From positions 1 to 59,372 of the IMG/VR virus record IMGVR_UViG_3300007510_000006: a stretch of DNA of 59,372 nt; one strand, written 5' to 3'. Positions 1 through 59,372 of the stretch are shown in pieces (the first letter of the stretch is position 1; every line of letters starts with the position of its first letter). Made by a program: the position numbers and the translations under genes. This DNA comes from a virus. A model generated the notes under the pieces. It made no database searches and had not been told where the DNA came from. It saw only the letters and a program-made list of their open reading frames with translations.

Positions 1-2991
1 ATTCTTTAGATTGATGAAGTCCTTGTAGTATGCCGTATTGAAGCTCTGGTTGAGGAAGTAGGCTTCAAGAGGTTCAAACCTAGATTCGTGGGTAATTCCT
101 CGCGAATCCTCTACTTGTATATGAAGATAGGCTCCTATTATATTAGGATCAGGATCAACGGTAAACTGTACGATATATTCCTTATCTACATCAATCTCTT
201 GCCATGTGGCCCAGTCGGAGTTCAAGACATAGTTTTCTTGAATATATTCAGGAGTATAATAGAAGTCGTCATTAAATGAGTCTGTTGGATAGTTGGTTCG
301 GTACCAATCATAGATACTCACTCCCTGAGTCGGAACAGTCGTGTGTTCATAGTCGGCCTCATCTATTAAAGAAAAGGGGGTGTGGACATCGATGCCCTTA
401 TACTTGAGAAGCATGAACCTAACTTTAGCTCCTGACTCTCTCCAATCCCTTAACATAGATGGAGTAATATCTTTGTTTAACCGAACTGAAATATAATTCT
501 GTGTTGCACTATCACCGGGAGATAGAGGTATCTCTGTCCCAGAAGCAGTCACGTATGTTGTGGCAGACGGAGACAGCCTGACGAACAAAGGGTCCGCAGT
601 AACATTCAACTCAGGAGGTTCGTTATCGTAGACAACAGAGAAGGAGGCTTCTAGAGTTTCCTCTGTGTCGGTGATAGCCTCTAGGTCTATTAACAACTCA
701 TCAGATTCCGTAAATATGTGTGGATACGGATCAGTAATGTCCAGCCACGAGAACGGAACAAATCCAGCATCGAGCATCGTCTGTGCATCTAATACCCAAG
801 AAGTGCTTGCAAACCCATTACTGGCATTATAGGACGCAGGTGGAATAACAGCCGACTGTGGGCTTTGGTAGGGTATTCCATAAATATTTGAACTGCCTGT
901 ATGTGATATTCTTAGCGTTGGTGGGGCCAACAAGACGGATGAGGAGGCGCACGTAATGGTTAGAGGGGCGTTGACGCTAAAGTAGTTCTCGTATGATATT
1001 TCTAGGGGCGGTCTAGGTAGTGTATTTGCTGTTGCTATAAGCTCATCGGTAAAGTTGCTGTAGATCATCGACTTAGAAAAGTGGCTTAGTTTGTAAGAAT
1101 AATCAACTCCATGTTCTAATAATAAAGGCATACTAGGCAGCAAGGAAACTCCGCCTATTAACCAGAATCTATAGTATTGCTGAACGTAATCAGGATCGCC
1201 ATTAACTGGTGTTATGGTTTCTTTGTCTACTATAGGAGTATTTATATTCATTAAGACATCGATGTTTTGTATTACAAACTCTTCTGTCTCACCTGAATCA
1301 ACGATAAGAGTGGTCATGTCTTCTGCTAATATAGTAAACTCGTTGGTCGCCCAATTTAGATTACTGGCTAGGCCATCCTGACCTGGGGATAATGTCCCCA
1401 AAGATGCCCAAGAAGTCTTCTCCGCAATTATGTTAGTTCCCTTTGAGTAGTGTAGTCTGTAGTAACAAGGAGGGGTCGGATTAGAAAGTTCCTCAGTTCC
1501 GGACCACGAATTAGACTCTCCGTTTGCAAAAGTTCCAGAGAAGATTAAATTAGAATGAATCTTTAGTACGTAATTCGATCTTCCTGTAATAGGTACTGAG
1601 TCCAAGGCCAAAGAAGCAGACGCTCGGGTAGCTTGAAAGTCATCAAGGACTGCTGCGTTTCTGTATATTCCAAATATAGCTGTGGCGTCGGGGCATTGTG
1701 GAACAGCATTCAATAAGTCTTGTAAGGAGTCTACGCCCATTGCCGTCAAGGGAGTCGATGCGCCTATCGGCAGATCAAAGGTTCCGGTCCCTAGAGAATA
1801 AGGAAGTATATTTTCGTCCTCTTCTTGACGTATGGGATAAATAAACATGGAGTCATAACACTCATCGGTCCATAGGTACTGAGCGCCGATCCTCCACTCA
1901 AAATCATAATCTCTATTGCCTCCTCCATCGGCGGCATAAGAAAAATTATCATAGTTACCTGTAGTCGGATATAAGGCTGTAGTATCAAGATATCCAGAGG
2001 CGAATTGTGTTCCCCACGGCTTATTTTGATAGCTTACACTAGCATTTGGAATTACTAATATATCTGGAGTATACCAAAAATCCCCGTTAATAGAGTGGTT
2101 AAATAAATCTGCATTATGAAGATACTCATTAGTTCCTTGATAGGTAAACCCTATGCGCTTGTATACATTTTCATCCTCACGCTTCGAGAAGACCGCTGTT
2201 CCTAAAACATTAAATGCGGTGCTTGTGCTAGTGCTCCAAGTAATCAGATTTCCCTCTTCTTTAGCTAATATGGCGGGGTTCTGAGGAGGATCTGGTTTCG
2301 TAAATACCTGAGAAGATGCGTAGTTGGCAAGAGGGGTTCTGAATTCCACATATCTATTGTAAGAATCCTCACCAATTTGTACTTCTCTTCTGTCATACAA
2401 ATAGATAGTAACAGAGTTGACTGTTCCTTTTTGAAGTGGTATCACGGTGGTTATGATCTGTCCTATACTTACCTCTTCTACTAGTAGCGTTCCATTGAAG
2501 TAGATGGCTACTTTCATGCCTAAGCTAGCGGTCACGGACAGAGGTAAGCGGCCTGACGAGGCAGCAGTAAAGTTGGAAGAAAACACGGCGTTTAAGTGCT
2601 GGTACTCGTTGATTGTCGTTGAGTCTAGTGAGCTTGAAGGAATCCAATTATAAATTAACTTCCCCTGAGGGCCATCGACTTCGATAACATCTGCTTCTGG
2701 GTTATCATTTTCTTGCATAGTGGTAGCAAGATAATCAGAAATTATCCATGATCCTAAATGGAGATTTCCATCTTCCGAAAACAATTCAGGGCGGGATTTG
2801 ATATACCACAGACCATTCCATGTTAGCTTATCTAAATGATAAGCAGGGATCTCTGGTAGTGTTTCTTCGAATATTGGTACATCAGATAGCCTGTGATCAT
2901 CGATTTTTACGAGATCACCTGAGTCTAATTTCCTGTCAATCTGACGCTCAACTTGTCGTCGCTGACTCTCATTAAGTCTTTCGTTAGACAT
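1..2991 (-). CDS. large tail/baseplate structural protein, 3' end missing
   Basis: The frame is open from an ATG at 2991 to the window edge, giving at least 997 residues with no stop in the part I checked codon by codon (1-1740) and a continuous reading beyond it. The start is supported by an SD (GGGAG, 5-6 nt upstream) inside the end of the preceding gene, whose TAG stop lies 2 nt before this ATG. The N-terminus (MSNERLNESQRRQVERQIDR) is charged and helical. It is followed by beta-rich segments that look like FN3 or Ig-type modules, with a proline-rich joint (TKPDPPQNPAILAKEEGN) near residue 235. It is the last gene of a run of very large distal tail proteins and is probably a virion component such as a baseplate or fibre protein. 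No catalytic motif was recognised. Confidence 0.8.
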   Translation of the reverse strand, partial: MSNERLNESQRRQVERQIDRKLDSGDLVKIDDHRLSDVPIFEETLPEIPAYHLDKLTWNGLWYIKSRPELFSEDGNLHLGSWIISDYLATTMQENDNPEADVIEVDGPQGKLIYNWIPSSSLDSTTINEYQHLNAVFSSNFTAASSGRLPLSVTASLGMKVAIYFNGTLLVEEVSIGQIITTVIPLQKGTVNSVTIYLYDRREVQIGEDSYNRYVEFRTPLANYASSQVFTKPDPPQNPAILAKEEGNLITWSTSTSTAFNVLGTAVFSKREDENVYKRIGFTYQGTNEYLHNADLFNHSINGDFWYTPDILVIPNASVSYQNKPWGTQFASGYLDTTALYPTTGNYDNFSYAADGGGNRDYDFEWRIGAQYLWTDECYDSMFIYPIRQEEDENILPYSLGTGTFDLPIGASTPLTAMGVDSLQDLLNAVPQCPDATAIFGIYRNAAVLDDFQATRASASLALDSVPITGRSNYVLKIHSNLIFSGTFANGESNSWSGTEELSNPTPPCYYRLHYSKGTNIIAEKTSWASLGTLSPGQDGLASNLNWATNEFTILAEDMTTLIVDSGETEEFVIQNIDVLMNINTPIVDKETITPVNGDPDYVQQYYRFWLIGGVSLLPSMPLLLEHGVDYSYKLSHFSKSMIYSNFTDELIATANTLPRPPLEISYENYFSVNAPLTITCASSSVLLAPPTLRISHTGSSNIYGIPYQSPQSAVIPPASYNASNGFASTSWVLDAQTMLDAGFVPFSWLDITDPYPHIFTESDELLIDLEAITDTEETLEASFSVVYDNEPPELNVTADPLFVRLSPSATTYVTASGTEIPLSPGDSATQNYISVRLNKDITPSMLRDWRESGAKVRFMLLKYKGIDVHTPFSLIDEADYEHTTVPTQGVSIYDWYRTNYPTDSFNDDFYYTPEYIQENYVLNSDWATWQEIDVDKEYIVQFTVDPDPNIIGAYLHIQVEDSRGITHESRFEPLEAYFLNQSFNTAYYKDFINLKN

Positions 2992-2993
2992 GC

Positions 2994-5900
2994 CTACTCC
3001 CTAGTAAAATTAGCTTCATCAAAGCAAGTTCCATCATAATCACCGAATACATTTATCTTGTTATCGTCCTCGTCTAGCGGTCCATACAGTGCGAATAATC
3101 TTTCGTTTCCCATAAGAATTTCTGGATAATGATGGGACATGAACTCATCCGAGCCTGTATGAGTGTCTAGTAACCATCGTTTAGATGCTCTACTCAGTGT
3201 CTCGTATCTATACATATCCGTCCAGAATCTTTGAAAACCAGTATGATAATTCGTATCATTAACTTCGGTTTCCTCTTCAGAAGATTCGTAGACATCTCCG
3301 TGTGTATGCCCGTAAACATGGTCAAGATTTGTTTTGTATTTTGAAGCGACTGATAGCGGATTATATACGGAGTTAAATCCGAAGTGAATTGCACCGTAAG
3401 ACTGTGTGTACAAGGTCTGTCTCGGTACACCATCACCACTCTGGGCATCATATGTTGCTTGATATGGCAGAGATGTTAAGGTGTAGCCTCTATGGTCACA
3501 GTAATAATCAGCGGCATTGGTGGCCGGATCTCCGTCAACTTGATCACTGGCAAACCAAACATCAGAATGATTAGGAGTCGAATCATTGTGAGGAACATGC
3601 GCTCTGCCTAAAATAGCTGAGGGCCATCTATTATAATATGTATTTATGTGCGCTGACGGAGTATCTGCATCTTCAAACACTTCAGTATTAACTCCGTCAT
3701 ATGAGTGTTCCAGTTCGTTATCAAACGCTGTCTCCAATAGTTCGTTGTGAGTAGTCAGCGGACCAGATTGTAGTATCGTATAAACCCTACCTCCCTCGTC
3801 AACTACAGACATATAGAGGAATAACTTTATTGAATTGAAGATGAACGTAGAGGTGGAATCGGCCATCATAACTGGTAGAGTAAAATACGTCTGCGAAAAA
3901 CCAGCCTGATAGCTTCGAGAGAAGTGTCCCCCAGAGAATACTGTCTGATATCCTCTGGGATCAGTACTAGAATTATTTGGGTCCAACATATCATCAGAAG
4001 TCAGTTCCGTTACTTTCTCCCTAGTTGCCATATCGTGGAGAGTGTCTAATAATGAACGTCTGGGTGTTCTGCCTTTGGAGCCGATCTGCCTGTCTGATAC
4101 ACTGCGAACTCTCTGTAAAAGAATGTCGTTTTCAGTCCAATGTTGCGGCGTATTATTAAAACCACCATACTCGGTCTTGGACCACACGGGATGGAAACAG
4201 TACCTATCGTCAAGCGGTAAATTACAGTCATAGGCTAAACGAGTGAACAGGGGCGTGAATGTACTGCTCCCTCTTTTGAGATCAATGACAGCGCAGTTTC
4301 TGAGATCATCAATGGGTGCTAAGAGATTTACTGTGCTATCATATCTCTTCCATCCTGAACTTGGAAAAGGTGTTGTTCCTAATGTTAGGTCGTGTACATT
4401 ATGTGCAATATCTGGGTCAATGCCCTCCGGAGCTTCTTGGCCAGATTTTATAAAGTCAATAATCCGTGGATCTCCTGAATAAGTCCAAGAGTGGATCCAT
4501 CCAAAATTCTCATCATAAGAAGGATCAGTCGTATAACCAGGTATAAAGGGTCTAAAATTATTCTCAAACTCATAGAAATCTGAGGCTTCGTGCCCATCTT
4601 CAACGGGGCGCAGCCTACTGATTTCCATCCTTGCTCCGCGAACTCTAGCCACCACGCCTGTCTGGTAGAATAAGAAAGCAGAATTAATCCCAAATCGAGA
4701 GTTTACTCTCTCTCCTTCGCTATCACTGACAGTTAGGTACACACCGAACTTGTGGTCCTCTTCGGGGTAAACGTTAACTACTTTCGAATAACTGTGTAAG
4801 TGAGGATGGTTGCTCCATAAACGTTTGCCGAGGTTAGGAACTTCACCATTGTCATTTCGATATCCAGGTCTCATATGACTATGATGTATATATCCAGTCT
4901 CTGGTCCTATGTAGTCGTACACAGGATTATCTACTTGGTCATGGCCCCAAATATGGGTTCTTTCTTCTTCACCTGTATAATAGTTTCCGACAAACTGATC
5001 ATCTAATGCGTAGTGTCGTCTTTCTGTAGAGTCGTATAGCAACCTAGTAAACCCAAAGTTTACATTGAATCTTGGGGGTATCTGGAATGTATGGATAAAA
5101 TATGGGTGCCCTGGCTCGAAGTAAGAGAAGTCCGAAGATAGTCTATTTGTTCCCCACCAATATGTCTGAGGATACTGCTGTGAGTCAGATGCTGCTACAA
5201 AGACATGTCTAATTTTTAGAGGGAAAAGAACTGTGGCTCGTCTATTCCTGCGTGGCCATTCTTGCGGACCTACTGTTCCTCCTGTAGTATCAAAGGCAGG
5301 AGTGGCGAAGTATCCATAGCCATTCGGGCCATCCTCAATCAGCGACCCATATTCTTCGCTATCTGTGTCAGGAGTGTGGTATCGAGATTGATTGGTCCAT
5401 TTATTATAGCTCTGGTCAAACTTTTCAAATATCCCATCCCAAGTAATTGAGTAATTCCCTGGTTCGTCTGGCTGGCTTTCTTTATTTAGGTAGATCACGG
5501 CAACTAGGCGGCCTCTGAAATCAGGATTCTCAACTAAGAACTGGGTACTGTCTATGTCGCCAAAAGTCTCCCCATTATAGGGATCTTTCGGCCAAGCCGT
5601 GGTATCAAAATTGTCATACAAACCTGTATCCCATACTTCTAAATATTGGAATCCTCTTTCTAAAAGGGTCCAAGAAAACTCGACGGGCGTTCCGCTGCCA
5701 CGGCCAGCATATGGATCAAAGTGAATTCTATTTTCAAAGTCAGCTGCGCCGTGGTTTCCAGGATCGTTACCTCCGAAGTATGAGTCACCAAACTCTCCGT
5801 CGCCATATTGACCAGATACGAGTGTCCCTGTTGATGTGAATGAACCTGTATAGTTGAACTTTTCAAAGGCTACGAAATTGTCTCCAGTATCAAGTAAGTC

Positions 5901-8402
5901 TAAGGGATCTCCTGACTTAACAAAACTAGGTAGCGGAGATCTTGGTGTAGTCTCTACACTGCTTGTGTACGTTCCTTTTGCAAGAGTCTCAGAAAAACCA
6001 GTAACCCATAAAGTTTTGTCGGATGTAATTAGTTTTGTTTTCTCGTCATTGATTGTAACAGGATCAAAGATTTCTAGATATGGGTCTCCTGGGCCGCCGA
6101 AGTTAGCGGTGATAGCATTCGTTCTGTATCTTTCTAATGTATGCCAAGCGAGCCAGTCTGCTCTGTCTTGTTGGGTAATCTTAGGTTCCTTAATTATTAC
6201 GCGAACAGGGCGACCACGATAATATTTATAGGTCGGATCAATCTGAGATCTTATATCCACTGCTTTCGAGAACACAGTTGCCTTGGGGATATGCGATGGG
6301 ATATTATTCAAGTCTGGATCTGAACCAGTTAGCTGGTAGTCACCTACTACAATTACTTCATTTATCATATCAGACGAATTATTAACCACATCCAGCCGCC
6401 CAATAAAGTTTGTAGTGCTGTATGATCTTACTGGGCTATTATAGTTAATTATGTAGCTTCTTATTCCATCGATATATACATCAAAACTCTGTGCTGTAAT
6501 TCGGATTTCATGCTCTCCGTAATCCAAGGATAGGGGAGTTGAAATAACAGAAGAATTAACCCCTGTTCTGGGATCTATGCCGTCTCTAACATGCCAGTCA
6601 TAATCTGAATGAAGGGAATAAGATCCTCCAATGTGGGTTTGTATTTCTCCATCCATAATGATCGATGTTACTGGATTCCAATCTCCCCATGAGTCATCAG
6701 AGAATGTCCGGTATTCAATCTTTATTGATCCAGCGGAGTGTTCGCGGTGCGCTATGATTTCGAATCTCTTACCCGTGAAATTATAAATAGCTATCTCATC
6801 AGGAGTTAAATAGTTATAAACAAACTCTGAAGCCCCGTTATTAAACAGAGTTGTTCCTTGAGTACTATCAGATGAGGAGATATAAGTATAGTAGTTGATG
6901 GCTGATAAATAGGGGACACCGGAAGATGAGAATAAGAACCTAAACCCATAGTTCTTAGAGATCTCATTTATAATATCATTAACTGAATCAGTGCCGAATT
7001 TGAATTCCCAGAGAGGCTTATACTCGTCAGGCCAAACAAAGTCTGTGCCGAAAAGCGCGTAGCTATCTCTGGCGTCAAGAAGCAGGTCTTGGCAATCTAT
7101 TGATGATTGAGTTGTTGGGACAATAGATCCATCGACATTAATGTCTTTGTGTTTGTAGAAAACCAGTGTAGGGTCTATACCGGAGATCATCAACAGGGTT
7201 TGTACAGTTTCCTTTACATACCAGCGATCAAAGATTCTGGGTTTTATTAAACCATCAGGACCTTCAGTGCTCCTGGATAAATACCCGTTATAATAATACA
7301 TTATATTGTTGGGATAGTTTAAATTAGGGGAGTTAATGAGCTTGTTTTTAAAATCATGACATGAGAAAGTAGCTGTCGCCCCGTACTCATCTCTTGTCAC
7401 TTTAATATCGCTGGTGATGTTACCTATAAATCTAGTAATGAAATCATCGTCAGAAGCCATTGAACCATAAGAACTGGTGGAATAGCCAAATTCAAACTTG
7501 ACTAGCATGTCCTTCTTAATTGGACCGTACTGGTCAAACGTTTCATTGTAACTGTTTGCGTGCGTACTGTCTGACAATCTAACGGCAAAGGCGTACTCTG
7601 CTGATTCCGTTTGTCGTCGATTGCCTGACATGGAGCTAACAGACAAGACCGTAGTAGGTTCGATGAAATAATCATTCTCGGTTGCTTTTGTTGGAAGTGG
7701 GTTGCAAGATCCAGCAGCAAAGGGTAGATAGTCGCTAGAGAACGATGTTCCATCTGAATCGGGTTCTTGATAAGATAGCGAAATGCAGTTTTCTATTTTT
7801 GTTTTATTCCAATAATTAAGACGGAACATATAGAACTCGCCTGCAGTAAGCGACACAGTGACCGTGTGTTCAATGGAATCAGCACCGGTCACGCCAACAG
7901 GACGTGTCCAAGTATCTACTAGTAAATTATCAGGATACTCCATGTCAAACGCCGAACGGTCTGCGTCATCTGTAGAGGCAAAGGCGTGGTTAGTATCAAT
8001 ATCAAAATAGAATTTAATTCCACCAGATCCTGCGACTTTAAATGTATACGTGCCTGTATATCTAGCATAGAAGTATCCTTCGTAGGCTGTTGCAAAATAT
8101 GTTCCCGAGATAGCTGAAGCAACCCCGTTCTCCCAATCCTCTAAAACAATATGTGTTCTGGGACCAGTAGCGGTTGTTGCATTTAGTATTGGCTTATCAA
8201 GGGAGTCATCTGATAGCTCGTCTTGGTACGGATCATAAAGAGAGGGCGCGGAAGTAGGTTCCGATCCTAAATCATAAATTCTATACACAATTCCATTTGA
8301 CGGAACTGTAAATTTTGTTTGGTACAAAAAAACACGACCGATTGGAATCTGATGTTCATCGAATGGTTTCTGCAAACGAGTATCATTTGTTTCAACAATC
8401 AT
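2994..8402 (-). CDS. giant tail protein with N-terminal PA14-like domain
   Basis: 1802 residues, with SD AAAGGAATAGGAT before the ATG. Residues about 95-220 resemble a PA14/GLEYA-type carbohydrate-binding beta-barrel: the segment EGYFYARYTGTYTFKVAGSG followed by KFYFDID is the usual core (an extended-strand pair then a D-containing loop). The remainder is beta-rich and rich in Tyr, Asp, Ser and Gly, without a catalytic motif I can name. The C-terminal part contains His-rich loops (YGHTHGD, HYDxH-like clusters), which could bind metal. It lies downstream of the subtilase-like and beta-helix proteins in the distal tail module, so a virion-tip or fibre role is likely. PA14 modules usually bind glycans, so host-surface recognition is an inference. 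Several DST/DTT tripeptides occur. Confidence 0.85.
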   Translation of the reverse strand: MIVETNDTRLQKPFDEHQIPIGRVFLYQTKFTVPSNGIVYRIYDLGSEPTSAPSLYDPYQDELSDDSLDKPILNATTATGPRTHIVLEDWENGVASAISGTYFATAYEGYFYARYTGTYTFKVAGSGGIKFYFDIDTNHAFASTDDADRSAFDMEYPDNLLVDTWTRPVGVTGADSIEHTVTVSLTAGEFYMFRLNYWNKTKIENCISLSYQEPDSDGTSFSSDYLPFAAGSCNPLPTKATENDYFIEPTTVLSVSSMSGNRRQTESAEYAFAVRLSDSTHANSYNETFDQYGPIKKDMLVKFEFGYSTSSYGSMASDDDFITRFIGNITSDIKVTRDEYGATATFSCHDFKNKLINSPNLNYPNNIMYYYNGYLSRSTEGPDGLIKPRIFDRWYVKETVQTLLMISGIDPTLVFYKHKDINVDGSIVPTTQSSIDCQDLLLDARDSYALFGTDFVWPDEYKPLWEFKFGTDSVNDIINEISKNYGFRFLFSSSGVPYLSAINYYTYISSSDSTQGTTLFNNGASEFVYNYLTPDEIAIYNFTGKRFEIIAHREHSAGSIKIEYRTFSDDSWGDWNPVTSIIMDGEIQTHIGGSYSLHSDYDWHVRDGIDPRTGVNSSVISTPLSLDYGEHEIRITAQSFDVYIDGIRSYIINYNSPVRSYSTTNFIGRLDVVNNSSDMINEVIVVGDYQLTGSDPDLNNIPSHIPKATVFSKAVDIRSQIDPTYKYYRGRPVRVIIKEPKITQQDRADWLAWHTLERYRTNAITANFGGPGDPYLEIFDPVTINDEKTKLITSDKTLWVTGFSETLAKGTYTSSVETTPRSPLPSFVKSGDPLDLLDTGDNFVAFEKFNYTGSFTSTGTLVSGQYGDGEFGDSYFGGNDPGNHGAADFENRIHFDPYAGRGSGTPVEFSWTLLERGFQYLEVWDTGLYDNFDTTAWPKDPYNGETFGDIDSTQFLVENPDFRGRLVAVIYLNKESQPDEPGNYSITWDGIFEKFDQSYNKWTNQSRYHTPDTDSEEYGSLIEDGPNGYGYFATPAFDTTGGTVGPQEWPRRNRRATVLFPLKIRHVFVAASDSQQYPQTYWWGTNRLSSDFSYFEPGHPYFIHTFQIPPRFNVNFGFTRLLYDSTERRHYALDDQFVGNYYTGEEERTHIWGHDQVDNPVYDYIGPETGYIHHSHMRPGYRNDNGEVPNLGKRLWSNHPHLHSYSKVVNVYPEEDHKFGVYLTVSDSEGERVNSRFGINSAFLFYQTGVVARVRGARMEISRLRPVEDGHEASDFYEFENNFRPFIPGYTTDPSYDENFGWIHSWTYSGDPRIIDFIKSGQEAPEGIDPDIAHNVHDLTLGTTPFPSSGWKRYDSTVNLLAPIDDLRNCAVIDLKRGSSTFTPLFTRLAYDCNLPLDDRYCFHPVWSKTEYGGFNNTPQHWTENDILLQRVRSVSDRQIGSKGRTPRRSLLDTLHDMATREKVTELTSDDMLDPNNSSTDPRGYQTVFSGGHFSRSYQAGFSQTYFTLPVMMADSTSTFIFNSIKLFLYMSVVDEGGRVYTILQSGPLTTHNELLETAFDNELEHSYDGVNTEVFEDADTPSAHINTYYNRWPSAILGRAHVPHNDSTPNHSDVWFASDQVDGDPATNAADYYCDHRGYTLTSLPYQATYDAQSGDGVPRQTLYTQSYGAIHFGFNSVYNPLSVASKYKTNLDHVYGHTHGDVYESSEEETEVNDTNYHTGFQRFWTDMYRYETLSRASKRWLLDTHTGSDEFMSHHYPEILMGNERLFALYGPLDEDDNKINVFGDYDGTCFDEANFTRE

Positions 8403-8417
8403 ATCCTATTCCTTTAA

Positions 8418-8978
8418 TTAAGCATCACTCTGTTTTAGTAGGTAAATCCCAGATGGCGTATACTTTAGCTCCACATGGTTGAAATAAGGAGGTGCTGCGG
8501 TAGCGAATCCATCGATATTGACAGCATCTATTCTTATCAATTGTAAAACCCAGAAGGGGTCTTTAGGGTCTGATGCATTATACGCTCGTGAATATCCTCT
8601 ATCATCTAAGAAATACTTCGTCCCGCTTAGATGATATTCTCTTGATTTTAATTCAAAGAACTGAGGATAAGAACTACCGGTCATTGTAATGCCATATTCC
8701 ACATCAAAATATTTGAATTTTGCTATGTTCCTCCATCCCATTGATCGTTGATTATAATCAAATAGGGGATGCTCTACTATTGTTCCCTCTGTCTCAAATA
8801 GAGAATCTACTTGCTTGATCTTTTTAATGCCGAATCCTGTGTACTCTATGGGGTTAATGGTAAACTGCGACCATGAATCCAGATCGGGGACATAGTTCCC
8901 GTGGACATCCGTTGTAACATCGTACAAAATAAAACGATGCGTAGTGTCATTGGCATGAACGGCAGTTCCATATCCCAT
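8418..8978 (-). CDS. tail module protein of unknown function
   Basis: 186 residues, not recognised. The start ATG overlaps the TAA of the upstream subtilase-like gene (TAATG) and has SD CAGGAG. It is a predicted soluble, beta-rich protein without signal peptide or membrane segment. Its position between two giant tail proteins suggests a small structural connector or baseplate subunit. It contains ANDTTHR, one of the D[S/T]T motifs common in this region. Confidence 0.75.
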   Translation of the reverse strand: MGYGTAVHANDTTHRFILYDVTTDVHGNYVPDLDSWSQFTINPIEYTGFGIKKIKQVDSLFETEGTIVEHPLFDYNQRSMGWRNIAKFKYFDVEYGITMTGSSYPQFFELKSREYHLSGTKYFLDDRGYSRAYNASDPKDPFWVLQLIRIDAVNIDGFATAAPPYFNHVELKYTPSGIYLLKQSDA

Positions 8979-11900
8979 TAGATGACTCCTGATTCTGAAG
9001 ATGAAATCAGCTTGTACTTCAGTGTAATATCTGCTCTCTGGGTTCCTTTGCTTTCCACTGGATCAATGTCTATCGCTACTATCTTAATCTTAGTGCGGTA
9101 GCCTGTCATGTAGACAAAGGGCCAAACATCTGTCAGAGGCATGCTAAAGTCTTTTGCGTCGAGCCACACCTCCAGCCCAACAAATCTTTGTAGCTGGCCT
9201 ATGAATTTTCTGAACCTCTCAAGAGGTAGGCTCTTCCAGATCATTCGCCTGAGGGTATGATCCTGATAGAGCAACTGCATCTTGTCTGGACCATCAAGAA
9301 CTTTTGCGGAGTTACTTCTAACTCCAAACTCAAACTCATATTCCACTGGGTTAGCTTGGAATTTGAGCAGCTTGTTGCCATTTATTTTAGCGTCCCATAA
9401 CTCAAATTGAGCGGCGATAGCATCTGAATATGTTTTACCGCCCCACTGTTCTGCAATTATATCTGTTCGGTATCTGTAGTATGTGGATTCCGCATCCTCT
9501 ATGTTCATTAACTGACCGAATTTATGGTCGTTAAACTTGGTGCTTCCTTCGGGTATTAGGAGATTAATTCCCCCTTCATCGTAAAGTGCTTCCCAAGTAA
9601 GATCTCCTACTGTAACAATAGGATCCACGTAATCTTCTAGTGTCAGTGCATCTGAAAGTCCGGGATAATCAAGAGTTACTGAGTTGGAATCCTCACTAAG
9701 AAATCCCTCTCTGGATGCATATACTTTGTAAGCATCTCCCGTACTCCAAAAATAATCGTAAAAATCGATTGCGGATAATCCATCAGCACTCTCTATTGTA
9801 GCGAATACTACTCCATTGCGCTGTATGTTAAAGGTCTGATTCGTGGGAGTAGCGGGAGCGATTGTTATCTTAGCTAAATAACCATTGAGTAATTCTACGG
9901 AAATGGACGGAGCTTCGGGCGCACCGGAAATTACCTTATAGGCATAAAGTTCTGTACCTGTTTGGTCATAAAGAGATACTGGAAGAATCTTATAATGAAA
10001 TACGGGTGTACCATATCTGGCCTCTAGGTCGTCAAATGTGCTCAAGGATGTGGAGTCGGAATACAAGTTATAGTTGGGGATGTCTGAGAAATCTGAGGGA
10101 TCCGGAGTTTCATTCTGCTGTAACCGGAATACTTTTACATCTTTAATCCCCATTGGGTTGCGTATATTCCCAATTAATAACTTTATGTAAGACTGGTTAA
10201 TATCATTGATAGCTGTAGTTGTGTCTAGCGTAAGATATGGATTAAACTCTGTAAACCAAGCAGAGGAGCTTGCGCCGTCTAATTCAACAGATTCTCTTGG
10301 CCACAGAGGAACAACTTGTTGTTCAGAATCACCTTCTGCTGAAGGAGAATGGAAGGTGAGAAAGTCAACATTAAATGTTTTTCCAATCATATCATTCAAC
10401 GAATCCACATCAATAAATTCGCGTGGAGATGATAGATACGAAAGCACTCCTGTTCCAAGATCAAACCATGTTCGATTTAATGGCAGTACATTTTTTGCCG
10501 AATCAGAATTTACCAAGTACCACCCTTGTCCAGTCGGAGCATAGGCAGCAGATAGAGGGTTTGGTAGGACGGTGGAATCTTCGTTGCCGGAATGAGTGAG
10601 GGTTCCATAGAGATTCACATTAGTAGAGGAGGGGAAGCTATACGAATCCATTGTGAATGTGCATTTAGTCTGTCTTTGAATCGGATTGGTAAATCCTATT
10701 CCATTGGGACTCCAGTCTCCCCAAATATTTTTCGCGAAAATTCCATAATAGTAATTTACTAAAGAGTAGGCTTGGTCATGTGTCTGGTTTCCGAGTCCAG
10801 AGTATATTATTTCTCCGTCATTGTGGTCGGTAGGGAATGCCGTTGCATTTCTAACAACTCTAATTTCCTCTATGTGATCATAGCCTGCAGGGTTGTTCCA
10901 CTTCAAGAGAACTAACGCAGTACCTGCTCCATCTACCATGAACCCAGTCGGTGGGGGGCATCCCGCCGCAGTTAAGTCTGTATTTGCTGCGGCAACTAAA
11001 TCCGGTCTTCCATATCCGAATCTTGGGTCCCAAACCGCCGTCTGTCCTTCCATGCCAGGATATTTCCTGCAAGAACTAACTAATACTTGTTTTGCTTCGA
11101 AATAATTTAGCTCTGGTCTTCTCTCGCGAAAGACAGTTATCGCTCCTGCAGCGTTAGGAATAGAGGAACTCTGCCCAGAAAATTCTCTAAATGTCCCTTG
11201 TCCGTCATCACCAACATATTCACTTGCGGCAGCATGGGGCACAGGCGTCACAAAAGTAAGTCCTTCTCCCCACGTATATGTCCCTGAAGTATTATCCCAA
11301 ACGCTTACAGCACCAACCCTGATTAAGTCACCATCTTGTGTGTGGTATCTTTGCTCATTACTCCAAAATCCTGCAATTGGCCACACATCATGCTCTAGTA
11401 AGTATTCTGAAGTTATAGAGTTGGCGATAGAGCCAACAGGAATTAATCCGCTGTCTCCATTAATGTCATAATAATTAGCTGTTCCTCCGAAGACGGAAGC
11501 GTTTCCGCGTAACGATAGCGATATCGTGTCGATAATTCCATATTCTGCTGCTGTTAGCATGTTGGCGTATGTTACACGAGGCTCGACCATGACTCCTGGT
11601 GCTTGGCCGACCATACCTTGATCGTTCCACCGCCCTGCGCCTATATGAATAGTAGAGGGGAAGTGGTATTCTTCCGTTAGCGACCAGTCAGTAACTTCGT
11701 CGTATGCTTCCATCTCTGCAACAGAAACAGTTTGACCTAAAATACGATCCATATTTCTAGAGAATACAGGATGAGTTCCAGCGTTGTAAGCTTCTACCTC
11801 ATCGTCTAAGCCATTACTTAGTCCATCCCCACCTAAGTCGGTATGATACAGACCAAAGGCAAGGGTTTCGCCAGTTCCCCAGACCATCCTATGAGTGGGT

Positions 11901-12919
11901 AAAGCTGGGTAAAGAGGGCTCCCTAGAATGTTAGGTCGGTAAAACCCAGTATTAACTGTAGAGTCCGTTTGGAAGTTTTCAGTATTCCAACCAAATAAGT
12001 CGGAACGTCCCGTGGCTGCAGGAATATACTTCTCCCCAGAAACATAATCTGCATTCACACACTGACCGTCAGAGCTATCAGCGGACCAGTGAAGTTGATG
12101 GCAAGCTCCTGCGATGACCACCATATTGTTAGATCCAGTGTAGACAGCGCTGTGGCCATCAGCCTCTGTTAGGGAGGAGAGATCTACATATCCCGTTTCG
12201 CTTTCTCCATCCCAGCCCATCACATCAAACGCAATATCATAGTATGCTCCTGCAATAGCAGCGGAGACATTTTTTGCTTTATATCTATGCAAAGAAAAAT
12301 AGTAGACTGCCGCGTCTTCCCGAACAGGGAAGAGTACATACCTATTCTCGTAATTAGTAGTATCTAGTAAATCGCCATCAATAACTAATTGATCAAAATA
12401 GGTTTCAGCAACCCTCATTGTTACCCTAGAGTTTGCTCCGGCTCCTGCGCCGATAGACAGTATAGTGTTATATCCTGACCATCCTGGACACCAAACGGCG
12501 TAGTCCATGCACACCATCGCGGAGCTATCCCAAAATCCTTGTATATAATCTTCCGGCCAAATACCTAGTTCGTTCCAGTACTGGGTAGCAGGACTATTGC
12601 CAGTTCTTAAACATTGACGACAAACTGCATTGTCTGTGTCTGCTGAACAAGAGGCATTGAATTGTTCTTCTGGTATTACAGAAGAAACTACTGCAAAGTT
12701 TAATAATTCATCTTTCGCTTTTGTTTCTAATCCTGCTTTGATATCAATATATCTCATAGCCCACGAGTGATTATCTCCGTCCGAAGTTCGTCCCAACAGA
12801 TAGTGGATCTCTTTATCCACGGAAAGACGAGTAGCGGAGATAATAAAATCCCGATCCTTCTCAATATCAATCTTCCGACCAAGAAGTATGTACAATCTCT
12901 TAGTCACTGAAGTCATCAT
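8978..12919 (-). CDS. tail protein with degenerate subtilisin-like (S8) domain and FN3 module
   Basis: 1313 residues, start ATGATG after AAGGCGG, overlapping the upstream gene by 20 nt. Residues about 500-640 follow the end of a subtilase fold: IRVGAVSVWDN, then GEGLTFVTPVPHA, then a serine box SGQSSSIPNAAGAITVF near residue 580 where typical enzymes read SGTSMATPHVAG, and finally FGYGRPDLVAAAN. The serine is kept, but the usual PHV is PNA. The catalytic Asp and His cannot be placed with confidence, so activity is uncertain. A fibronectin III-like module follows (about 650-740, starting PPPTGFMVDG). The C-terminal 200 residues look like a conserved tail domain. Possible roles are processing of tail proteins or digestion of surface protein at the host; it could also be a dead scaffold. 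Confidence 0.75.
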   Translation of the reverse strand: MMTSVTKRLYILLGRKIDIEKDRDFIISATRLSVDKEIHYLLGRTSDGDNHSWAMRYIDIKAGLETKAKDELLNFAVVSSVIPEEQFNASCSADTDNAVCRQCLRTGNSPATQYWNELGIWPEDYIQGFWDSSAMVCMDYAVWCPGWSGYNTILSIGAGAGANSRVTMRVAETYFDQLVIDGDLLDTTNYENRYVLFPVREDAAVYYFSLHRYKAKNVSAAIAGAYYDIAFDVMGWDGESETGYVDLSSLTEADGHSAVYTGSNNMVVIAGACHQLHWSADSSDGQCVNADYVSGEKYIPAATGRSDLFGWNTENFQTDSTVNTGFYRPNILGSPLYPALPTHRMVWGTGETLAFGLYHTDLGGDGLSNGLDDEVEAYNAGTHPVFSRNMDRILGQTVSVAEMEAYDEVTDWSLTEEYHFPSTIHIGAGRWNDQGMVGQAPGVMVEPRVTYANMLTAAEYGIIDTISLSLRGNASVFGGTANYYDINGDSGLIPVGSIANSITSEYLLEHDVWPIAGFWSNEQRYHTQDGDLIRVGAVSVWDNTSGTYTWGEGLTFVTPVPHAAASEYVGDDGQGTFREFSGQSSSIPNAAGAITVFRERRPELNYFEAKQVLVSSCRKYPGMEGQTAVWDPRFGYGRPDLVAAANTDLTAAGCPPPTGFMVDGAGTALVLLKWNNPAGYDHIEEIRVVRNATAFPTDHNDGEIIYSGLGNQTHDQAYSLVNYYYGIFAKNIWGDWSPNGIGFTNPIQRQTKCTFTMDSYSFPSSTNVNLYGTLTHSGNEDSTVLPNPLSAAYAPTGQGWYLVNSDSAKNVLPLNRTWFDLGTGVLSYLSSPREFIDVDSLNDMIGKTFNVDFLTFHSPSAEGDSEQQVVPLWPRESVELDGASSSAWFTEFNPYLTLDTTTAINDINQSYIKLLIGNIRNPMGIKDVKVFRLQQNETPDPSDFSDIPNYNLYSDSTSLSTFDDLEARYGTPVFHYKILPVSLYDQTGTELYAYKVISGAPEAPSISVELLNGYLAKITIAPATPTNQTFNIQRNGVVFATIESADGLSAIDFYDYFWSTGDAYKVYASREGFLSEDSNSVTLDYPGLSDALTLEDYVDPIVTVGDLTWEALYDEGGINLLIPEGSTKFNDHKFGQLMNIEDAESTYYRYRTDIIAEQWGGKTYSDAIAAQFELWDAKINGNKLLKFQANPVEYEFEFGVRSNSAKVLDGPDKMQLLYQDHTLRRMIWKSLPLERFRKFIGQLQRFVGLEVWLDAKDFSMPLTDVWPFVYMTGYRTKIKIVAIDIDPVESKGTQRADITLKYKLISSSESGVI

Positions 12920-15692
12920 TTACCGCCTTATTCGGATAGGAACGAGTATAGTAGCTTCCATATTTCGAGTCACTCGAAGCTGGTCCAACTGGGTAAACAG
13001 CATTATCTACGTCTGACGACGACCCATAAGCAAAGACACAATCATCGACAACGACTGGTGCCTTTCCAACTGAATTTGGATTTTGAATGAAGGGTTTTAG
13101 TAATCCGCTAGAGAATTTACAATCAATGACCTTATGATACCTTGGGGTAAACGCTGTACTATCGGTAGCTGATCCTGTTCCAACGCATATCCACGCTCCA
13201 AACTTATCATTATCGTCAGTCATTGTTGAGTAATTGTCAAAATCTTCAGGTCCATCGAATAGTGAATAGTCCTTCGTAGTAAATGCGCAATTTTCAAACG
13301 AGAATTCATCGCCTGTGGAATCGAAATAGAAATATCCCATTACTGTGGTGGAATCAACCCACAAAGGAAGGTTATTTTGTGTGCTATCCTCATTGGCGCT
13401 TGTCATGACAACGCCCATATGATACGGAATAAACGAGAAATTTGTATTTTTCGCAGAAAATCTAACCGCATCTTGATAATAATCACCAAAGATCTGAGAA
13501 GTTCCCTTTGTTGAAATTAGCATAGGAGACTTGTAGGTACTGTAACTACCCCCAAGAAGACTTAAATTGATATAGAACGAGTTGTTTGTAACACCTAAGG
13601 GGCGAACGGGTACTCTATGGAATCCCATTCCATAGGATTCTCCTACACAACTATTTAAATAAACAGATCCTATATTAGACGGCGCCGAACTTAACCCCGA
13701 AGCATTAAAGGATCCTAAGGACATAATACCGGAATAAGGAGAATCGATAGTATTTACAAACTTGCAGTCATTGAAATAAACAGAGTGTCCAGGATTATCA
13801 ATTCCTACACAGAATTCGGAAATAAAATCATCTGCTCCGCATATTCTGGCTTCATCTCCTTTTTGAGGGTGGTTCATTCCATCAACGATCACTCGGCAAT
13901 TATTAAATTCGGTGACATGTTCATTCTCAAGTTTATCTGTTTCCTGTAATGTTCCAATTATATTCAGCAGTGCGGGGCGACCAAGAGACTGATTAAGAGC
14001 TTCTTGGTTCACAAGTGTTGTTTGGGGATACGACCAGAAATTACCCGCTAAAGATGTGCTATCTGATTTGGTATCGTCTAAGATAAAGCGGCTCTTAGTT
14101 TTAAATACACAGTCATTAAATCTTTTCGTAACCGGAAAAGAGGGAAATCCTTGGTATGCAACTACAAAACCAGCAGTCGAAATATTGTAAGGCCAAGTCG
14201 TTGAATCTGTTCCGCTGTAAGGCTTTTCAAAGGATTGCTCGTAATATAGTTGGTTAACCTCTAGATTTAGATAATCTGAATAGAATGTTTCACCCCAGAA
14301 AATGGTATCATACTCCGCCTCAAATCGCGTTCTTCCGTATAAGGAGTCTTTAATTGAGCAATTATTGAATCGTGCTACAAAATTGGCATCAACAATGCCG
14401 TCCCTTAAAGTTGGAGGAAAATGGTCTAGTACAGTGGAGGGGTTTGCTCGCCAACCAGAATTGAATACAGAGAAGTTTCTAGCTGCTTCCCCCGTCAGCA
14501 AGAAGTGAACATTAGTGGCAGAAAAGATTTCCGGATTCCAGATAGCTCCAACATTGGGAATATAGGGATCATCAGTTGAGATCTCATCTCCATATGCTCT
14601 GGGGTTCCCTGTTCCCAAGCCAGTAATCAGATCAGTAGACCCATCAACCATAAAAGTAATTGGGGATCTGGGAAATTCAGAATCACCAAAAGCATAACCT
14701 GTGTTAATTGAGCCGTTAAATTCTTGACTGCCTGACTGCACATGAATATTCAAGTTATTTATTGATGTTTGTTGAGAGGCAAGGAATATTCCCGGAGAGG
14801 GGCAAGCATCTGAAATTTCTGTATCGTAAGAAGCATTGACAACAGTATAGCCATAATCCGTGGAGTCGTGCTTAAACCACACCGAGCTTTTATCTAGCCC
14901 GACAACATCAACAAAGGGGGGAACATATACTTTCCCCCAATAGGCTCTATCTGGAAGTCCTGTGTCTGGATCAATCAGATCCTTTCTCTCCCAATCCCAC
15001 TCAGTTACGTCATATTCTCCTGGCATCACAAATATTGTGTACCGCGAAGTTGCGTCGAGATTTGGGTAAATGTCATCAATCATAGAAGACCAGTTAGTAT
15101 ATTGCGCACCAGATCCGGGAACTCCAAACACTACGGTATTTCCTGCCATCCCAGACTCGGAAGGGGAAATACTTTCGAAATAAACTTCAAACGTAGAAGA
15201 ATCTGTTAATACACCGGTGTCGAATGAGGGGATGGTTCCTTCTTCGTAATTCGGAGTAGTGCGAGTTATATGTACTGTATAACTACCGTTCCCCATTTGC
15301 GTGGCTGTCAATCCTGACCAAACACCGAAGAAACCGGACCCCTCCATTCGAACCCCAAACGTACCATAAATCGTGTCGCCCTTTGCCACACCAGATACAG
15401 AAAATAAATCAGCTATGGTTTCGGATATCTCCAAATACCTATCATCGGCTGTATTCGTAGTATCTAGAAAGTCGGACGAAATATGCAGGAGAGGGAAGCC
15501 TCCTCTTCCACCAGCACGATAAATGCTATTGGATTGATGATTGGGATTGCTTCCTAAGATCCCTGCAATATCAACAAACTTTTGTCCAACATAATCATCC
15601 ATAAACGTCTTATTGTTAACGGTATCATTGTCAACAATATCGCCTAACATTGCGGATTTCGTAAGTAGACTTTTCCAATCATCGTAAGCCAT
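12900..15692 (-). CDS. right-handed beta-helix tail protein (pectate-lyase-like)
   Basis: 930 residues, SD AAGGAG upstream of the ATG. From about residue 175 the sequence shows the entry of a pectate-lyase/tailspike beta-helix: IFVMPGEYDVTEW, then VYVPPFVDVVGLDKSS. Repeated strand turns of the type FNNC, FNDCVF, FNDCKF and YLNSC recur about every 30-60 residues. This is usual for phage depolymerase spikes or polysaccharide-binding fibres. No catalytic residues can be assigned from sequence alone. It has seven DST tripeptides. It overlaps the subtilase-like gene by 20 nt, so the two are translationally coupled and probably made in similar amounts. Confidence 0.8.
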   Translation of the reverse strand: MAYDDWKSLLTKSAMLGDIVDNDTVNNKTFMDDYVGQKFVDIAGILGSNPNHQSNSIYRAGGRGGFPLLHISSDFLDTTNTADDRYLEISETIADLFSVSGVAKGDTIYGTFGVRMEGSGFFGVWSGLTATQMGNGSYTVHITRTTPNYEEGTIPSFDTGVLTDSSTFEVYFESISPSESGMAGNTVVFGVPGSGAQYTNWSSMIDDIYPNLDATSRYTIFVMPGEYDVTEWDWERKDLIDPDTGLPDRAYWGKVYVPPFVDVVGLDKSSVWFKHDSTDYGYTVVNASYDTEISDACPSPGIFLASQQTSINNLNIHVQSGSQEFNGSINTGYAFGDSEFPRSPITFMVDGSTDLITGLGTGNPRAYGDEISTDDPYIPNVGAIWNPEIFSATNVHFLLTGEAARNFSVFNSGWRANPSTVLDHFPPTLRDGIVDANFVARFNNCSIKDSLYGRTRFEAEYDTIFWGETFYSDYLNLEVNQLYYEQSFEKPYSGTDSTTWPYNISTAGFVVAYQGFPSFPVTKRFNDCVFKTKSRFILDDTKSDSTSLAGNFWSYPQTTLVNQEALNQSLGRPALLNIIGTLQETDKLENEHVTEFNNCRVIVDGMNHPQKGDEARICGADDFISEFCVGIDNPGHSVYFNDCKFVNTIDSPYSGIMSLGSFNASGLSSAPSNIGSVYLNSCVGESYGMGFHRVPVRPLGVTNNSFYINLSLLGGSYSTYKSPMLISTKGTSQIFGDYYQDAVRFSAKNTNFSFIPYHMGVVMTSANEDSTQNNLPLWVDSTTVMGYFYFDSTGDEFSFENCAFTTKDYSLFDGPEDFDNYSTMTDDNDKFGAWICVGTGSATDSTAFTPRYHKVIDCKFSSGLLKPFIQNPNSVGKAPVVVDDCVFAYGSSSDVDNAVYPVGPASSDSKYGSYYTRSYPNKAVNDDFSD

Positions 15693-15714
15693 TATAGAAT
15701 CTCCTTAATAGGGA

Positions 15715-16323
15715 TTAAAAACTGGTTCCGTCCCAATCTTCTAAGTAGCCGCAGTACCTAGCAGATACATAGTTCAGGGGACCGTCGTGAGGAAGTACTC
15801 TAAGATCTACACTTTCTCCGGGGAATAGAGGCCGACCGAGAGGAGATAGAATACTGATGTCAGTAGTAGAGATTGCGCCTGGGTTAGCTGGGTCTAAGCC
15901 TACCGTGTGGATCCAATTAGTGGGAACCCAAATGGATGCCGTTGTGTCGAGAGGGCCGTCAGTTGTAAAGAATCGGAAATCAGCCATGCCTCCCATTGTG
16001 AATGTAGTATCGCCCCAATCCATGGTTGTGCCGTCACCATAAGCCCAATAAGAAAGGGTGGCTTCGGTAAAGAAAGCTCGCTTTCCCTCCGGGCATTGGA
16101 AAATTGCGGGGCCATTAAATTGCTGAAAATCCTCAGGAGTCCATGAATCCCAGATAGGCACATATGGGATCTCGTACCGAGAGCCATACACATAAAATGC
16201 ACCGTTCTGGGTGCTTGTGCTATCAGCAGTGCCGAGTGCTGTTCCGTCCCATCCAGTCGGTGCCGTGCTATCCATGGCAAGTAGGACAGGCGGTTTCTTA
16301 TCAATGTTGTAATAAGTAGCCAT
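15715..16323 (-). CDS. small tail-module protein, unknown function
   Basis: 202 residues with a good SD (GGAGGAACA-ATG). Not recognised. It is a beta-rich soluble protein, rich in Trp, Asp and Thr, with two DST and two DTT tripeptides. It contains a segment (PLGRPLFPGESVDLRVLP) typical of jelly-roll-like phage structural domains, and it sits between the coiled-coil fibre-like protein and the beta-helix spike. It is probably a virion component. Confidence 0.7.
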   Translation of the reverse strand: MATYYNIDKKPPVLLAMDSTAPTGWDGTALGTADSTSTQNGAFYVYGSRYEIPYVPIWDSWTPEDFQQFNGPAIFQCPEGKRAFFTEATLSYWAYGDGTTMDWGDTTFTMGGMADFRFFTTDGPLDTTASIWVPTNWIHTVGLDPANPGAISTTDISILSPLGRPLFPGESVDLRVLPHDGPLNYVSARYCGYLEDWDGTSF

Positions 16324-16345
16324 TGTTCCTCCGTTTTATATATTA

Positions 16346-19300
16346 TTAAGCTGGGTGATTAATCACACGTATCATTGCAGTACCTGTTTCAACTGCATTA
16401 TTTGCTGTAGTCGTAACCAAGAAAAGCGCTCCTTCAGAAGAACATCCAGTTACTAGCGTGTCTAAATCTGTTCGTTTCCATGCAAATTCTTCCCCATTAA
16501 CTAACTGGGATTCGGTTGAGTGGTCATCCGCCATTGAAACTAGGTAGGGTGGTGTAGCAGTCGATCCTGCATTATACGTCCATCCTGTATTTTTATGATG
16601 AATTAGTTTGAAATCAGGTCCGGTATCGTTACCGCCAGCTAGTCCCGTAACTTCTAATCCGGTAATTGTGAAGCAAGTATTGTTGTTATCCCAATATTTT
16701 GAAAAGCCGTAGTTGCAGTTCTTAGCAGTTCCGGAAATTGTTTCCAATGTAACTTGGCCTATGAATTTTTCTGAAGTTTCAACATAAGTATCTGCTGCTG
16801 TTGCATTTGGAAGGGAAATAGTAGCGTCGTAACTTGGGGTGCGAGTCCCTGCATCGTCTATTCTTGTTCCTGTTACCTTTATCACAACATCATCAACTGT
16901 AACCTCTCCTATAACTACAAAGACATGGGCAGCATAAGAAGCGTTGGTAGAACCTAAGGTAATGGATGGACTAAAATCATCATTTGACGCTCCATGCTTA
17001 TAGAAGCCTCCGAAATAATATTCCCCGGAACCGCCAGCTAGGCTGGAAATGGCCCAAGAACGTTCCATTGCTCTTTTTTCATTTGGCTCAGGTGAATGAG
17101 GATGAACTAGAACCGAACCGGTGGTTGCATGGGATATCCCTATAGTTCCAAGTTCTTGTGTGGAAGATGCTGCACTAGTGGGTGGCTCATTTTCATACCA
17201 ACCATTTGTCGAATCGGAAAGGTATACTTCGTCTCCACTAGAGAATTGTGCTGTGTCAATGTCGGACACGACACCGAAATCTGTCACGTACCCATACGAC
17301 CCATTAGGGATATCCATTGTGAAAAATCCAATGCAATGGGCGGTTGTAGAATCTCCAGCATTAGCGTAACCCGCTGTTGGCACACCGGAGCCATTTACAC
17401 CAGTTACTCTGGCTGCTCGGCCATTGACGAGGGTTCCTCCTGTCTCGTTCTTTACTCGAATCCAGCCTTCTTGACCAATCTGCAGGGTGACCTCAGTACT
17501 ATCGGAATATAGTGCTAGGGTTTTATTCTCATTGTCCCAGAATAGCCTGCCAGGGGCGTGGGTCGGGGTTCCATATGCATTATCAAAGTCAACATAATCG
17601 TACTCTGGAGTAGAAGACAGTCCTGCGTTTTGAAGTGCGAGTAGTCCTTCACCGACCTGCCCCGTAGTGTCACTTATATAAGCCAGTTGATCCTTATGCG
17701 TTATAGAGGACACCAAGTTTCCGCTACTAATGTAAACCGCATGATCATTTATCCAAGCTCCTCCCTTACCTGCTTTATTTGTATCAAGTGAGGATATACC
17801 AGTTGCATTAGATGAGATGGCACTCTTTAATTCATCAATCGTACTATCGTAAGAAGTGCCAAGTTCCGCTGCAGTAATGTCTAGTCTCTCTGATATTTCG
17901 GTTACAGTTGCGTCTAGAGTAGTATAGGTCGATTCAAGACTAGTTACAGTAGCGTCTACTTTCGTTAAAAGGGCTTTAACCTCTTGGGCGGTGGCATCTA
18001 ATCTTATAAGTTCATCTTTAAGTTCTGCTGCGGTACTGTCTAATCTACCGATAGCTCCATCATGAGTAGTCGAATCGATGAGACCAACTGGGATAACAGG
18101 TAGCTGATCCTCATAAACAAGAAAGACTCTTAAGTCTTGTGGGTTGCCCTCTTCAATTTGGTCAATGTTCATACTCAAGTACGAGTCAGCATGGACATAG
18201 CGACCGATTGACGTGTAACCATAGGTACTGTCGTAGGCCGATGAATCGAAATTCACTGTCAACGAATCGAAATGCGTTGAGTCAATCTGAAGTGTTATGT
18301 CGGTCTGGCCATCAGATCCAGCAACACCTCTTGTTGCAAAGGCGTAGTGGGCGTAAATTTGATCATCGAAGTATCTTTGACCATCTACATTATCTGCAAC
18401 TTGATAGTACCCAAACGCCTGGAACTCAGCTACCTTTAAATATTGCTTTGACTTCCTATTAAACCAGATTTGCAATCTTAGGTCTTCCGGTACACCAGTC
18501 GGAACTTCTGTTATACTTGCTGTGAACAAGGTTCCCTGAGGGAAATAGGCATTGCTAACGCTGGTCCCATTATAACCCTCTGATGTTAAACTTAAATCAA
18601 GATAAGCTGTTCCATCTGCGTAAAGAGTGATGGAATACTGACCGCCAGCACCTAAATTATCAGAAGAGAGCAGCATTGTTTCTAAGTAGGCGTCTTCGTA
18701 TAATCTAAAGTAGCCATCCCAAGTATCCGTAGTGACTACCGTTCCGTACGAAACAAAGTCAATCATAACTTGGTCTGCGGCATAAGGTTCTGCTATCTCA
18801 GCAATAATAATTAAATCTTGGGCATTAGTCTCATTTGAAAGAATATCGACGGAAAGTTTGTTATGAGACACAAAGATATTATTCGATAGGTCTTCATAAA
18901 CAGTCGCATCGGTATCCGAGCTTGAAAACGTTATGTAGTTGGGCAAAATACTGGTACCATCTACCTTGACATCTACTTGAGTAAGTCCGCTGGTTCCGGG
19001 TGTTCCTCGGTAGGCTATTATCTTTTTAACATAACCATCGAAAGGAGGATAGACTTCTCCGTCTAAATTACTCGTGGGAGTAAAATATCCTATACCTTTA
19101 AAAAGAACTCGGACTACGTTTTCACCTCCGCTTTGAGGATAATAAGGCAAGAAGACCTGAGACAACACAGATGAATTAATATTAGCGATATCCGTCCGAT
19201 CTGTCTGAACGTCTGTACGCATCTCGGTCAAGATATGTTCTAAGTTATTCCACTTAGTTGCGGTAAACTTATCCACACGAGAATTAGTGTGCTTTCCTGC

Positions 19301-19363
19301 ACCTGAACCTAGAGAACCACCAAAGCCATAGGGGTTTTCTGTATTATCACTATAATAAGGCAT
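16346..19363 (-). CDS. tail fibre-like protein with central coiled coil
   Basis: 1005 residues, SD TAGGAG/CAGGAG. It lies immediately downstream of the tape measure, the usual place for distal tail or fibre proteins. The N-terminal part (HTNSRVDKFTATKWNNLEHI) is helical and phage-like. Two or three repeated beta-sandwich modules follow. Residues about 430-530 form a heptad region with imperfect repeats LDSTAAEL, LDATAQEV, VDATVTSL, LDATVTEI and LDITAAEL, which predicts a trimeric coiled coil. A glycine-rich beta region and a globular C-terminal domain end it. The architecture fits a trimeric fibre or a baseplate hub extension. It has eight DST tripeptides. Confidence 0.75.
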   Translation of the reverse strand: MPYYSDNTENPYGFGGSLGSGAGKHTNSRVDKFTATKWNNLEHILTEMRTDVQTDRTDIANINSSVLSQVFLPYYPQSGGENVVRVLFKGIGYFTPTSNLDGEVYPPFDGYVKKIIAYRGTPGTSGLTQVDVKVDGTSILPNYITFSSSDTDATVYEDLSNNIFVSHNKLSVDILSNETNAQDLIIIAEIAEPYAADQVMIDFVSYGTVVTTDTWDGYFRLYEDAYLETMLLSSDNLGAGGQYSITLYADGTAYLDLSLTSEGYNGTSVSNAYFPQGTLFTASITEVPTGVPEDLRLQIWFNRKSKQYLKVAEFQAFGYYQVADNVDGQRYFDDQIYAHYAFATRGVAGSDGQTDITLQIDSTHFDSLTVNFDSSAYDSTYGYTSIGRYVHADSYLSMNIDQIEEGNPQDLRVFLVYEDQLPVIPVGLIDSTTHDGAIGRLDSTAAELKDELIRLDATAQEVKALLTKVDATVTSLESTYTTLDATVTEISERLDITAAELGTSYDSTIDELKSAISSNATGISSLDTNKAGKGGAWINDHAVYISSGNLVSSITHKDQLAYISDTTGQVGEGLLALQNAGLSSTPEYDYVDFDNAYGTPTHAPGRLFWDNENKTLALYSDSTEVTLQIGQEGWIRVKNETGGTLVNGRAARVTGVNGSGVPTAGYANAGDSTTAHCIGFFTMDIPNGSYGYVTDFGVVSDIDTAQFSSGDEVYLSDSTNGWYENEPPTSAASSTQELGTIGISHATTGSVLVHPHSPEPNEKRAMERSWAISSLAGGSGEYYFGGFYKHGASNDDFSPSITLGSTNASYAAHVFVVIGEVTVDDVVIKVTGTRIDDAGTRTPSYDATISLPNATAADTYVETSEKFIGQVTLETISGTAKNCNYGFSKYWDNNNTCFTITGLEVTGLAGGNDTGPDFKLIHHKNTGWTYNAGSTATPPYLVSMADDHSTESQLVNGEEFAWKRTDLDTLVTGCSSEGALFLVTTTANNAVETGTAMIRVINHPA

Positions 19364-19378
19364 CTCCTGCTCCTATTT

Positions 19379-22300
19379 TTAGAAGTATGTATCAGATCTT
19401 GAGGACTGACGATTGCCGTCATTTTCATAGATACCGCGCACATGCTCGGCTATGGTTCTTCCTACTGTCTCGGCTTCTGCTCCAACAGGTACTGTAACAT
19501 TAATTTCGACATTGCCTCCACCGGGAAGACCGCCTCCGCGTAGGGCGTAAGAAGGGATCTTAAATCCAGAGGGGGCGAATAATAACTCCGCGTTGAGTCT
19601 CTCGTTGGCCAGAGTACTTCTTTCCATGCTATCAAGAATGGCTGAACGTTGCTTCATCGCTTCCATCTCTAGCTTGCGGCGTTCCTCTGCTTCTTTCCTC
19701 TCTTCCTCTCTTCGGCGTCTTGCTTCCTCTCTATCTCGCTTGGTTCCTCCGATTATTCCTAATATGGATCCAAAGATCCCAAATCCTATACCGGCCATTG
19801 GGCCAATGTTGGCAAAAGAACTGAGACTAGAAGCTAGGCCGATACCTGTTCCGCCTCCCGCCAGCATTCCTTGAAGCGCGTATCTGTTTTGCTTTTGAGC
19901 GCCAGAACCGAGGAGGGTTATGATTGACAGAACAGAGGTGAACCTCTGCATTACCTTTTGGGTGTCAAGGCGCGACTGCTTGGACTCGCTAGTAAGAGCG
20001 CCGACATTTGTAGTAAGCTCCGGATCGGTGATACCAAGCGCACTCTTTTGTCCTGCAATCACAACATACATTGGTTGGACTGAAGTACCCATAGACCTGA
20101 ATTGCGTGATGGCTTGTCCTGTCTGTGTAGCATTTACAGAAAGCATATCAGCCGCATCAAGAATTGTGCTGGCCGATGTTTTTCCGTATTTTGAAGATTC
20201 AGCGAAACTGTTGACAGCAGGGACGAGTGTAGAGGAGATCATGTTGGCAGCAGTTTGGAGTTCGGTTCCTGCCCCGGCAGCGCCTGTTATAGCGGACTCT
20301 AAGGCAGCGGAACCTGTGGTTGCTGGTCCTAAGGTGTCTCCTAATTGTTTGGAAAGATCATCAACTTGTAGTTTCCCACCAACTGCTAGCTGTCGTAAGT
20401 TATCCCAGAATAGATTAACGTACTCTTGGAAGGCTACCACTAAGTCTTTTTTATTTGATCCGAGTGTCTTGGTTACATACGATCTAAATTCATTAAGGCG
20501 CATTTCCTCGGGAGAAAGAGCGTTAGATATTGACTCACTAATTTTGTTCAAGAAAGTTTCATCTATGCTAGCAATTATATTAGCGTGAATTGCATCACCA
20601 CTCATAAGTCTCTTTAATACGTCATCTTCCGATAGAATGGATGTATCAAAAATCCCCTCTATGCCCTTTTTAAATGTTATGCTGGCTATATCATCCATCA
20701 GATCTCGCCATGTGTGGGCACTATCTAGGATCTTATCCATATCACCAACCGTATTTAATATTGCTCCGCGAACTTCGGTGTAAAGCTCTAAAGATTTTTC
20801 CAAATCTGAGATATACTTATCATAATTTGCAGATAGTTTTTCTACTCTTGTTTCGCTTTCCGCTTGGAGCGTGGCTATTAAATGCTCTTGGCGGGCTTGT
20901 TCGTTCAGCTTGTCCACAATAGCAGACTCCCAACCATGCCTCTGCCCAGCGGAGGTATTAGCCTTCCTTTGCTGCTCGTAGACTTTATCTAGTACGCTCC
21001 TCCGAAGCGAATACTTCTTCTCTATTATAGCTTCTTTGTCAACGAGCTTACTAGTGACGCTTAGAATAGCATCCAGAGGAGAGGTGGCTAAATCTCCAAT
21101 CCCTTGTATATAGGATGTCTGAAGATCTATAATACTGCGCATACGCTTTTTCTGCTGATCGAGTGCTTTGTTCTCAGCATCAACCAGTTCTTTGCTAATC
21201 CGTAAGAGTCTATTCCCTTCAAGCTTAGCTAGCTGGCCCTGCATCTCAAGTCCTAGCTTCTTGACTAGGCCGTCATTAATCCCCTGGATGATCTCCTGTT
21301 CAGCATCAAGAAGATTATTTTCTTCTAGTTTGTTTTTGATTCCAGCTATAATAGTCTGACGGTTAATATCATAAATTCTGTTAATGTCGTGAAGATTTTG
21401 AATAGATCCTTTCTCTCTTCTTGATATACCGGTCTGTAATCTGAATATCTCCAGTTGATTTTTAGTTTCTTCGGCAGTTTGCTTGGCTCTTAAATTACCA
21501 AGAGCTTGGGCTGCATACAATCTACGAGTGTCTATAGCTTCTATTTCTTTAGCGAGTCCAGCAGCCTTGTTATCAGCTTTGAATTTTAAATATTTAAGAG
21601 CAAGGATCCTCTTTTCCTCAAGGGTGATCTGCTCTTGTAAGAGAGCAATCTTGTTCAAGGCTTTCTTCTCTCGTTCAAGCTGCGTTCCACCTTGCTTACG
21701 CTCAATAGCTAGAAGACCTGCCTCTTCTGTAACGCTCTCTAACAGATTTTTATTGAAGGCTAAAGAAGGCTTCCAAGAATCTATGTCTTCTCCAAGTCCT
21801 TTGGCTTCGAGGCGGGCATCTACGAGTCTGTCATATAGAGAATTTCTCTCCCTCTCGGCAACCTTGAATGGGGAAGCTAAGAAGTCGAGTCCAATATTAG
21901 CTCGATCAACCTCATTAGTAAACTTCGTGAGGTTTGACGTGGCGCTTTTAATATAATCTGACCAACTCTTTGACTCTTTCCCTGTGTTCTTTAAGTTTGC
22001 CACGTAGTCTAAGAAGCCTTCATTGAGCTTTCCTAGCCCAGAAGTAATGGCGGGCAGTGCGTTAAAGTACTCGCTCTCTGTAACGATCAAGTTCAGCATT
22101 TCCTCATTAGCTTTAAACGCGGCCTCAGTTTTAGACTGGAAAGAATCAATAGTCTTTTCCGTATTCGTTGCTATAGTCTGAGATGATGATCTACTTTGAT
22201 TGGACATTAAGCTTTCTTGGGCGGCGGTCTCTCTTAATGCGGCATTTAACTTATATTGAAGAACAGGAAGTTTGGCAATCTCAGTAGCGTATAGAGTTGT

Positions 22301-25300
22301 CTGTTCCTCAAATTTCTTTGCTGATTCGGATGCCTTATCATATCCTTGGCCCAATAGAAGAGCTATCTGCTCTTGTGTTCTGAACTTGTTGTCAATCTCC
22401 TCCAAGCTAATCAGCATCTTATTGTAGGATTTATTTAGGTCGAGAATTCCATCTCTCGCTACCTTGGTTGTTCTGTGCTGATCCTGCATAGATTTGACAA
22501 CATCAGTCATACGATCCCAGAGTTTCGTTAAAGAAACTACTCTGGCTTTCGTTGTCTTGATTGAATCAAAATCAGTTTTTAATAGGTTAAGTTCGGTCGC
22601 AATCCTCTTACGTTTAACCTTTTCAAAAGCTTCTGCCGCTGATAAATGATTCTTCTGTGTCTCAATAACCTGCTTTAATACCTGCCCTCTGGAAATATTA
22701 ATGTCAATGTCTTTGGTTAAAGAAGTTGCGAGTTGCTCGTAAGAGTCACTCAGAAGCCTATTGGCTAACTCGTTATACCCTGTGCTTTTAAATAAGTCGT
22801 CAAGGTGGTCGGTTAGAGCGGCAACATTGATACTCTCATCAACAATAATATTTCCAGCTGGGCCTATTCGTATCGTAGACCTCAGAGACTCGTCAAATAT
22901 AGAAGCCAAAGAAGCGGCGGCCTCTTTTGCTTCGTTGCTTAATGACGGATCTTTTCGTATTGAAAGAAGTCGCTCGCGCAGAACATTAGTAATAAGTCCT
23001 TTTTGACCTATGCCTTCATTTATACCATCCCTTAGATATTTGGCCAGCTTCTTAACATCGGATTTTACCAGCGAGCCTGCGTCTCCAAGTTTACCAGCAA
23101 AGTCTTCAAGATTCGTTGCTGCTTGGCTCATTGCATCAGCAGCATCGTTGAATTCTTTTTGCGTATTTTGCGTGATTTGCGAAGTAAGCGCGGCATTCAT
23201 TACTTTTTCCAAGTCACTATACTGCTTATAAAGACTACCTCCCTTTAAGCCAATAGTATCTAACTTAAGGATAAGCTCTTCTATTGCTGGGGTTCCTTGT
23301 GCAAAAGAACCTAGTAAGTCGTCTATACCTTGAAAGCTTATCTCTGTTTGCTGGAGTTTAATGGCAGCTAATTGTACTTCATTTAATGCTCGATCTGCTT
23401 TCTGTGATTCGTCTTTTAAGTGCCTTAGGTATTTAGAGATCCCTGAAATAGCAAGTCCTACTGCGGTCGCCACCAGCACAATCGGACCGAGTGTGGCCAG
23501 AAGAGTCGAAGCTCCTCGGGCTGCTCCGGCCATTAGAGCGCTGAATCCTGTAAGAGCGGAATTAGTGCCAGCCATCTTACCAGTAATTGCAACCTGAACA
23601 GCGCTAAATTTCTTAGCTGTTTGTGTAAATAAATTACCGCCCTGCGAAGCGGCTAAGAAACTAGCGGCTAGTGTGTCGCTTGATTTTACCAGACTAAGCA
23701 TCTTCTTGGCCATTCCTCCGAACAGGAGAGTTGTGCCTAGAATGCCGACAGTCCAAGAATTGACCATTACTGCCGCAACTTCACCAGCCCTAATTAATGC
23801 AGGTATAAAGCTTTGAACAATTTCAATTCCTTGAGCCTTAAGCTCCTGAGTAACAATTGATAATCTACGGGAATAAGACGCCAATTCCTTCTGCTGTGCT
23901 TTATGTGCTGCACCTAAAGCCGTCATACTGATTTGTGAGGCTTCGATTACTTTGTCATAATCTTGCATTAAGGCCATGAAGATATTATATCTTCTTATCC
24001 CACCAAGAGTTACAGCAAGATTAAGCTTTGCTGCATCAGATAAGTGATCCCAATTGTCTGCTACTTGACCCAGTATTTCATCAAGAGGTCTTAGTGCATC
24101 CTTCCCCTCAAACAAGGCTATGTTTAGGCTATTAAGTAAGAAGACCGAATCCTTCTTAGGTAATCTAGCAAAGATTGTTTTTAAGGCGTTACCAATAAAC
24201 TTACCTGACTGTCGTGTCGATTCAGCGAGTGCGGTGACAGAGCCGAACAGGAAGTCCATATCGGAACCAAGCGCACGAACAACTGGACCGAGAAGGCGCA
24301 TAGCATTCGCTAAGTCTTCTGCGGTTACAGCGTAGTTGGCTTGGACTGCTTGGATCTTATCAAGAACTTCTCCAGCTTCTGAGGCAGATAGCTGGAAAAT
24401 ATTCATAGCTGCGGTAAGTAACTGCACACTGTTGTTCATCGTAAGATTTGTCGCGACAACACCTTTGGAGGCGATATTAATTAACTCAATAATCTCTGCA
24501 GTATTTTTACCTTGCTGTGCGAAGACACGCATGGTCTCAGCAATTTCTTTTATTTCAATACCATAGCGCTTTGCAACATCTAAAGCTTCTTGTCTCAAGG
24601 GTTCAACTTCAAATCCGAAGGGTTTAATCTTAGCAATTTGAATCATCTTATCTTGTAAATCAATTGCATCTCTAAAAGACCCAGTAATTGCTTGCATCGT
24701 AGAAAAGATAGCGGCGGTGGCAGATGACCATAGAATAACACGTTTCGCTACTACTGCTAAATTAGCTGCAGCGAATAGGGTTTGCTTGGCAACACCTCTG
24801 AATCCGTGTTCGGTCTTAGCAGAGAGATCGGCAACTGCCTTTGAGCTTTTCTCCATCGCTCTATTGTTTTGAACGACTTGCTCTGCCCAATGGAGTTGCA
24901 TAGCTTGCTGCTCAGATAATCCCTTCGCTGCTGCTTGCTGCTTAACTGTGTCTCTTATGTGCTTGTCATTAATATCACTAAAATTCTTTTTTGTCCGAAG
25001 ATTATTTTTTAATTCATCTCCGTAAGCCTTCTGTTTGGCGTTAATGTCCTTATAGAAAGATAACTCTTCATTAAGAGCTATGGAACGCTTATCATAATCT
25101 GAAACACCAGAGCGGACTAATTCAGTGAGAGTCTGCTCATCCTTAAGTGCTTTTTGTCTTGTTGATTTATCAGAGTCAGCAAGTTGCTGCATCTTAGTTC
25201 TCTGAGCGATTAATGCTCTTCGTATATCTCCTAGGGCTGCCATCGAACCCAATAGATCTTTTGTAGGAACATTCATAACTGCTGCTAGACTCTGGATTTC

Positions 25301-25723
25301 TGCGGCATAAGCTCTGACAGCGGCAGTGACTTCGCCCATCACACGTTTATTAGTCCCACCAAATTGACCAAGAGCCTGTGAAAGCTCTAATACCTTAGTA
25401 ATAGTGGTTTTAATAATGCTCGCATAGCGAATCATACCCTCGGAAGCCTTGTCGATACCGCCTACAAGATCCGAAGTCGCTAAATGTGCTTGCTTTTTGG
25501 CTTTCTTTCCTTGACGTTCGGATAGGTTAGAGGCTTCCTTCATCTGGCGTTGAAGCTGCTGGTCGTCCAGTACTGTACCAGAAGACACAGCATGTGCTAT
25601 CCGCACAGAGGCTTGTGCGGCGGCAGACTCTACTTGCTTAATAAAATCATTTAGGCCAGATACAGCCTTCGATCCGTCAAATACTGCACCAATAACAAAT
25701 TCTGATCCAACATTAGCAGGCAT
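19379..25723 (-). CDS. tail tape measure protein (TP901 type)
   Basis: 2114 residues, SD TAGGAG. Residues about 375-560 match the TP901-type tape-measure core: IKEIAETMRVFAQQGKNTAE, then NYAVTAEDLANAMRLL, then TALAESTRQSGKFIGNALKT. Hydrophobic segments lie near 720-770 (LGPIVLVATAVGLAISG) and near 1950-2000 (glycine-rich). Long Lys/Glu coiled-coil tracts lie between them, and a charged REEARRRREEERKEAEERRK helix follows. The protein fixes tail length and is later ejected or helps DNA passage. By the usual rule of about 0.15 nm per residue, a tail near 300 nm is expected (inference). Unlike its neighbours it has no DST tripeptide that I could find. Confidence 0.95.
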   Translation of the reverse strand: MPANVGSEFVIGAVFDGSKAVSGLNDFIKQVESAAAQASVRIAHAVSSGTVLDDQQLQRQMKEASNLSERQGKKAKKQAHLATSDLVGGIDKASEGMIRYASIIKTTITKVLELSQALGQFGGTNKRVMGEVTAAVRAYAAEIQSLAAVMNVPTKDLLGSMAALGDIRRALIAQRTKMQQLADSDKSTRQKALKDEQTLTELVRSGVSDYDKRSIALNEELSFYKDINAKQKAYGDELKNNLRTKKNFSDINDKHIRDTVKQQAAAKGLSEQQAMQLHWAEQVVQNNRAMEKSSKAVADLSAKTEHGFRGVAKQTLFAAANLAVVAKRVILWSSATAAIFSTMQAITGSFRDAIDLQDKMIQIAKIKPFGFEVEPLRQEALDVAKRYGIEIKEIAETMRVFAQQGKNTAEIIELINIASKGVVATNLTMNNSVQLLTAAMNIFQLSASEAGEVLDKIQAVQANYAVTAEDLANAMRLLGPVVRALGSDMDFLFGSVTALAESTRQSGKFIGNALKTIFARLPKKDSVFLLNSLNIALFEGKDALRPLDEILGQVADNWDHLSDAAKLNLAVTLGGIRRYNIFMALMQDYDKVIEASQISMTALGAAHKAQQKELASYSRRLSIVTQELKAQGIEIVQSFIPALIRAGEVAAVMVNSWTVGILGTTLLFGGMAKKMLSLVKSSDTLAASFLAASQGGNLFTQTAKKFSAVQVAITGKMAGTNSALTGFSALMAGAARGASTLLATLGPIVLVATAVGLAISGISKYLRHLKDESQKADRALNEVQLAAIKLQQTEISFQGIDDLLGSFAQGTPAIEELILKLDTIGLKGGSLYKQYSDLEKVMNAALTSQITQNTQKEFNDAADAMSQAATNLEDFAGKLGDAGSLVKSDVKKLAKYLRDGINEGIGQKGLITNVLRERLLSIRKDPSLSNEAKEAAASLASIFDESLRSTIRIGPAGNIIVDESINVAALTDHLDDLFKSTGYNELANRLLSDSYEQLATSLTKDIDINISRGQVLKQVIETQKNHLSAAEAFEKVKRKRIATELNLLKTDFDSIKTTKARVVSLTKLWDRMTDVVKSMQDQHRTTKVARDGILDLNKSYNKMLISLEEIDNKFRTQEQIALLLGQGYDKASESAKKFEEQTTLYATEIAKLPVLQYKLNAALRETAAQESLMSNQSRSSSQTIATNTEKTIDSFQSKTEAAFKANEEMLNLIVTESEYFNALPAITSGLGKLNEGFLDYVANLKNTGKESKSWSDYIKSATSNLTKFTNEVDRANIGLDFLASPFKVAERERNSLYDRLVDARLEAKGLGEDIDSWKPSLAFNKNLLESVTEEAGLLAIERKQGGTQLEREKKALNKIALLQEQITLEEKRILALKYLKFKADNKAAGLAKEIEAIDTRRLYAAQALGNLRAKQTAEETKNQLEIFRLQTGISRREKGSIQNLHDINRIYDINRQTIIAGIKNKLEENNLLDAEQEIIQGINDGLVKKLGLEMQGQLAKLEGNRLLRISKELVDAENKALDQQKKRMRSIIDLQTSYIQGIGDLATSPLDAILSVTSKLVDKEAIIEKKYSLRRSVLDKVYEQQRKANTSAGQRHGWESAIVDKLNEQARQEHLIATLQAESETRVEKLSANYDKYISDLEKSLELYTEVRGAILNTVGDMDKILDSAHTWRDLMDDIASITFKKGIEGIFDTSILSEDDVLKRLMSGDAIHANIIASIDETFLNKISESISNALSPEEMRLNEFRSYVTKTLGSNKKDLVVAFQEYVNLFWDNLRQLAVGGKLQVDDLSKQLGDTLGPATTGSAALESAITGAAGAGTELQTAANMISSTLVPAVNSFAESSKYGKTSASTILDAADMLSVNATQTGQAITQFRSMGTSVQPMYVVIAGQKSALGITDPELTTNVGALTSESKQSRLDTQKVMQRFTSVLSIITLLGSGAQKQNRYALQGMLAGGGTGIGLASSLSSFANIGPMAGIGFGIFGSILGIIGGTKRDREEARRRREEERKEAEERRKLEMEAMKQRSAILDSMERSTLANERLNAELLFAPSGFKIPSYALRGGGLPGGGNVEINVTVPVGAEAETVGRTIAEHVRGIYENDGNRQSSRSDTYF

Positions 25724-25735
25724 TATATACTCCTA

Positions 25736-25984
25736 TTATTCTTCATCCTCAGGATGGAATACTATAACATTTTGGTGATCAGAGGCTTTTTTAGATGGAC
25801 CATGAATAGATTCATATTTCCTTTGTCTACTAAATTCCTTTAACCATTCATCGAACTTTGTGTCATCTCGAATGGTTTCCTCATCCGGCTTGTCCTTCGG
25901 ATCCATTTCCTCTACCATTTCATACAAACTAATAAATTCTAGTAGTCTCAATTGTAGATCTGATAGTTCCAAAGTGCCGCTCAC
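25736..25984 (-). CDS. tail assembly chaperone, frameshifted C-terminal part
   Basis: Counted as a separate ORF it is 82 residues with a GTG start and no SD. The same frame is open upstream to 26077, where it overlaps the end of the previous gene in its -1 frame and reads sensibly (RARYRFSKELGIPFFPGVSG leads into the GTG codon). The position between tail-tube protein and tape measure is that of the lambda G/GT pair. I therefore read it as the T part of a -1 frameshift product rather than an independent gene. It is acidic (MVEEMDPKDKPDEETIRDD) and soluble. Such proteins bind the tape measure during assembly and are not in the virion. Confidence 0.65.
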   Translation of the reverse strand: MSGTLELSDLQLRLLEFISLYEMVEEMDPKDKPDEETIRDDTKFDEWLKEFSRQRKYESIHGPSKKASDHQNVIVFHPEDEE

Positions 25985-26004
25985 ACCAGGGAAGAACGGA
26001 ATAC

Positions 26005-26077
26005 CTAATTCTTTTGAGAATCGGTATCTTGCTCTGATATCATGTCTCCTGGCGATTGCCCGTACTCCAGAAAATCC
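26005..26077 (-). other. predicted -1 frameshift window, chaperone G to GT
   Basis: In this overlap the zero frame (ending at TAG 26007-26005) and the -1 frame (open from just after a TGA at 26080-26078) are both readable. A -1 slip joins the 263-residue protein to the 82-residue downstream frame. Two candidate slip sites are visible: GATTTTC near 26075-26069, where the A-site TTT re-pairs perfectly, and TCAAAAG near 26018-26012, just before the zero-frame stop, where AAG re-pairs as AAA. Neither is a perfect X-XXY-YYZ heptamer. Confidence 0.5.
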
Positions 26078-26796
26078 TCAAGTCCTTCTCCCATCCAATA
26101 AGTACTGCAAGCACTAGTCAATCTTTGAACAAAATCAAGATCTCTCTCCTGATTAAGTTCGCCAACAGATGGGTAAATCGGAGTTTCTTTGCCATTATCA
26201 GATACTTCCTTTGCGCATCTTACGATTAAGAAACTCTGCTCTGCGTTATCTAAATACTGGTCAATGGAGTACTGTGTAATCTCAGAGTATTCCATCGCAA
26301 TCTGAAGCTGTTCGGCCTTCAGTTCGTTTATTCTTGCTGATAGCTTTCTCTTCTTTGCAAGGTTTTTGGCCTTGTTCTGCTCAGTAATAAGCTCCTCGAC
26401 TTCAGCAACTAACTCAGAAGTACGTGCTTCCTTCTCGTCTGTCCAAATACCGGCTAGCTTTGCCTCACCGATAAGTTGCTGTCTGGGAAGTAATCCGTCC
26501 TTCAATGCTTTGATATAGTAGGAATTCTTGTATCTGTCAGCATCATTCTTGTCCTGAAATGAGGGGCGATAAATTCTGATTATACGAGAATTGTTGTGCT
26601 TGCACTCTTTGATGTCACACATAGGCTTTGTTCTGCCTCCTTCGTAGCATTCTTGGCGTAACTTACACCTAATACCTGTATCATGTGTGCAAGGGAAATT
26701 ATCTTCTAAATGGTCTGAAGCGATTCTCGCAAGAAGCTCTTCCTCTTCTCTGCGCTCCTGCTCCAACTGTTCCTTTGTCTTTTCAGGATTTGACAT
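26005..26796 (-). CDS. tail assembly chaperone (G-like)
   Basis: 263 residues from ATG 26796, chosen because it has a strong SD (AAGGAGAAGGAT). The longer alternative from 26838 would begin inside a terminator hairpin and lacks an SD. The protein starts with a charged helix (KTKEQLEQERREEEELLARI) and then has a cluster CTHDTGIRCKLRQEC...CDIKECKH, which could bind zinc. A helical, Lys/Glu-rich remainder follows. It ends at TAG in SQKN-stop. Position between the tail tube and tape measure indicates a tail assembly chaperone. The Cys cluster is unusual for that role, so this assignment rests on synteny. Confidence 0.65.
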   Translation of the reverse strand: MSNPEKTKEQLEQERREEEELLARIASDHLEDNFPCTHDTGIRCKLRQECYEGGRTKPMCDIKECKHNNSRIIRIYRPSFQDKNDADRYKNSYYIKALKDGLLPRQQLIGEAKLAGIWTDEKEARTSELVAEVEELITEQNKAKNLAKKRKLSARINELKAEQLQIAMEYSEITQYSIDQYLDNAEQSFLIVRCAKEVSDNGKETPIYPSVGELNQERDLDFVQRLTSACSTYWMGEGLEDFLEYGQSPGDMISEQDTDSQKN

Positions 26797-26814
26797 ATCC
26801 TTCTCCTTTTCCAA

Positions 26815-26864
26815 AGAAAAAAGGGGCCTACGCGCCAAGCACTAGCAAGACGAATAGACCCCTT
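26815..26864 (-). terminator. intrinsic terminator after tail tube gene
   Basis: On the minus strand, arm AAGGGGTCTA (26864-26855) pairs with TAGGCCCCTT (26830-26821) over 10 bp with one G-U pair. A 24-nt loop separates them, and TTTTTTC follows directly. It lies between the tail tube stop (26916) and the chaperone SD, so it should limit transcription past the abundant tail tube message. Confidence 0.75.
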
Positions 26865-26915
26865 CTGTTGTTCCTTGTATATTCCCTGAGGGGAAAACCT
26901 AATTAATTAGCTAGC

Positions 26916-27644
26916 TTATGCGTCTAGCGGATCTCTCTCTGCAATTATCTGATCACCAACCCAAGTAACGGCGTTGAATGTGAGAGTTAAGTCATCACTT
27001 AAACGACCCGGAACATCGATTGAGTGTCCGAAGCTGGTAACTTTACCACCAGTCATCGTGATATACTTGCAGCGGTTGTTCGCTACATGCTTCGCTGTGT
27101 CTGTGCTATTGAAAACATCAACACGAGCGGACAGGTTGGTAGCGCTCTGGAAGTCTGTGAGTTTCATTTCATGAACTTCATCACTATAGAATCCAGTGCC
27201 GTCTACGGTCATACCTGCAGCGATTGCGAATAGTTCCGCGTTAGAACCGATTGCGTTCAATGTCGCTGTAACCTCAGTTGACTCAACACCACGGAAGTAA
27301 GGCTCATGTTCACCAAGCTGCTCTAGCTGCTCTCTATTCCATGAAACATCAATCGAAATCGACTGGATTCTCTTGGAGTAGTAAGAAGAGCCTACTGTCG
27401 GGGCACTAGAACCAGCAGCGCCGGAACCACTATCCCAGAAGTAAAGCTTGGTATTACCTTTACGTAGACCAGCACGGCCTGTCGCGGTAGGTCCGGCGAA
27501 GTTTGTGCTGTCGCCCTCTAGACCTTCGTGTCTAGCAATGAGGCGGTATCTATTGGTCGCACTGAAGTCGATATTACCGAGATTACCTACTGTTGAGGCA
27601 ACCCAAGTACCATCGTAAGCCCAGTCTGCGTCTGTTTGAACCAC
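26916..27644 (-). CDS. second tail-tube-like domain, probably made by UAG readthrough
   Basis: As an independent ORF this would start at GTG 27644 and give 242 residues, but no SD precedes it. The frame is open for 29 codons further upstream to a TAG (27734-27732) that ends the tail tube gene in the same frame, and those 29 codons look coding (DFDYWNELGDLWRATTGEV, then GLYLTVDG). The sequence has a tail-tube-like core: SISIDVSWNREQLEQLGE, then VESTEVTATLNAIGSN. This is similar in layout to the first domain (SWGYSSDLASEEIEELGN, then TPTVSSTLDLNDYGS). I infer it is expressed as the C-terminal half of a 473-residue readthrough protein. An internal start or a nonsense mutation remain possible. 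Confidence 0.65.
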   Translation of the reverse strand: MVQTDADWAYDGTWVASTVGNLGNIDFSATNRYRLIARHEGLEGDSTNFAGPTATGRAGLRKGNTKLYFWDSGSGAAGSSAPTVGSSYYSKRIQSISIDVSWNREQLEQLGEHEPYFRGVESTEVTATLNAIGSNAELFAIAAGMTVDGTGFYSDEVHEMKLTDFQSATNLSARVDVFNSTDTAKHVANNRCKYITMTGGKVTSFGHSIDVPGRLSDDLTLTFNAVTWVGDQIIAERDPLDA

Positions 27645-27731
27645 ACCATCGACTGTAAGGTAGAGACCTGTAACTTCTCCAGTAGTTGCACGCCATAGAT
27701 CACCAAGCTCGTTCCAGTAATCAAAGTCACT

Positions 27732-27734
27732 CTA
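27732..27734 (-). other. in-frame UAG, candidate readthrough codon in tail tube gene
   Basis: The codon context on the minus strand is AGC ACT ACT TAG AGT GAC TTT. The frame continues without stop to TAA at 26918-26916. There is no start codon or SD between the TAG and the GTG 87 nt downstream. If read, one amino acid is inserted and a 473-residue product results. Confidence 0.6.
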
Positions 27735-28337
27735 AGTAGTGCTGTCACCTACACTAGGCGAAACAGCCAGAGCCATAGTACCATCACAGGCACCAGCTAT
27801 GGTTCCAGTTGGATCTGCTATATCATAATGAACAACCGGACGAAGAACACGGACATACTTATAATTGTTAATAAACTGCGTTTGCGCAGAGTTTTCTAGT
27901 GAAATCGACTCAGTAGCAAAGCCATCGACTGAATACGTTCCGCTGTAACTTGTTACTGTACAGTTGTTTAACCACACTGCACGATCATTAAGAGAATCGT
28001 CTGCCCCAGATTTGATATGGTTCAGAAGATCAACAGCGGCTTCCTCGAAGTGTGTATTAGTAACAGTCCAGTGTGTGCTATCATTATTAGCTGAATACTG
28101 CATGCGTTCGGAAAGAACTGCAAGAGTCTGCACTGAACCATAATCGTTAAGGTCAAGAGTAGACGAAACTGTGGGAGTGTCGTCAAGAACCTCAACAATA
28201 TTAGGATTACCCAGCTCCTCAATCTCTTCAGAGGCGAGGTCTGAGGAATAACCCCAACTAGTCACACGAGGAGTGATAAAATCGTCTATGACACAGGCAC
28301 TATGAGTGTGCTTAATTTGACGATGTTTTGTTGGCAA
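27732..28337 (-). CDS. major tail tube protein
   Basis: 201 residues from a TTG start at 28337 with a very strong SD (AAGGAGG, 7-8 nt upstream); no ATG competes. The N-terminal core (PRVTSWGYSSDLASEEIEEL, then VSSTLDLNDYGS) fits the tail-tube fold of the gpV/T5 pb6/SPP1 gp17.1 type. The gene lies after the head-tail joining genes and before the chaperone pair and tape measure. A terminator lies beyond the second half. It ends at TAG, after which the same frame continues into another tail-tube-like domain. In known phages, tail tubes are either hexamers of a single domain or trimers of a duplicated domain (T5 pb6), and this locus could provide both. Confidence 0.75.
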   Translation of the reverse strand: MPTKHRQIKHTHSACVIDDFITPRVTSWGYSSDLASEEIEELGNPNIVEVLDDTPTVSSTLDLNDYGSVQTLAVLSERMQYSANNDSTHWTVTNTHFEEAAVDLLNHIKSGADDSLNDRAVWLNNCTVTSYSGTYSVDGFATESISLENSAQTQFINNYKYVRVLRPVVHYDIADPTGTIAGACDGTMALAVSPSVGDSTT

Positions 28338-28361
28338 AACACTTCCTCCTTATAATAAAGG

Positions 28362-28931
28362 TTATTTTTGTCTAGGAACTCTAAGAGTAGTCGAAACAAC
28401 TCCTAAATATCTTCCGGCAAGGCTTTCGTCAGACGGATCGACTGCCTTAGATGAAACCGCCTCATCTGTTGTACCATAAACTAGAGTGGGAACAGATGAA
28501 TTATCCTCTAATAACAGCGGCATGCCCATATTATAATTCTTTATTGGGATGTCTCTATTATCTAGTAAATTCCTAACAAAGCTGGTAATCTTATTTAACT
28601 CCAGTTTTGAAGATGCGTATATAGTCACTAATGGGCTATAAACCATCATCCCTTCGTCTCCTCCGAGTTGATACGGATCCTCGTTAGATCCCGGAAGCTC
28701 GATAGTAATAATAGGCAAAGGAATCTGCCTATTCGGATCTTGTAATTGTTTACGTGTTACAATTACTTCTTCGTTGTGTACAAATGATATACGAATATTA
28801 GTGATACGAGTTGAATCGTTCGAAAAGACATAGAATCCATATAGCTTAAACTGTTCCGCTATATAAAATTTCAATGTCAATTCGCATAAAGAATCTAAAT
28901 CTAGATATGCGGACGATCCATCATAACTCAT
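28362..28931 (-). CDS. putative tail terminator / tail completion protein
   Basis: 189 residues. The SD is weak (the ATG follows GGTTTAAAA), and the gene begins 2 nt after the upstream stop, so coupled translation is likely. It shows alternating strands and helices, with an IITIELPGSNEDPYQLGGDE loop and a VYSPLVTIYASSKLELNKIT segment typical of small tail-terminator proteins. It lies directly upstream of the tail tube gene, the usual place for this protein. Assignment is by position and overall pattern. Confidence 0.55.
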   Translation of the reverse strand: MSYDGSSAYLDLDSLCELTLKFYIAEQFKLYGFYVFSNDSTRITNIRISFVHNEEVIVTRKQLQDPNRQIPLPIITIELPGSNEDPYQLGGDEGMMVYSPLVTIYASSKLELNKITSFVRNLLDNRDIPIKNYNMGMPLLLEDNSSVPTLVYGTTDEAVSSKAVDPSDESLAGRYLGVVSTTLRVPRQK

Positions 28932-28933
28932 TT

Positions 28934-29707
28934 TTAAACCGGCCCTGGGCGAGTAGTTTTACCGTGAATACTTTTGTTGATAGCATGTAATCCTCGGAAG
29001 GCTGCCTTCTGAAATCCACGGAGATCTTCCTGATAAACTTGGTGTGCTGACCTTAAGAAGAATCTCTTTGCTTTAAAGGGAGGATGCTTCCGTACCTTCT
29101 TGGCAAATACTGTCCCGCCAGCTTTTGAACTATAGAAAACTAAAAAAGGTTTGTTTATCGAAAGGGTTTTCCCTTTAGCGTTTACAATCTGCCCAACTGG
29201 GTTAATTTCATATCCTCCAGAATCTAATCCGAATTCAATTATCCTCCAGATAGAATGACCGTCTCTAGTGTTATATTGTCTGTTTGCTTCGGTAACTTCG
29301 CCGAGAGATGCTTTTAGAAAGGCCAGTCTCTCCTCTCTTGTCGCATAATCAAGCGCATTGATATTGCCAACACCCATTTTGAAAACACCTGTTCGACTTC
29401 CCCATAATCCGAAAAGCTTTTTCTGTTCGTAAGATAATTGATTTTTTATCGCATCTCTTACGACACCCTTGGGGGCAGGAGTCGGCTGATATTTGTTTGC
29501 TGGATTTATAAACATTCTATTGTTTTTGAATGGCCTTGAATTCATGCGACGAAGCACATTCTTGTGTATTTTTTCCATCGACGGGACTAGATAATCTCTG
29601 ACTAGCATTCCGTCTTTTCTACGCAAGGCGCTCATATGCCTGGAAATAGTTCCTCCCGGCCTACCTGTTATGCTGGAATGATTTATTTTCAGTCTTATGA
29701 GCGACAT
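28934..29707 (-). CDS. neck / head-tail joining protein (HK97 gp10-like position)
   Basis: 257 residues from ATG 29707, which follows GGAAAATAAT; a longer upstream frame overlaps the previous gene without an SD. The protein is basic (PGGTISRHMSALRRKDG, then VRKHPPFKAKRFFLRSAH). The ending pattern, in which basic aromatic residues precede a C-terminal helix, resembles phage minor tail or neck proteins of the HK97 gp10 group. It probably acts at the head-tail joint, but there is no decisive motif. Confidence 0.55.
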   Translation of the reverse strand: MSLIRLKINHSSITGRPGGTISRHMSALRRKDGMLVRDYLVPSMEKIHKNVLRRMNSRPFKNNRMFINPANKYQPTPAPKGVVRDAIKNQLSYEQKKLFGLWGSRTGVFKMGVGNINALDYATREERLAFLKASLGEVTEANRQYNTRDGHSIWRIIEFGLDSGGYEINPVGQIVNAKGKTLSINKPFLVFYSSKAGGTVFAKKVRKHPPFKAKRFFLRSAHQVYQEDLRGFQKAAFRGLHAINKSIHGKTTRPGPV

Positions 29708-29708
29708 A

Positions 29709-29990
29709 TTATTTTCCTGCGTTTTTAACGTATACCATAGCAATTCTGCGGAATTGATTTACGCTATCTAAAACAGATCCACGAACAACTTTCTTTGTCT
29801 TTGGATCTAATTTATCGTAGTTAGTGTGCTCCTCGATGGATTCCATGATTCTGCGAATAGCTCGCTGACATTCATGGGTAATTCCTTCGTCTGGGCCTCC
29901 GTGAAAGATAACTTTTGTGTGAAAATCTTCTTCCTTCTTCTGCCCAGTTCTGTCAATAATGACTCTGACGGGCTGATCCTTGTTATCCAT
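29709..29990 (-). CDS. small head-tail module protein, unknown
   Basis: 93 residues, SD TAGGGG formed partly by the stop codon of the upstream gene. Not recognised. It is a charged soluble protein with a helical C-terminal half. It contains QRAIRRIMESIEEHTNYDKL and lies in the run of small genes between capsid and tail tube, so a connector or adaptor function is plausible. Confidence 0.6.
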   Translation of the reverse strand: MDNKDQPVRVIIDRTGQKKEEDFHTKVIFHGGPDEGITHECQRAIRRIMESIEEHTNYDKLDPKTKKVVRGSVLDSVNQFRRIAMVYVKNAGK

Positions 29991-29998
29991 AATTTCCC

Positions 29999-30496
29999 CT
30001 AACTTATTTTATGCGCCAATACCTTTACAAAAAAATCCAAATCCCCGTAACCTTCAATACTATAAGAATCTATAGCGTACCGTTGCCCACCCCATCCCAA
30101 TTCAGCGTCACTTTCTCTATCAAATAAAGTATGATTCGGATGCCCTATTGGGTCATAAATCACATCGTCAAGGCGAAACATAACGTAGTAGGAGCCTTTA
30201 TGAAAGGACCCTGCTGGGAGTTGTTCTATTTCTCCGTAGCGAACTTTACTTGATGGTTCGGCAGAGGTAACAATTCCTAGTAGGCAGGAAGATGAGTCCT
30301 GATAGTCGAGGGTGGACTCCTCCACATAACTATCGAACTCATCAACAAAGAGATCGCCTCCCACTTGCAAATCTCTTTCTACTCTGGAAGGTTTGCCAAA
30401 ATAATAGACTTCACGGGCATGACGATTAAAGAGTCTCAGAAAAGTTTTCTGAGCTACTTTCGCTGATCGCGTACCCTTATTGACTGTTGAAGCCAT
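29999..30496 (-). CDS. head-tail connector-region protein, unknown
   Basis: 165 residues. The ATG overlaps the TAA of the upstream gene (TAATG). It has a basic N-terminus (NKGTRSAKVAQKTFLRLFNR) followed by a beta-rich domain (PAGSFHKGSYYVMFRLDDV). The order capsid, adaptor, stopper, then tail terminator makes it a candidate head-closure or stopper protein by synteny. I do not recognise the family. Confidence 0.55.
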   Translation of the reverse strand: MASTVNKGTRSAKVAQKTFLRLFNRHAREVYYFGKPSRVERDLQVGGDLFVDEFDSYVEESTLDYQDSSSCLLGIVTSAEPSSKVRYGEIEQLPAGSFHKGSYYVMFRLDDVIYDPIGHPNHTLFDRESDAELGWGGQRYAIDSYSIEGYGDLDFFVKVLAHKIS

Positions 30497-30984
30497 TAGT
30501 CCTCTACACCTGTGTCATAAATTGGAATTCTTATGGGCATCATTTTCTTACCTAATTGGTAATCACGCAGCGCAGTTTTATAGTTATCTCTTAATATTTG
30601 AAGATTGGATTTCATGGAATTGATAACACTTTTCTCATCTAGGGAAGCGGGGCCGAGAGTTGTTGACACACCACCACCTTCAGCAATATACGAATAGTAC
30701 TCTGCCTCTAGTATTAGAAGCTGACCAGCAAGACAGTACATGGCCTCCGCTGTATCATTCATTCCAGAAATAAGGTAACTCGTGTAAACATTGTCATCTT
30801 CATCAGTAATATTGTCTGTTCCACCTAAACCAACTGAGTTAAGCCCGGAGTCTTGCTCAATGGCGACTCTTAGCATTTTCTTTAGTTGATTGTCAGTATA
30901 ACGATTCTCATTATCGTCTTCGTTGAAATCACCTATCATGACACGAATTCTGAGAAGCATTATTTCTAATTGAGACAGCGCCAT
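30496..30984 (-). CDS. putative head-tail adaptor protein
   Basis: 162 residues, ATG after AAAGAGG. It is helix-rich: LSQLEIMLLRIRVMIGDFNE and DNENRYTDNQLKKMLRVAIE are the pattern of gp6/gp15-like adaptor proteins (a short helix, the phrase Y-T-D-x-x-L, then an alpha hairpin). The first gene pair after the capsid terminator, it probably binds the portal ring and connects it to the stopper. Moderate confidence from pattern and position. Confidence 0.6.
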   Translation of the reverse strand: MALSQLEIMLLRIRVMIGDFNEDDNENRYTDNQLKKMLRVAIEQDSGLNSVGLGGTDNITDEDDNVYTSYLISGMNDTAEAMYCLAGQLLILEAEYYSYIAEGGGVSTTLGPASLDEKSVINSMKSNLQILRDNYKTALRDYQLGKKMMPIRIPIYDTGVED

Positions 30985-30995
30985 TAGAAACCTCT

Positions 30996-31481
30996 TTAAG
31001 TGTCGTACTCTTCACCAGTTTCAACATCGATGCTAGAGATCTCACCTTCTAGCCTAATGATTCTGGCCTCAATAATCTTTATAAAATCATCTCGACTGCG
31101 TGTGGCGGCTTCCTCAAGCAGTCTCTTTAGGTTTGCTATACCTAACTGTTCTACATGGGTAGAGAAAACAGCCGCCGGGAGAGCAAAATAATTAAACATA
31201 TCTTCGTGAGATAATAATTCTTCACCATCGGCTAGCTTTACTCCATATAGAATGACTTCTCCGTCTTCTGTAATATGAACACTTTCATCTAATTTAAGCC
31301 ACCGCTGTAATTTGCGATCTTTCTGGCAATTAACCCATGCTTTCCAAGTAATTTCAGCTACTTGGCCTGAGGTAATTATCACAGACTTATCGCCGTCCAT
31401 GATGGCAATGTGACCAGCACCCATAACATTCTTTACGCGAACAATCGAATTTGAATCTTGAATTTTAAACACATTACTCAT
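30996..31481 (-). CDS. small structural-region protein, unknown
   Basis: 161 residues from ATG 31481, chosen for its strong SD (GGGAGG). The longer frame starting at 31547 would run through the terminator hairpin. The N-terminal half is beta-rich (SIVRVKNVMGAGHIAIMDGD) and the C-terminal half is a coiled helix (IANLKRLLEEAATRSRDDFI). Its function is not recognised; it sits just after the capsid transcript terminator. Confidence 0.6.
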   Translation of the reverse strand: MSNVFKIQDSNSIVRVKNVMGAGHIAIMDGDKSVIITSGQVAEITWKAWVNCQKDRKLQRWLKLDESVHITEDGEVILYGVKLADGEELLSHEDMFNYFALPAAVFSTHVEQLGIANLKRLLEEAATRSRDDFIKIIEARIIRLEGEISSIDVETGEEYDT

Positions 31482-31506
31482 GTGTCGCCTCCCTTCAAAA
31501 GAAGGT

Positions 31507-31545
31507 CGCCGGGGCGAGAGCAACCTGACGCTCTCGCCCCATATC
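31507..31545 (-). terminator. strong hairpin downstream of major capsid gene
   Basis: A perfect 11-bp inverted repeat, GGGGCGAGAGC (31511-31521) and GCTCTCGCCCC (31530-31540), encloses an 8-nt loop. It lies 20 nt past the capsid stop. A short TTCTTTT tract follows about 6-13 nt beyond the stem on the minus strand, so it may be an imperfect terminator or an mRNA-stabilising 3' hairpin. Confidence 0.75.
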
Positions 31546-31559
31546 AACCTATTTAACTA

Positions 31560-32558
31560 TTAAGTTGCAGCACCCATCTGGATACGGAAGCCACGCTTAA
31601 GCTCAGGATCCTGAGCCAAGACAACGTACTTCTGGTCTCCACCGACGAAGCGTACCGAACGCATGGCTTGGAAGTCAGAGACGGCTTCGATGCCATAAAT
31701 ATTGGCGATCTCACCCATTCTGTCACCGATAATGTAAACATTATTAGTGTCCCAAGTGTAGCGGCCATACTTGTCATCCTGGAATTCAGGGATAGTAATG
31801 ACGTTAGCACCGCGATACTGACCAATCCAACCACGCTTCTGCAGTTCTTCCTTCTGACCTGGAGTCGCCTCGTTGGCGAGGAATCCAGTGAAGTCGCAGA
31901 TCGGCAGTAGATAATCGGCATGGCCGACGATAGCCTTTACGCCACCAGTACGGGCGATGACCTTGCGGAGAGCAAAGTCCAGTGTACCCTTATCGAGTTC
32001 GTAGCCACCAGTATAGATGTAGTTCTCATTACCAGCGTCTGTGTAACCATAGGTACCATCAACATCAACGATGTCATCACCATTGACGTAAGTATGGAGT
32101 TCATTAAGAACCTTGGCCATCTTCTTCTTGGCCAAGATGTCGCGAATACCCTCACGGATACTGGCAACGGAGCCGTAGTTACCATTAATTATATCTTCCT
32201 GATAAAGTTCGATAGTTGCGTTCTCATACTCATCAGGGATATAGACAATGGAACGGCTTTTCTTCAGGCGGAAAGACTGACGAATACCACCGGCAGAAAC
32301 CGTGGTGGCGGTGAAGCCATCAAGATCCTTGAACACAATGCGAGTAGCATTGCGCGGAAGAGTGGTACTCTTCAGAATCAGAGGAGTGAGATCCACATAG
32401 CGGAACTCATCCATTGCCTGACGGGTGATCTCAGCAGCAAACGCATGCCAAGCACCATTCATTTCAGGATTTTTAAAGTCCTCCGCGAGGCGCTTTAGCT
32501 GTTTCTCCAGCTTCGCATCAGCTTCGGATTCCTGAGTTCTGTGACGAATAACATCCAT
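31560..32558 (-). CDS. major capsid protein (HK97 fold)
   Basis: 332 residues, SD GAGGAG. The sequence follows the HK97-like layout: an N-terminal helical arm (ESEADAKLEKQLKRLAEDFK), then an E-loop/P-domain region (KSRSIVYIPDEYENATIELY, KKKMAKVLNELHTY) and an A-domain end (GQYRGANVITIPEFQDDKYG, then NVYIIGDRMGEIANIYG and a strand before VVLAQDPELKRG). It follows the protease/scaffold and decoration-like genes and is followed by a hairpin. An open antisense frame across it is a codon-composition shadow. Confidence 0.9.
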   Translation of the reverse strand: MDVIRHRTQESEADAKLEKQLKRLAEDFKNPEMNGAWHAFAAEITRQAMDEFRYVDLTPLILKSTTLPRNATRIVFKDLDGFTATTVSAGGIRQSFRLKKSRSIVYIPDEYENATIELYQEDIINGNYGSVASIREGIRDILAKKKMAKVLNELHTYVNGDDIVDVDGTYGYTDAGNENYIYTGGYELDKGTLDFALRKVIARTGGVKAIVGHADYLLPICDFTGFLANEATPGQKEELQKRGWIGQYRGANVITIPEFQDDKYGRYTWDTNNVYIIGDRMGEIANIYGIEAVSDFQAMRSVRFVGGDQKYVVLAQDPELKRGFRIQMGAAT

Positions 32559-32576
32559 TATTGTCTACTCCTCAAA

Positions 32577-33143
32577 TTAGTAGTTTACTCTGGCGAACGC
32601 ACCAGTAGTCATGTAGGTAACGTAGCCGTTCTTGTATTCCATGAAGATTGCGCGAGCCTTGCTTGTGGTCGCCTCTGCATAAGTCAGAGTCCACAGTCCC
32701 ATGGCAGGAGCAGCGCCATCAATATACATGGGGTCGCCATAGGCGGCAGCAGCCCATGTGGCTTGAGCGCCAGCAAGACCGGAGGTATTATCGGCGGTCA
32801 CATAGTCCTCAACGATAACACCCGGTTGATTAAGGTCGATACACACAATAGGTGTATTATCTAGGATTTTCTGCCCATAGGCGAACAGTGAGTCCTCATA
32901 CTCGTCTTCGTTGGGCCACTTGTACATGAGGAAGAACATGGCGGTTTCACCAGTAGTGTCTTCCCATACATTGTTGACCGAATCGATACGTTTGACGAAT
33001 TTGCGAGGCTCGAAAACTACGGCAGTTCCGTCCGCAGTGGTGACATCGCTAAGGACGCCAATCTGGCCCTGCCACACAACGCCACGACTCTTGAAGTTGC
33101 CGTTGTGGACAAATTCGGGCGCATTAGGAAAGCTAAGATACAT
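32577..33143 (-). CDS. putative capsid decoration/accessory protein
   Basis: 188 residues, SD AAGGAG. A beta-rich protein with no recognised catalytic motif; its segments IGVLSDVTTADGTAVVFEPR and VEDYVTADNTSGLAGAQATW fit a compact beta-barrel. Its place between scaffold and major capsid gene is the usual one for head decoration proteins (lambda gpD position). The name is inferred by synteny. Confidence 0.6.
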   Translation of the reverse strand: MYLSFPNAPEFVHNGNFKSRGVVWQGQIGVLSDVTTADGTAVVFEPRKFVKRIDSVNNVWEDTTGETAMFFLMYKWPNEDEYEDSLFAYGQKILDNTPIVCIDLNQPGVIVEDYVTADNTSGLAGAQATWAAAAYGDPMYIDGAAPAMGLWTLTYAEATTSKARAIFMEYKNGYVTYMTTGAFARVNY

Positions 33144-33157
33144 GTGTAACTAACTCC

Positions 33158-33877
33158 TTAGTTTTTGTTATAAAGTTCAGGACGTGCGTTTTTGTGAGTT
33201 GCGCGCATTACACGGACAAGCTCCCTAGTATTGGGATCTTTGATGTGGGCAAGAACAATCTCGTCCTCATCTTTTCCGCCTTTTGGCGCACGCTTACGCT
33301 TTTTCGACGCCTCTACTCGTGATTCGGACTCATCATCCTCATCAGTCTCATCTTCGGAAGCCTCAGAATCATTTTCGTCATCTGTGGTATCGTCATCGGT
33401 CTCTTCCTCATCTGTCTCTTCCTCGTCAGCCTTCGCGTCTTTCTCGTCGTCAGCTTCAGAGTCATCGTCAGAATCCTGTTCGTCACCGGCGTCTTCCTTC
33501 TCAGGATCGCCAGCAGTTACTTGAAGAAGAGCCAACTCTTTAATAGCTTCCACATCATCGTCTGATGCTGCCTTAAACAGTTTGACAAACTTTTCTTCCT
33601 GCTCGGAACTCAAGGTAAGTCCAGCCTCTTTCAGAGAAGAGATGTGATCTAGAGCGCGAGCCATAGCATCACGCTCGGCAATATCACTCTCAAGCTCACC
33701 GATCTTCTCGGTTGCTGTTTCAAGCTGATCTTTAAGGGAAGTATTCTCCTCTTTGATCGCCTCAGTTTCAGAATTTTTTTCCATCTCATCAACTTTGGCA
33801 GCGACAGCTTTCTCTAGCTCGGCCTTAAAATACTCTTTGAATTCCTCAGTGTTCTTAATTAGGTCAAAATCTTTCAT
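33158..33877 (-). CDS. capsid scaffold from internal start within the protease gene
   Basis: An internal ATG at 33877, in frame with the protease gene, is preceded by a near-perfect SD (AAAGGAGGAGAT, 8 nt spacing). It would yield 239 residues beginning MKDFDLIKNTEEFKEYFKAE. That product is exactly a scaffold: a long coiled coil (EKNSETEAIKEENTSLKDQL), a very acidic low-complexity tract (DSDDDSEADDEKDAKADEEE and onward), then a basic patch (KKRKRAPKGGK) and a C-terminal capsid-binding-like helix. This matches the lambda C/Nu3 arrangement, in which a nested gene gives scaffold separate from protease. No wet evidence here, but the SD is as strong as any in the window. Confidence 0.7.
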   Translation of the reverse strand: MKDFDLIKNTEEFKEYFKAELEKAVAAKVDEMEKNSETEAIKEENTSLKDQLETATEKIGELESDIAERDAMARALDHISSLKEAGLTLSSEQEEKFVKLFKAASDDDVEAIKELALLQVTAGDPEKEDAGDEQDSDDDSEADDEKDAKADEEETDEEETDDDTTDDENDSEASEDETDEDDESESRVEASKKRKRAPKGGKDEDEIVLAHIKDPNTRELVRVMRATHKNARPELYNKN

Positions 33878-34900
33878 TGAGCTATCTCCTCCTTTAGAAG
33901 AGCTTGAACATCGGGAACACGAAATGTTAGAGTGATCCCAAACAACTTGTTTGTTATCGCTCGCGTAAGAATACAGAGGTCCACGGCTAGCCGCTGCCGC
34001 CATAACCTCTTCTTCGGAGAAATCTTTCAGATCAAGAAGAACTGCGTTATCTTCAGCAGGATGCTTAACATAGGCACCGCCAACGAAAGTAACGCCTAAT
34101 AGTATCCTGCCTGTTGCTGAGGCTTCGTCGTAACGATGCCACAGATGTTCACAATAGTCAATAGGGCTATCGTAAACCTCATTACACTCTGAGCATTGGG
34201 CGCTCTCAAACATGCACTCCATCGAGAACTTAAGTGTTCCCTTTTCTGCTCGTAGTATCAGCAGTTCAGCTTCATCTAAAAACCTATCCTTGTAAAAAAC
34301 AGCAAGAGCTTTGATAGCTTTACGCATCTCATGCTGTCCTTTATCAGAATCATAGACAGTAATATCCACTAACTCTGAATCATAATAGACCCCTTGGATA
34401 TCTTTTAAACCGTGTTCCTCGGTTAAAGGCATACCAATTAGAGTTTTATATGACTTCGCTAGTTCATCTGCAGTGAATTGGTCTTTGTTGGCATTCACGC
34501 CTTCAACAACTAAAATAAGCTCAAGGAGAATTAAATCGTCTCTATCTGCTAAGAGGGCTTTAATCTCCTGACTATTCTCGGATGCGGAGGCAATGTTTTC
34601 TACGGATATTTTCTTCGCTTCAACGAAGACGGCATCTAGCGTAACCTTATTAATATCAGTAGTTTTTCTATTTTTTGGAAGTGCGCTCATGTTCTCTTTT
34701 AGTAGAAATAATTCAACAGCATTCTGTACACTAGAAGCAAAGATTGTATTCTTCTGGGCGTAGCCGTCACTCTTTGAGTAGGAGTGCATCTTATTGAAGA
34801 TGGTAACTGCCTTTTTTCTTAGCACTTCCTTGTTTTCTGTGGGCAGCTTAAGCTCTAGCTCAGAAGTAATTTCATCAATATACCGTGTCTTATAAGACAT
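33158..34900 (-). CDS. capsid maturation protease-scaffold fusion
   Basis: 580 residues, SD TTAGGAG. The N-terminal ~330 residues are a likely head protease: ILVVEGVNANKDQF, then MPLTEEHGLKDIQG with a possible catalytic His, KGTLKFSMECMFE with a possible Ser, and LGVTFVGGAYVKHPAEDNAV. An insertion CSECNEVYDSPIDYCEHLWH looks like a zinc-binding knuckle. The C-terminal 240 residues are scaffold-like (coiled coil, then a run of Asp/Glu). The gene lies between portal and capsid, as in many long-tailed phages. The exact protease family is not certain. Confidence 0.75.
   Translation of the reverse strand: MSYKTRYIDEITSELELKLPTENKEVLRKKAVTIFNKMHSYSKSDGYAQKNTIFASSVQNAVELFLLKENMSALPKNRKTTDINKVTLDAVFVEAKKISVENIASASENSQEIKALLADRDDLILLELILVVEGVNANKDQFTADELAKSYKTLIGMPLTEEHGLKDIQGVYYDSELVDITVYDSDKGQHEMRKAIKALAVFYKDRFLDEAELLILRAEKGTLKFSMECMFESAQCSECNEVYDSPIDYCEHLWHRYDEASATGRILLGVTFVGGAYVKHPAEDNAVLLDLKDFSEEEVMAAAASRGPLYSYASDNKQVVWDHSNISCSRCSSSSKGGDSSMKDFDLIKNTEEFKEYFKAELEKAVAAKVDEMEKNSETEAIKEENTSLKDQLETATEKIGELESDIAERDAMARALDHISSLKEAGLTLSSEQEEKFVKLFKAASDDDVEAIKELALLQVTAGDPEKEDAGDEQDSDDDSEADDEKDAKADEEETDEEETDDDTTDDENDSEASEDETDEDDESESRVEASKKRKRAPKGGKDEDEIVLAHIKDPNTRELVRVMRATHKNARPELYNKN
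33883..33897 (-). promoter_or_regulatory. internal Shine-Dalgarno of the scaffold start
   Basis: The sequence AAAGGAGGAGAT (minus strand) lies 8 nt upstream of the in-frame ATG at 33877-33875 and inside the protease coding frame, where it encodes Ser-Lys-Gly-Gly-Asp. Its match to the anti-SD is better than that of most gene starts in this window. Confidence 0.7.
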
Positions 34901-34922
34901 TGTGACTCCTAATGATTATTTC

Positions 34923-35171
34923 TTAGTGAGAAAGAAGATTGGTAATAATGGCGGTAACTATACTAACAACAAAAGCTACGCCTCCTGATAAAAAACTTAA
35001 TCTAACTTTGAACTCAGTCCTTAACGCAACAAAATTCTCATTCAGCGTTCGGTGTTTCTCGTCCAATGCTTCATAAGCAACATTTAATCTCTCTAGTTCG
35101 GCCAAGACATGCCTTCCCCATTCATTCCAACCGTTGGTGGATGCTCCGGGTTTAAAATCATTTCCATTCAT
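34923..35171 (-). CDS. small C-terminally membrane-anchored protein
   Basis: 82 residues. A polar N-terminus, a coiled coil (GRHVLAELERLNVAYEALDE), then one hydrophobic segment at the C-terminus (about 55-80, LSGGVAFVVSIVTAIITNLL) resemble XhlA/hemolysin-type and holin-accessory proteins. The ATG at 35171 lacks a recognisable SD. The reading frame is the same as that of the preceding GAF gene, which ends in TAG 34 nt upstream with no stop between, so a GAF-membrane fusion by readthrough is possible. Which form is made cannot be told from sequence. Confidence 0.6.
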   Translation of the reverse strand: MNGNDFKPGASTNGWNEWGRHVLAELERLNVAYEALDEKHRTLNENFVALRTEFKVRLSFLSGGVAFVVSIVTAIITNLLSH

Positions 35172-35204
35172 AGTCGTATTTTTCGCTTTCGTAAAGGAAG
35201 TGAT

Positions 35205-35207
35205 CTA
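35205..35207 (-). other. in-frame UAG between GAF and membrane-anchor ORFs
   Basis: The GAF frame ends CCT AGC TAG ATC ACT TCC and stays open through the next ATG (35171) to the TAA at 34925-34923. Suppression would give 298 residues with a C-terminal membrane segment. The match in frame alone has a one-in-three chance, so this is weak on its own. Confidence 0.35.
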
Positions 35208-35819
35208 GCTAGGTTCTTCTAGAATTTTAAACCTAGACCATAAAATTGGAGCAATATGACCGGCAATAATCTGAAGTTTGTGGATATCTCTATCTGTATA
35301 ATCAGTTTCTTTGTTTGCTACGATTAGTATTCCAGTGTAGCCATTGTTGCAGACGAAGGGAACAGTTATATGTCGTAATATTGGTTCATGCCAGAGGGGT
35401 ATTCCCTTGGAGGGTGTGTTACTGTGCCGTAACTTCCCGTCTTGGTACGACTTAGCCCAAGAAGCTCCTGAGTTTTTCCACACATGGAACGGAAATATCA
35501 CATGTTTCCCTCCACACAGATTACAGTCTAGATAGGTTAAGGAGTCTCGCACTTCTTCGTTAATGATATCTTCAGTTATCGAAGGGCATATGGAATTAGT
35601 CCCGTCAAAATACCCAAATAATCCGAACTTGCTTTCAGTCACTTCTAATATAATCTCTAATACTTTATTAAATACTGTGTCGTCAGGCGTATCTAAGAAT
35701 GCTTTGACAATCCTATTTCGGATCTCAAGCTCTTCTATGAAGGCTTGCTCTTTCTCTTCCGCCTTAGTTAGCTTCTCTGTAAGTTCCCTTAACTTCTGAA
35801 GATTCGAATTATTAACCAT
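35205..35819 (-). CDS. GAF-domain protein
   Basis: 204 residues from ATG 35819 (MVNNSNLQKL); an upstream in-frame extension to 35894 would run into the portal gene end. A short coiled coil (LQKLRELTEKLTKAEEKEQA) leads to a complete GAF domain: VFNKVLEIILEVTESKFGLF, KNSGASWAKSYQDGKLRHSN, HITVPFVCNNGYTGILIVAN, and IAGHIAPILWSRF. In bacteria this domain is known from two-component and chemotaxis-like sensors, where it binds small molecules. No kinase, HAMP or output domain is attached. Position inside the portal-capsid block is very unusual. It may sense a host signal, or act on a host sensor kinase; both are inference. Confidence 0.8.
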   Translation of the reverse strand: MVNNSNLQKLRELTEKLTKAEEKEQAFIEELEIRNRIVKAFLDTPDDTVFNKVLEIILEVTESKFGLFGYFDGTNSICPSITEDIINEEVRDSLTYLDCNLCGGKHVIFPFHVWKNSGASWAKSYQDGKLRHSNTPSKGIPLWHEPILRHITVPFVCNNGYTGILIVANKETDYTDRDIHKLQIIAGHIAPILWSRFKILEEPS

Positions 35820-35835
35820 AAATTTATATCCAATG

Positions 35836-38184
35836 CTAGGATGAAATCTTACTCCAATTGTTAGGATCTTTTTTAGGAATATTAGTATCTGCATTTTTAG
35901 GTTTCGACGTATGCTCTATATACGAACAATTACACGCGGGATGAACGGGGATTCGTTCAGCTATTTCGCCTATCGGCATAGATTTACCGTGCATTGCTTC
36001 GCAGTACGGACAGCTATTAACGAATGATGTTTCCCAAGTTCCCCAAGTCTTACCTCTTGCAATACTGGAAGTAACCTTTGCAGCTATTTCAGCTTTCTTG
36101 GAAAAGGAGACTTCGTATTTGTGTATTCTTTGAGCAAGAGCAGAACTAAATATAACAGTAAATGCGGCGAGTTTTACTTCCAGATCTAAACCATTATCTA
36201 GTTCATCTATCTTTTCTGAAAGTGAATCGTACCATGAGTCATATGACTCCTCTACCCAAAAAATAGTTTTTTCCAAGGTTTCTGGATCTTGGGAGATATC
36301 TTTCTCTAGGGAGTCTTTGTACATGTCTTCTACATGCTTGGAACTTATGCTCTTTAAATTTCCGAAGAGGACAATTAAAGCGCCAAGTATAGCAGACTTT
36401 GAGATGTTGTCTTTTTCAACCCTATTTAAAATTCGCTGCGTATGTGTCTCGTAAAGTGTTCTTATATCATCCTTTAGGGACGCGATGGCAAGCTCTTTAT
36501 TTGTCTTGACTGAAGCGGCAACATCATCTGTGTCTTCTTCTGTTAATGTCTCTTCTTTGGTAGGAGGCGATCCGGGATTTTTTGATGGATCTGAATTGAA
36601 TGGAAGGATAGGTATACCATGTTCCTCAACAATGCCATTCTCGGACTCGAAGTCTCTACGATCTTTTTCTGTTTCAAATTCAAATCCACCATCAGCGAGT
36701 GTAGTTTTTTGGGAAGTCATTCCTCTATCATAATAGAACTTACTATAGGCTAACAGCATCTCTGGGTCGTGTAGATTCATTCTAGAGAATTTGAAAGTAG
36801 GATACTCCGCTTTATATTTATTTTCTTCAGCGATAGCTCTACCAATTCGTTCCATAAATGGAACCAGTCTCATATTACGAATATCTTGTGTTAAGAATTC
36901 TCTAAGGCCAGAGAACGAAACATAAGCATTATCCGTTCTAGTCTCGCTGTAACCATCAATCAATATTCTCGGTATTCCGAGTGCAGCGAGGATATCGCGA
37001 TCAACGTGTTCGTAGCGATTCGTATACTCAAATACTTTGCCGTCAGCGCCAATATCCAAAACACTAATGTCATCTCCCGGCCAGATAATAAGCTCATTGG
37101 TTTTAGGCTTACTTATAAGATCTTCTAGGGCCATAAGACGTTCAGGGGTTATAGTTACATTATTGTTTCCAGTATCTATAATTCCTGCTTTGATAATGGT
37201 TAAGCGGTTAATCATTCCAGTGATTGTAGCTTCATCAAGAGCGCGGATACGATGCTTCTTGGCAACTGGCTCAAAAGAAGGAAGTAGGAAGCTGCGACCA
37301 AAACGGATGAAGTCATCGTCATCTAACTTAATATGCGAAGTCAGTGATGGAATCTTTTTCTCGCCGGGGAAAAGATTAACAGTTTCTGAGCCACCCTTAA
37401 TCTGTCTGACAATTTCGGGGTCTAGCTGCTCTACTACTAGCTTTTCCGAAGGAGTTTTGCTTTCTTTCTTTACTAGTTCAACAAGAGACTCTGGAACTCT
37501 AATCTTGATAATTTCACGGCCATAAAGCGCTGGAAGTTCGGGTATATCAATAGAAAGAACATCATGAATATCAAGACGAGTAGGTAGGGAAACTCTTTTG
37601 TATTTTATAGTCCCAGTATCGCTTACAAGGGGAACCTTTACCTTTTCCCAGTTCTCACTTGTAATAAGATCACCATCTATAAGAAGGCGGCGAACAAAGC
37701 GCCCAAGGACTACCTGAATTCCTGGCATTCCTTTTGCAAACTGAGGTAATTCATCAAGCGCTGTTACATTCTTTAACCAATAGGTAAGTATTTGCGCGAA
37801 CTCAGGCTCTTCAACATTCTCATAGCTTCCAGGGGTTACTGTAAATGAAACAAGTCTTTTGATCCCGGTGGAAACTAAAGGCTCAAAGCGATGTATTTGA
37901 CGGGCAAGCTTTACTTCTCGTATTTTTGTATCCTTGGCGTCTTCGCCTTCTTCATCGCCATAAACAGTGGCATAATTCTCAAGCTCGGTTGAGAGATAAG
38001 TAGAAGGGTTCTTTACTTTATTGGAAAAATATGTTGCTGTAGATAATTGATGATCGATGACACGCATATATCTAGCATTTATATCATTGGCAGATAGGTT
38101 TTGATAATCCTCTAGTTTCTTTAGAGGATGAATTTCAGGGCGATTTGGCACATCGCCTGTTTCTATCTGTCTATAATCGCTCAT
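35836..38184 (-). CDS. portal protein fused to MuF-like head morphogenesis domain
   Basis: 782 residues, SD AAGGAATT. The first ~500 residues are a portal: long charged helical regions, FTNRYEHVDRDILAALGIPR, then DNAYVSFSGLREFLTQDIRN, and KYKAEYPTFKFSRMN. Portal proteins form the dodecameric ring through which DNA is packaged. From about residue 560 the sequence becomes helical, then ends in the Mu F/SPP1 gp7-type signature CPYCEAMHGKSMPIGE...VHPACNCSYIEH (about 725-760), with two Cys pairs and His. In many phages the two proteins are separate adjacent genes, so this is a fusion. The neighbour downstream is the GAF gene. Confidence 0.8.
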   Translation of the reverse strand: MSDYRQIETGDVPNRPEIHPLKKLEDYQNLSANDINARYMRVIDHQLSTATYFSNKVKNPSTYLSTELENYATVYGDEEGEDAKDTKIREVKLARQIHRFEPLVSTGIKRLVSFTVTPGSYENVEEPEFAQILTYWLKNVTALDELPQFAKGMPGIQVVLGRFVRRLLIDGDLITSENWEKVKVPLVSDTGTIKYKRVSLPTRLDIHDVLSIDIPELPALYGREIIKIRVPESLVELVKKESKTPSEKLVVEQLDPEIVRQIKGGSETVNLFPGEKKIPSLTSHIKLDDDDFIRFGRSFLLPSFEPVAKKHRIRALDEATITGMINRLTIIKAGIIDTGNNNVTITPERLMALEDLISKPKTNELIIWPGDDISVLDIGADGKVFEYTNRYEHVDRDILAALGIPRILIDGYSETRTDNAYVSFSGLREFLTQDIRNMRLVPFMERIGRAIAEENKYKAEYPTFKFSRMNLHDPEMLLAYSKFYYDRGMTSQKTTLADGGFEFETEKDRRDFESENGIVEEHGIPILPFNSDPSKNPGSPPTKEETLTEEDTDDVAASVKTNKELAIASLKDDIRTLYETHTQRILNRVEKDNISKSAILGALIVLFGNLKSISSKHVEDMYKDSLEKDISQDPETLEKTIFWVEESYDSWYDSLSEKIDELDNGLDLEVKLAAFTVIFSSALAQRIHKYEVSFSKKAEIAAKVTSSIARGKTWGTWETSFVNSCPYCEAMHGKSMPIGEIAERIPVHPACNCSYIEHTSKPKNADTNIPKKDPNNWSKISS

Positions 38185-39211
38185 TTAATAATTCCTTGTA
38201 TGTGCCTTTTATGCCCGCTGCATAAAATTGTGATTTGAATCTACCCTGCCAATGTTCATACCCCAAACGACCAAGTTCTTCTCGTAATAGTGGTCTGGCG
38301 ATTAAAGATGCAGTTGCTTCAGCTAGGGCTTCTACGTTATTAAATGGAGCTAAGATGCCGCCAGGGCCAACTGTTTCGGGGATTGCTGACTCATTATAGC
38401 TTACTACGGGAATTCCGCACATCAAAGGTTCTAATAACGAAAACCCGAAGGCTTCAAATTCACTAGGATAAAGACAAAAATCTGACGCATTATAAAGATC
38501 AAACTTGTCTTGTTCTGACAAATACCCTAACTCTACAATATTAGGATTATCTGCTTGGGATTTCAGATACTTAAGCATTCCTGCGGAATCTTTGCCGCCG
38601 ATAATCCAGTGAACATTCTCTAGATGTCTAAAATAGGAAGCGACTTTATAAAAGTCTTCTATATGCTTTACTGTTTCAATTGAACCGACTCTTGAAATTA
38701 AAACGGCGTCTCTGTCAAATCCGTAAAAGTCACGCCAGTCGGTGAAATTTAAAGAGGGCGGTAAGGGATCTGATCCATATGGAATCACTTGGGGGTTAAG
38801 CTGGGGATTTAAACTGGCCGAATACTCCGAAGGAACAATGACCTTTGCAAGGTGTTCCATATCGAAATGACAACCCTTAGTACAATTTACTGTCATAACG
38901 ACAGGAACCGATAATTCAGTTATGTACGTTGGAAGGTTATCTCCAGGAAGATAAACATGTACAAGATCTATTTCGTTATCCTGTACAAATTTAGGAAGCT
39001 GTGGGTAATCAAAAGACAAGCGAGAAGTTTCCTCCATTACGACAACAGTTCCGTACTTCTCAAACTCTTGTTTTGCTTCTTCACTACTAACAGCAAAAAA
39101 TACAAAAAAATGATCGTATTCTGGCATGTTCTTCACAATATTTGTTACTGTTGGTGTCGTCCCACGTTCATTACAAAAACTTAAAACATGAAGAATCTTA
39201 TACTTTCCCAT
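38171..39211 (-). CDS. GT-B glycosyltransferase (GT4-like)
   Basis: 346 residues, SD TAGGAAAATA overlapping the stop of the previous gene. A typical GT4 enzyme with two Rossmann domains: N-terminal KYKILHVLSFCNERG, then the donor-site motif EFEAFGFSLLEPLMCGIPVV, which contains the E-x7-E pair, and NNVEALAEAT. It transfers a sugar from a nucleotide-sugar to an acceptor, probably in the cytoplasm. The end overlaps the portal start by 14 nt. Together with the neighbouring methyltransferase it looks like an inserted glycan-modification cassette. Acceptor (virion protein, host surface or DNA) is unknown. Confidence 0.8.
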   Translation of the reverse strand: MGKYKILHVLSFCNERGTTPTVTNIVKNMPEYDHFFVFFAVSSEEAKQEFEKYGTVVVMEETSRLSFDYPQLPKFVQDNEIDLVHVYLPGDNLPTYITELSVPVVMTVNCTKGCHFDMEHLAKVIVPSEYSASLNPQLNPQVIPYGSDPLPPSLNFTDWRDFYGFDRDAVLISRVGSIETVKHIEDFYKVASYFRHLENVHWIIGGKDSAGMLKYLKSQADNPNIVELGYLSEQDKFDLYNASDFCLYPSEFEAFGFSLLEPLMCGIPVVSYNESAIPETVGPGGILAPFNNVEALAEATASLIARPLLREELGRLGYEHWQGRFKSQFYAAGIKGTYKELLNERL

Positions 39212-39218
39212 TATTTTC

Positions 39219-39818
39219 CTAGACCTTTGTTAAAACCTGCCCTGCTCCTAAATCGTACTCCGAAACAATCTCTAGTCCAAAATGACTGATAGCTTCTCTT
39301 GTGTCTTCAGCATGAGGGCCGTAAATATAATCATCATAGGCAATATATTTACTACCTACTTTTATAGCTAACTCAGTGTCTGAGATTATGGCCTCTTTCG
39401 AGTGATCTCCGTCAATAAAAACAAAATCAAAATATCCATCTCTGAACTCTTTGAAGTCGCTTGCGGTGTACAGCTTCTTAGAATCTTCAAGTATAAAAGA
39501 AAATCTATCGGGAAATTTGTCCGAAAGTACCGCGAAAGATTTTTTATTTTCTTTTATGTCTACAGATACAACATTAGCGTCTGAGATTAACAGCCACATT
39601 AGAGAACTATTCCCAGCATTAAATCCTATTTCTAGTATATTACTGGGAGAGGCTATTCTGCACATATCCTCAATACCGGAAAAAGATGCTGGATATAGTT
39701 CCCCTGTATGTGCTTTTCCTAATTCTTGTCTTATAGCCTTATACGTTTGGTATTTTTTGTTATGCTCGTAATCCTCGCATTCCTTTATTCTTACCCTTGT
39801 TGTACTAACAGGAATCAT
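39219..39818 (-). CDS. class I SAM-dependent methyltransferase
   Basis: 199 residues with strong SD (AGGAGG). A class I fold is shown by NILEIGFNAGNSS (motif I), VVSVDIKENKK (motif II-like) and FDFVFIDGDHSKEA (motif IV with the VFIDGDHS block typical of the Methyltransf_24 family, used in glycan and small-molecule methylation). It sits between a BppU-like receptor protein and a GT4 glycosyltransferase, so methylation of a sugar or virion glycan is plausible (inference). Confidence 0.75.
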   Translation of the reverse strand: MIPVSTTRVRIKECEDYEHNKKYQTYKAIRQELGKAHTGELYPASFSGIEDMCRIASPSNILEIGFNAGNSSLMWLLISDANVVSVDIKENKKSFAVLSDKFPDRFSFILEDSKKLYTASDFKEFRDGYFDFVFIDGDHSKEAIISDTELAIKVGSKYIAYDDYIYGPHAEDTREAISHFGLEIVSEYDLGAGQVLTKV

Positions 39819-40177
39819 TAGTTTCCTCCTACAGATGGAAGGACATTTACCTTGTATTGACCAACAACATCAGAAGTTTGTAGTATATTGTCGTTTACTC
39901 TAAGCTCTGCAAACAAACCATGGTGGGAACTAGTTGTGTCTGTTAGACTTAGTACGCAAGTACAAATGCCCATTGTTCCGTCCCCTACAACTTCACAGCT
40001 TGCATCCCATATGTATGTATCCGATCTAAATCCACGTTTAGCAGAAAAGTAGACGTATACATTTTCACTCAAAGTAACGGCTGTTCCATCTTGACTGATA
40101 TGAAATTCAAATCTAGGTGTAGTACCTTGGTATATATCTACTAAATCTTGGATTTTTTTATCTCTGGTGGACATCAT
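39818..40177 (-). CDS. BppU N-terminal-like tail/receptor-binding protein
   Basis: 119 residues, ATGATG after GGAGAG. The beta-rich domain (IYQGTTPRFEFHIS, then YFSAKRGFRS and LFAELRVNDN) follows the pattern of the BppU N-terminal domain, the beta-sandwich that attaches receptor-binding proteins to the baseplate. A longer copy of this type of domain begins the gene at 49222-50514. As a free-standing domain it may be a baseplate adaptor. It starts immediately after the repeat adhesin gene and overlaps the methyltransferase start (TAATG). Confidence 0.5.
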   Translation of the reverse strand: MMSTRDKKIQDLVDIYQGTTPRFEFHISQDGTAVTLSENVYVYFSAKRGFRSDTYIWDASCEVVGDGTMGICTCVLSLTDTTSSHHGLFAELRVNDNILQTSDVVGQYKVNVLPSVGGN

Positions 40178-40188
40178 CTCTCCATAGG

Positions 40189-41961
40189 TTAGTCTATATA
40201 TACCTCGACATGGTATGTCTTCATATATATATACGCCTTATAGGACCAATATGTAACATTTGAATTGATAACTTTTTGTGAAAAAAGAGGTTTCGAGGCT
40301 ACTGGGTCAGTTATTTGCACATATATTTTGTCGTAGTATAGATATGCTAGTACTTCACCTGCGGTAACATAAGTACTATAACTGCCTGTTGAATCATAGG
40401 TTGCACCAATCGAAGCGCTGTAAGAACCTGTTGTATCCCATGCTCCCTCTATAAATAAGAAGGCACTATAAGATGCTGTGGTATCGAACGCACCGATCAC
40501 CAACATGGAGTATGATCCAGTCGAATCGCTTGATTGGAAAATACTGCCGCTATAAGATCCTGTCGAATCGGATTCTAGTAGTAATGATCCTGAATATGAT
40601 CCAGTACTATCTATATCGGAATAAAAGATGGCACCGCTGTAGCTTGCCGTTGTATCTCGATTAGGTGCAATTAAGACGCCAGAGTAAGATCCAGTAGTAT
40701 CGAAGCGCCGGAGGATATTGCCACTATACGATCCGGTAGTATCAGTTGGTTTGCGAATAGAAGCCGAATAGGTGGCTGTGGAGTCGGATGTCTTGAATAT
40801 TGACCCTGACCAAGAGGCAGTCGAATCGTAGATAGAAAGAGTGCTGGCGCTATAAGATCCGGTAGAGTCAATAACACCTGTAAGGCTTGTCGAATAAGAG
40901 CCGGTAGAGTCGTATCTCTCTAGAATACTTCCTGAATAAGACCCGGTAGAATCATAAGCAGCTAAAACATCGGCAGAATACGACCCAGTGGAGTCTGTTT
41001 CTGCCGGAAAATTATACTTATTTATGAGATAGTCAAGAACTAATTGACTTTCATCGTAAGTTAGTTCCCCGTCATAGGTTAAGATCTCCGCTATATAGCC
41101 AGAGAAATCGGAATTTGTAATATTTCCGGCTTTACCAATAGTTGTTTTTGTTACTGTATTATCCGAAACAGATATTGTCTGCGGGAAGCTACCTACATTC
41201 CAAGCCGTGCTATCTCTGTGTACCTTTAAAGCAGTATTTGCATTATAGTAACCGGTTACGAATGTCCAAGTATCTGTGGGGCAGGTATATTCAATACTTT
41301 CTATACCAGAATCATAAATCCAGAAGTCACTTACACTTAATCCCCACTCATCTCCGAATGTCTTAAGTGACTCCGAAATAATAGCTTCCGATGCTCCGCC
41401 ACCAGAATCTTGCTTAAATACAGCAAAGATCGTTATTCCGTAATTCCACAAGGCGACGCAAGTAGAATCTAATCTAGACGACCCGTTCAAATAGATCGCC
41501 GGTAAGCCATTAATTATGTTTTCTTTAAATGTCGGAGAGCCTACTCCGAAGAAATCCGCCTGCAATCCTAGTGCGTCAGGCCACCACTCCACGGAGTCAT
41601 CATCGACATACGTCCCAGTAAGATGGTCGGCGGCTAACCATAAACTAGCTCGGTCAAGGAAGTCTCTTGCGGTATTTATATCATTTGGATGGAATGTAGT
41701 TGGGGCGGCTGACCATGTTCCTGTGCTATCGGATGTTTTGAAAAGAGATCCGGAATAACTACCAGTGGAATCGGTAAGTTTTAATACCGAACCTGAATAC
41801 GATCCAGTGGTATCTGTCTCCACGATACCTGAAGGGCGGGGAAAGGATCCCTGTAGATAGATAGGGAACCCTTCCTGCCAATCAGCCGGACTAGCAGCAG
41901 ATGTTGTGGAGTCGCTGCGAAGGCGGAGAAAGCCTTTATAAAAGCCGCCCTGAAAAGACAT
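40189..41961 (-). CDS. repeat-rich adhesin with LamG-like domain
   Basis: 590 residues. A first set of 3 repeats of D[S/T]TG[S/T][Y/W]S (about residues 48-85) precedes a LamG/concanavalin-like beta-sandwich (about 95-310; VALWNYGITIFAVF, then DFSGYIAEILTYDGELTYDE). It is followed by 15 further repeats (about 320-535), each 13-20 residues long with consensus D[S/T]T-[G/A]-[S/T]-[Y/W]-S-[G/A]-x and a variable hydrophobic spacer. The last 50 residues are beta-rich. LamG-like domains bind glycans, so this is probably a fibre or receptor-binding protein. The repeats may be a shaft or a glycosylation target. Confidence 0.75.
   Translation of the reverse strand: MSFQGGFYKGFLRLRSDSTTSAASPADWQEGFPIYLQGSFPRPSGIVETDTTGSYSGSVLKLTDSTGSYSGSLFKTSDSTGTWSAAPTTFHPNDINTARDFLDRASLWLAADHLTGTYVDDDSVEWWPDALGLQADFFGVGSPTFKENIINGLPAIYLNGSSRLDSTCVALWNYGITIFAVFKQDSGGGASEAIISESLKTFGDEWGLSVSDFWIYDSGIESIEYTCPTDTWTFVTGYYNANTALKVHRDSTAWNVGSFPQTISVSDNTVTKTTIGKAGNITNSDFSGYIAEILTYDGELTYDESQLVLDYLINKYNFPAETDSTGSYSADVLAAYDSTGSYSGSILERYDSTGSYSTSLTGVIDSTGSYSASTLSIYDSTASWSGSIFKTSDSTATYSASIRKPTDTTGSYSGNILRRFDTTGSYSGVLIAPNRDTTASYSGAIFYSDIDSTGSYSGSLLLESDSTGSYSGSIFQSSDSTGSYSMLVIGAFDTTASYSAFLFIEGAWDTTGSYSASIGATYDSTGSYSTYVTAGEVLAYLYYDKIYVQITDPVASKPLFSQKVINSNVTYWSYKAYIYMKTYHVEVYID
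40365..41010 (-). repeat. 15-copy tandem D[S/T]TG repeat array (protein level)
   Basis: Direct protein repeats with core DSTGSYSGS or close variants (DTTGSYSGN, DSTASWSGS, DSTATYSAS), 15 copies without interruption. Ser is encoded by both TCN and AGY codons and spacers vary. The DNA copies have therefore diverged, and selection is probably on the protein. Three more copies lie near 41695-41835. Confidence 0.8.
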
Positions 41962-41982
41962 GCAAACCTCTTTTTAAAGGAG

Positions 41983-43425
41983 TTATTCTATGCGTGTTAC
42001 ATCAAGATAATTATCTAAATATAAAAAGGCCGTATTGCTATAATATTCCTTTACCCATACTTTCGCCTTTGCCTGCCCGGTCCGTGAAGGCGTGAAAGTA
42101 ACTGTAAGAGGTGTCCATGTGCTGTCATTGGCCAGATCCTCGGAGCTAGCTTCAAACGCTGTGGTCACTATGTCTTCACCTGTTTCTCCTGATAAATACT
42201 CAACTTCTGCGTATAACGTTCCTCCTGTTCCACCTAGGCTGTCATTGTTTCCCCATCCTCCATCTGCCTTAACGTAAACTGTGGCCACATACCCTGTTGA
42301 GGCATCTGCTTGTTCCGGAATAGTGAAGTTCCACTTGGCTAGACACAAAGAATAGGTCGTGTCATTAAAATACGAGGGATAGTTAGAACTATTATTGTAC
42401 TGATAAGATCTGAATTTTATGAACGAATCGCCACCCTCCACACGTAAATCATCTGTAGTTGTGCTGTCATACAGGATTACCCAGCGGCCCCCTGCTCTAC
42501 CGAATGGGCCAGGAATACCATTAATATCCTCTAAATAGCAATGAGGTACTAATGGGTCGTGGTAGGTTCCCCATTTAGATTCCGAATCAGGGGCGTCATC
42601 TGCAAGGATAGTTCCTAGTCCAACTGTCGAATAGAGGTCCAGAAGACCGTTTGTAGTGTGTCTCATATGGCATCTAGAGAATGAGCAATCGGCAGGCATC
42701 AACCCTTGAACACCATTCCAATCCATTAATCCATAGCCAGTCCATTCTATTGTCGAATCAAAGAATTTAAAGTCCGATAAAGATACGTTATGTGTTGCTA
42801 TTCTGTTGTTATTCTGGAATATGCATCCATAAAAAAACCATTTTTTAGAATCAAAAACAGTTCGTACTGGGGGATACGATGCATTAGTAAAATTAGATAG
42901 TGTGCAACCATGAAATTCTATTCTAGAGGCATCCCCGTATTCGGAATAAAAAGCATTTCTAGTGATCTTATTAGAATCCGATGAACCAGTACCTTGGAAA
43001 TTACAGTTATGGAATCTAGTTATTACTCCAGGTCTGAACCTAAATAACCCATATCCAGAAAAGAAGTGTATATTATGAAAAGAATAAGCATACTCAGTAT
43101 AATTCGTAATTCGTAACGAATAAGAACCTGTATTGCTATTGCCAACAACAACTGTGGTGGTGTCACTTGCCCATTCTGTAATACCGTAATTACCGTCATC
43201 TCCGACTATGCTGGTTGTGGCCCAAGGAGGGCAGTCTCCTGTTATGGAGTTGAACAGATCATTTAGCACGGTAATATACGCAGTATCGCATCTTCTTAAA
43301 TATATTGTACTACCAGCAGCCATTGTAGTGGAATTAAGTTTACTCCAAGTTGCCCAAGCATTTGGAGCACTTAAACCATCATTAGCATCACTTCCATGGT
43401 CGGCATCTACGTAATATGTAGCCAT
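41983..43425 (-). CDS. right-handed beta-helix protein with C-terminal carbohydrate-binding-like domain
   Basis: 480 residues, SD AAGAGG. The start YYVDADHGSDANDGLSAPNA followed by an STIYLRRCD strand is the standard entry of pectate-lyase-like right-handed beta-helix proteins in which Asp/Gly loops are common. Strand turns such as RFHNCNFQG, RIEFHGCTL and WFFYGCIFQN continue the helix. From about 335 a galactose-binding-like beta-sandwich (KWNFTIPEQADASTGYVATV, then YLDNYLDVTRI) ends it. It may be an extracellular polysaccharide-binding or degrading fibre; no catalytic residues were assigned. Confidence 0.75.
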   Translation of the reverse strand: MATYYVDADHGSDANDGLSAPNAWATWSKLNSTTMAAGSTIYLRRCDTAYITVLNDLFNSITGDCPPWATTSIVGDDGNYGITEWASDTTTVVVGNSNTGSYSLRITNYTEYAYSFHNIHFFSGYGLFRFRPGVITRFHNCNFQGTGSSDSNKITRNAFYSEYGDASRIEFHGCTLSNFTNASYPPVRTVFDSKKWFFYGCIFQNNNRIATHNVSLSDFKFFDSTIEWTGYGLMDWNGVQGLMPADCSFSRCHMRHTTNGLLDLYSTVGLGTILADDAPDSESKWGTYHDPLVPHCYLEDINGIPGPFGRAGGRWVILYDSTTTDDLRVEGGDSFIKFRSYQYNNSSNYPSYFNDTTYSLCLAKWNFTIPEQADASTGYVATVYVKADGGWGNNDSLGGTGGTLYAEVEYLSGETGEDIVTTAFEASSEDLANDSTWTPLTVTFTPSRTGQAKAKVWVKEYYSNTAFLYLDNYLDVTRIE

Positions 43426-43448
43426 TATAACCTCTTGTTAGCTAACAC

Positions 43449-43775
43449 TTAAAGTTCGTGATTTGTCGAAATCACAACATCTCCGTCAGAATATACATAA
43501 ACGGAAAGAAGTTTCTCTCCATCCTTTTCTTTTCCAAGAACATATACTGTGGAAACATTAGAGCTTCCTACTGGAGCGGAGCGTCTCCAAAATCTGAAAA
43601 ATCGTTCCCCATTTTCGAGATCTATATCCAAAGAAACTGACTGAGAATCCTTACCTAATGTAGAATACTCAACTCGTACAACGTCCTCTGCCGGAACATC
43701 GGCAGAGGACTTGTACTGATCTGTTCCCTCGTTAATTATTGACCCATCTTTGGTATAAAGTCTCCACAAGTACAT
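43449..43775 (-). CDS. small beta-rich protein, unknown
   Basis: 108 residues, SD GGAGGACTAA. Not recognised. It has beta-strand repeats (VVRVEYSTLG, then SLDIDLENGERFF) and no signal or membrane segment. It lies among receptor-region genes, so a small tail or fibre-associated protein is plausible. Confidence 0.55.
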   Translation of the reverse strand: MYLWRLYTKDGSIINEGTDQYKSSADVPAEDVVRVEYSTLGKDSQSVSLDIDLENGERFFRFWRRSAPVGSSNVSTVYVLGKEKDGEKLLSVYVYSDGDVVISTNHEL

Positions 43776-43805
43776 TTAGTCCTCCATCATTGGCTTAAGT
43801 CCTGT

Positions 43806-43830
43806 CGGATCCATCCCAAGGATGAATCCG
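43806..43830 (-). other. intergenic hairpin without U tract
   Basis: The minus-strand arm CGGATTCATCC pairs with GGATGGATCCG over 11 bp with one G-U pair and a 3-nt loop. No T-run follows. It sits in the 69-bp gap between two receptor-region genes and may be an RNA-processing or stability element. The same stretch reads as an in-frame peptide after the stops of the upstream gene, so it may instead be a remnant. Confidence 0.4.
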
Positions 43831-43844
43831 GGTTGTTGGTTTTA

Positions 43845-44378
43845 TTATTGTTCGTCGTACCTGTAACTCCATACTTGAGGACCAACTACACCTGCCGTTG
43901 CACTAGCGCTCACCATAGCTTGAACCATAACAAAATCCTGAGTTCCATAGCCGGTGCTTGGGTTTGATAGAACCGTTCCTGAGTTAACCACCAGAGGTGA
44001 TGCTTTTGTATAGCTTACCGCGAGCCAGTGCGCGGTTGTGTCTCCAGTAGAATCAGCACTCACATTTTCCTGATATGTGTCAGTCTGATCTGCTAGTAAA
44101 ACTACTTGGGCATCAAGATTGTTCCCATCGGTGAAAAAACGTAAGTTGGAGATGCTGCTCGAAGGTGTTGTGGTAAAGTTTACTTTGAAATATTTTCTGA
44201 AAGAGTAGGTGTATGCTATGAGGGCATCGACCTGTTCTTGTGTCGGCACTCTGAGGGGAGCATTCAAATCAACAGTGTCGTTATCTGCTAATTTAAATCG
44301 CACTTCTCCGTTATTGATATTAGTACCGGAACCAGCCCCAGCGCCATGCCATGAATGAATTTGAACTGTTGCGGCCAT
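43845..44378 (-). CDS. structural-region protein, unknown
   Basis: 177 residues, SD CGAGG. Beta-rich and soluble, with a glycine-rich N-terminus (HGAGAGSGTNINNGEVRFKL) and a strand core (YSFRKYFKVNFTTTPSSSIS). It contains ADSTGDTTAHW, a DST motif. It sits just downstream of the large terminase gene and before the adhesin genes. Two tandem TAA codons end it. Probably a virion component; no family recognised. Confidence 0.6.
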   Translation of the reverse strand: MAATVQIHSWHGAGAGSGTNINNGEVRFKLADNDTVDLNAPLRVPTQEQVDALIAYTYSFRKYFKVNFTTTPSSSISNLRFFTDGNNLDAQVVLLADQTDTYQENVSADSTGDTTAHWLAVSYTKASPLVVNSGTVLSNPSTGYGTQDFVMVQAMVSASATAGVVGPQVWSYRYDEQ

Positions 44379-44396
44379 TATTAAACCTCGCTTTTA

Positions 44397-46244
44397 TTAA
44401 CGTCTTCGTCTAACGACGATTGGCCTCATTACTGAAAGTAAGCCGAGATTGCCTCTGGAGGTATCATCATCCGGCCTGACTTTTAATAAAAGGCCATGGA
44501 ATGCGTATAGTAAGGCGGAAAAAAGATCCTTGTACCCACGTTCAAGTGATTCGTCGGCTGATTTTCTTTCCGGCATATAAAATTTTAAACCTTGCCCGAT
44601 TGGTTTGGCCTTGATCTTTCGAAGCTGGCCTCGTAACGCTTGGATATCGCGATGCACTCTCTCTAGTTCTTGGTCACCTTGAATTGGAAAAGGCTTAGGG
44701 AGTAAAAAAGTTTTCTTCTGGAAGGCTGCCCGTAATCGAGTAGCGGTGTTTGTATTTAATTCAACAGTAGGATTGACCATGTTAAGAATAGGGATTCCGT
44801 TGCCAGATTCTGCTAGTTGCCTTTGGTTCTCATCAAATTCTGGATCTACTATAGGTATAGCTCCTGGTAACTTTGTCAGATCTGGATCAACGAGTTCATC
44901 CATAATACTTACTCCGTTACCTTTCTTATCGATATACACGGCTTCAACAGAAAACTGGTCAATTAGCCTGCGAATTAACATGGCCTGTTCTTTTATGGGC
45001 ATTTGCTTCTCAGTGCGTGCGTAGATTATATGATTAAACGGATCCCCATGAAGTTCGCCGGGTCGAATTATAACTATTGCTGTTTTATCGCTCTCTCTGG
45101 CAGGGTCAACTCCCATGATAGTCGCTTGGTCGCATTCTAATATAGGCTCTAAGAATGCAGCGAAATCTTTTTTCGATCCACCGAGTAGCGAAAGCTCTTC
45201 AGGAAACTTGTACTTGGAATTAGGATCATTTTGATCTGTAAATTCCATATTTGAAACTTCATTTATTAACTGGTACGGAAAGAATCTATCCCCAAGCTTT
45301 AGAGGACGATTCTTATTTTCAGCAAACCAGTCTTCGGAATCTACGGTATCGGATTCCTTGTCTTTAATTATCTCAGATAAGTTTATACGATAAAAGAATT
45401 TAACCTTATTCTGTTTTATTAGCTTATCGACATTCGAACTATTGATAGTTATACTCTCTGTGCTATCTAAATAGAACGTATCCTCAAAATTAAATTCTAT
45501 TATTGTATAATCATCGTCAAAGAGATCTGAATCAGGATCCATCTTCTCTTGATATTCATTTATCAAGGAAGAGTAGTAGTCATCCGAATATCCAATCGTT
45601 CCCGAGTACGTAAACCTATTAACGAGAGAGGTGTCTGCGTCTCCAATTGGGTTCTGTAGTACATTGGACATTGGTTTAATTACCTTATTGATTGCCCGAT
45701 CTGAGAAGTCTTTTACCTCGTCAAGCTTCGTGTAATTAGAACGAAGACCGCGTACCGTATCTCCTGTTTGCCCTATCGGACCAGTGAAGATCTGGGAACC
45801 ATTAGAGAATCTGATTCTCCAGAGGTCAGTGCCGCGAGTAATTACTTTTGCTTTATCAACGCAGGAGTTCAGGGCGAACAATGCTGTCTTGTCCTGTACT
45901 CCCATTTGACATCTTACGATAGGCTCTATACCAGCATCTTCAAAAGTATATCGTCCCTGTCTGAATCTAGGACCCAGAATTAGTATCTTAATTCCTGGAA
46001 TAAGTAGTGCGGCAAGTATTGACATGATAGCGTCGAGAGTGGTTTTCATCATTCCTCTAGAGAGCAGCTTGATAACATGGTGATTGTTCCACTCTTCTCT
46101 TATAGCAATCCGTACATGCGGAGCGTCAATAGGTAATCCCAGAATATCTCTTACAGCTAATACCGGATGGTTTATGTAAAACCATATCACCTTATAAAGC
46201 TGTTCTTTTTCTTCTTCCGTAAGTCGTACAGGAGCATTACTCAT
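44397..46244 (-). CDS. terminase large subunit
   Basis: 615 residues, SD AGAGGATAG formed with the stop of the small-subunit gene. An ATPase domain has a Walker A-like motif at residues 61-69 (LSRGMMKTT), LILGPRF and an acidic Walker B-like site. The C-terminal RNase-H-like nuclease shows IMGVDPARESDKTAIVII near 375, VEAVYIDKKGNG near 425 and DLFSALLYAFHG near the end. The enzyme pumps DNA through the portal and cuts it. The Walker A is of the SRGxxKT phage type, not classical GKT. Confidence 0.9.
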   Translation of the reverse strand: MSNAPVRLTEEEKEQLYKVIWFYINHPVLAVRDILGLPIDAPHVRIAIREEWNNHHVIKLLSRGMMKTTLDAIMSILAALLIPGIKILILGPRFRQGRYTFEDAGIEPIVRCQMGVQDKTALFALNSCVDKAKVITRGTDLWRIRFSNGSQIFTGPIGQTGDTVRGLRSNYTKLDEVKDFSDRAINKVIKPMSNVLQNPIGDADTSLVNRFTYSGTIGYSDDYYSSLINEYQEKMDPDSDLFDDDYTIIEFNFEDTFYLDSTESITINSSNVDKLIKQNKVKFFYRINLSEIIKDKESDTVDSEDWFAENKNRPLKLGDRFFPYQLINEVSNMEFTDQNDPNSKYKFPEELSLLGGSKKDFAAFLEPILECDQATIMGVDPARESDKTAIVIIRPGELHGDPFNHIIYARTEKQMPIKEQAMLIRRLIDQFSVEAVYIDKKGNGVSIMDELVDPDLTKLPGAIPIVDPEFDENQRQLAESGNGIPILNMVNPTVELNTNTATRLRAAFQKKTFLLPKPFPIQGDQELERVHRDIQALRGQLRKIKAKPIGQGLKFYMPERKSADESLERGYKDLFSALLYAFHGLLLKVRPDDDTSRGNLGLLSVMRPIVVRRRR

Positions 46245-46254
46245 AGGCTATCCT

Positions 46255-47151
46255 CTACTCTGGCGGTGTTCGTTTTAATATCTTATATGCCTCAGAAACG
46301 GGAACGCCGCCGCTGGATCTCATGAATGCTGCTGACGTAATCTCTCTGTTGCCCATCTCGTCAAATCTTTCGTATTTACGAATAAGCATCTCAAGTTCTT
46401 CTTTTAACCACTTCTCCTGTAGGTGAGGGTTTTCTTCCATGGCTCTTCGTCCTCTAGCAATGAAGTCCGCAACTGATCCATGAATATTCTGATCTTTTTC
46501 TTGATTTCTTTGCAGGGCTGTAATGCCTAGTTCTTTTTGGAGATTACGAATAGAATCGGTTATATGCTTTAACGATTGTGCGCTTCTCGCTGCCGCGTTC
46601 CCGTCAACCTTGAGCATCTCCTCTTCGTACCTTCTGGCGATAACTTCATGGTAAAGAAGGCGGTCTAAAAGAACTAGATCCGCCTTGCTTTTGAAATTAA
46701 ACTCTTTTATGTATTGCTTTCTGCTTCTGTGCAGTTCACCTAATTCACCTTCAGTCAAGGCTGATATGTCTTTTGTTTTTCTGTCGCCTTGTCTCTTTTT
46801 CGTTGGGAGGTTCTGGGGATCTTTGGATGTCGTCGGAAGATTCATATACTGCTTAAAACCTCTTCCACAAAGAACAGTTATCCGCTTGAATAGTGTTGCT
46901 TTGGGATCATCTCTCGGGAGACCTGGAGCATTAAACCACTCGCTATACTTATCGGTTCGTTCATCATATTTCTTGGCATCGATGGCGCAGGCAATAATAC
47001 GGTTGGCTTTCTGGAGGGGTGTATTATCTCCGCGCCACTCTAAAAACCCTTGGACGATTGCTCGTATTTGCTGAACTTCTTCTTCGGCTAGTCCCTCTAT
47101 GGGGAGGGAGCGTCTTTGTCCTGGATTTAATTTAGTTTTGGATTTTGGCAT
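46255..47151 (-). CDS. putative terminase small subunit
   Basis: 298 residues, SD AGGAGAGG. Basic, helical and DNA-binding in character: RRSLPIEGLAEEEVQQIRAI, then GDRKTKDISALTEGELGELH and a long coiled coil up to KYERFDEMGN. The stop TAG overlaps the SD of the large subunit, so the two are coupled. Small terminase is inferred from position and composition; it is longer than many. Confidence 0.6.
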   Translation of the reverse strand: MPKSKTKLNPGQRRSLPIEGLAEEEVQQIRAIVQGFLEWRGDNTPLQKANRIIACAIDAKKYDERTDKYSEWFNAPGLPRDDPKATLFKRITVLCGRGFKQYMNLPTTSKDPQNLPTKKRQGDRKTKDISALTEGELGELHRSRKQYIKEFNFKSKADLVLLDRLLYHEVIARRYEEEMLKVDGNAAARSAQSLKHITDSIRNLQKELGITALQRNQEKDQNIHGSVADFIARGRRAMEENPHLQEKWLKEELEMLIRKYERFDEMGNREITSAAFMRSSGGVPVSEAYKILKRTPPE

Positions 47152-47159
47152 TTCCTCTC

Positions 47160-47726
47160 CTACAGTAATAAAGTAGTGCTGGTGCTATCCTGTTCCTCCA
47201 TAAATCGTCTCATTTTTTTTCTAGTTCGTGTAGCACTAGCTCTAATCAAGTATGGCTTGTATCCACCCATAATATCTCCAATATCTGAATAATAAAAACC
47301 TTCATAAGTTAGAAGAAATATTGTGTGGTCTCGTTCCGAGAGGATAGTCTCCGCAAACTTAAACAGCTTGTCAATGTCAATTTTGGTATCAGCATTATAA
47401 GATAACTTATTAGTATACCTAGAATTATTCGAAGCAACTTCTGTTATTGGAGTATGCTTCTTCCAAAAATTAAACGACTTGTCTCGCCGAATAAAATCTA
47501 CGGCCCTCCACCAGAGCTTGTTAACTAGATGCTGGAAGGTTAGGGTGCGGTGCGGATTTGTCATTGACTCAAAAGCATATAAATATAGGTTCTGTTGGCA
47601 ATCTGGTTTATGGCTTTCGTGCCCTCTTAGTAAAGCACCCGTAATGCCCTCAACGAATGGTTTTATGTCTGAAACTAGTAGATCTCCATCCTCGTATATC
47701 TCCGTAGAATCTTCTTTATATATCAT
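47160..47726 (-). CDS. sigma-70-like RNA polymerase sigma factor
   Basis: 188 residues from ATG 47726, chosen for SD AGGAG; the TTG 3 nt upstream is the longer alternative. Region 2 is represented by YAFESMTNPHRTLTFQHLVN...WWRAVDFIRRDKS (about 48-85), and region 4 by ILSERDHTIFLLTYEGFYYS DIGDIMGG (about 120-150), with a basic recognition end TRTRKKMRRFM. This is the layout of a small ECF-like sigma factor. Its position directly before terminase suggests control of late genes. No anti-sigma gene was seen. The linker regions are divergent, so binding to host core is inferred. Confidence 0.65.
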   Translation of the reverse strand: MIYKEDSTEIYEDGDLLVSDIKPFVEGITGALLRGHESHKPDCQQNLYLYAFESMTNPHRTLTFQHLVNKLWWRAVDFIRRDKSFNFWKKHTPITEVASNNSRYTNKLSYNADTKIDIDKLFKFAETILSERDHTIFLLTYEGFYYSDIGDIMGGYKPYLIRASATRTRKKMRRFMEEQDSTSTTLLL

Positions 47727-48165
47727 CAAAGTCTCCTATTTCCTCATAGAGACTCTCTTTAGAGATAGGGGCGTTGTACGGAATACGAACTAGTTTGCAC
47801 TCCATTTCTTTTGCCATACGTAGTTTAAGAGAATCCCTGTGCTTCTGCTCCTCAAAATTATCTAGCGCTTGTTCGTAACCTATCCCACCAAATTGAACAG
47901 GTTTGAAATGTTGCTCTCCATCCACTTCTATAATGATATCGAAATCAGGTAACACGAAATCGGCCTTTAGCCTCGTTAAAGATAAAAGATAAGGTTCTCT
48001 GTGCTTCTCTTTAACATTATTTCGCTTGTAATATCGTTTTAATAGCCTCGTATAGGGATATTCAACATACATTCTTGCGAAGGGAAACATTTCTTTTAGT
48101 AAATCACGAACCTCTTCTGCTCTTTTACTGAAGTTATATTCAGTTCTGAATCGTCTATTCCTCAT
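47716..48165 (-). CDS. DUF559-like PD-(D/E)XK endonuclease
   Basis: 149 residues; no SD, the start overlaps the stop of the upstream gene so translation is coupled. The C-terminal half has LKADFVLPDFDIIIEVDGEQ then HF, the EVDGxxH signature of DUF559/Vsr-like nucleases, preceded by the catalytic Asp (ADFV) and followed by the helix KHRDSLKLRMAKEMECKLVR. It probably cuts or nicks DNA; role (recombination, exclusion or homing) is unknown. Confidence 0.7.
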   Translation of the reverse strand: MRNRRFRTEYNFSKRAEEVRDLLKEMFPFARMYVEYPYTRLLKRYYKRNNVKEKHREPYLLSLTRLKADFVLPDFDIIIEVDGEQHFKPVQFGGIGYEQALDNFEEQKHRDSLKLRMAKEMECKLVRIPYNAPISKESLYEEIGDFDDI

Positions 48166-48397
48166 TGAGTAGTAGATCCGCTGAATAAGATTCGATAGTA
48201 ACTTTATTTTCTAACCCAGTACCAAACTCCTGTTTAAGTCTGTGGTCTAGTAAACTTAGTAACATAAATACCTGTTCATCTTGTTCTCCGTAGACGGGTA
48301 CTGCGTTACTCAGAATATCCTTCAGTTCCTTTGTACTCACTCTCTCCGGGAATATCAATGCTGTTCTCATTTTGTTCGCTAGAACTCGCTTGTTCAT
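48155..48397 (-). CDS. small protein, unknown
   Basis: 80 residues from ATG 48397 (SD GGAGATAAAA). Helical, with a short basic N-terminus (NKRVLANKMRT) and a conserved-looking core (FMLLSLLDHRLKQEFGTGLE). No family recognised. Its start overlaps the end of the next gene upstream by about 90 nt in another frame. Confidence 0.5.
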   Translation of the reverse strand: MNKRVLANKMRTALIFPERVSTKELKDILSNAVPVYGEQDEQVFMLLSLLDHRLKQEFGTGLENKVTIESYSADLLLNEE

Positions 48398-48731
48398 TTT
48401 TATCTCCTTCATCATCCCACTGGAGTCCAAAAGAAGCGGCCCTGTTTTTTAGTGCGCTCAAAATGTACTCTCTGCTAACAACCTTTTGTTGCATGACGTC
48501 CATAAAGATGCTGCGCTCTAGGGCTGCGACACGTAATGCCTGATCAAACTGAGCTAACTGGCCATGAATCTGAATGATTGCTTCTCGTAGCTGCTCATTC
48601 TGAGACTTTTTTTCGAGTTGCTTTTTTGTCGGCTGCGGTGCCTGTCTTGACCCTTGTGGACTTCCCTTTGCTCTTATCTGTTGTGCTGCCATCGGATTTC
48701 CCTTTTTGCTTCGTCCCTGCTTTTTTCCCAT
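48306..48731 (-). CDS. basic and acidic disordered protein, unknown
   Basis: 141 residues from ATG 48731 (SD AAAGGA). A Lys/Gln/Pro-rich N-terminus (GKKQGRSKKGNPMAAQQ) leads to a helix (EAIIQIHGQLAQFDQALRVA) and an acidic end (DEGDKNEQASSSEQNEN). It overlaps the gene before it by 137 nt and the gene after it by 92 nt in other frames. No family recognised. Confidence 0.45.
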   Translation of the reverse strand: MGKKQGRSKKGNPMAAQQIRAKGSPQGSRQAPQPTKKQLEKKSQNEQLREAIIQIHGQLAQFDQALRVAALERSIFMDVMQQKVVSREYILSALKNRAASFGLQWDDEGDKNEQASSSEQNENSIDIPGESEYKGTEGYSE

Positions 48732-49209
48732 TTTGTTTCCTTTCAAATCGAGAAGTGAAAACAAAGTCAATATGTTTTCGTGTATTCTCAATGTTTTCAT
48801 TTGTTATTTTGATAAACCTATCTAACTCTTTTGAGAAATCCTCATCACTGAATTCCTCCATCTCATAAAGCTTTTTACATAAAGCATCGGAATATACCTG
48901 AGCATATCTCTCGTATTTGCTCATAATGATTCCTATTGTAGCCTCTAGATTATCCTTTATATCAATAACAGTAGCGAATGATTTAAAGCACGAATCAACA
49001 GATTGCTCCAAAAGCTCAAATACATCCTGGGTTCGTCTGTGAAATGATTGCGGAACAACTCCGTCAATTGTATCTCTGTAAGTGTTTTGGAAGTTTTTAG
49101 CTATCGCACCAAAAGATTCAATTACATATCCTTTAATATATTTATTAATTGACAATTTCGATAATGATCTAATGTATCTGTCCCGGCCATCGAATTTTAT
49201 TTTAGCCAT
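48595..49209 (-). CDS. lysine-tailed helical protein, unknown
   Basis: 204 residues, SD AAAGGATAAAAA. Helical, with a long Lys/Ser/Thr-rich C-terminus (KKAGTKQKGKSDGSTTDKSK and onward) that could bind nucleic acid. It ends in TGA, one of only two TGA stops in the window. The last 137 nt overlap the next gene in another frame, which is unusual here. Confidence 0.5.
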   Translation of the reverse strand: MAKIKFDGRDRYIRSLSKLSINKYIKGYVIESFGAIAKNFQNTYRDTIDGVVPQSFHRRTQDVFELLEQSVDSCFKSFATVIDIKDNLEATIGIIMSKYERYAQVYSDALCKKLYEMEEFSDEDFSKELDRFIKITNENIENTRKHIDFVFTSRFERKQNGKKAGTKQKGKSDGSTTDKSKGKSTRVKTGTAADKKATRKKVSE

Positions 49210-49221
49210 TTTTTATCCTTT

Positions 49222-50514
49222 TTAGTACAGAAACCATCTAGTATCTTTCCCTACAGGACTGAGTATTAAATTGTATTGGTCCTTGAGCCAATCAAATGAA
49301 TAGCCGAAAGAAATCCCGAGGCTACCTTCGAAATCTATGGCCAACTTTGATGCTTCGTAAAAATTATCGACAGCGATGCCGGATGTTGAATCGTACCATT
49401 CACCATAAAACCCAGAAGCATCTATACAATTAACTTGAAGATAGTCGCCCTGCAAAGCTCTTGCACTTGAATCAAAACTAGGGTCTGCTGGATCGTGAAT
49501 CCTCATAACTGATAAATTGATATTATTAGCGATATCTGACCCTGCGTTCTCGTGTAATCTATGAACACCGGAGGTTGACGTGCTGTCATTGAATGCTCTT
49601 ACTGGACCGTTTGCTATTACAATTTTGTCGGTAGTATAAGCGTCTACTAGTGTTCGCAAAGAAGCTTGGAGTGTCTCAAGTCTAGTTTTATTCCAATCAG
49701 CTATAATATTCGTATTCAAAGGATCGTCAGGATCTTCGTACCTGTCCCGCCAAACTGTTCTCATTTCTGAGTCAGACAAGCCCCAAGCGCCTAGATCGGC
49801 CCAGCAGTCTTCTACCATTACGCCTGCTATCTCTATGTCACGAAGAAACAAATCTACTAACAGAAGTTCGAGGTCCCCTGTAAATATAGAAAGCCATGAA
49901 TCATCCATAGTGTAGACCCAGTGACTTCTTTCATTCTGTATCTGGGGCATACCCAAATCCGCTGGACCATTTATTAATCCGTATGTTGGATCTATATTCT
50001 TGTTAGGGCTTGACCAAAAAGACACACTTAGTACAATCTTATCATGATACATTGTAGAATCTAGATAATAAAAGTCTGTTTCGTCTAAAAGTATATGGTC
50101 GAAATAATCCAAGACTGTTTGATCTTTGTTCTCTAAGAAACCGCCGTATATAATAGCATGCGTGTTATAATTACCACCAAAAAGGTGTGAATCCTGAACG
50201 GACTCTTTAATCAAAAATTCATACTGTTGTAAAACTAGAGATTGTCCATTCGTTTTTTCTAGCCTGATTTCAGCTAGTCCGGTATCAACGGCGGTTGAAG
50301 TGTCAAACTCGTTTAACTCGACTCTGATCTGTCCTTGTGTACTATCAATGATATCACAAGTCTTGTCCCATAAAATCGAAGATGCTTTTGGGTGTGGTTT
50401 GCCAATGAACTTAACGATGTCTCCCTGATCTAATGATATTATCTCCCCAGTCTCCTTAAGGAGTGTGAAGGAGATTTCGTCGTTACTGCTCTTGAAAAAT
50501 ATCAGGGTATCCAA
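49222..50514 (-). CDS. BppU-like tail protein with putative glycosidase barrel
   Basis: 430 residues, TTG start after AGGA. The N-terminal ~100 residues (SFTLLKETGEIISLDQGDIV, then LAEIRLEKTNGQSL) are a BppU-like attachment domain. From about 110 to the end the sequence resembles a putative glycoside hydrolase barrel, with YFDHILLDETDF, IEIAGVMVEDCWADLGAWGL and DKIVIANGPVRAF (Asp/Glu-bearing strands such as VEDCW). This may be a tail-associated enzyme for host or capsular sugars. The catalytic pair has not been identified, so the glycosidase call is tentative. Confidence 0.5.
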   Translation of the reverse strand: MDTLIFFKSSNDEISFTLLKETGEIISLDQGDIVKFIGKPHPKASSILWDKTCDIIDSTQGQIRVELNEFDTSTAVDTGLAEIRLEKTNGQSLVLQQYEFLIKESVQDSHLFGGNYNTHAIIYGGFLENKDQTVLDYFDHILLDETDFYYLDSTMYHDKIVLSVSFWSSPNKNIDPTYGLINGPADLGMPQIQNERSHWVYTMDDSWLSIFTGDLELLLVDLFLRDIEIAGVMVEDCWADLGAWGLSDSEMRTVWRDRYEDPDDPLNTNIIADWNKTRLETLQASLRTLVDAYTTDKIVIANGPVRAFNDSTSTSGVHRLHENAGSDIANNINLSVMRIHDPADPSFDSSARALQGDYLQVNCIDASGFYGEWYDSTSGIAVDNFYEASKLAIDFEGSLGISFGYSFDWLKDQYNLILSPVGKDTRWFLY

Positions 50515-50519
50515 GATTA

Positions 50520-50792
50520 TTAATCCTCTTCGTCATCCTCATATTCATCCTCATCATATTCATCATCTTCTAATTCGTCTTCAGGGAGGAGGTCTTCTTC
50601 TAATTCCTCATCACCGTAATACGCTACGTCCCAATCAGGACCAGAATATTTTTCTCCGCCCTTAAACCGCTCCATGTGGTCTTGGGAGCAGAAATGGCCT
50701 TTCACGTCATGAAATTGAAAGACTCGGACGGTATTCTTTTCGAGGGGTCTACCGCAGAAGCCGCAACAAATTCCATAAGTATTTTCACTCAT
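50520..50792 (-). CDS. small zinc-ribbon-like protein with acidic tail
   Basis: 90 residues, SD GGAGGATTATA. The pattern ICCGFCGRPL then HFCSQDHMERF (about residues 8-42) is a Cys2/Cys-His treble-clef-type metal-binding site. The tail is almost purely acidic (EDELEDDEYDEDEYEDDEED). Such proteins often bind a protein or DNA partner. Function unknown. Confidence 0.6.
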   Translation of the reverse strand: MSENTYGICCGFCGRPLEKNTVRVFQFHDVKGHFCSQDHMERFKGGEKYSGPDWDVAYYGDEELEEDLLPEDELEDDEYDEDEYEDDEED

Positions 50793-51310
50793 TATAATCC
50801 TCCATTACTCGGAAATAAAACGCGATATGAGTCAGCATCTTCGTGATGTGTGCTGAACTCAGCGAAAACTAAGTTAGATCCTGGCTTTGCTGCTATACAA
50901 TGAATAGTCCTAGGAGGAATGTTAAAGCGATCTCCAATACCTAATTCAATAACATTAGTAATAGCTCTATTAGTTCCTAAATACAAAACCATAGTTCCGC
51001 TTAGAATATAAAAAGTTTCGTCTTTGTTAATATGATAATGATAGGAAGTATGTGTCCCATCATTAACCGTTAAAATTTTACCACAATAGGCATCATTCCA
51101 GACCCACTCTTCTGTGCCCCAGCGCTTAGTGTACAGAGGCGTATTCCTCCATTCTGCGTATTGGTCTTCTTGGCCCTCGATAGGTCGAAGGCCATCATGT
51201 CCATGATAAGCATCGCCGGTCGCAAGTGGGATGCCAAAGAATTCTAATGGATCTCTAGGTTCCTCATCACCAATAGGGGACGGGCCGCCGCCTGGAAGGT
51301 CTCTTGCCAT
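50792..51310 (-). CDS. cupin-fold protein
   Basis: 172 residues, SD AAGGAGCTAAT. A single cupin with the metal motif HYHINKDETFYILSG (H-x-H, then E, about residues 95-110) and a second strand-loop NIPPRTIHCIAAKPG. Related cupins act as sugar isomerases or epimerases in nucleotide-sugar synthesis, and this gene stands among glycan-related genes. Substrate unknown. The upstream neighbour is a DNA methyltransferase, so the two may simply be adjacent. Confidence 0.75.
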   Translation of the reverse strand: MARDLPGGGPSPIGDEEPRDPLEFFGIPLATGDAYHGHDGLRPIEGQEDQYAEWRNTPLYTKRWGTEEWVWNDAYCGKILTVNDGTHTSYHYHINKDETFYILSGTMVLYLGTNRAITNVIELGIGDRFNIPPRTIHCIAAKPGSNLVFAEFSTHHEDADSYRVLFPSNGGL

Positions 51311-51322
51311 ATTAGCTCCTTT

Positions 51323-52060
51323 TTAAATTCCATTAGATTCGTTAAGCTCATTTATCCGCTTCTCTGCTATCTTGAAATACTTTTCGTCAAGTTCAATGCC
51401 GATGAAGTCACGGCCAAGGTTGGCGCAAGCGACGCCCGTCGTCCCGCTTCCCATCGCAAAGTCCAGCACCGTTTCGCCTTCATTGGTGTAAGTTTTGATT
51501 AGGTATTCCATTAGGGCTACTGGCTTTTGGGTTGGGTGCTGCGTTCTAGCTTCTGATTTAATTTTGATAATCTGTGAGGGATAACCAGTAAATTTTTGTG
51601 TGTACGTTCCGCATAGTGAACCATCATTTTCGCCCGCGTTAACTGTATCTCGGGCAGGTTTGCTTCGTGTCACGGTCTTATTTATTGCAGTTACGCCTTG
51701 TGGGTAATAGTTAACCTGCTTGCTGTAAAAAACACAGACATCTTCGACGTTGCGTAACGGCTGTCTATTTGAGTTCGCAAAGTTTGTTTTTTTGCTTTTC
51801 TCCCACACCCAGCAATACTTAAACATCTTCATATTTGAAGCAATCAGCGTTGTTGTGAACGGCTGGCTTGCCGTCATCACAATAGCCCTGTTCGGTTTAA
51901 TGATTCGCTTCAACTGCTCCCACATAGGCTCAAGGGGAATAACAGAGTCCCACTTGCAAGCGGTAGTTCCATAAGGTGGGTCAGCTAACACCATATCCAC
52001 GCTTCCATCAGGAATGAATTTCATCATCTCCAAACAATCACCTTGCAGTAGTTTAATCAT
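51323..52060 (-). CDS. DNA methyltransferase, DPPY type (copy 2)
   Basis: 245 residues. SD is weak (GGGGCGG). Motif IV DPPYGTT is at residues 27-33, and motif I DFAMGSGTTGVACANLGR near 200, so the order is IV then I (beta class; adenine-N6 or cytosine-N4). Closely related to the gene upstream, with matching first 75 residues and diverged middle (KYCWVWEKSKKTNFANSNRQ versus the paralogue). Probably protects phage DNA against restriction. Confidence 0.85.
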   Translation of the reverse strand: MIKLLQGDCLEMMKFIPDGSVDMVLADPPYGTTACKWDSVIPLEPMWEQLKRIIKPNRAIVMTASQPFTTTLIASNMKMFKYCWVWEKSKKTNFANSNRQPLRNVEDVCVFYSKQVNYYPQGVTAINKTVTRSKPARDTVNAGENDGSLCGTYTQKFTGYPSQIIKIKSEARTQHPTQKPVALMEYLIKTYTNEGETVLDFAMGSGTTGVACANLGRDFIGIELDEKYFKIAEKRINELNESNGI

Positions 52061-52077
52061 CGCCGCCCCACTTAAAG

Positions 52078-52836
52078 CTAAACCCCCAGCTGGACACTGT
52101 GATTCCTTATCCTGTCCTCTGCTATCTTGAAATAATCTTCATCCACCTCAATTCCTATAAAATCCCTATTAGTGTTCTTGCAAGCTACACCTGTAGTAAA
52201 TGAGCCAGCAGCAAAATCCAAAACAGTATCACCTTCATTCGTATATGTCTTAATGAGATATTCCATTAGCCCTAATGGTTTTTGGGTGGGGTGTTTTGTC
52301 TTTTCTTTACCACAAACAGTATTGAATTTTTGCCAGCTTGACGGCACTCTCATTTCAGGGAGTTTATTGCCTTTACGATCTGAAAACTTACGGTAATTGT
52401 CCGATTCAGTAATAAAATCACAGTCATACTTTGTACGATCAAGTCCAGCACCTGTTCGTGGTTGCATTTGCTTATTATATGTCCATTTACCATGAGAAAA
52501 AACCAGTACGACTTCATGCTCTTTCATTGGTTCACGGACAGTATTAGCAAAGTTGCTTCCACGATTTTTAATCCATATCCATTCATGCTTGAACATTTCC
52601 ACGTTGCTCATTACCAATACAGATGTAAACGGCTGGCTGGCCGTCATAACAATAGCACCATTCGCCTTAATAACCCGCTTGAGGTGTTCCCACATCGGCT
52701 CCAGCGGAATGATTGAATCCCACTTACAAGCCGTTGTCCCATAAGGTGGATCGGACAGCACCATATCCACGCTTCCATCAGGAATATCTTTCATCTTCTC
52801 CAAGCAATCACCTTGTATCAATTCAATCTTTGACAT
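52078..52836 (-). CDS. DNA methyltransferase, DPPY type (copy 1)
   Basis: 252 residues, SD AGAGGTGAAAG. Motif IV DPPYGTT is at residues 29-35, motif I is DFAAGSFTTGVACKNTNR near 205 (the usual Gly-x-Gly is AGSFTTG, so the loop has Phe in place of Gly). High identity with copy 2 in the N-terminal third; the target-recognition-like middle is different. A tandem duplication is likely. Confidence 0.85.
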   Translation of the reverse strand: MSKIELIQGDCLEKMKDIPDGSVDMVLSDPPYGTTACKWDSIIPLEPMWEHLKRVIKANGAIVMTASQPFTSVLVMSNVEMFKHEWIWIKNRGSNFANTVREPMKEHEVVLVFSHGKWTYNKQMQPRTGAGLDRTKYDCDFITESDNYRKFSDRKGNKLPEMRVPSSWQKFNTVCGKEKTKHPTQKPLGLMEYLIKTYTNEGDTVLDFAAGSFTTGVACKNTNRDFIGIEVDEDYFKIAEDRIRNHSVQLGV

Positions 52837-52847
52837 CTTTCACCTCT

Positions 52848-52913
52848 TTAACTATTTTGGGTTAAAAAGCAAGTGATTTTAACCGATTTCTTTTGATTTT
52901 GCTGGATTTTCAT
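52848..52913 (-). CDS. possible 21-residue leader ORF
   Basis: An ATG at 52913 with AGGAGG 12 nt upstream starts a short ORF (MKIQQNQKKSVKITCFLTQN plus one residue). It ends just before the SD of methyltransferase copy 1 and could be a small leader or coupling peptide. Too short to be certain. Confidence 0.3.
   Translation of the reverse strand: MKIQQNQKKSVKITCFLTQNS
52860..52884. promoter_or_regulatory. 8-bp dyad in the pre-methyltransferase gap
   Basis: GGTTAAAA and TTTTAACC are perfect inverted arms around a 9-nt spacer. The dyad may be an operator or a weak hairpin just upstream of the methyltransferase pair. It lies inside the possible leader ORF. No convincing -35/-10 pair was found near it. 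Confidence 0.4.
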
Positions 52914-52932
52914 AAGCAGTTATAACCTCCTA

Positions 52933-53190
52933 TTAGCTAGTGGGTGCTTTAAGGGATTTGGTTGCGATCTGGCGAAGTTGTGTAGCGCCAGCGCCAATAC
53001 CTAGGCCAGCCATAATTGCACTCCACCAGTCCATGCCGGACTGCATATTGACTACAACGCTCGTTAGAAGACCCATCGCTACTGGAATTATCGGTACCAG
53101 TCTAGCAGGAATCCACGAAGCTTTCTTTAGCCATTCCGTCAGAACCGGAATGATAGCGATAGCAAGTGCATAGATATAAGCATGTTCCAT
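52933..53190 (-). CDS. holin-like small membrane protein
   Basis: 85 residues, SD TTGGAGACTAATT. Two or three hydrophobic stretches (YIYALAIAIIPVLTEWL, then LVPIIPVAMGLLTSVVV and WWSAIMAGLGIGAGAT) with a Lys-ended C-terminus. It directly follows the endolysin gene, so a holin role is likely: a membrane pore that releases the amidase. Confidence 0.7.
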   Translation of the reverse strand: MEHAYIYALAIAIIPVLTEWLKKASWIPARLVPIIPVAMGLLTSVVVNMQSGMDWWSAIMAGLGIGAGATQLRQIATKSLKAPTS

Positions 53191-53192
53191 AA

Positions 53193-53756
53193 TTAGTCTC
53201 CAATCAATTGTAGAGCGCCGATAATACTTGTTGCAATTACGCGCCCTATTTCTTCTTGTTTGTCCAGTAGCAACATTCTGTCAGTTGTATTAGATAAGAA
53301 TCCCGGCTCAAGTATTACTGCTGGACAGTTTGTGTCTTTTAGCCAGCTTAACACTCCCTTGCTCGGGTCACCTTGGTAATAGCCTTCTTTCGTTCCACGA
53401 TTAGCGACTGGGAAAGATGTCACGAGCTTTGCCTGAATAGTCTCGGCAGCTACCTTTCCCTTCTTGGATGTGGGGTAATATAGTGTTTCACATCCATTTG
53501 CTGTTGGATCTCGGAATCCGTTGGCGTGGAGTTCGACAGCTAAATCATATTTCCTATTGTTAGCTCCGGTGTTAACATAGTCTGTCTTTTCAGAGAGGTC
53601 TCCAGAAGGAACTAGCCACGGCTGTACTCCTTCTCGCAGTAGATAAAAAACAGTATAACCGAGAATCGGTGCCATTAGGTTAAATTCGCTGAACTCTCCT
53701 TCTGTTTTTCCTGGGGCAGACGGATAATGCCCTAAAGATAATGCTATCTGTTTCAT
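53193..53756 (-). CDS. N-acetylmuramoyl-L-alanine amidase endolysin (Amidase_3)
   Basis: 187 residues, SD AGGAGATAGA. Zinc ligands of the family are visible: LGH near residue 8, SEFN near 23-26, ELHANG near 75, and the catalytic-end Glu in VILEPGFLSN near 150. No signal peptide; a single catalytic domain without cell-wall-binding module. It cleaves the amide bond between the glycan and stem peptide, and acts together with the downstream holin-like protein. Confidence 0.9.
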   Translation of the reverse strand: MKQIALSLGHYPSAPGKTEGEFSEFNLMAPILGYTVFYLLREGVQPWLVPSGDLSEKTDYVNTGANNRKYDLAVELHANGFRDPTANGCETLYYPTSKKGKVAAETIQAKLVTSFPVANRGTKEGYYQGDPSKGVLSWLKDTNCPAVILEPGFLSNTTDRMLLLDKQEEIGRVIATSIIGALQLIGD

Positions 53757-53757
53757 T

Positions 53758-54213
53758 CTATCTCCTAAGATTTACCATATGTGCTTTCTCATATGATAAC
53801 TTCATTGTTCCTGTTTTTATTGCTCGCTCGTATTGAGAAAGAATAAGCTCGCACTTGCTTATACTTGCTAAAAGCGAAACTTCCTTTACTTCCAACTCTT
53901 CTAATTCTTTTCTATCGTCAGACGTTTCGGTAACATATACGTTATAATCTATGTATGTATGCATCAACGAAACCGACTTTAAATACTCTTTGGGAATCTT
54001 GTCAAAATCTGTAGCAAGAAATCTATTGCGTCTTAACTCGGCGTCAGTCTTGATAAATTTCTTTTGTGCTTTGATCGCACTTAATTCTTCTTTTAAAGGA
54101 AGTAAATAGTTCTCTTCAAAATAAGCCATGTAGTTGGCTGCTTTAATTAAGAATTCACTTATCTCGTCGGGTGTTTCGGGAAGAATTGGGGAAATCTCTT
54201 TTACTGGTTGCAT
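53758..54213 (-). CDS. small helical protein, unknown
   Basis: 151 residues from ATG 54213, which overlaps the TAA of the polymerase gene (TAATG) and has SD GAGAAGGA; the longer frame from 54258 lacks support. Helical (ISEFLIKAANYMAYFEENYL). Sits between DNA polymerase and endolysin. No family recognised. Confidence 0.6.
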   Translation of the reverse strand: MQPVKEISPILPETPDEISEFLIKAANYMAYFEENYLLPLKEELSAIKAQKKFIKTDAELRRNRFLATDFDKIPKEYLKSVSLMHTYIDYNVYVTETSDDRKELEELEVKEVSLLASISKCELILSQYERAIKTGTMKLSYEKAHMVNLRR

Positions 54214-56111
54214 TAATCCTTCTCCATGAATTCCTCTAGAGGGGAAGTGGTTTTCCAATTCTTGCCGAATTCTATATCGATCTTGATTGGAACAAATCCT
54301 TCAATAGTAAATTCCATTGCTTCTTTGAGCTTGAGATAGACAGTGCGTGGATTAATATTTTTAGGAACGCTAAGAATGACCGAATCGTGAACAACAGCCA
54401 TTAACTTTATATCAGTTTTACTGAGTAAACTCCTGTGTAATCTTCTTAAGGCAATCTTAAAAATATCGGCTGCAGTTCCTTGTATAGGTGTATTAATTGC
54501 TATCCGTAGGCCATGAGAAAGAACTCGTATTTTATCTTTATCCTCTGGTGTTAAGTATACTTTTCTGTCATACTTCATTAAGCTATAATACCTATCGAAA
54601 TAAGACATTTCATTGATACTTCGTTTACGACCAAACGCTGTTTCACAGTACCCATTCTCTCCTGCAAAGCGTTCAGTTTTTTCTTTCCAACTTTTAATCT
54701 CTGGCATTTTGTCAAGATATTTATCAAGTAATTGTGAAGCTTCGTACTTAGATATGCCTAGTTGATCTGCTACGTTTGCAGGGCCTGCACCGAAAAGAAT
54801 ACTGAAATTTAGTGTCTTGCCTTTTTGTCTTTCAAAATCAGTAATAGCTTCTTCGCTTTTATCAAATACCATTGCAGCCGTTGCTCTGTGCATATCCCGT
54901 TCTTCTATACAAGCTCGCATCATTGTAGGGTCTTTAGACATGCTGGCGAATACACGAAATTCAATTTGAGAGTAGTCAGCTTCGATCAAGTAGTGTCCAG
55001 GAGAAGGAACGAATATCTCTTTTACTTCTTTTGATACTTGTTGCAAGTTTACATCAGAGCTTGAAAAGCGTCCGCTACGTGTGCCCCAAGGATGGAAGTT
55101 ACTGTAAATGTTATTAGAACCTGTTTTCTCTAAGTCGCTGAAATACCTACCATAAAAAGCATTACTTAACTTTGTCAGCTTGCGCCATTCTATAAGTTTT
55201 TCTACGATAGGATGCGAGTCCTTCAGATCTTTTAAAGCTGCGATGCCTGTTGAAGGAGATCCTTTCGCTGTAGTTCGTGTTGATTTCAATCCTAATCTTT
55301 CGTATAGGATACCGGCTAATTGCGCAGGCGAATCGATATCAAATTCAATTCCAGCATCTGCTGTTATTTCTTTTTTAAGGACCTCTAGTCGTTTCTTTAC
55401 ATTCTCGTTATGTTGCTCTGCTTTTGGTAAATCAATAGGAAATCCATTTAATTCCATCTCGGCAATGATAGGTATTAGGTCCATTTCTAATTTCATTATA
55501 AAATCAGGAACTTGTGCTTTTGGATTCAAAGTATAAAATAGTCTTAGTGTTAAATCTGCATCCTGACAAGCGTACTCATAGCATTTCTCTGGAGGTAGGT
55601 AATTGAAATTAATGTTTGATTTCTTAGAAGTCGCCTGAATTAAATCAGTTATTTCAACTGTTTCAAGACCAAGGAGATTCGCTCCTAGATATTTAAGACC
55701 TTTCCTCTCTAAACTTAGATATGATGCTAGAAACATCGTATCGCACATGATATCAACCTCAACACCTAACTCTAACAAAAACTTATAATCGAATTTAGCG
55801 TTGTGGAATAAAAAGGCTTTTGATCTTAGAAATGATTTAAGAATCTCGGTGGCTTCGTTACCTATATTTTCATCTTCGCCTGAGTGATTAATAGGAATGT
55901 AGAAAGCTTCTCCTATCTTTCCACTTAAACTAAGTCCTACCAAACGATCTTCATTTGGGTTTAATCCTGTGGTTTCTGTATCAAGTGCGATTACGTTGTG
56001 CTCTTCTAGTTTTTCAAAAGCAGACTGAACTTCTTCTTTTGTTTTGCAGATGGAGTAGTCCGCATTGCGAATCCATTCTGGGTATGTTGGAGCTAGTAGT
56101 GGTATTTGCAT
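54213..56111 (-). CDS. DNA polymerase, family A, with 3'-5' exonuclease
   Basis: 632 residues, SD TGAGGAAAA. A proofreading domain shows Exo I (VIALDTETTGLNP, about 38-50), Exo II (FLFHNAKFDYKFL) and Exo III (YACQDADLTL). The polymerase domain has motif A (ADYSQIEFRVFA), motif B (RQKGKTLNFSILFGAG) and motif C (MAVVHDSVILS). No 5'-nuclease domain, as in many phages. In motif B the residue equivalent to E. coli F762 is Phe, and that equivalent to Y766 is Phe instead of Tyr. The phage probably replicates its own DNA with this enzyme and SSB. Confidence 0.95.
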   Translation of the reverse strand: MQIPLLAPTYPEWIRNADYSICKTKEEVQSAFEKLEEHNVIALDTETTGLNPNEDRLVGLSLSGKIGEAFYIPINHSGEDENIGNEATEILKSFLRSKAFLFHNAKFDYKFLLELGVEVDIMCDTMFLASYLSLERKGLKYLGANLLGLETVEITDLIQATSKKSNINFNYLPPEKCYEYACQDADLTLRLFYTLNPKAQVPDFIMKLEMDLIPIIAEMELNGFPIDLPKAEQHNENVKKRLEVLKKEITADAGIEFDIDSPAQLAGILYERLGLKSTRTTAKGSPSTGIAALKDLKDSHPIVEKLIEWRKLTKLSNAFYGRYFSDLEKTGSNNIYSNFHPWGTRSGRFSSSDVNLQQVSKEVKEIFVPSPGHYLIEADYSQIEFRVFASMSKDPTMMRACIEERDMHRATAAMVFDKSEEAITDFERQKGKTLNFSILFGAGPANVADQLGISKYEASQLLDKYLDKMPEIKSWKEKTERFAGENGYCETAFGRKRSINEMSYFDRYYSLMKYDRKVYLTPEDKDKIRVLSHGLRIAINTPIQGTAADIFKIALRRLHRSLLSKTDIKLMAVVHDSVILSVPKNINPRTVYLKLKEAMEFTIEGFVPIKIDIEFGKNWKTTSPLEEFMEKD

Positions 56112-56185
56112 TTTTCCTCAATTCTGGCAGGCATTAAAAATCCTTACCTTTTAAAATTCGTAACATGCTGATTTAATTGGAATTA

Positions 56186-56617
56186 TCAGAATGGTAAATC
56201 TTCTTCATCTGTACCTGTGTTTAATGCAGTATTTAGGGAATCAGTTGCTTGCTGGGCAGTGGCAGTATCTGGACGAAAAACCGCATTTTGGGTGTAGTTG
56301 TTTTCCTGCACAACATAATCCATGGCAAGAATAGAATAGGTCTTATGCTTTGTACCACTCTTGTCGGTATACTCATTCGGGGTAAGCTTACCGGAGAGAT
56401 AGATGGTGTCACCCTTCTTTATCTCTGCCTCCATCTTCGCTGCCCTTGCTCCAAAGACTACGATAGGATGATAGGTATACTTGTTATCCCAGCTTCCGTC
56501 CTGATTCTTCTTTGATTCTGATGTGCTGATAGAAAACTTGAGAAGCTTCAGATCGCCTTTTACAATGCGGAGAGGCTCCACATTTCCTACTCGTCCTTTT
56601 AATTCCACACGATTCAT
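56186..56617 (-). CDS. ssb: single-strand DNA-binding protein
   Basis: 143 residues, SD TAAGGAGACAAG, which contains the TAA of the recombinase gene. An OB fold of SSB type (MNRVELKGRVGNVEPLRIVK, then GDTIYLSGKLTPNEY) spans about 1-105. A disordered linker leads to the acidic C-terminal tip EEDLPF, the usual docking site for replication partners. It is followed by the polymerase, forming a replication module. Confidence 0.95.
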   Translation of the reverse strand: MNRVELKGRVGNVEPLRIVKGDLKLLKFSISTSESKKNQDGSWDNKYTYHPIVVFGARAAKMEAEIKKGDTIYLSGKLTPNEYTDKSGTKHKTYSILAMDYVVQENNYTQNAVFRPDTATAQQATDSLNTALNTGTDEEDLPF

Positions 56618-56626
56618 CTTGTCTCC

Positions 56627-57544
56627 TTATGAAGCCGACTCTAGTTCTTTCCTTACGGAGTCGGGGCTTTGGTGTATGTAGATATCTGCGGTTGTTTTGA
56701 TCGAACTGTGTCTCAGTAAAGTACTAACTGTCTTTAGCTGTACTCCTTTATCTAAATACATTGTAGCTGCTGTATGTCTTAAGCTGTGGGTAGAAAGATT
56801 GTGATTATACTTTTTAAGAGTGCCCGAGGACATAATTTGAATTGCTCGCCGTGTTAAGCCAGTACCGCTACTAGTTAACCAGAAGTTATCATTTGCTCCT
56901 CCGCACTCAAGAGAGGAGCGACGAACTTCGTTATAATCGACTAGCAACCCCCGGACGGACTCAGTGATTGGTACAACTCCAACCTTTCCACCCTTCCCAT
57001 GCCTAATATGTATGACATTGTTATATAAATCAATGTCGTCTAAAGATAGCATGGATAATTCATTTAATCTTAATCCTAAAAAAACGAATACTCCCAAGAT
57101 TGCGCGATTTCTTATCTTAATAAAGTCAGTCTTACCGGGAGCATTCCTAATTAAACTCTCAACCTCCGCAGGCTGCAGAGTCTTCGCTTGTACACTCGCG
57201 TAGTCACGAGTGGTAGAAGGAATCCTAATTTGTATTGCCCTAGGATTCAACCCGCAGGCTTTTAACAGGGCTTTAATTGCAATGACACTTAATTTTATGG
57301 TTGTACCGCTACACCCATCTTTTAATTTAACCTGTACAAAATTAACAATCTCATTACTTAACTCATCTGTGTCATTGATATGTCTATCCTCAAGAAAAGA
57401 CAGGAAGCGCTTTAAACTATCACAATATGTGGTAATAGTTTTTGAGGCGTAGTTAGAATTCGTCAGGTATTCTCTCAAAGAACTTATCAATTGGTTCTTC
57501 GATTGCATAAAAACGCTTGACAACTTCATCGTAAAGACCACCAT
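56627..57544 (-). CDS. tyrosine recombinase / integrase
   Basis: 305 residues as annotated; ATG 57544, 57529 or 57508 are possible starts (no clear SD), all inside the end of the upstream gene. An N-terminal SAM-like arm-binding domain (SSLREYLTNSNYASKTITTY) and a catalytic domain: Arg in LGLRLNEL, Lys in HGKGGKVGVV, THSLRHTAATM, LLRHSSIKTTADIYIH with the nucleophile Tyr. The residues are complete. This suggests a temperate phage or dimer resolution, but no attachment site or repressor lies in the window. Confidence 0.9.
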   Translation of the reverse strand: MVVFTMKLSSVFMQSKNQLISSLREYLTNSNYASKTITTYCDSLKRFLSFLEDRHINDTDELSNEIVNFVQVKLKDGCSGTTIKLSVIAIKALLKACGLNPRAIQIRIPSTTRDYASVQAKTLQPAEVESLIRNAPGKTDFIKIRNRAILGVFVFLGLRLNELSMLSLDDIDLYNNVIHIRHGKGGKVGVVPITESVRGLLVDYNEVRRSSLECGGANDNFWLTSSGTGLTRRAIQIMSSGTLKKYNHNLSTHSLRHTAATMYLDKGVQLKTVSTLLRHSSIKTTADIYIHQSPDSVRKELESAS

Positions 57545-58613
57545 TCACTTGTCTGAATTTCTTATAAGCGATTAGGTTGATATCTTCTTCCATGTTTTCT
57601 ACAGAAAGACCGTCATCTTCCATTCTTCCCTCATAACGACCAAGCAGAGTAAAGGGAAAACGTTTACTTTCTTGGAGGGTGTCAGGAAGATCTTTGTGGG
57701 CATATAATTTAAAATCAATGTCTTCGGCCCACCATCCGTTTCGTGGGTAAATATAACTAGTGGCTCTTACTTTGTCAACCCCTAATTCTTCATAAACTCC
57801 TTTTACTGGGGTGTTAGCCCACTTTAATCCACCAAGCTCTACCGATACTGCTCGTAGCCAAGCTTCGGCATAGCCTAGTGTCTGGGATCCAACTCTACCA
57901 ATATGGGAGCGCCATTTGTTTGGTTCTTTGCCTAGTCGGATAAGTTTATCGTTATGGAGCGTGTATCTTCGCGAAAGGTCGCTATCAGCGAAATGCCATA
58001 TAAATGAGTTGTCGGGTAGTCCTACTTGATCGTGGGCATCCCGTCTTACTAAGTTACAGTCCCAGCCGATGTCTACTTCTTCAATCCAAGGTCCATCCTT
58101 TGGTGGGTTGCGTCCTATGCCTGCGGTTGAATAACCAACCAATGCAACTTCTTTACCTTCTGTAATGTTTTGATTAAAAGACTTCTCTAACCAAACAAGA
58201 TAATCAAGCCAATCAATAAGATCAAGGCGAGAGTCGTCGTCCAATGTGAAAATATACGGAGAAGGATGTTTGAATTGCATTGACTTAAGGTAGCCTTGTG
58301 TATAGCAATGAGGTACAGGCATATTACGATCATTATAGACTGGGAAAACACGCTCGTCTTTAACAGCAATATCATGCCAATAATCGTTTGCTCCTTCCGG
58401 TCCCTGAGAGACTGGAATTATGCGAATATTGAGGTGATCAGATGTTCTTCGTATTGAATCATAAACGCCCTTAGCCATCTGAATGCCGCCACCATTGGGG
58501 ATAATAATATCACAAAAGCTCTGCGGGGCATCTATGGTTTTATCATTTTTTTTAAACCATTTGTAGTAAGGTTCAAGTACGGTTCCTTCTGGGTTGTGCT
58601 TAGTAAATCCCAT
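57453..58613 (-). CDS. glycosyltransferase-like protein (GT-A)
   Basis: 386 residues, SD AAAGGACAGGATA. The start of the domain (FCDIIIPNGGGIQMAKGVYD) and the DxD-like metal site FTLDDDSRLDLIDW (about 118-131) fit a GT2-type GT-A fold. The C-terminal part is a unique region that may bind the acceptor. It lies next to another glycosyltransferase gene and upstream of the recombinase, overlapping it. Acceptor unknown. Confidence 0.7.
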   Translation of the reverse strand: MGFTKHNPEGTVLEPYYKWFKKNDKTIDAPQSFCDIIIPNGGGIQMAKGVYDSIRRTSDHLNIRIIPVSQGPEGANDYWHDIAVKDERVFPVYNDRNMPVPHCYTQGYLKSMQFKHPSPYIFTLDDDSRLDLIDWLDYLVWLEKSFNQNITEGKEVALVGYSTAGIGRNPPKDGPWIEEVDIGWDCNLVRRDAHDQVGLPDNSFIWHFADSDLSRRYTLHNDKLIRLGKEPNKWRSHIGRVGSQTLGYAEAWLRAVSVELGGLKWANTPVKGVYEELGVDKVRATSYIYPRNGWWAEDIDFKLYAHKDLPDTLQESKRFPFTLLGRYEGRMEDDGLSVENMEEDINLIAYKKFRQVNGGLYDEVVKRFYAIEEPIDKFFERIPDEF

Positions 58614-58649
58614 TATCCTGTCCTTTGTATAAGTATTTCCCTGAATCCT

Positions 58650-59372
58650 TTAGAGGATTCCCTTGTTCTGCATTAGAACGTGGAACTCCGGATCTCCCAA
58701 TGCTGCTTCTAAGACAGCTTCTCGTAACGTAATGGCGTGCCTTAAGAAATGATTTCCTAAAAGCATGTCATCGTAATCCTCGACCTGACATCTAATTTGG
58801 AACTCTTCGACTAACTGATCTTTTCTTTTCTCTCCTGTCCGAGTAGTATTATCACTCTCAGAAATATCGTGATAGTAGAGTTCCTCAGGAATATGCATAT
58901 ATAAATCTGTTTCTTCCCACAGACTAAACATGATAGCTAAGTCATTCGCATAATCGTAAAATTCACCATTAGGGTTCATGAATTTTCTCTCAGGTATTTG
59001 TTTAAATAACCCCGCTTTCCATGTTCGCATATGAGACATATGCCAAAACGGAAAGAGGAGTCGTGGATTTATATCGGGACTAATCTCGCTGCTGAACCCA
59101 GAAGTTAGCGAGGGGTAGTACGTAAAATTAGTCCACGCAAAATCAATATCATACTCGCGATAATAATAAAGAAGTCTGTCAATTGTATGTGGATACAAGA
59201 AATCATCTCCGTCACATATCCCACAGATTTTGTCATCAGGGAGCATGTTTACTCCTTTGATGACGTTGCGCATAATACCAATATTAGTATGATTTTTTAC
59301 GTATGTGATTTTGCCTAGCCCGATATTATATTTTTCTACGGCCTCAAGTAGCGCTGCCTCGGAATTATCTTT
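58650..59372 (-). CDS. glycosyltransferase, GT2-like, 5' end missing
   Basis: 240 residues visible; the frame stays open to the window edge, so the true start is outside. The part seen has the GT-A pattern: DNSEAALLEAVEKYNIG, then VKNHTNIGIMRNVIKGVNML and CGICDGDDFLYPHTIDRLL with the DGDD metal-binding motif. Probably one of a pair of glycosyltransferases with the next gene. Confidence 0.8.
   Translation of the reverse strand, partial: KDNSEAALLEAVEKYNIGLGKITYVKNHTNIGIMRNVIKGVNMLPDDKICGICDGDDFLYPHTIDRLLYYYREYDIDFAWTNFTYYPSLTSGFSSEISPDINPRLLFPFWHMSHMRTWKAGLFKQIPERKFMNPNGEFYDYANDLAIMFSLWEETDLYMHIPEELYYHDISESDNTTRTGEKRKDQLVEEFQIRCQVEDYDDMLLGNHFLRHAITLREAVLEAALGDPEFHVLMQNKGIL

Follow-up and report, generated by a model that had tools for sequence, protein, structure and literature searches.

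A single in-frame TAG in a two-domain phage tail-tube gene is probably an isolated nonsense codon

The tail-tube locus

The window, by which I mean the whole 59,372-nucleotide stretch of viral DNA analysed here (IMG/VR record IMGVR_UViG_3300007510_000006), is a partial genome, and its minus strand holds a frame that opens with a TTG at 28337, 7 nt downstream of a perfect AGGAGG Shine-Dalgarno (SD) sequence, runs for 201 codons (201 aa) to a TAG at 27734-27732 and then continues for 271 sense codons until a TAA at 26918-26916 (Table 1). The first potential restart past the TAG is a GTG at 27644, 29 codons (87 nt) on; neither this GTG nor any other internal start that was checked downstream of the TAG has an SD, and an SD is present in nearly all other genes checked in the window. 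A preliminary description of the locus, made from the sequence alone, was accurate in its coordinates, lengths, TTG start, strong SD, 201-aa product and GTG 87 nt on; its remark that no ATG follows the TAG is right for the upstream part of the continuation but wrong further on, since in-frame TTG and ATG starts occur 158-226 codons beyond the TAG. Alignments and fold models used a placeholder residue Q at the TAG, which says nothing on the residue encoded there.

Table 1. Features of the tail-tube region, in window coordinates
Feature	Coordinates	Strand	Remarks
Ribosome-binding region of the tail-tube gene (approximate bounds)	28339..28352	-	AGGAGG 7 nt before TTG
Tail-tube protein gene, two-domain, 473 codons including TAG, TTG start, one TAG inside	26919..28337	-	Uninterrupted 464-aa orthologue in G001
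Domain 1, tail-tube domain, residues 1-170	27828..28337	-	65% identity to G001; resembles domain 2 in G001
Linker, hypervariable, possibly an inserted domain; residues 171-279, contains the TAG	27501..27827	-	About 29% identity against 65-68% in the flanks
In-frame TAG, codon 202	27732..27734	-	Not present in G001
GTG, sole ATG/GTG/TTG within 150 codons past the TAG, without SD	27642..27644	-	Lies in a stretch with homology to coding sequence of G001
Domain 2, tail-tube domain, residues 280-473	26919..27500	-	68% identity to G001; Foldseek on a low-confidence model
Structured gap past the TAA, terminator-like stem and 15-nt block GGAATATACAAGGAA	26808..26915	-	Block common to G001
First frame of the tail assembly chaperone, in a gpG-like position	26005..26838	-	35% identity to G001 orthologue; between tube gene and tape measure
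Second frame of the chaperone, overlapping the first in -1 register (T-like position; upper bound approximate)	25736..26047	-	Same overlap in G001
Tape measure protein, 2114 aa	19379..25723	-	PHROG tape measure families down to 2e-56

Comparison with the only relative

Searches of viral contigs and genome contigs, together with tblastn and megablast on phages, returned a single relative of the tube gene, namely G001 (IMG/VR contig IMGVR_UViG_3300033148_002122, 116,752 bases), in which the gene lies at 43926-45320, is also TTG-started with a similar AAAGGAGG upstream of its TTG, and forms one 464-aa frame without a stop that is 58% identical to the window copy along its full length. The terminase (TerL) otherwise matched Bacillus Slash-type phages and a Microcystis phage at just 23-28%. 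G001 is colinear with the window over the shared part, and when 42 window frames were set against their best G001 match, the tube gene alone proved intact in G001 but interrupted in the window.

The part past the TAG matches the relative at E=8e-94, far beyond chance, and the stretch from the TAG to the GTG, which had been described as coding-looking, does align in frame with G001 (NELGD/NDLGE, TGLYLTVDGVVQ/TALYLTKNGVIQ); this interval was therefore coding before, and the GTG was no ancestral start. Because G001 has a single uninterrupted frame that is homologous throughout, the TAG-to-GTG stretch included, both halves descend from one ancestral gene. Identity falls to about 29% in the linker on either side of the TAG, between the better conserved domains 1 (65%) and 2 (68%), and the differences by codon position (0.33/0.19/0.56 in domain 1 and 0.27/0.19/0.58 in domain 2) point to coding sequence under purifying selection in both. 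Since the two domains are equally diverged from G001 and share this codon-position pattern, domain 2 has not decayed, and a stop in front of an undecayed domain is likely to be recent, erroneous or decoded. The equal conservation of both domains is a stronger sign of this than the missing further stops, which on their own date the event poorly, given that 5% neutral divergence left no new stop in 24% of simulated cases. A chimeric assembly join at the TAG was considered and rejected, as there is no step in the divergence from G001 across it.

Elsewhere the comparison brought up several further differences between the two phages. The 590-aa protein at 40189-41961 (minus strand) has several overlapping matches to a 1426-aa G001 protein (28304-32584), so that the G001 copy seems to have been expanded by internal repeats; the 119-aa (39818-40177, minus strand) and 430-aa (49222-50514, minus strand) proteins each match the other's G001 orthologue at 30-41% over short stretches, suggesting a shared domain or a duplication within these phages; and two blocks of the 1313-aa protein at 8978-12919 (minus strand) match a 1711-aa G001 orthologue (59300-64435) with about 1.2 kb extra in G001 between them, probably a large in-frame insertion or deletion in what is a probable tail protein.

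Domains and neighbouring genes

The preliminary description had read the two halves as similar tail-tube-like domains, and this holds up in shuffle tests, which were used since hhalign of the two-row profiles was weak (P 0.029): in G001, domain 1 against domain 2 scores 65 where shuffles score 33 +/- 5.5, with 0 of 1000 as good, and in the window copy 7 of 1000 shuffles are as good. Foldseek with a model of domain 2 (pLDDT 38.6) gave top PDB matches that are almost all tail-tube or Hcp proteins and, among viral models, many tail-tube proteins, with no E below 0.001 in either search; AlphaFold of the full-length protein reached pLDDT 28. Pfam holds no family and PHROGs no significant one for either half, and a profile search of PDB sequences returned spurious matches only. 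The order of the neighbouring genes, with the tube gene followed by overlapping chaperone frames and the tape measure, is also that of the two-domain tube type. Because gene position, domain-domain similarity and the domain 2 fold search (on a weak model) agree, the product is most probably a tail-tube protein with two domains, of the kind known from T5 pb6 and P74-26, in line with the earlier assignment to the tail tube, and by analogy three such subunits would make a pseudo-hexameric ring equivalent to the usual six.

The segment of about 110 variable residues between the tube domains is possibly a surface domain. Within it (27501-27827, minus strand) the window carries the pattern GLYLTVDGVVQ...W.YDGT.V and G001 TALYLTKNGVIQ...W.WDTT.V, a pattern that may resemble the small beta domains of phage tail fibres, and a decoration domain may have been inserted here to separate the tube domains.

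Downstream, the gap between tube gene and chaperone holds a terminator-like hairpin with z of -4.25 and -4.50 in the two phages (L001 6793-6890) and the 15-nt block GGAATATACAAGGAA, identical in both and found once per genome; this element is perhaps a partial terminator or processing site. Since this strong structure and the shared block follow the TAA, and none lies at the TAG, the end of the tail-tube unit seems to lie behind domain 2, as it would in a single gene. The chaperone frames overlap in the -1 register in both phages, an arrangement consistent with a conserved gpG/gpGT programmed frameshift, and a short A-run adjoins the overlap (CAAAAG at window 25736-26050, minus strand; CCAAAAAG at L001 7509-7892).

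Is the TAG decoded, tolerated or accidental?

The preliminary description proposed that programmed readthrough extends a small fraction of subunits, with a plain nonsense mutation or assembly error as its main rival, and it set conservation of the TAG in relatives beforehand as a check, counting a sense codon there as evidence against its proposal. G001, the sole relative, at 58% identity, supplies such evidence with a sense frame and no stop at that place, and with no RNA structure, suppressor tRNA or conserved TAG found, the balance has turned: the rival, unproven as it is, has become the leading explanation on account of the uninterrupted G001 gene. I regard the TAG as probably an isolated, non-programmed nonsense codon. 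Each subunit would then combine two tube domains and a variable linker in one polypeptide, the TAG would stand in the linker by accident, be it a mutation of recent date, a minority variant that entered the assembly or an error in the consensus, and the tail-building phages of the same kind would have a sense codon at its position. If, as the two-domain architecture of known tubes implies, every subunit requires both halves, the tube could not be made from a minor share of read-through product; the tape measure implies a tail so long that it would, by my estimate, need a few hundred full-length copies, so that weak readthrough would be insufficient.

I infer the accidental nature of the stop from several observations taken together: the stop-free frame of the only relative, colinear over 42 frames; homology that continues through the TAG-GTG interval; an undecayed domain 2, with its 65%/68% identity balance; RNA at the TAG with less structure than its shuffled versions (z +2.43); the absence of a suppressor tRNA from both the window and G001; a terminator-like element after domain 2 and not after domain 1; and two domains that are alike, the second of which resembles tube proteins. 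Against this, an abundant phage should carry no nonsense codon in an essential structural gene, the comparison rests on one relative at 58% identity, and the TAG sits in the linker, the least harmful place for a functional recoding site (and one that chance alone would pick in about 23% of cases). A suppressor tRNA could, moreover, sit in the part of the genome that the window lacks, where G001 keeps its own.

That last point leads to efficient decoding of the TAG, by a host amber suppressor or by a phage tRNA outside the assembled part, which would give mostly full-length subunits and would account for the lack of decay in domain 2. The ten tRNAs of G001 lie at 3-5 kb and 95-105 kb, genome parts that the window is without, and the window itself contains no tRNA. 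However, none of those ten has a CUA anticodon, TAG terminates 11 other window genes, and stops behind it show no sign of backup selection, the median distance to the next in-frame stop being 7 codons after TAG and 3 after TAA (p about 0.1), with no enrichment behind TAG; I consider this reading unlikely. The same stop usage bears on a code 15-like reassignment of TAG to an amino acid in late genes, which is known in other phages (PMC10607447, PMC9523058) and which I hold to be extremely improbable here, largely refuted as it is by that usage; about 44 genes were checked, and just one TAG stands in frame. TAG is not reassigned genome-wide, as had been stated from the outset, because those 11 genes end in it, and where G001 has an orthologue the window gene stops close to the point at which the orthologue does, with the exception of a 1802-aa gene of variable C-terminus.

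Programmed partial readthrough, in which domain-1-only and full-length forms would arise in a fixed proportion and assemble together, the linker serving as decoration much as in the SPP1 pair gp17.1/gp17.1*, I likewise judge unlikely, even though the domains on either side of the variable linker that holds the stop are intact and conserved and the tail-tube genes of SPP1 and Listeria phages give two forms by frameshift (PMC8718954, PMC5009743). Here the relative encodes the full-length form only, the extension is a second tube domain and so more than decoration, and no stimulatory RNA structure was found near or 3' of the TAG. Some readthrough sites work without a 3' structure, Rfam has no match anywhere in the window, and a literature search found no phage tail-tube gene with stop readthrough. 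More specifically, a fixed TAG read through at a set rate would yield a mixed tube of one- and two-domain subunits, with the variable decoration domain on the read-through copies only, and this I find quite unlikely. A true split, with two polypeptides alternating in a six-membered ring and the second made from the GTG at 27644 or by reinitiation, fits a domain 1 that ends cleanly in the linker, and since two-domain tubes are thought to be products of duplication and fusion the reverse is conceivable (PMC10034513, PMC5717097); it is nevertheless very unlikely, as the first 29 codons past the TAG offer neither an SD nor a start, the GTG falls in a stretch that is homologous to coding sequence of G001, and an SD precedes nearly all other genes checked.

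The case shows how programmed recoding can be mimicked by a lone nonsense codon in a metagenomic contig, and how one uninterrupted relative shifts the odds. The window phage and G001 add a divergent branch to the few described two-domain tail-tube proteins, a branch in which the segment between the tube domains is unusually long and fast-evolving. If the TAG were real and decoded, this would be, to my knowledge, the first tail-tube gene with stop-codon readthrough.

Comparison with known systems

The closest parallels lie among tail-tube proteins with two domains in one polypeptide. The T5 protein pb6 carries a duplicated tube domain and forms a trimeric ring (PMC5717097, PMC8718954), and the likeness drawn to it in the preliminary description is well founded, the gene here, placed as a tube gene would be upstream of the tape measure, likewise encoding two tube domains in one polypeptide; however, no sequence similarity to pb6 was detected, pb6 is without an internal stop, and its Ig-like domain is at the C terminus, whereas the extra variable segment here lies between the tube domains. 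The P74-26 tail-tube protein has two domains and a linker and also assembles in trimeric rings (PMC10034513); it shares the order of domain 1, linker and domain 2 and the weak similarity between domains, but a hypervariable stretch of about 110 residues forms the linker here, and a TAG breaks the window copy. SPP1 gp17.1/gp17.1* and the tail proteins of Listeria phages, which gain a C-terminal extension by frameshift (PMC8718954, PMC5009743), resemble the present case as tail-tube genes with a potential short and long product, although their extension is an Ig-like decoration, whereas the sequence past the stop here stays in frame, holds a second tube domain and belongs to the normal product of G001. 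Lastly, code-15 phages, which read TAG as Gln (PMC10607447, PMC9523058), share an in-frame TAG in a late structural gene, yet the window phage has a single such TAG and uses TAG as the normal stop of 11 other genes.
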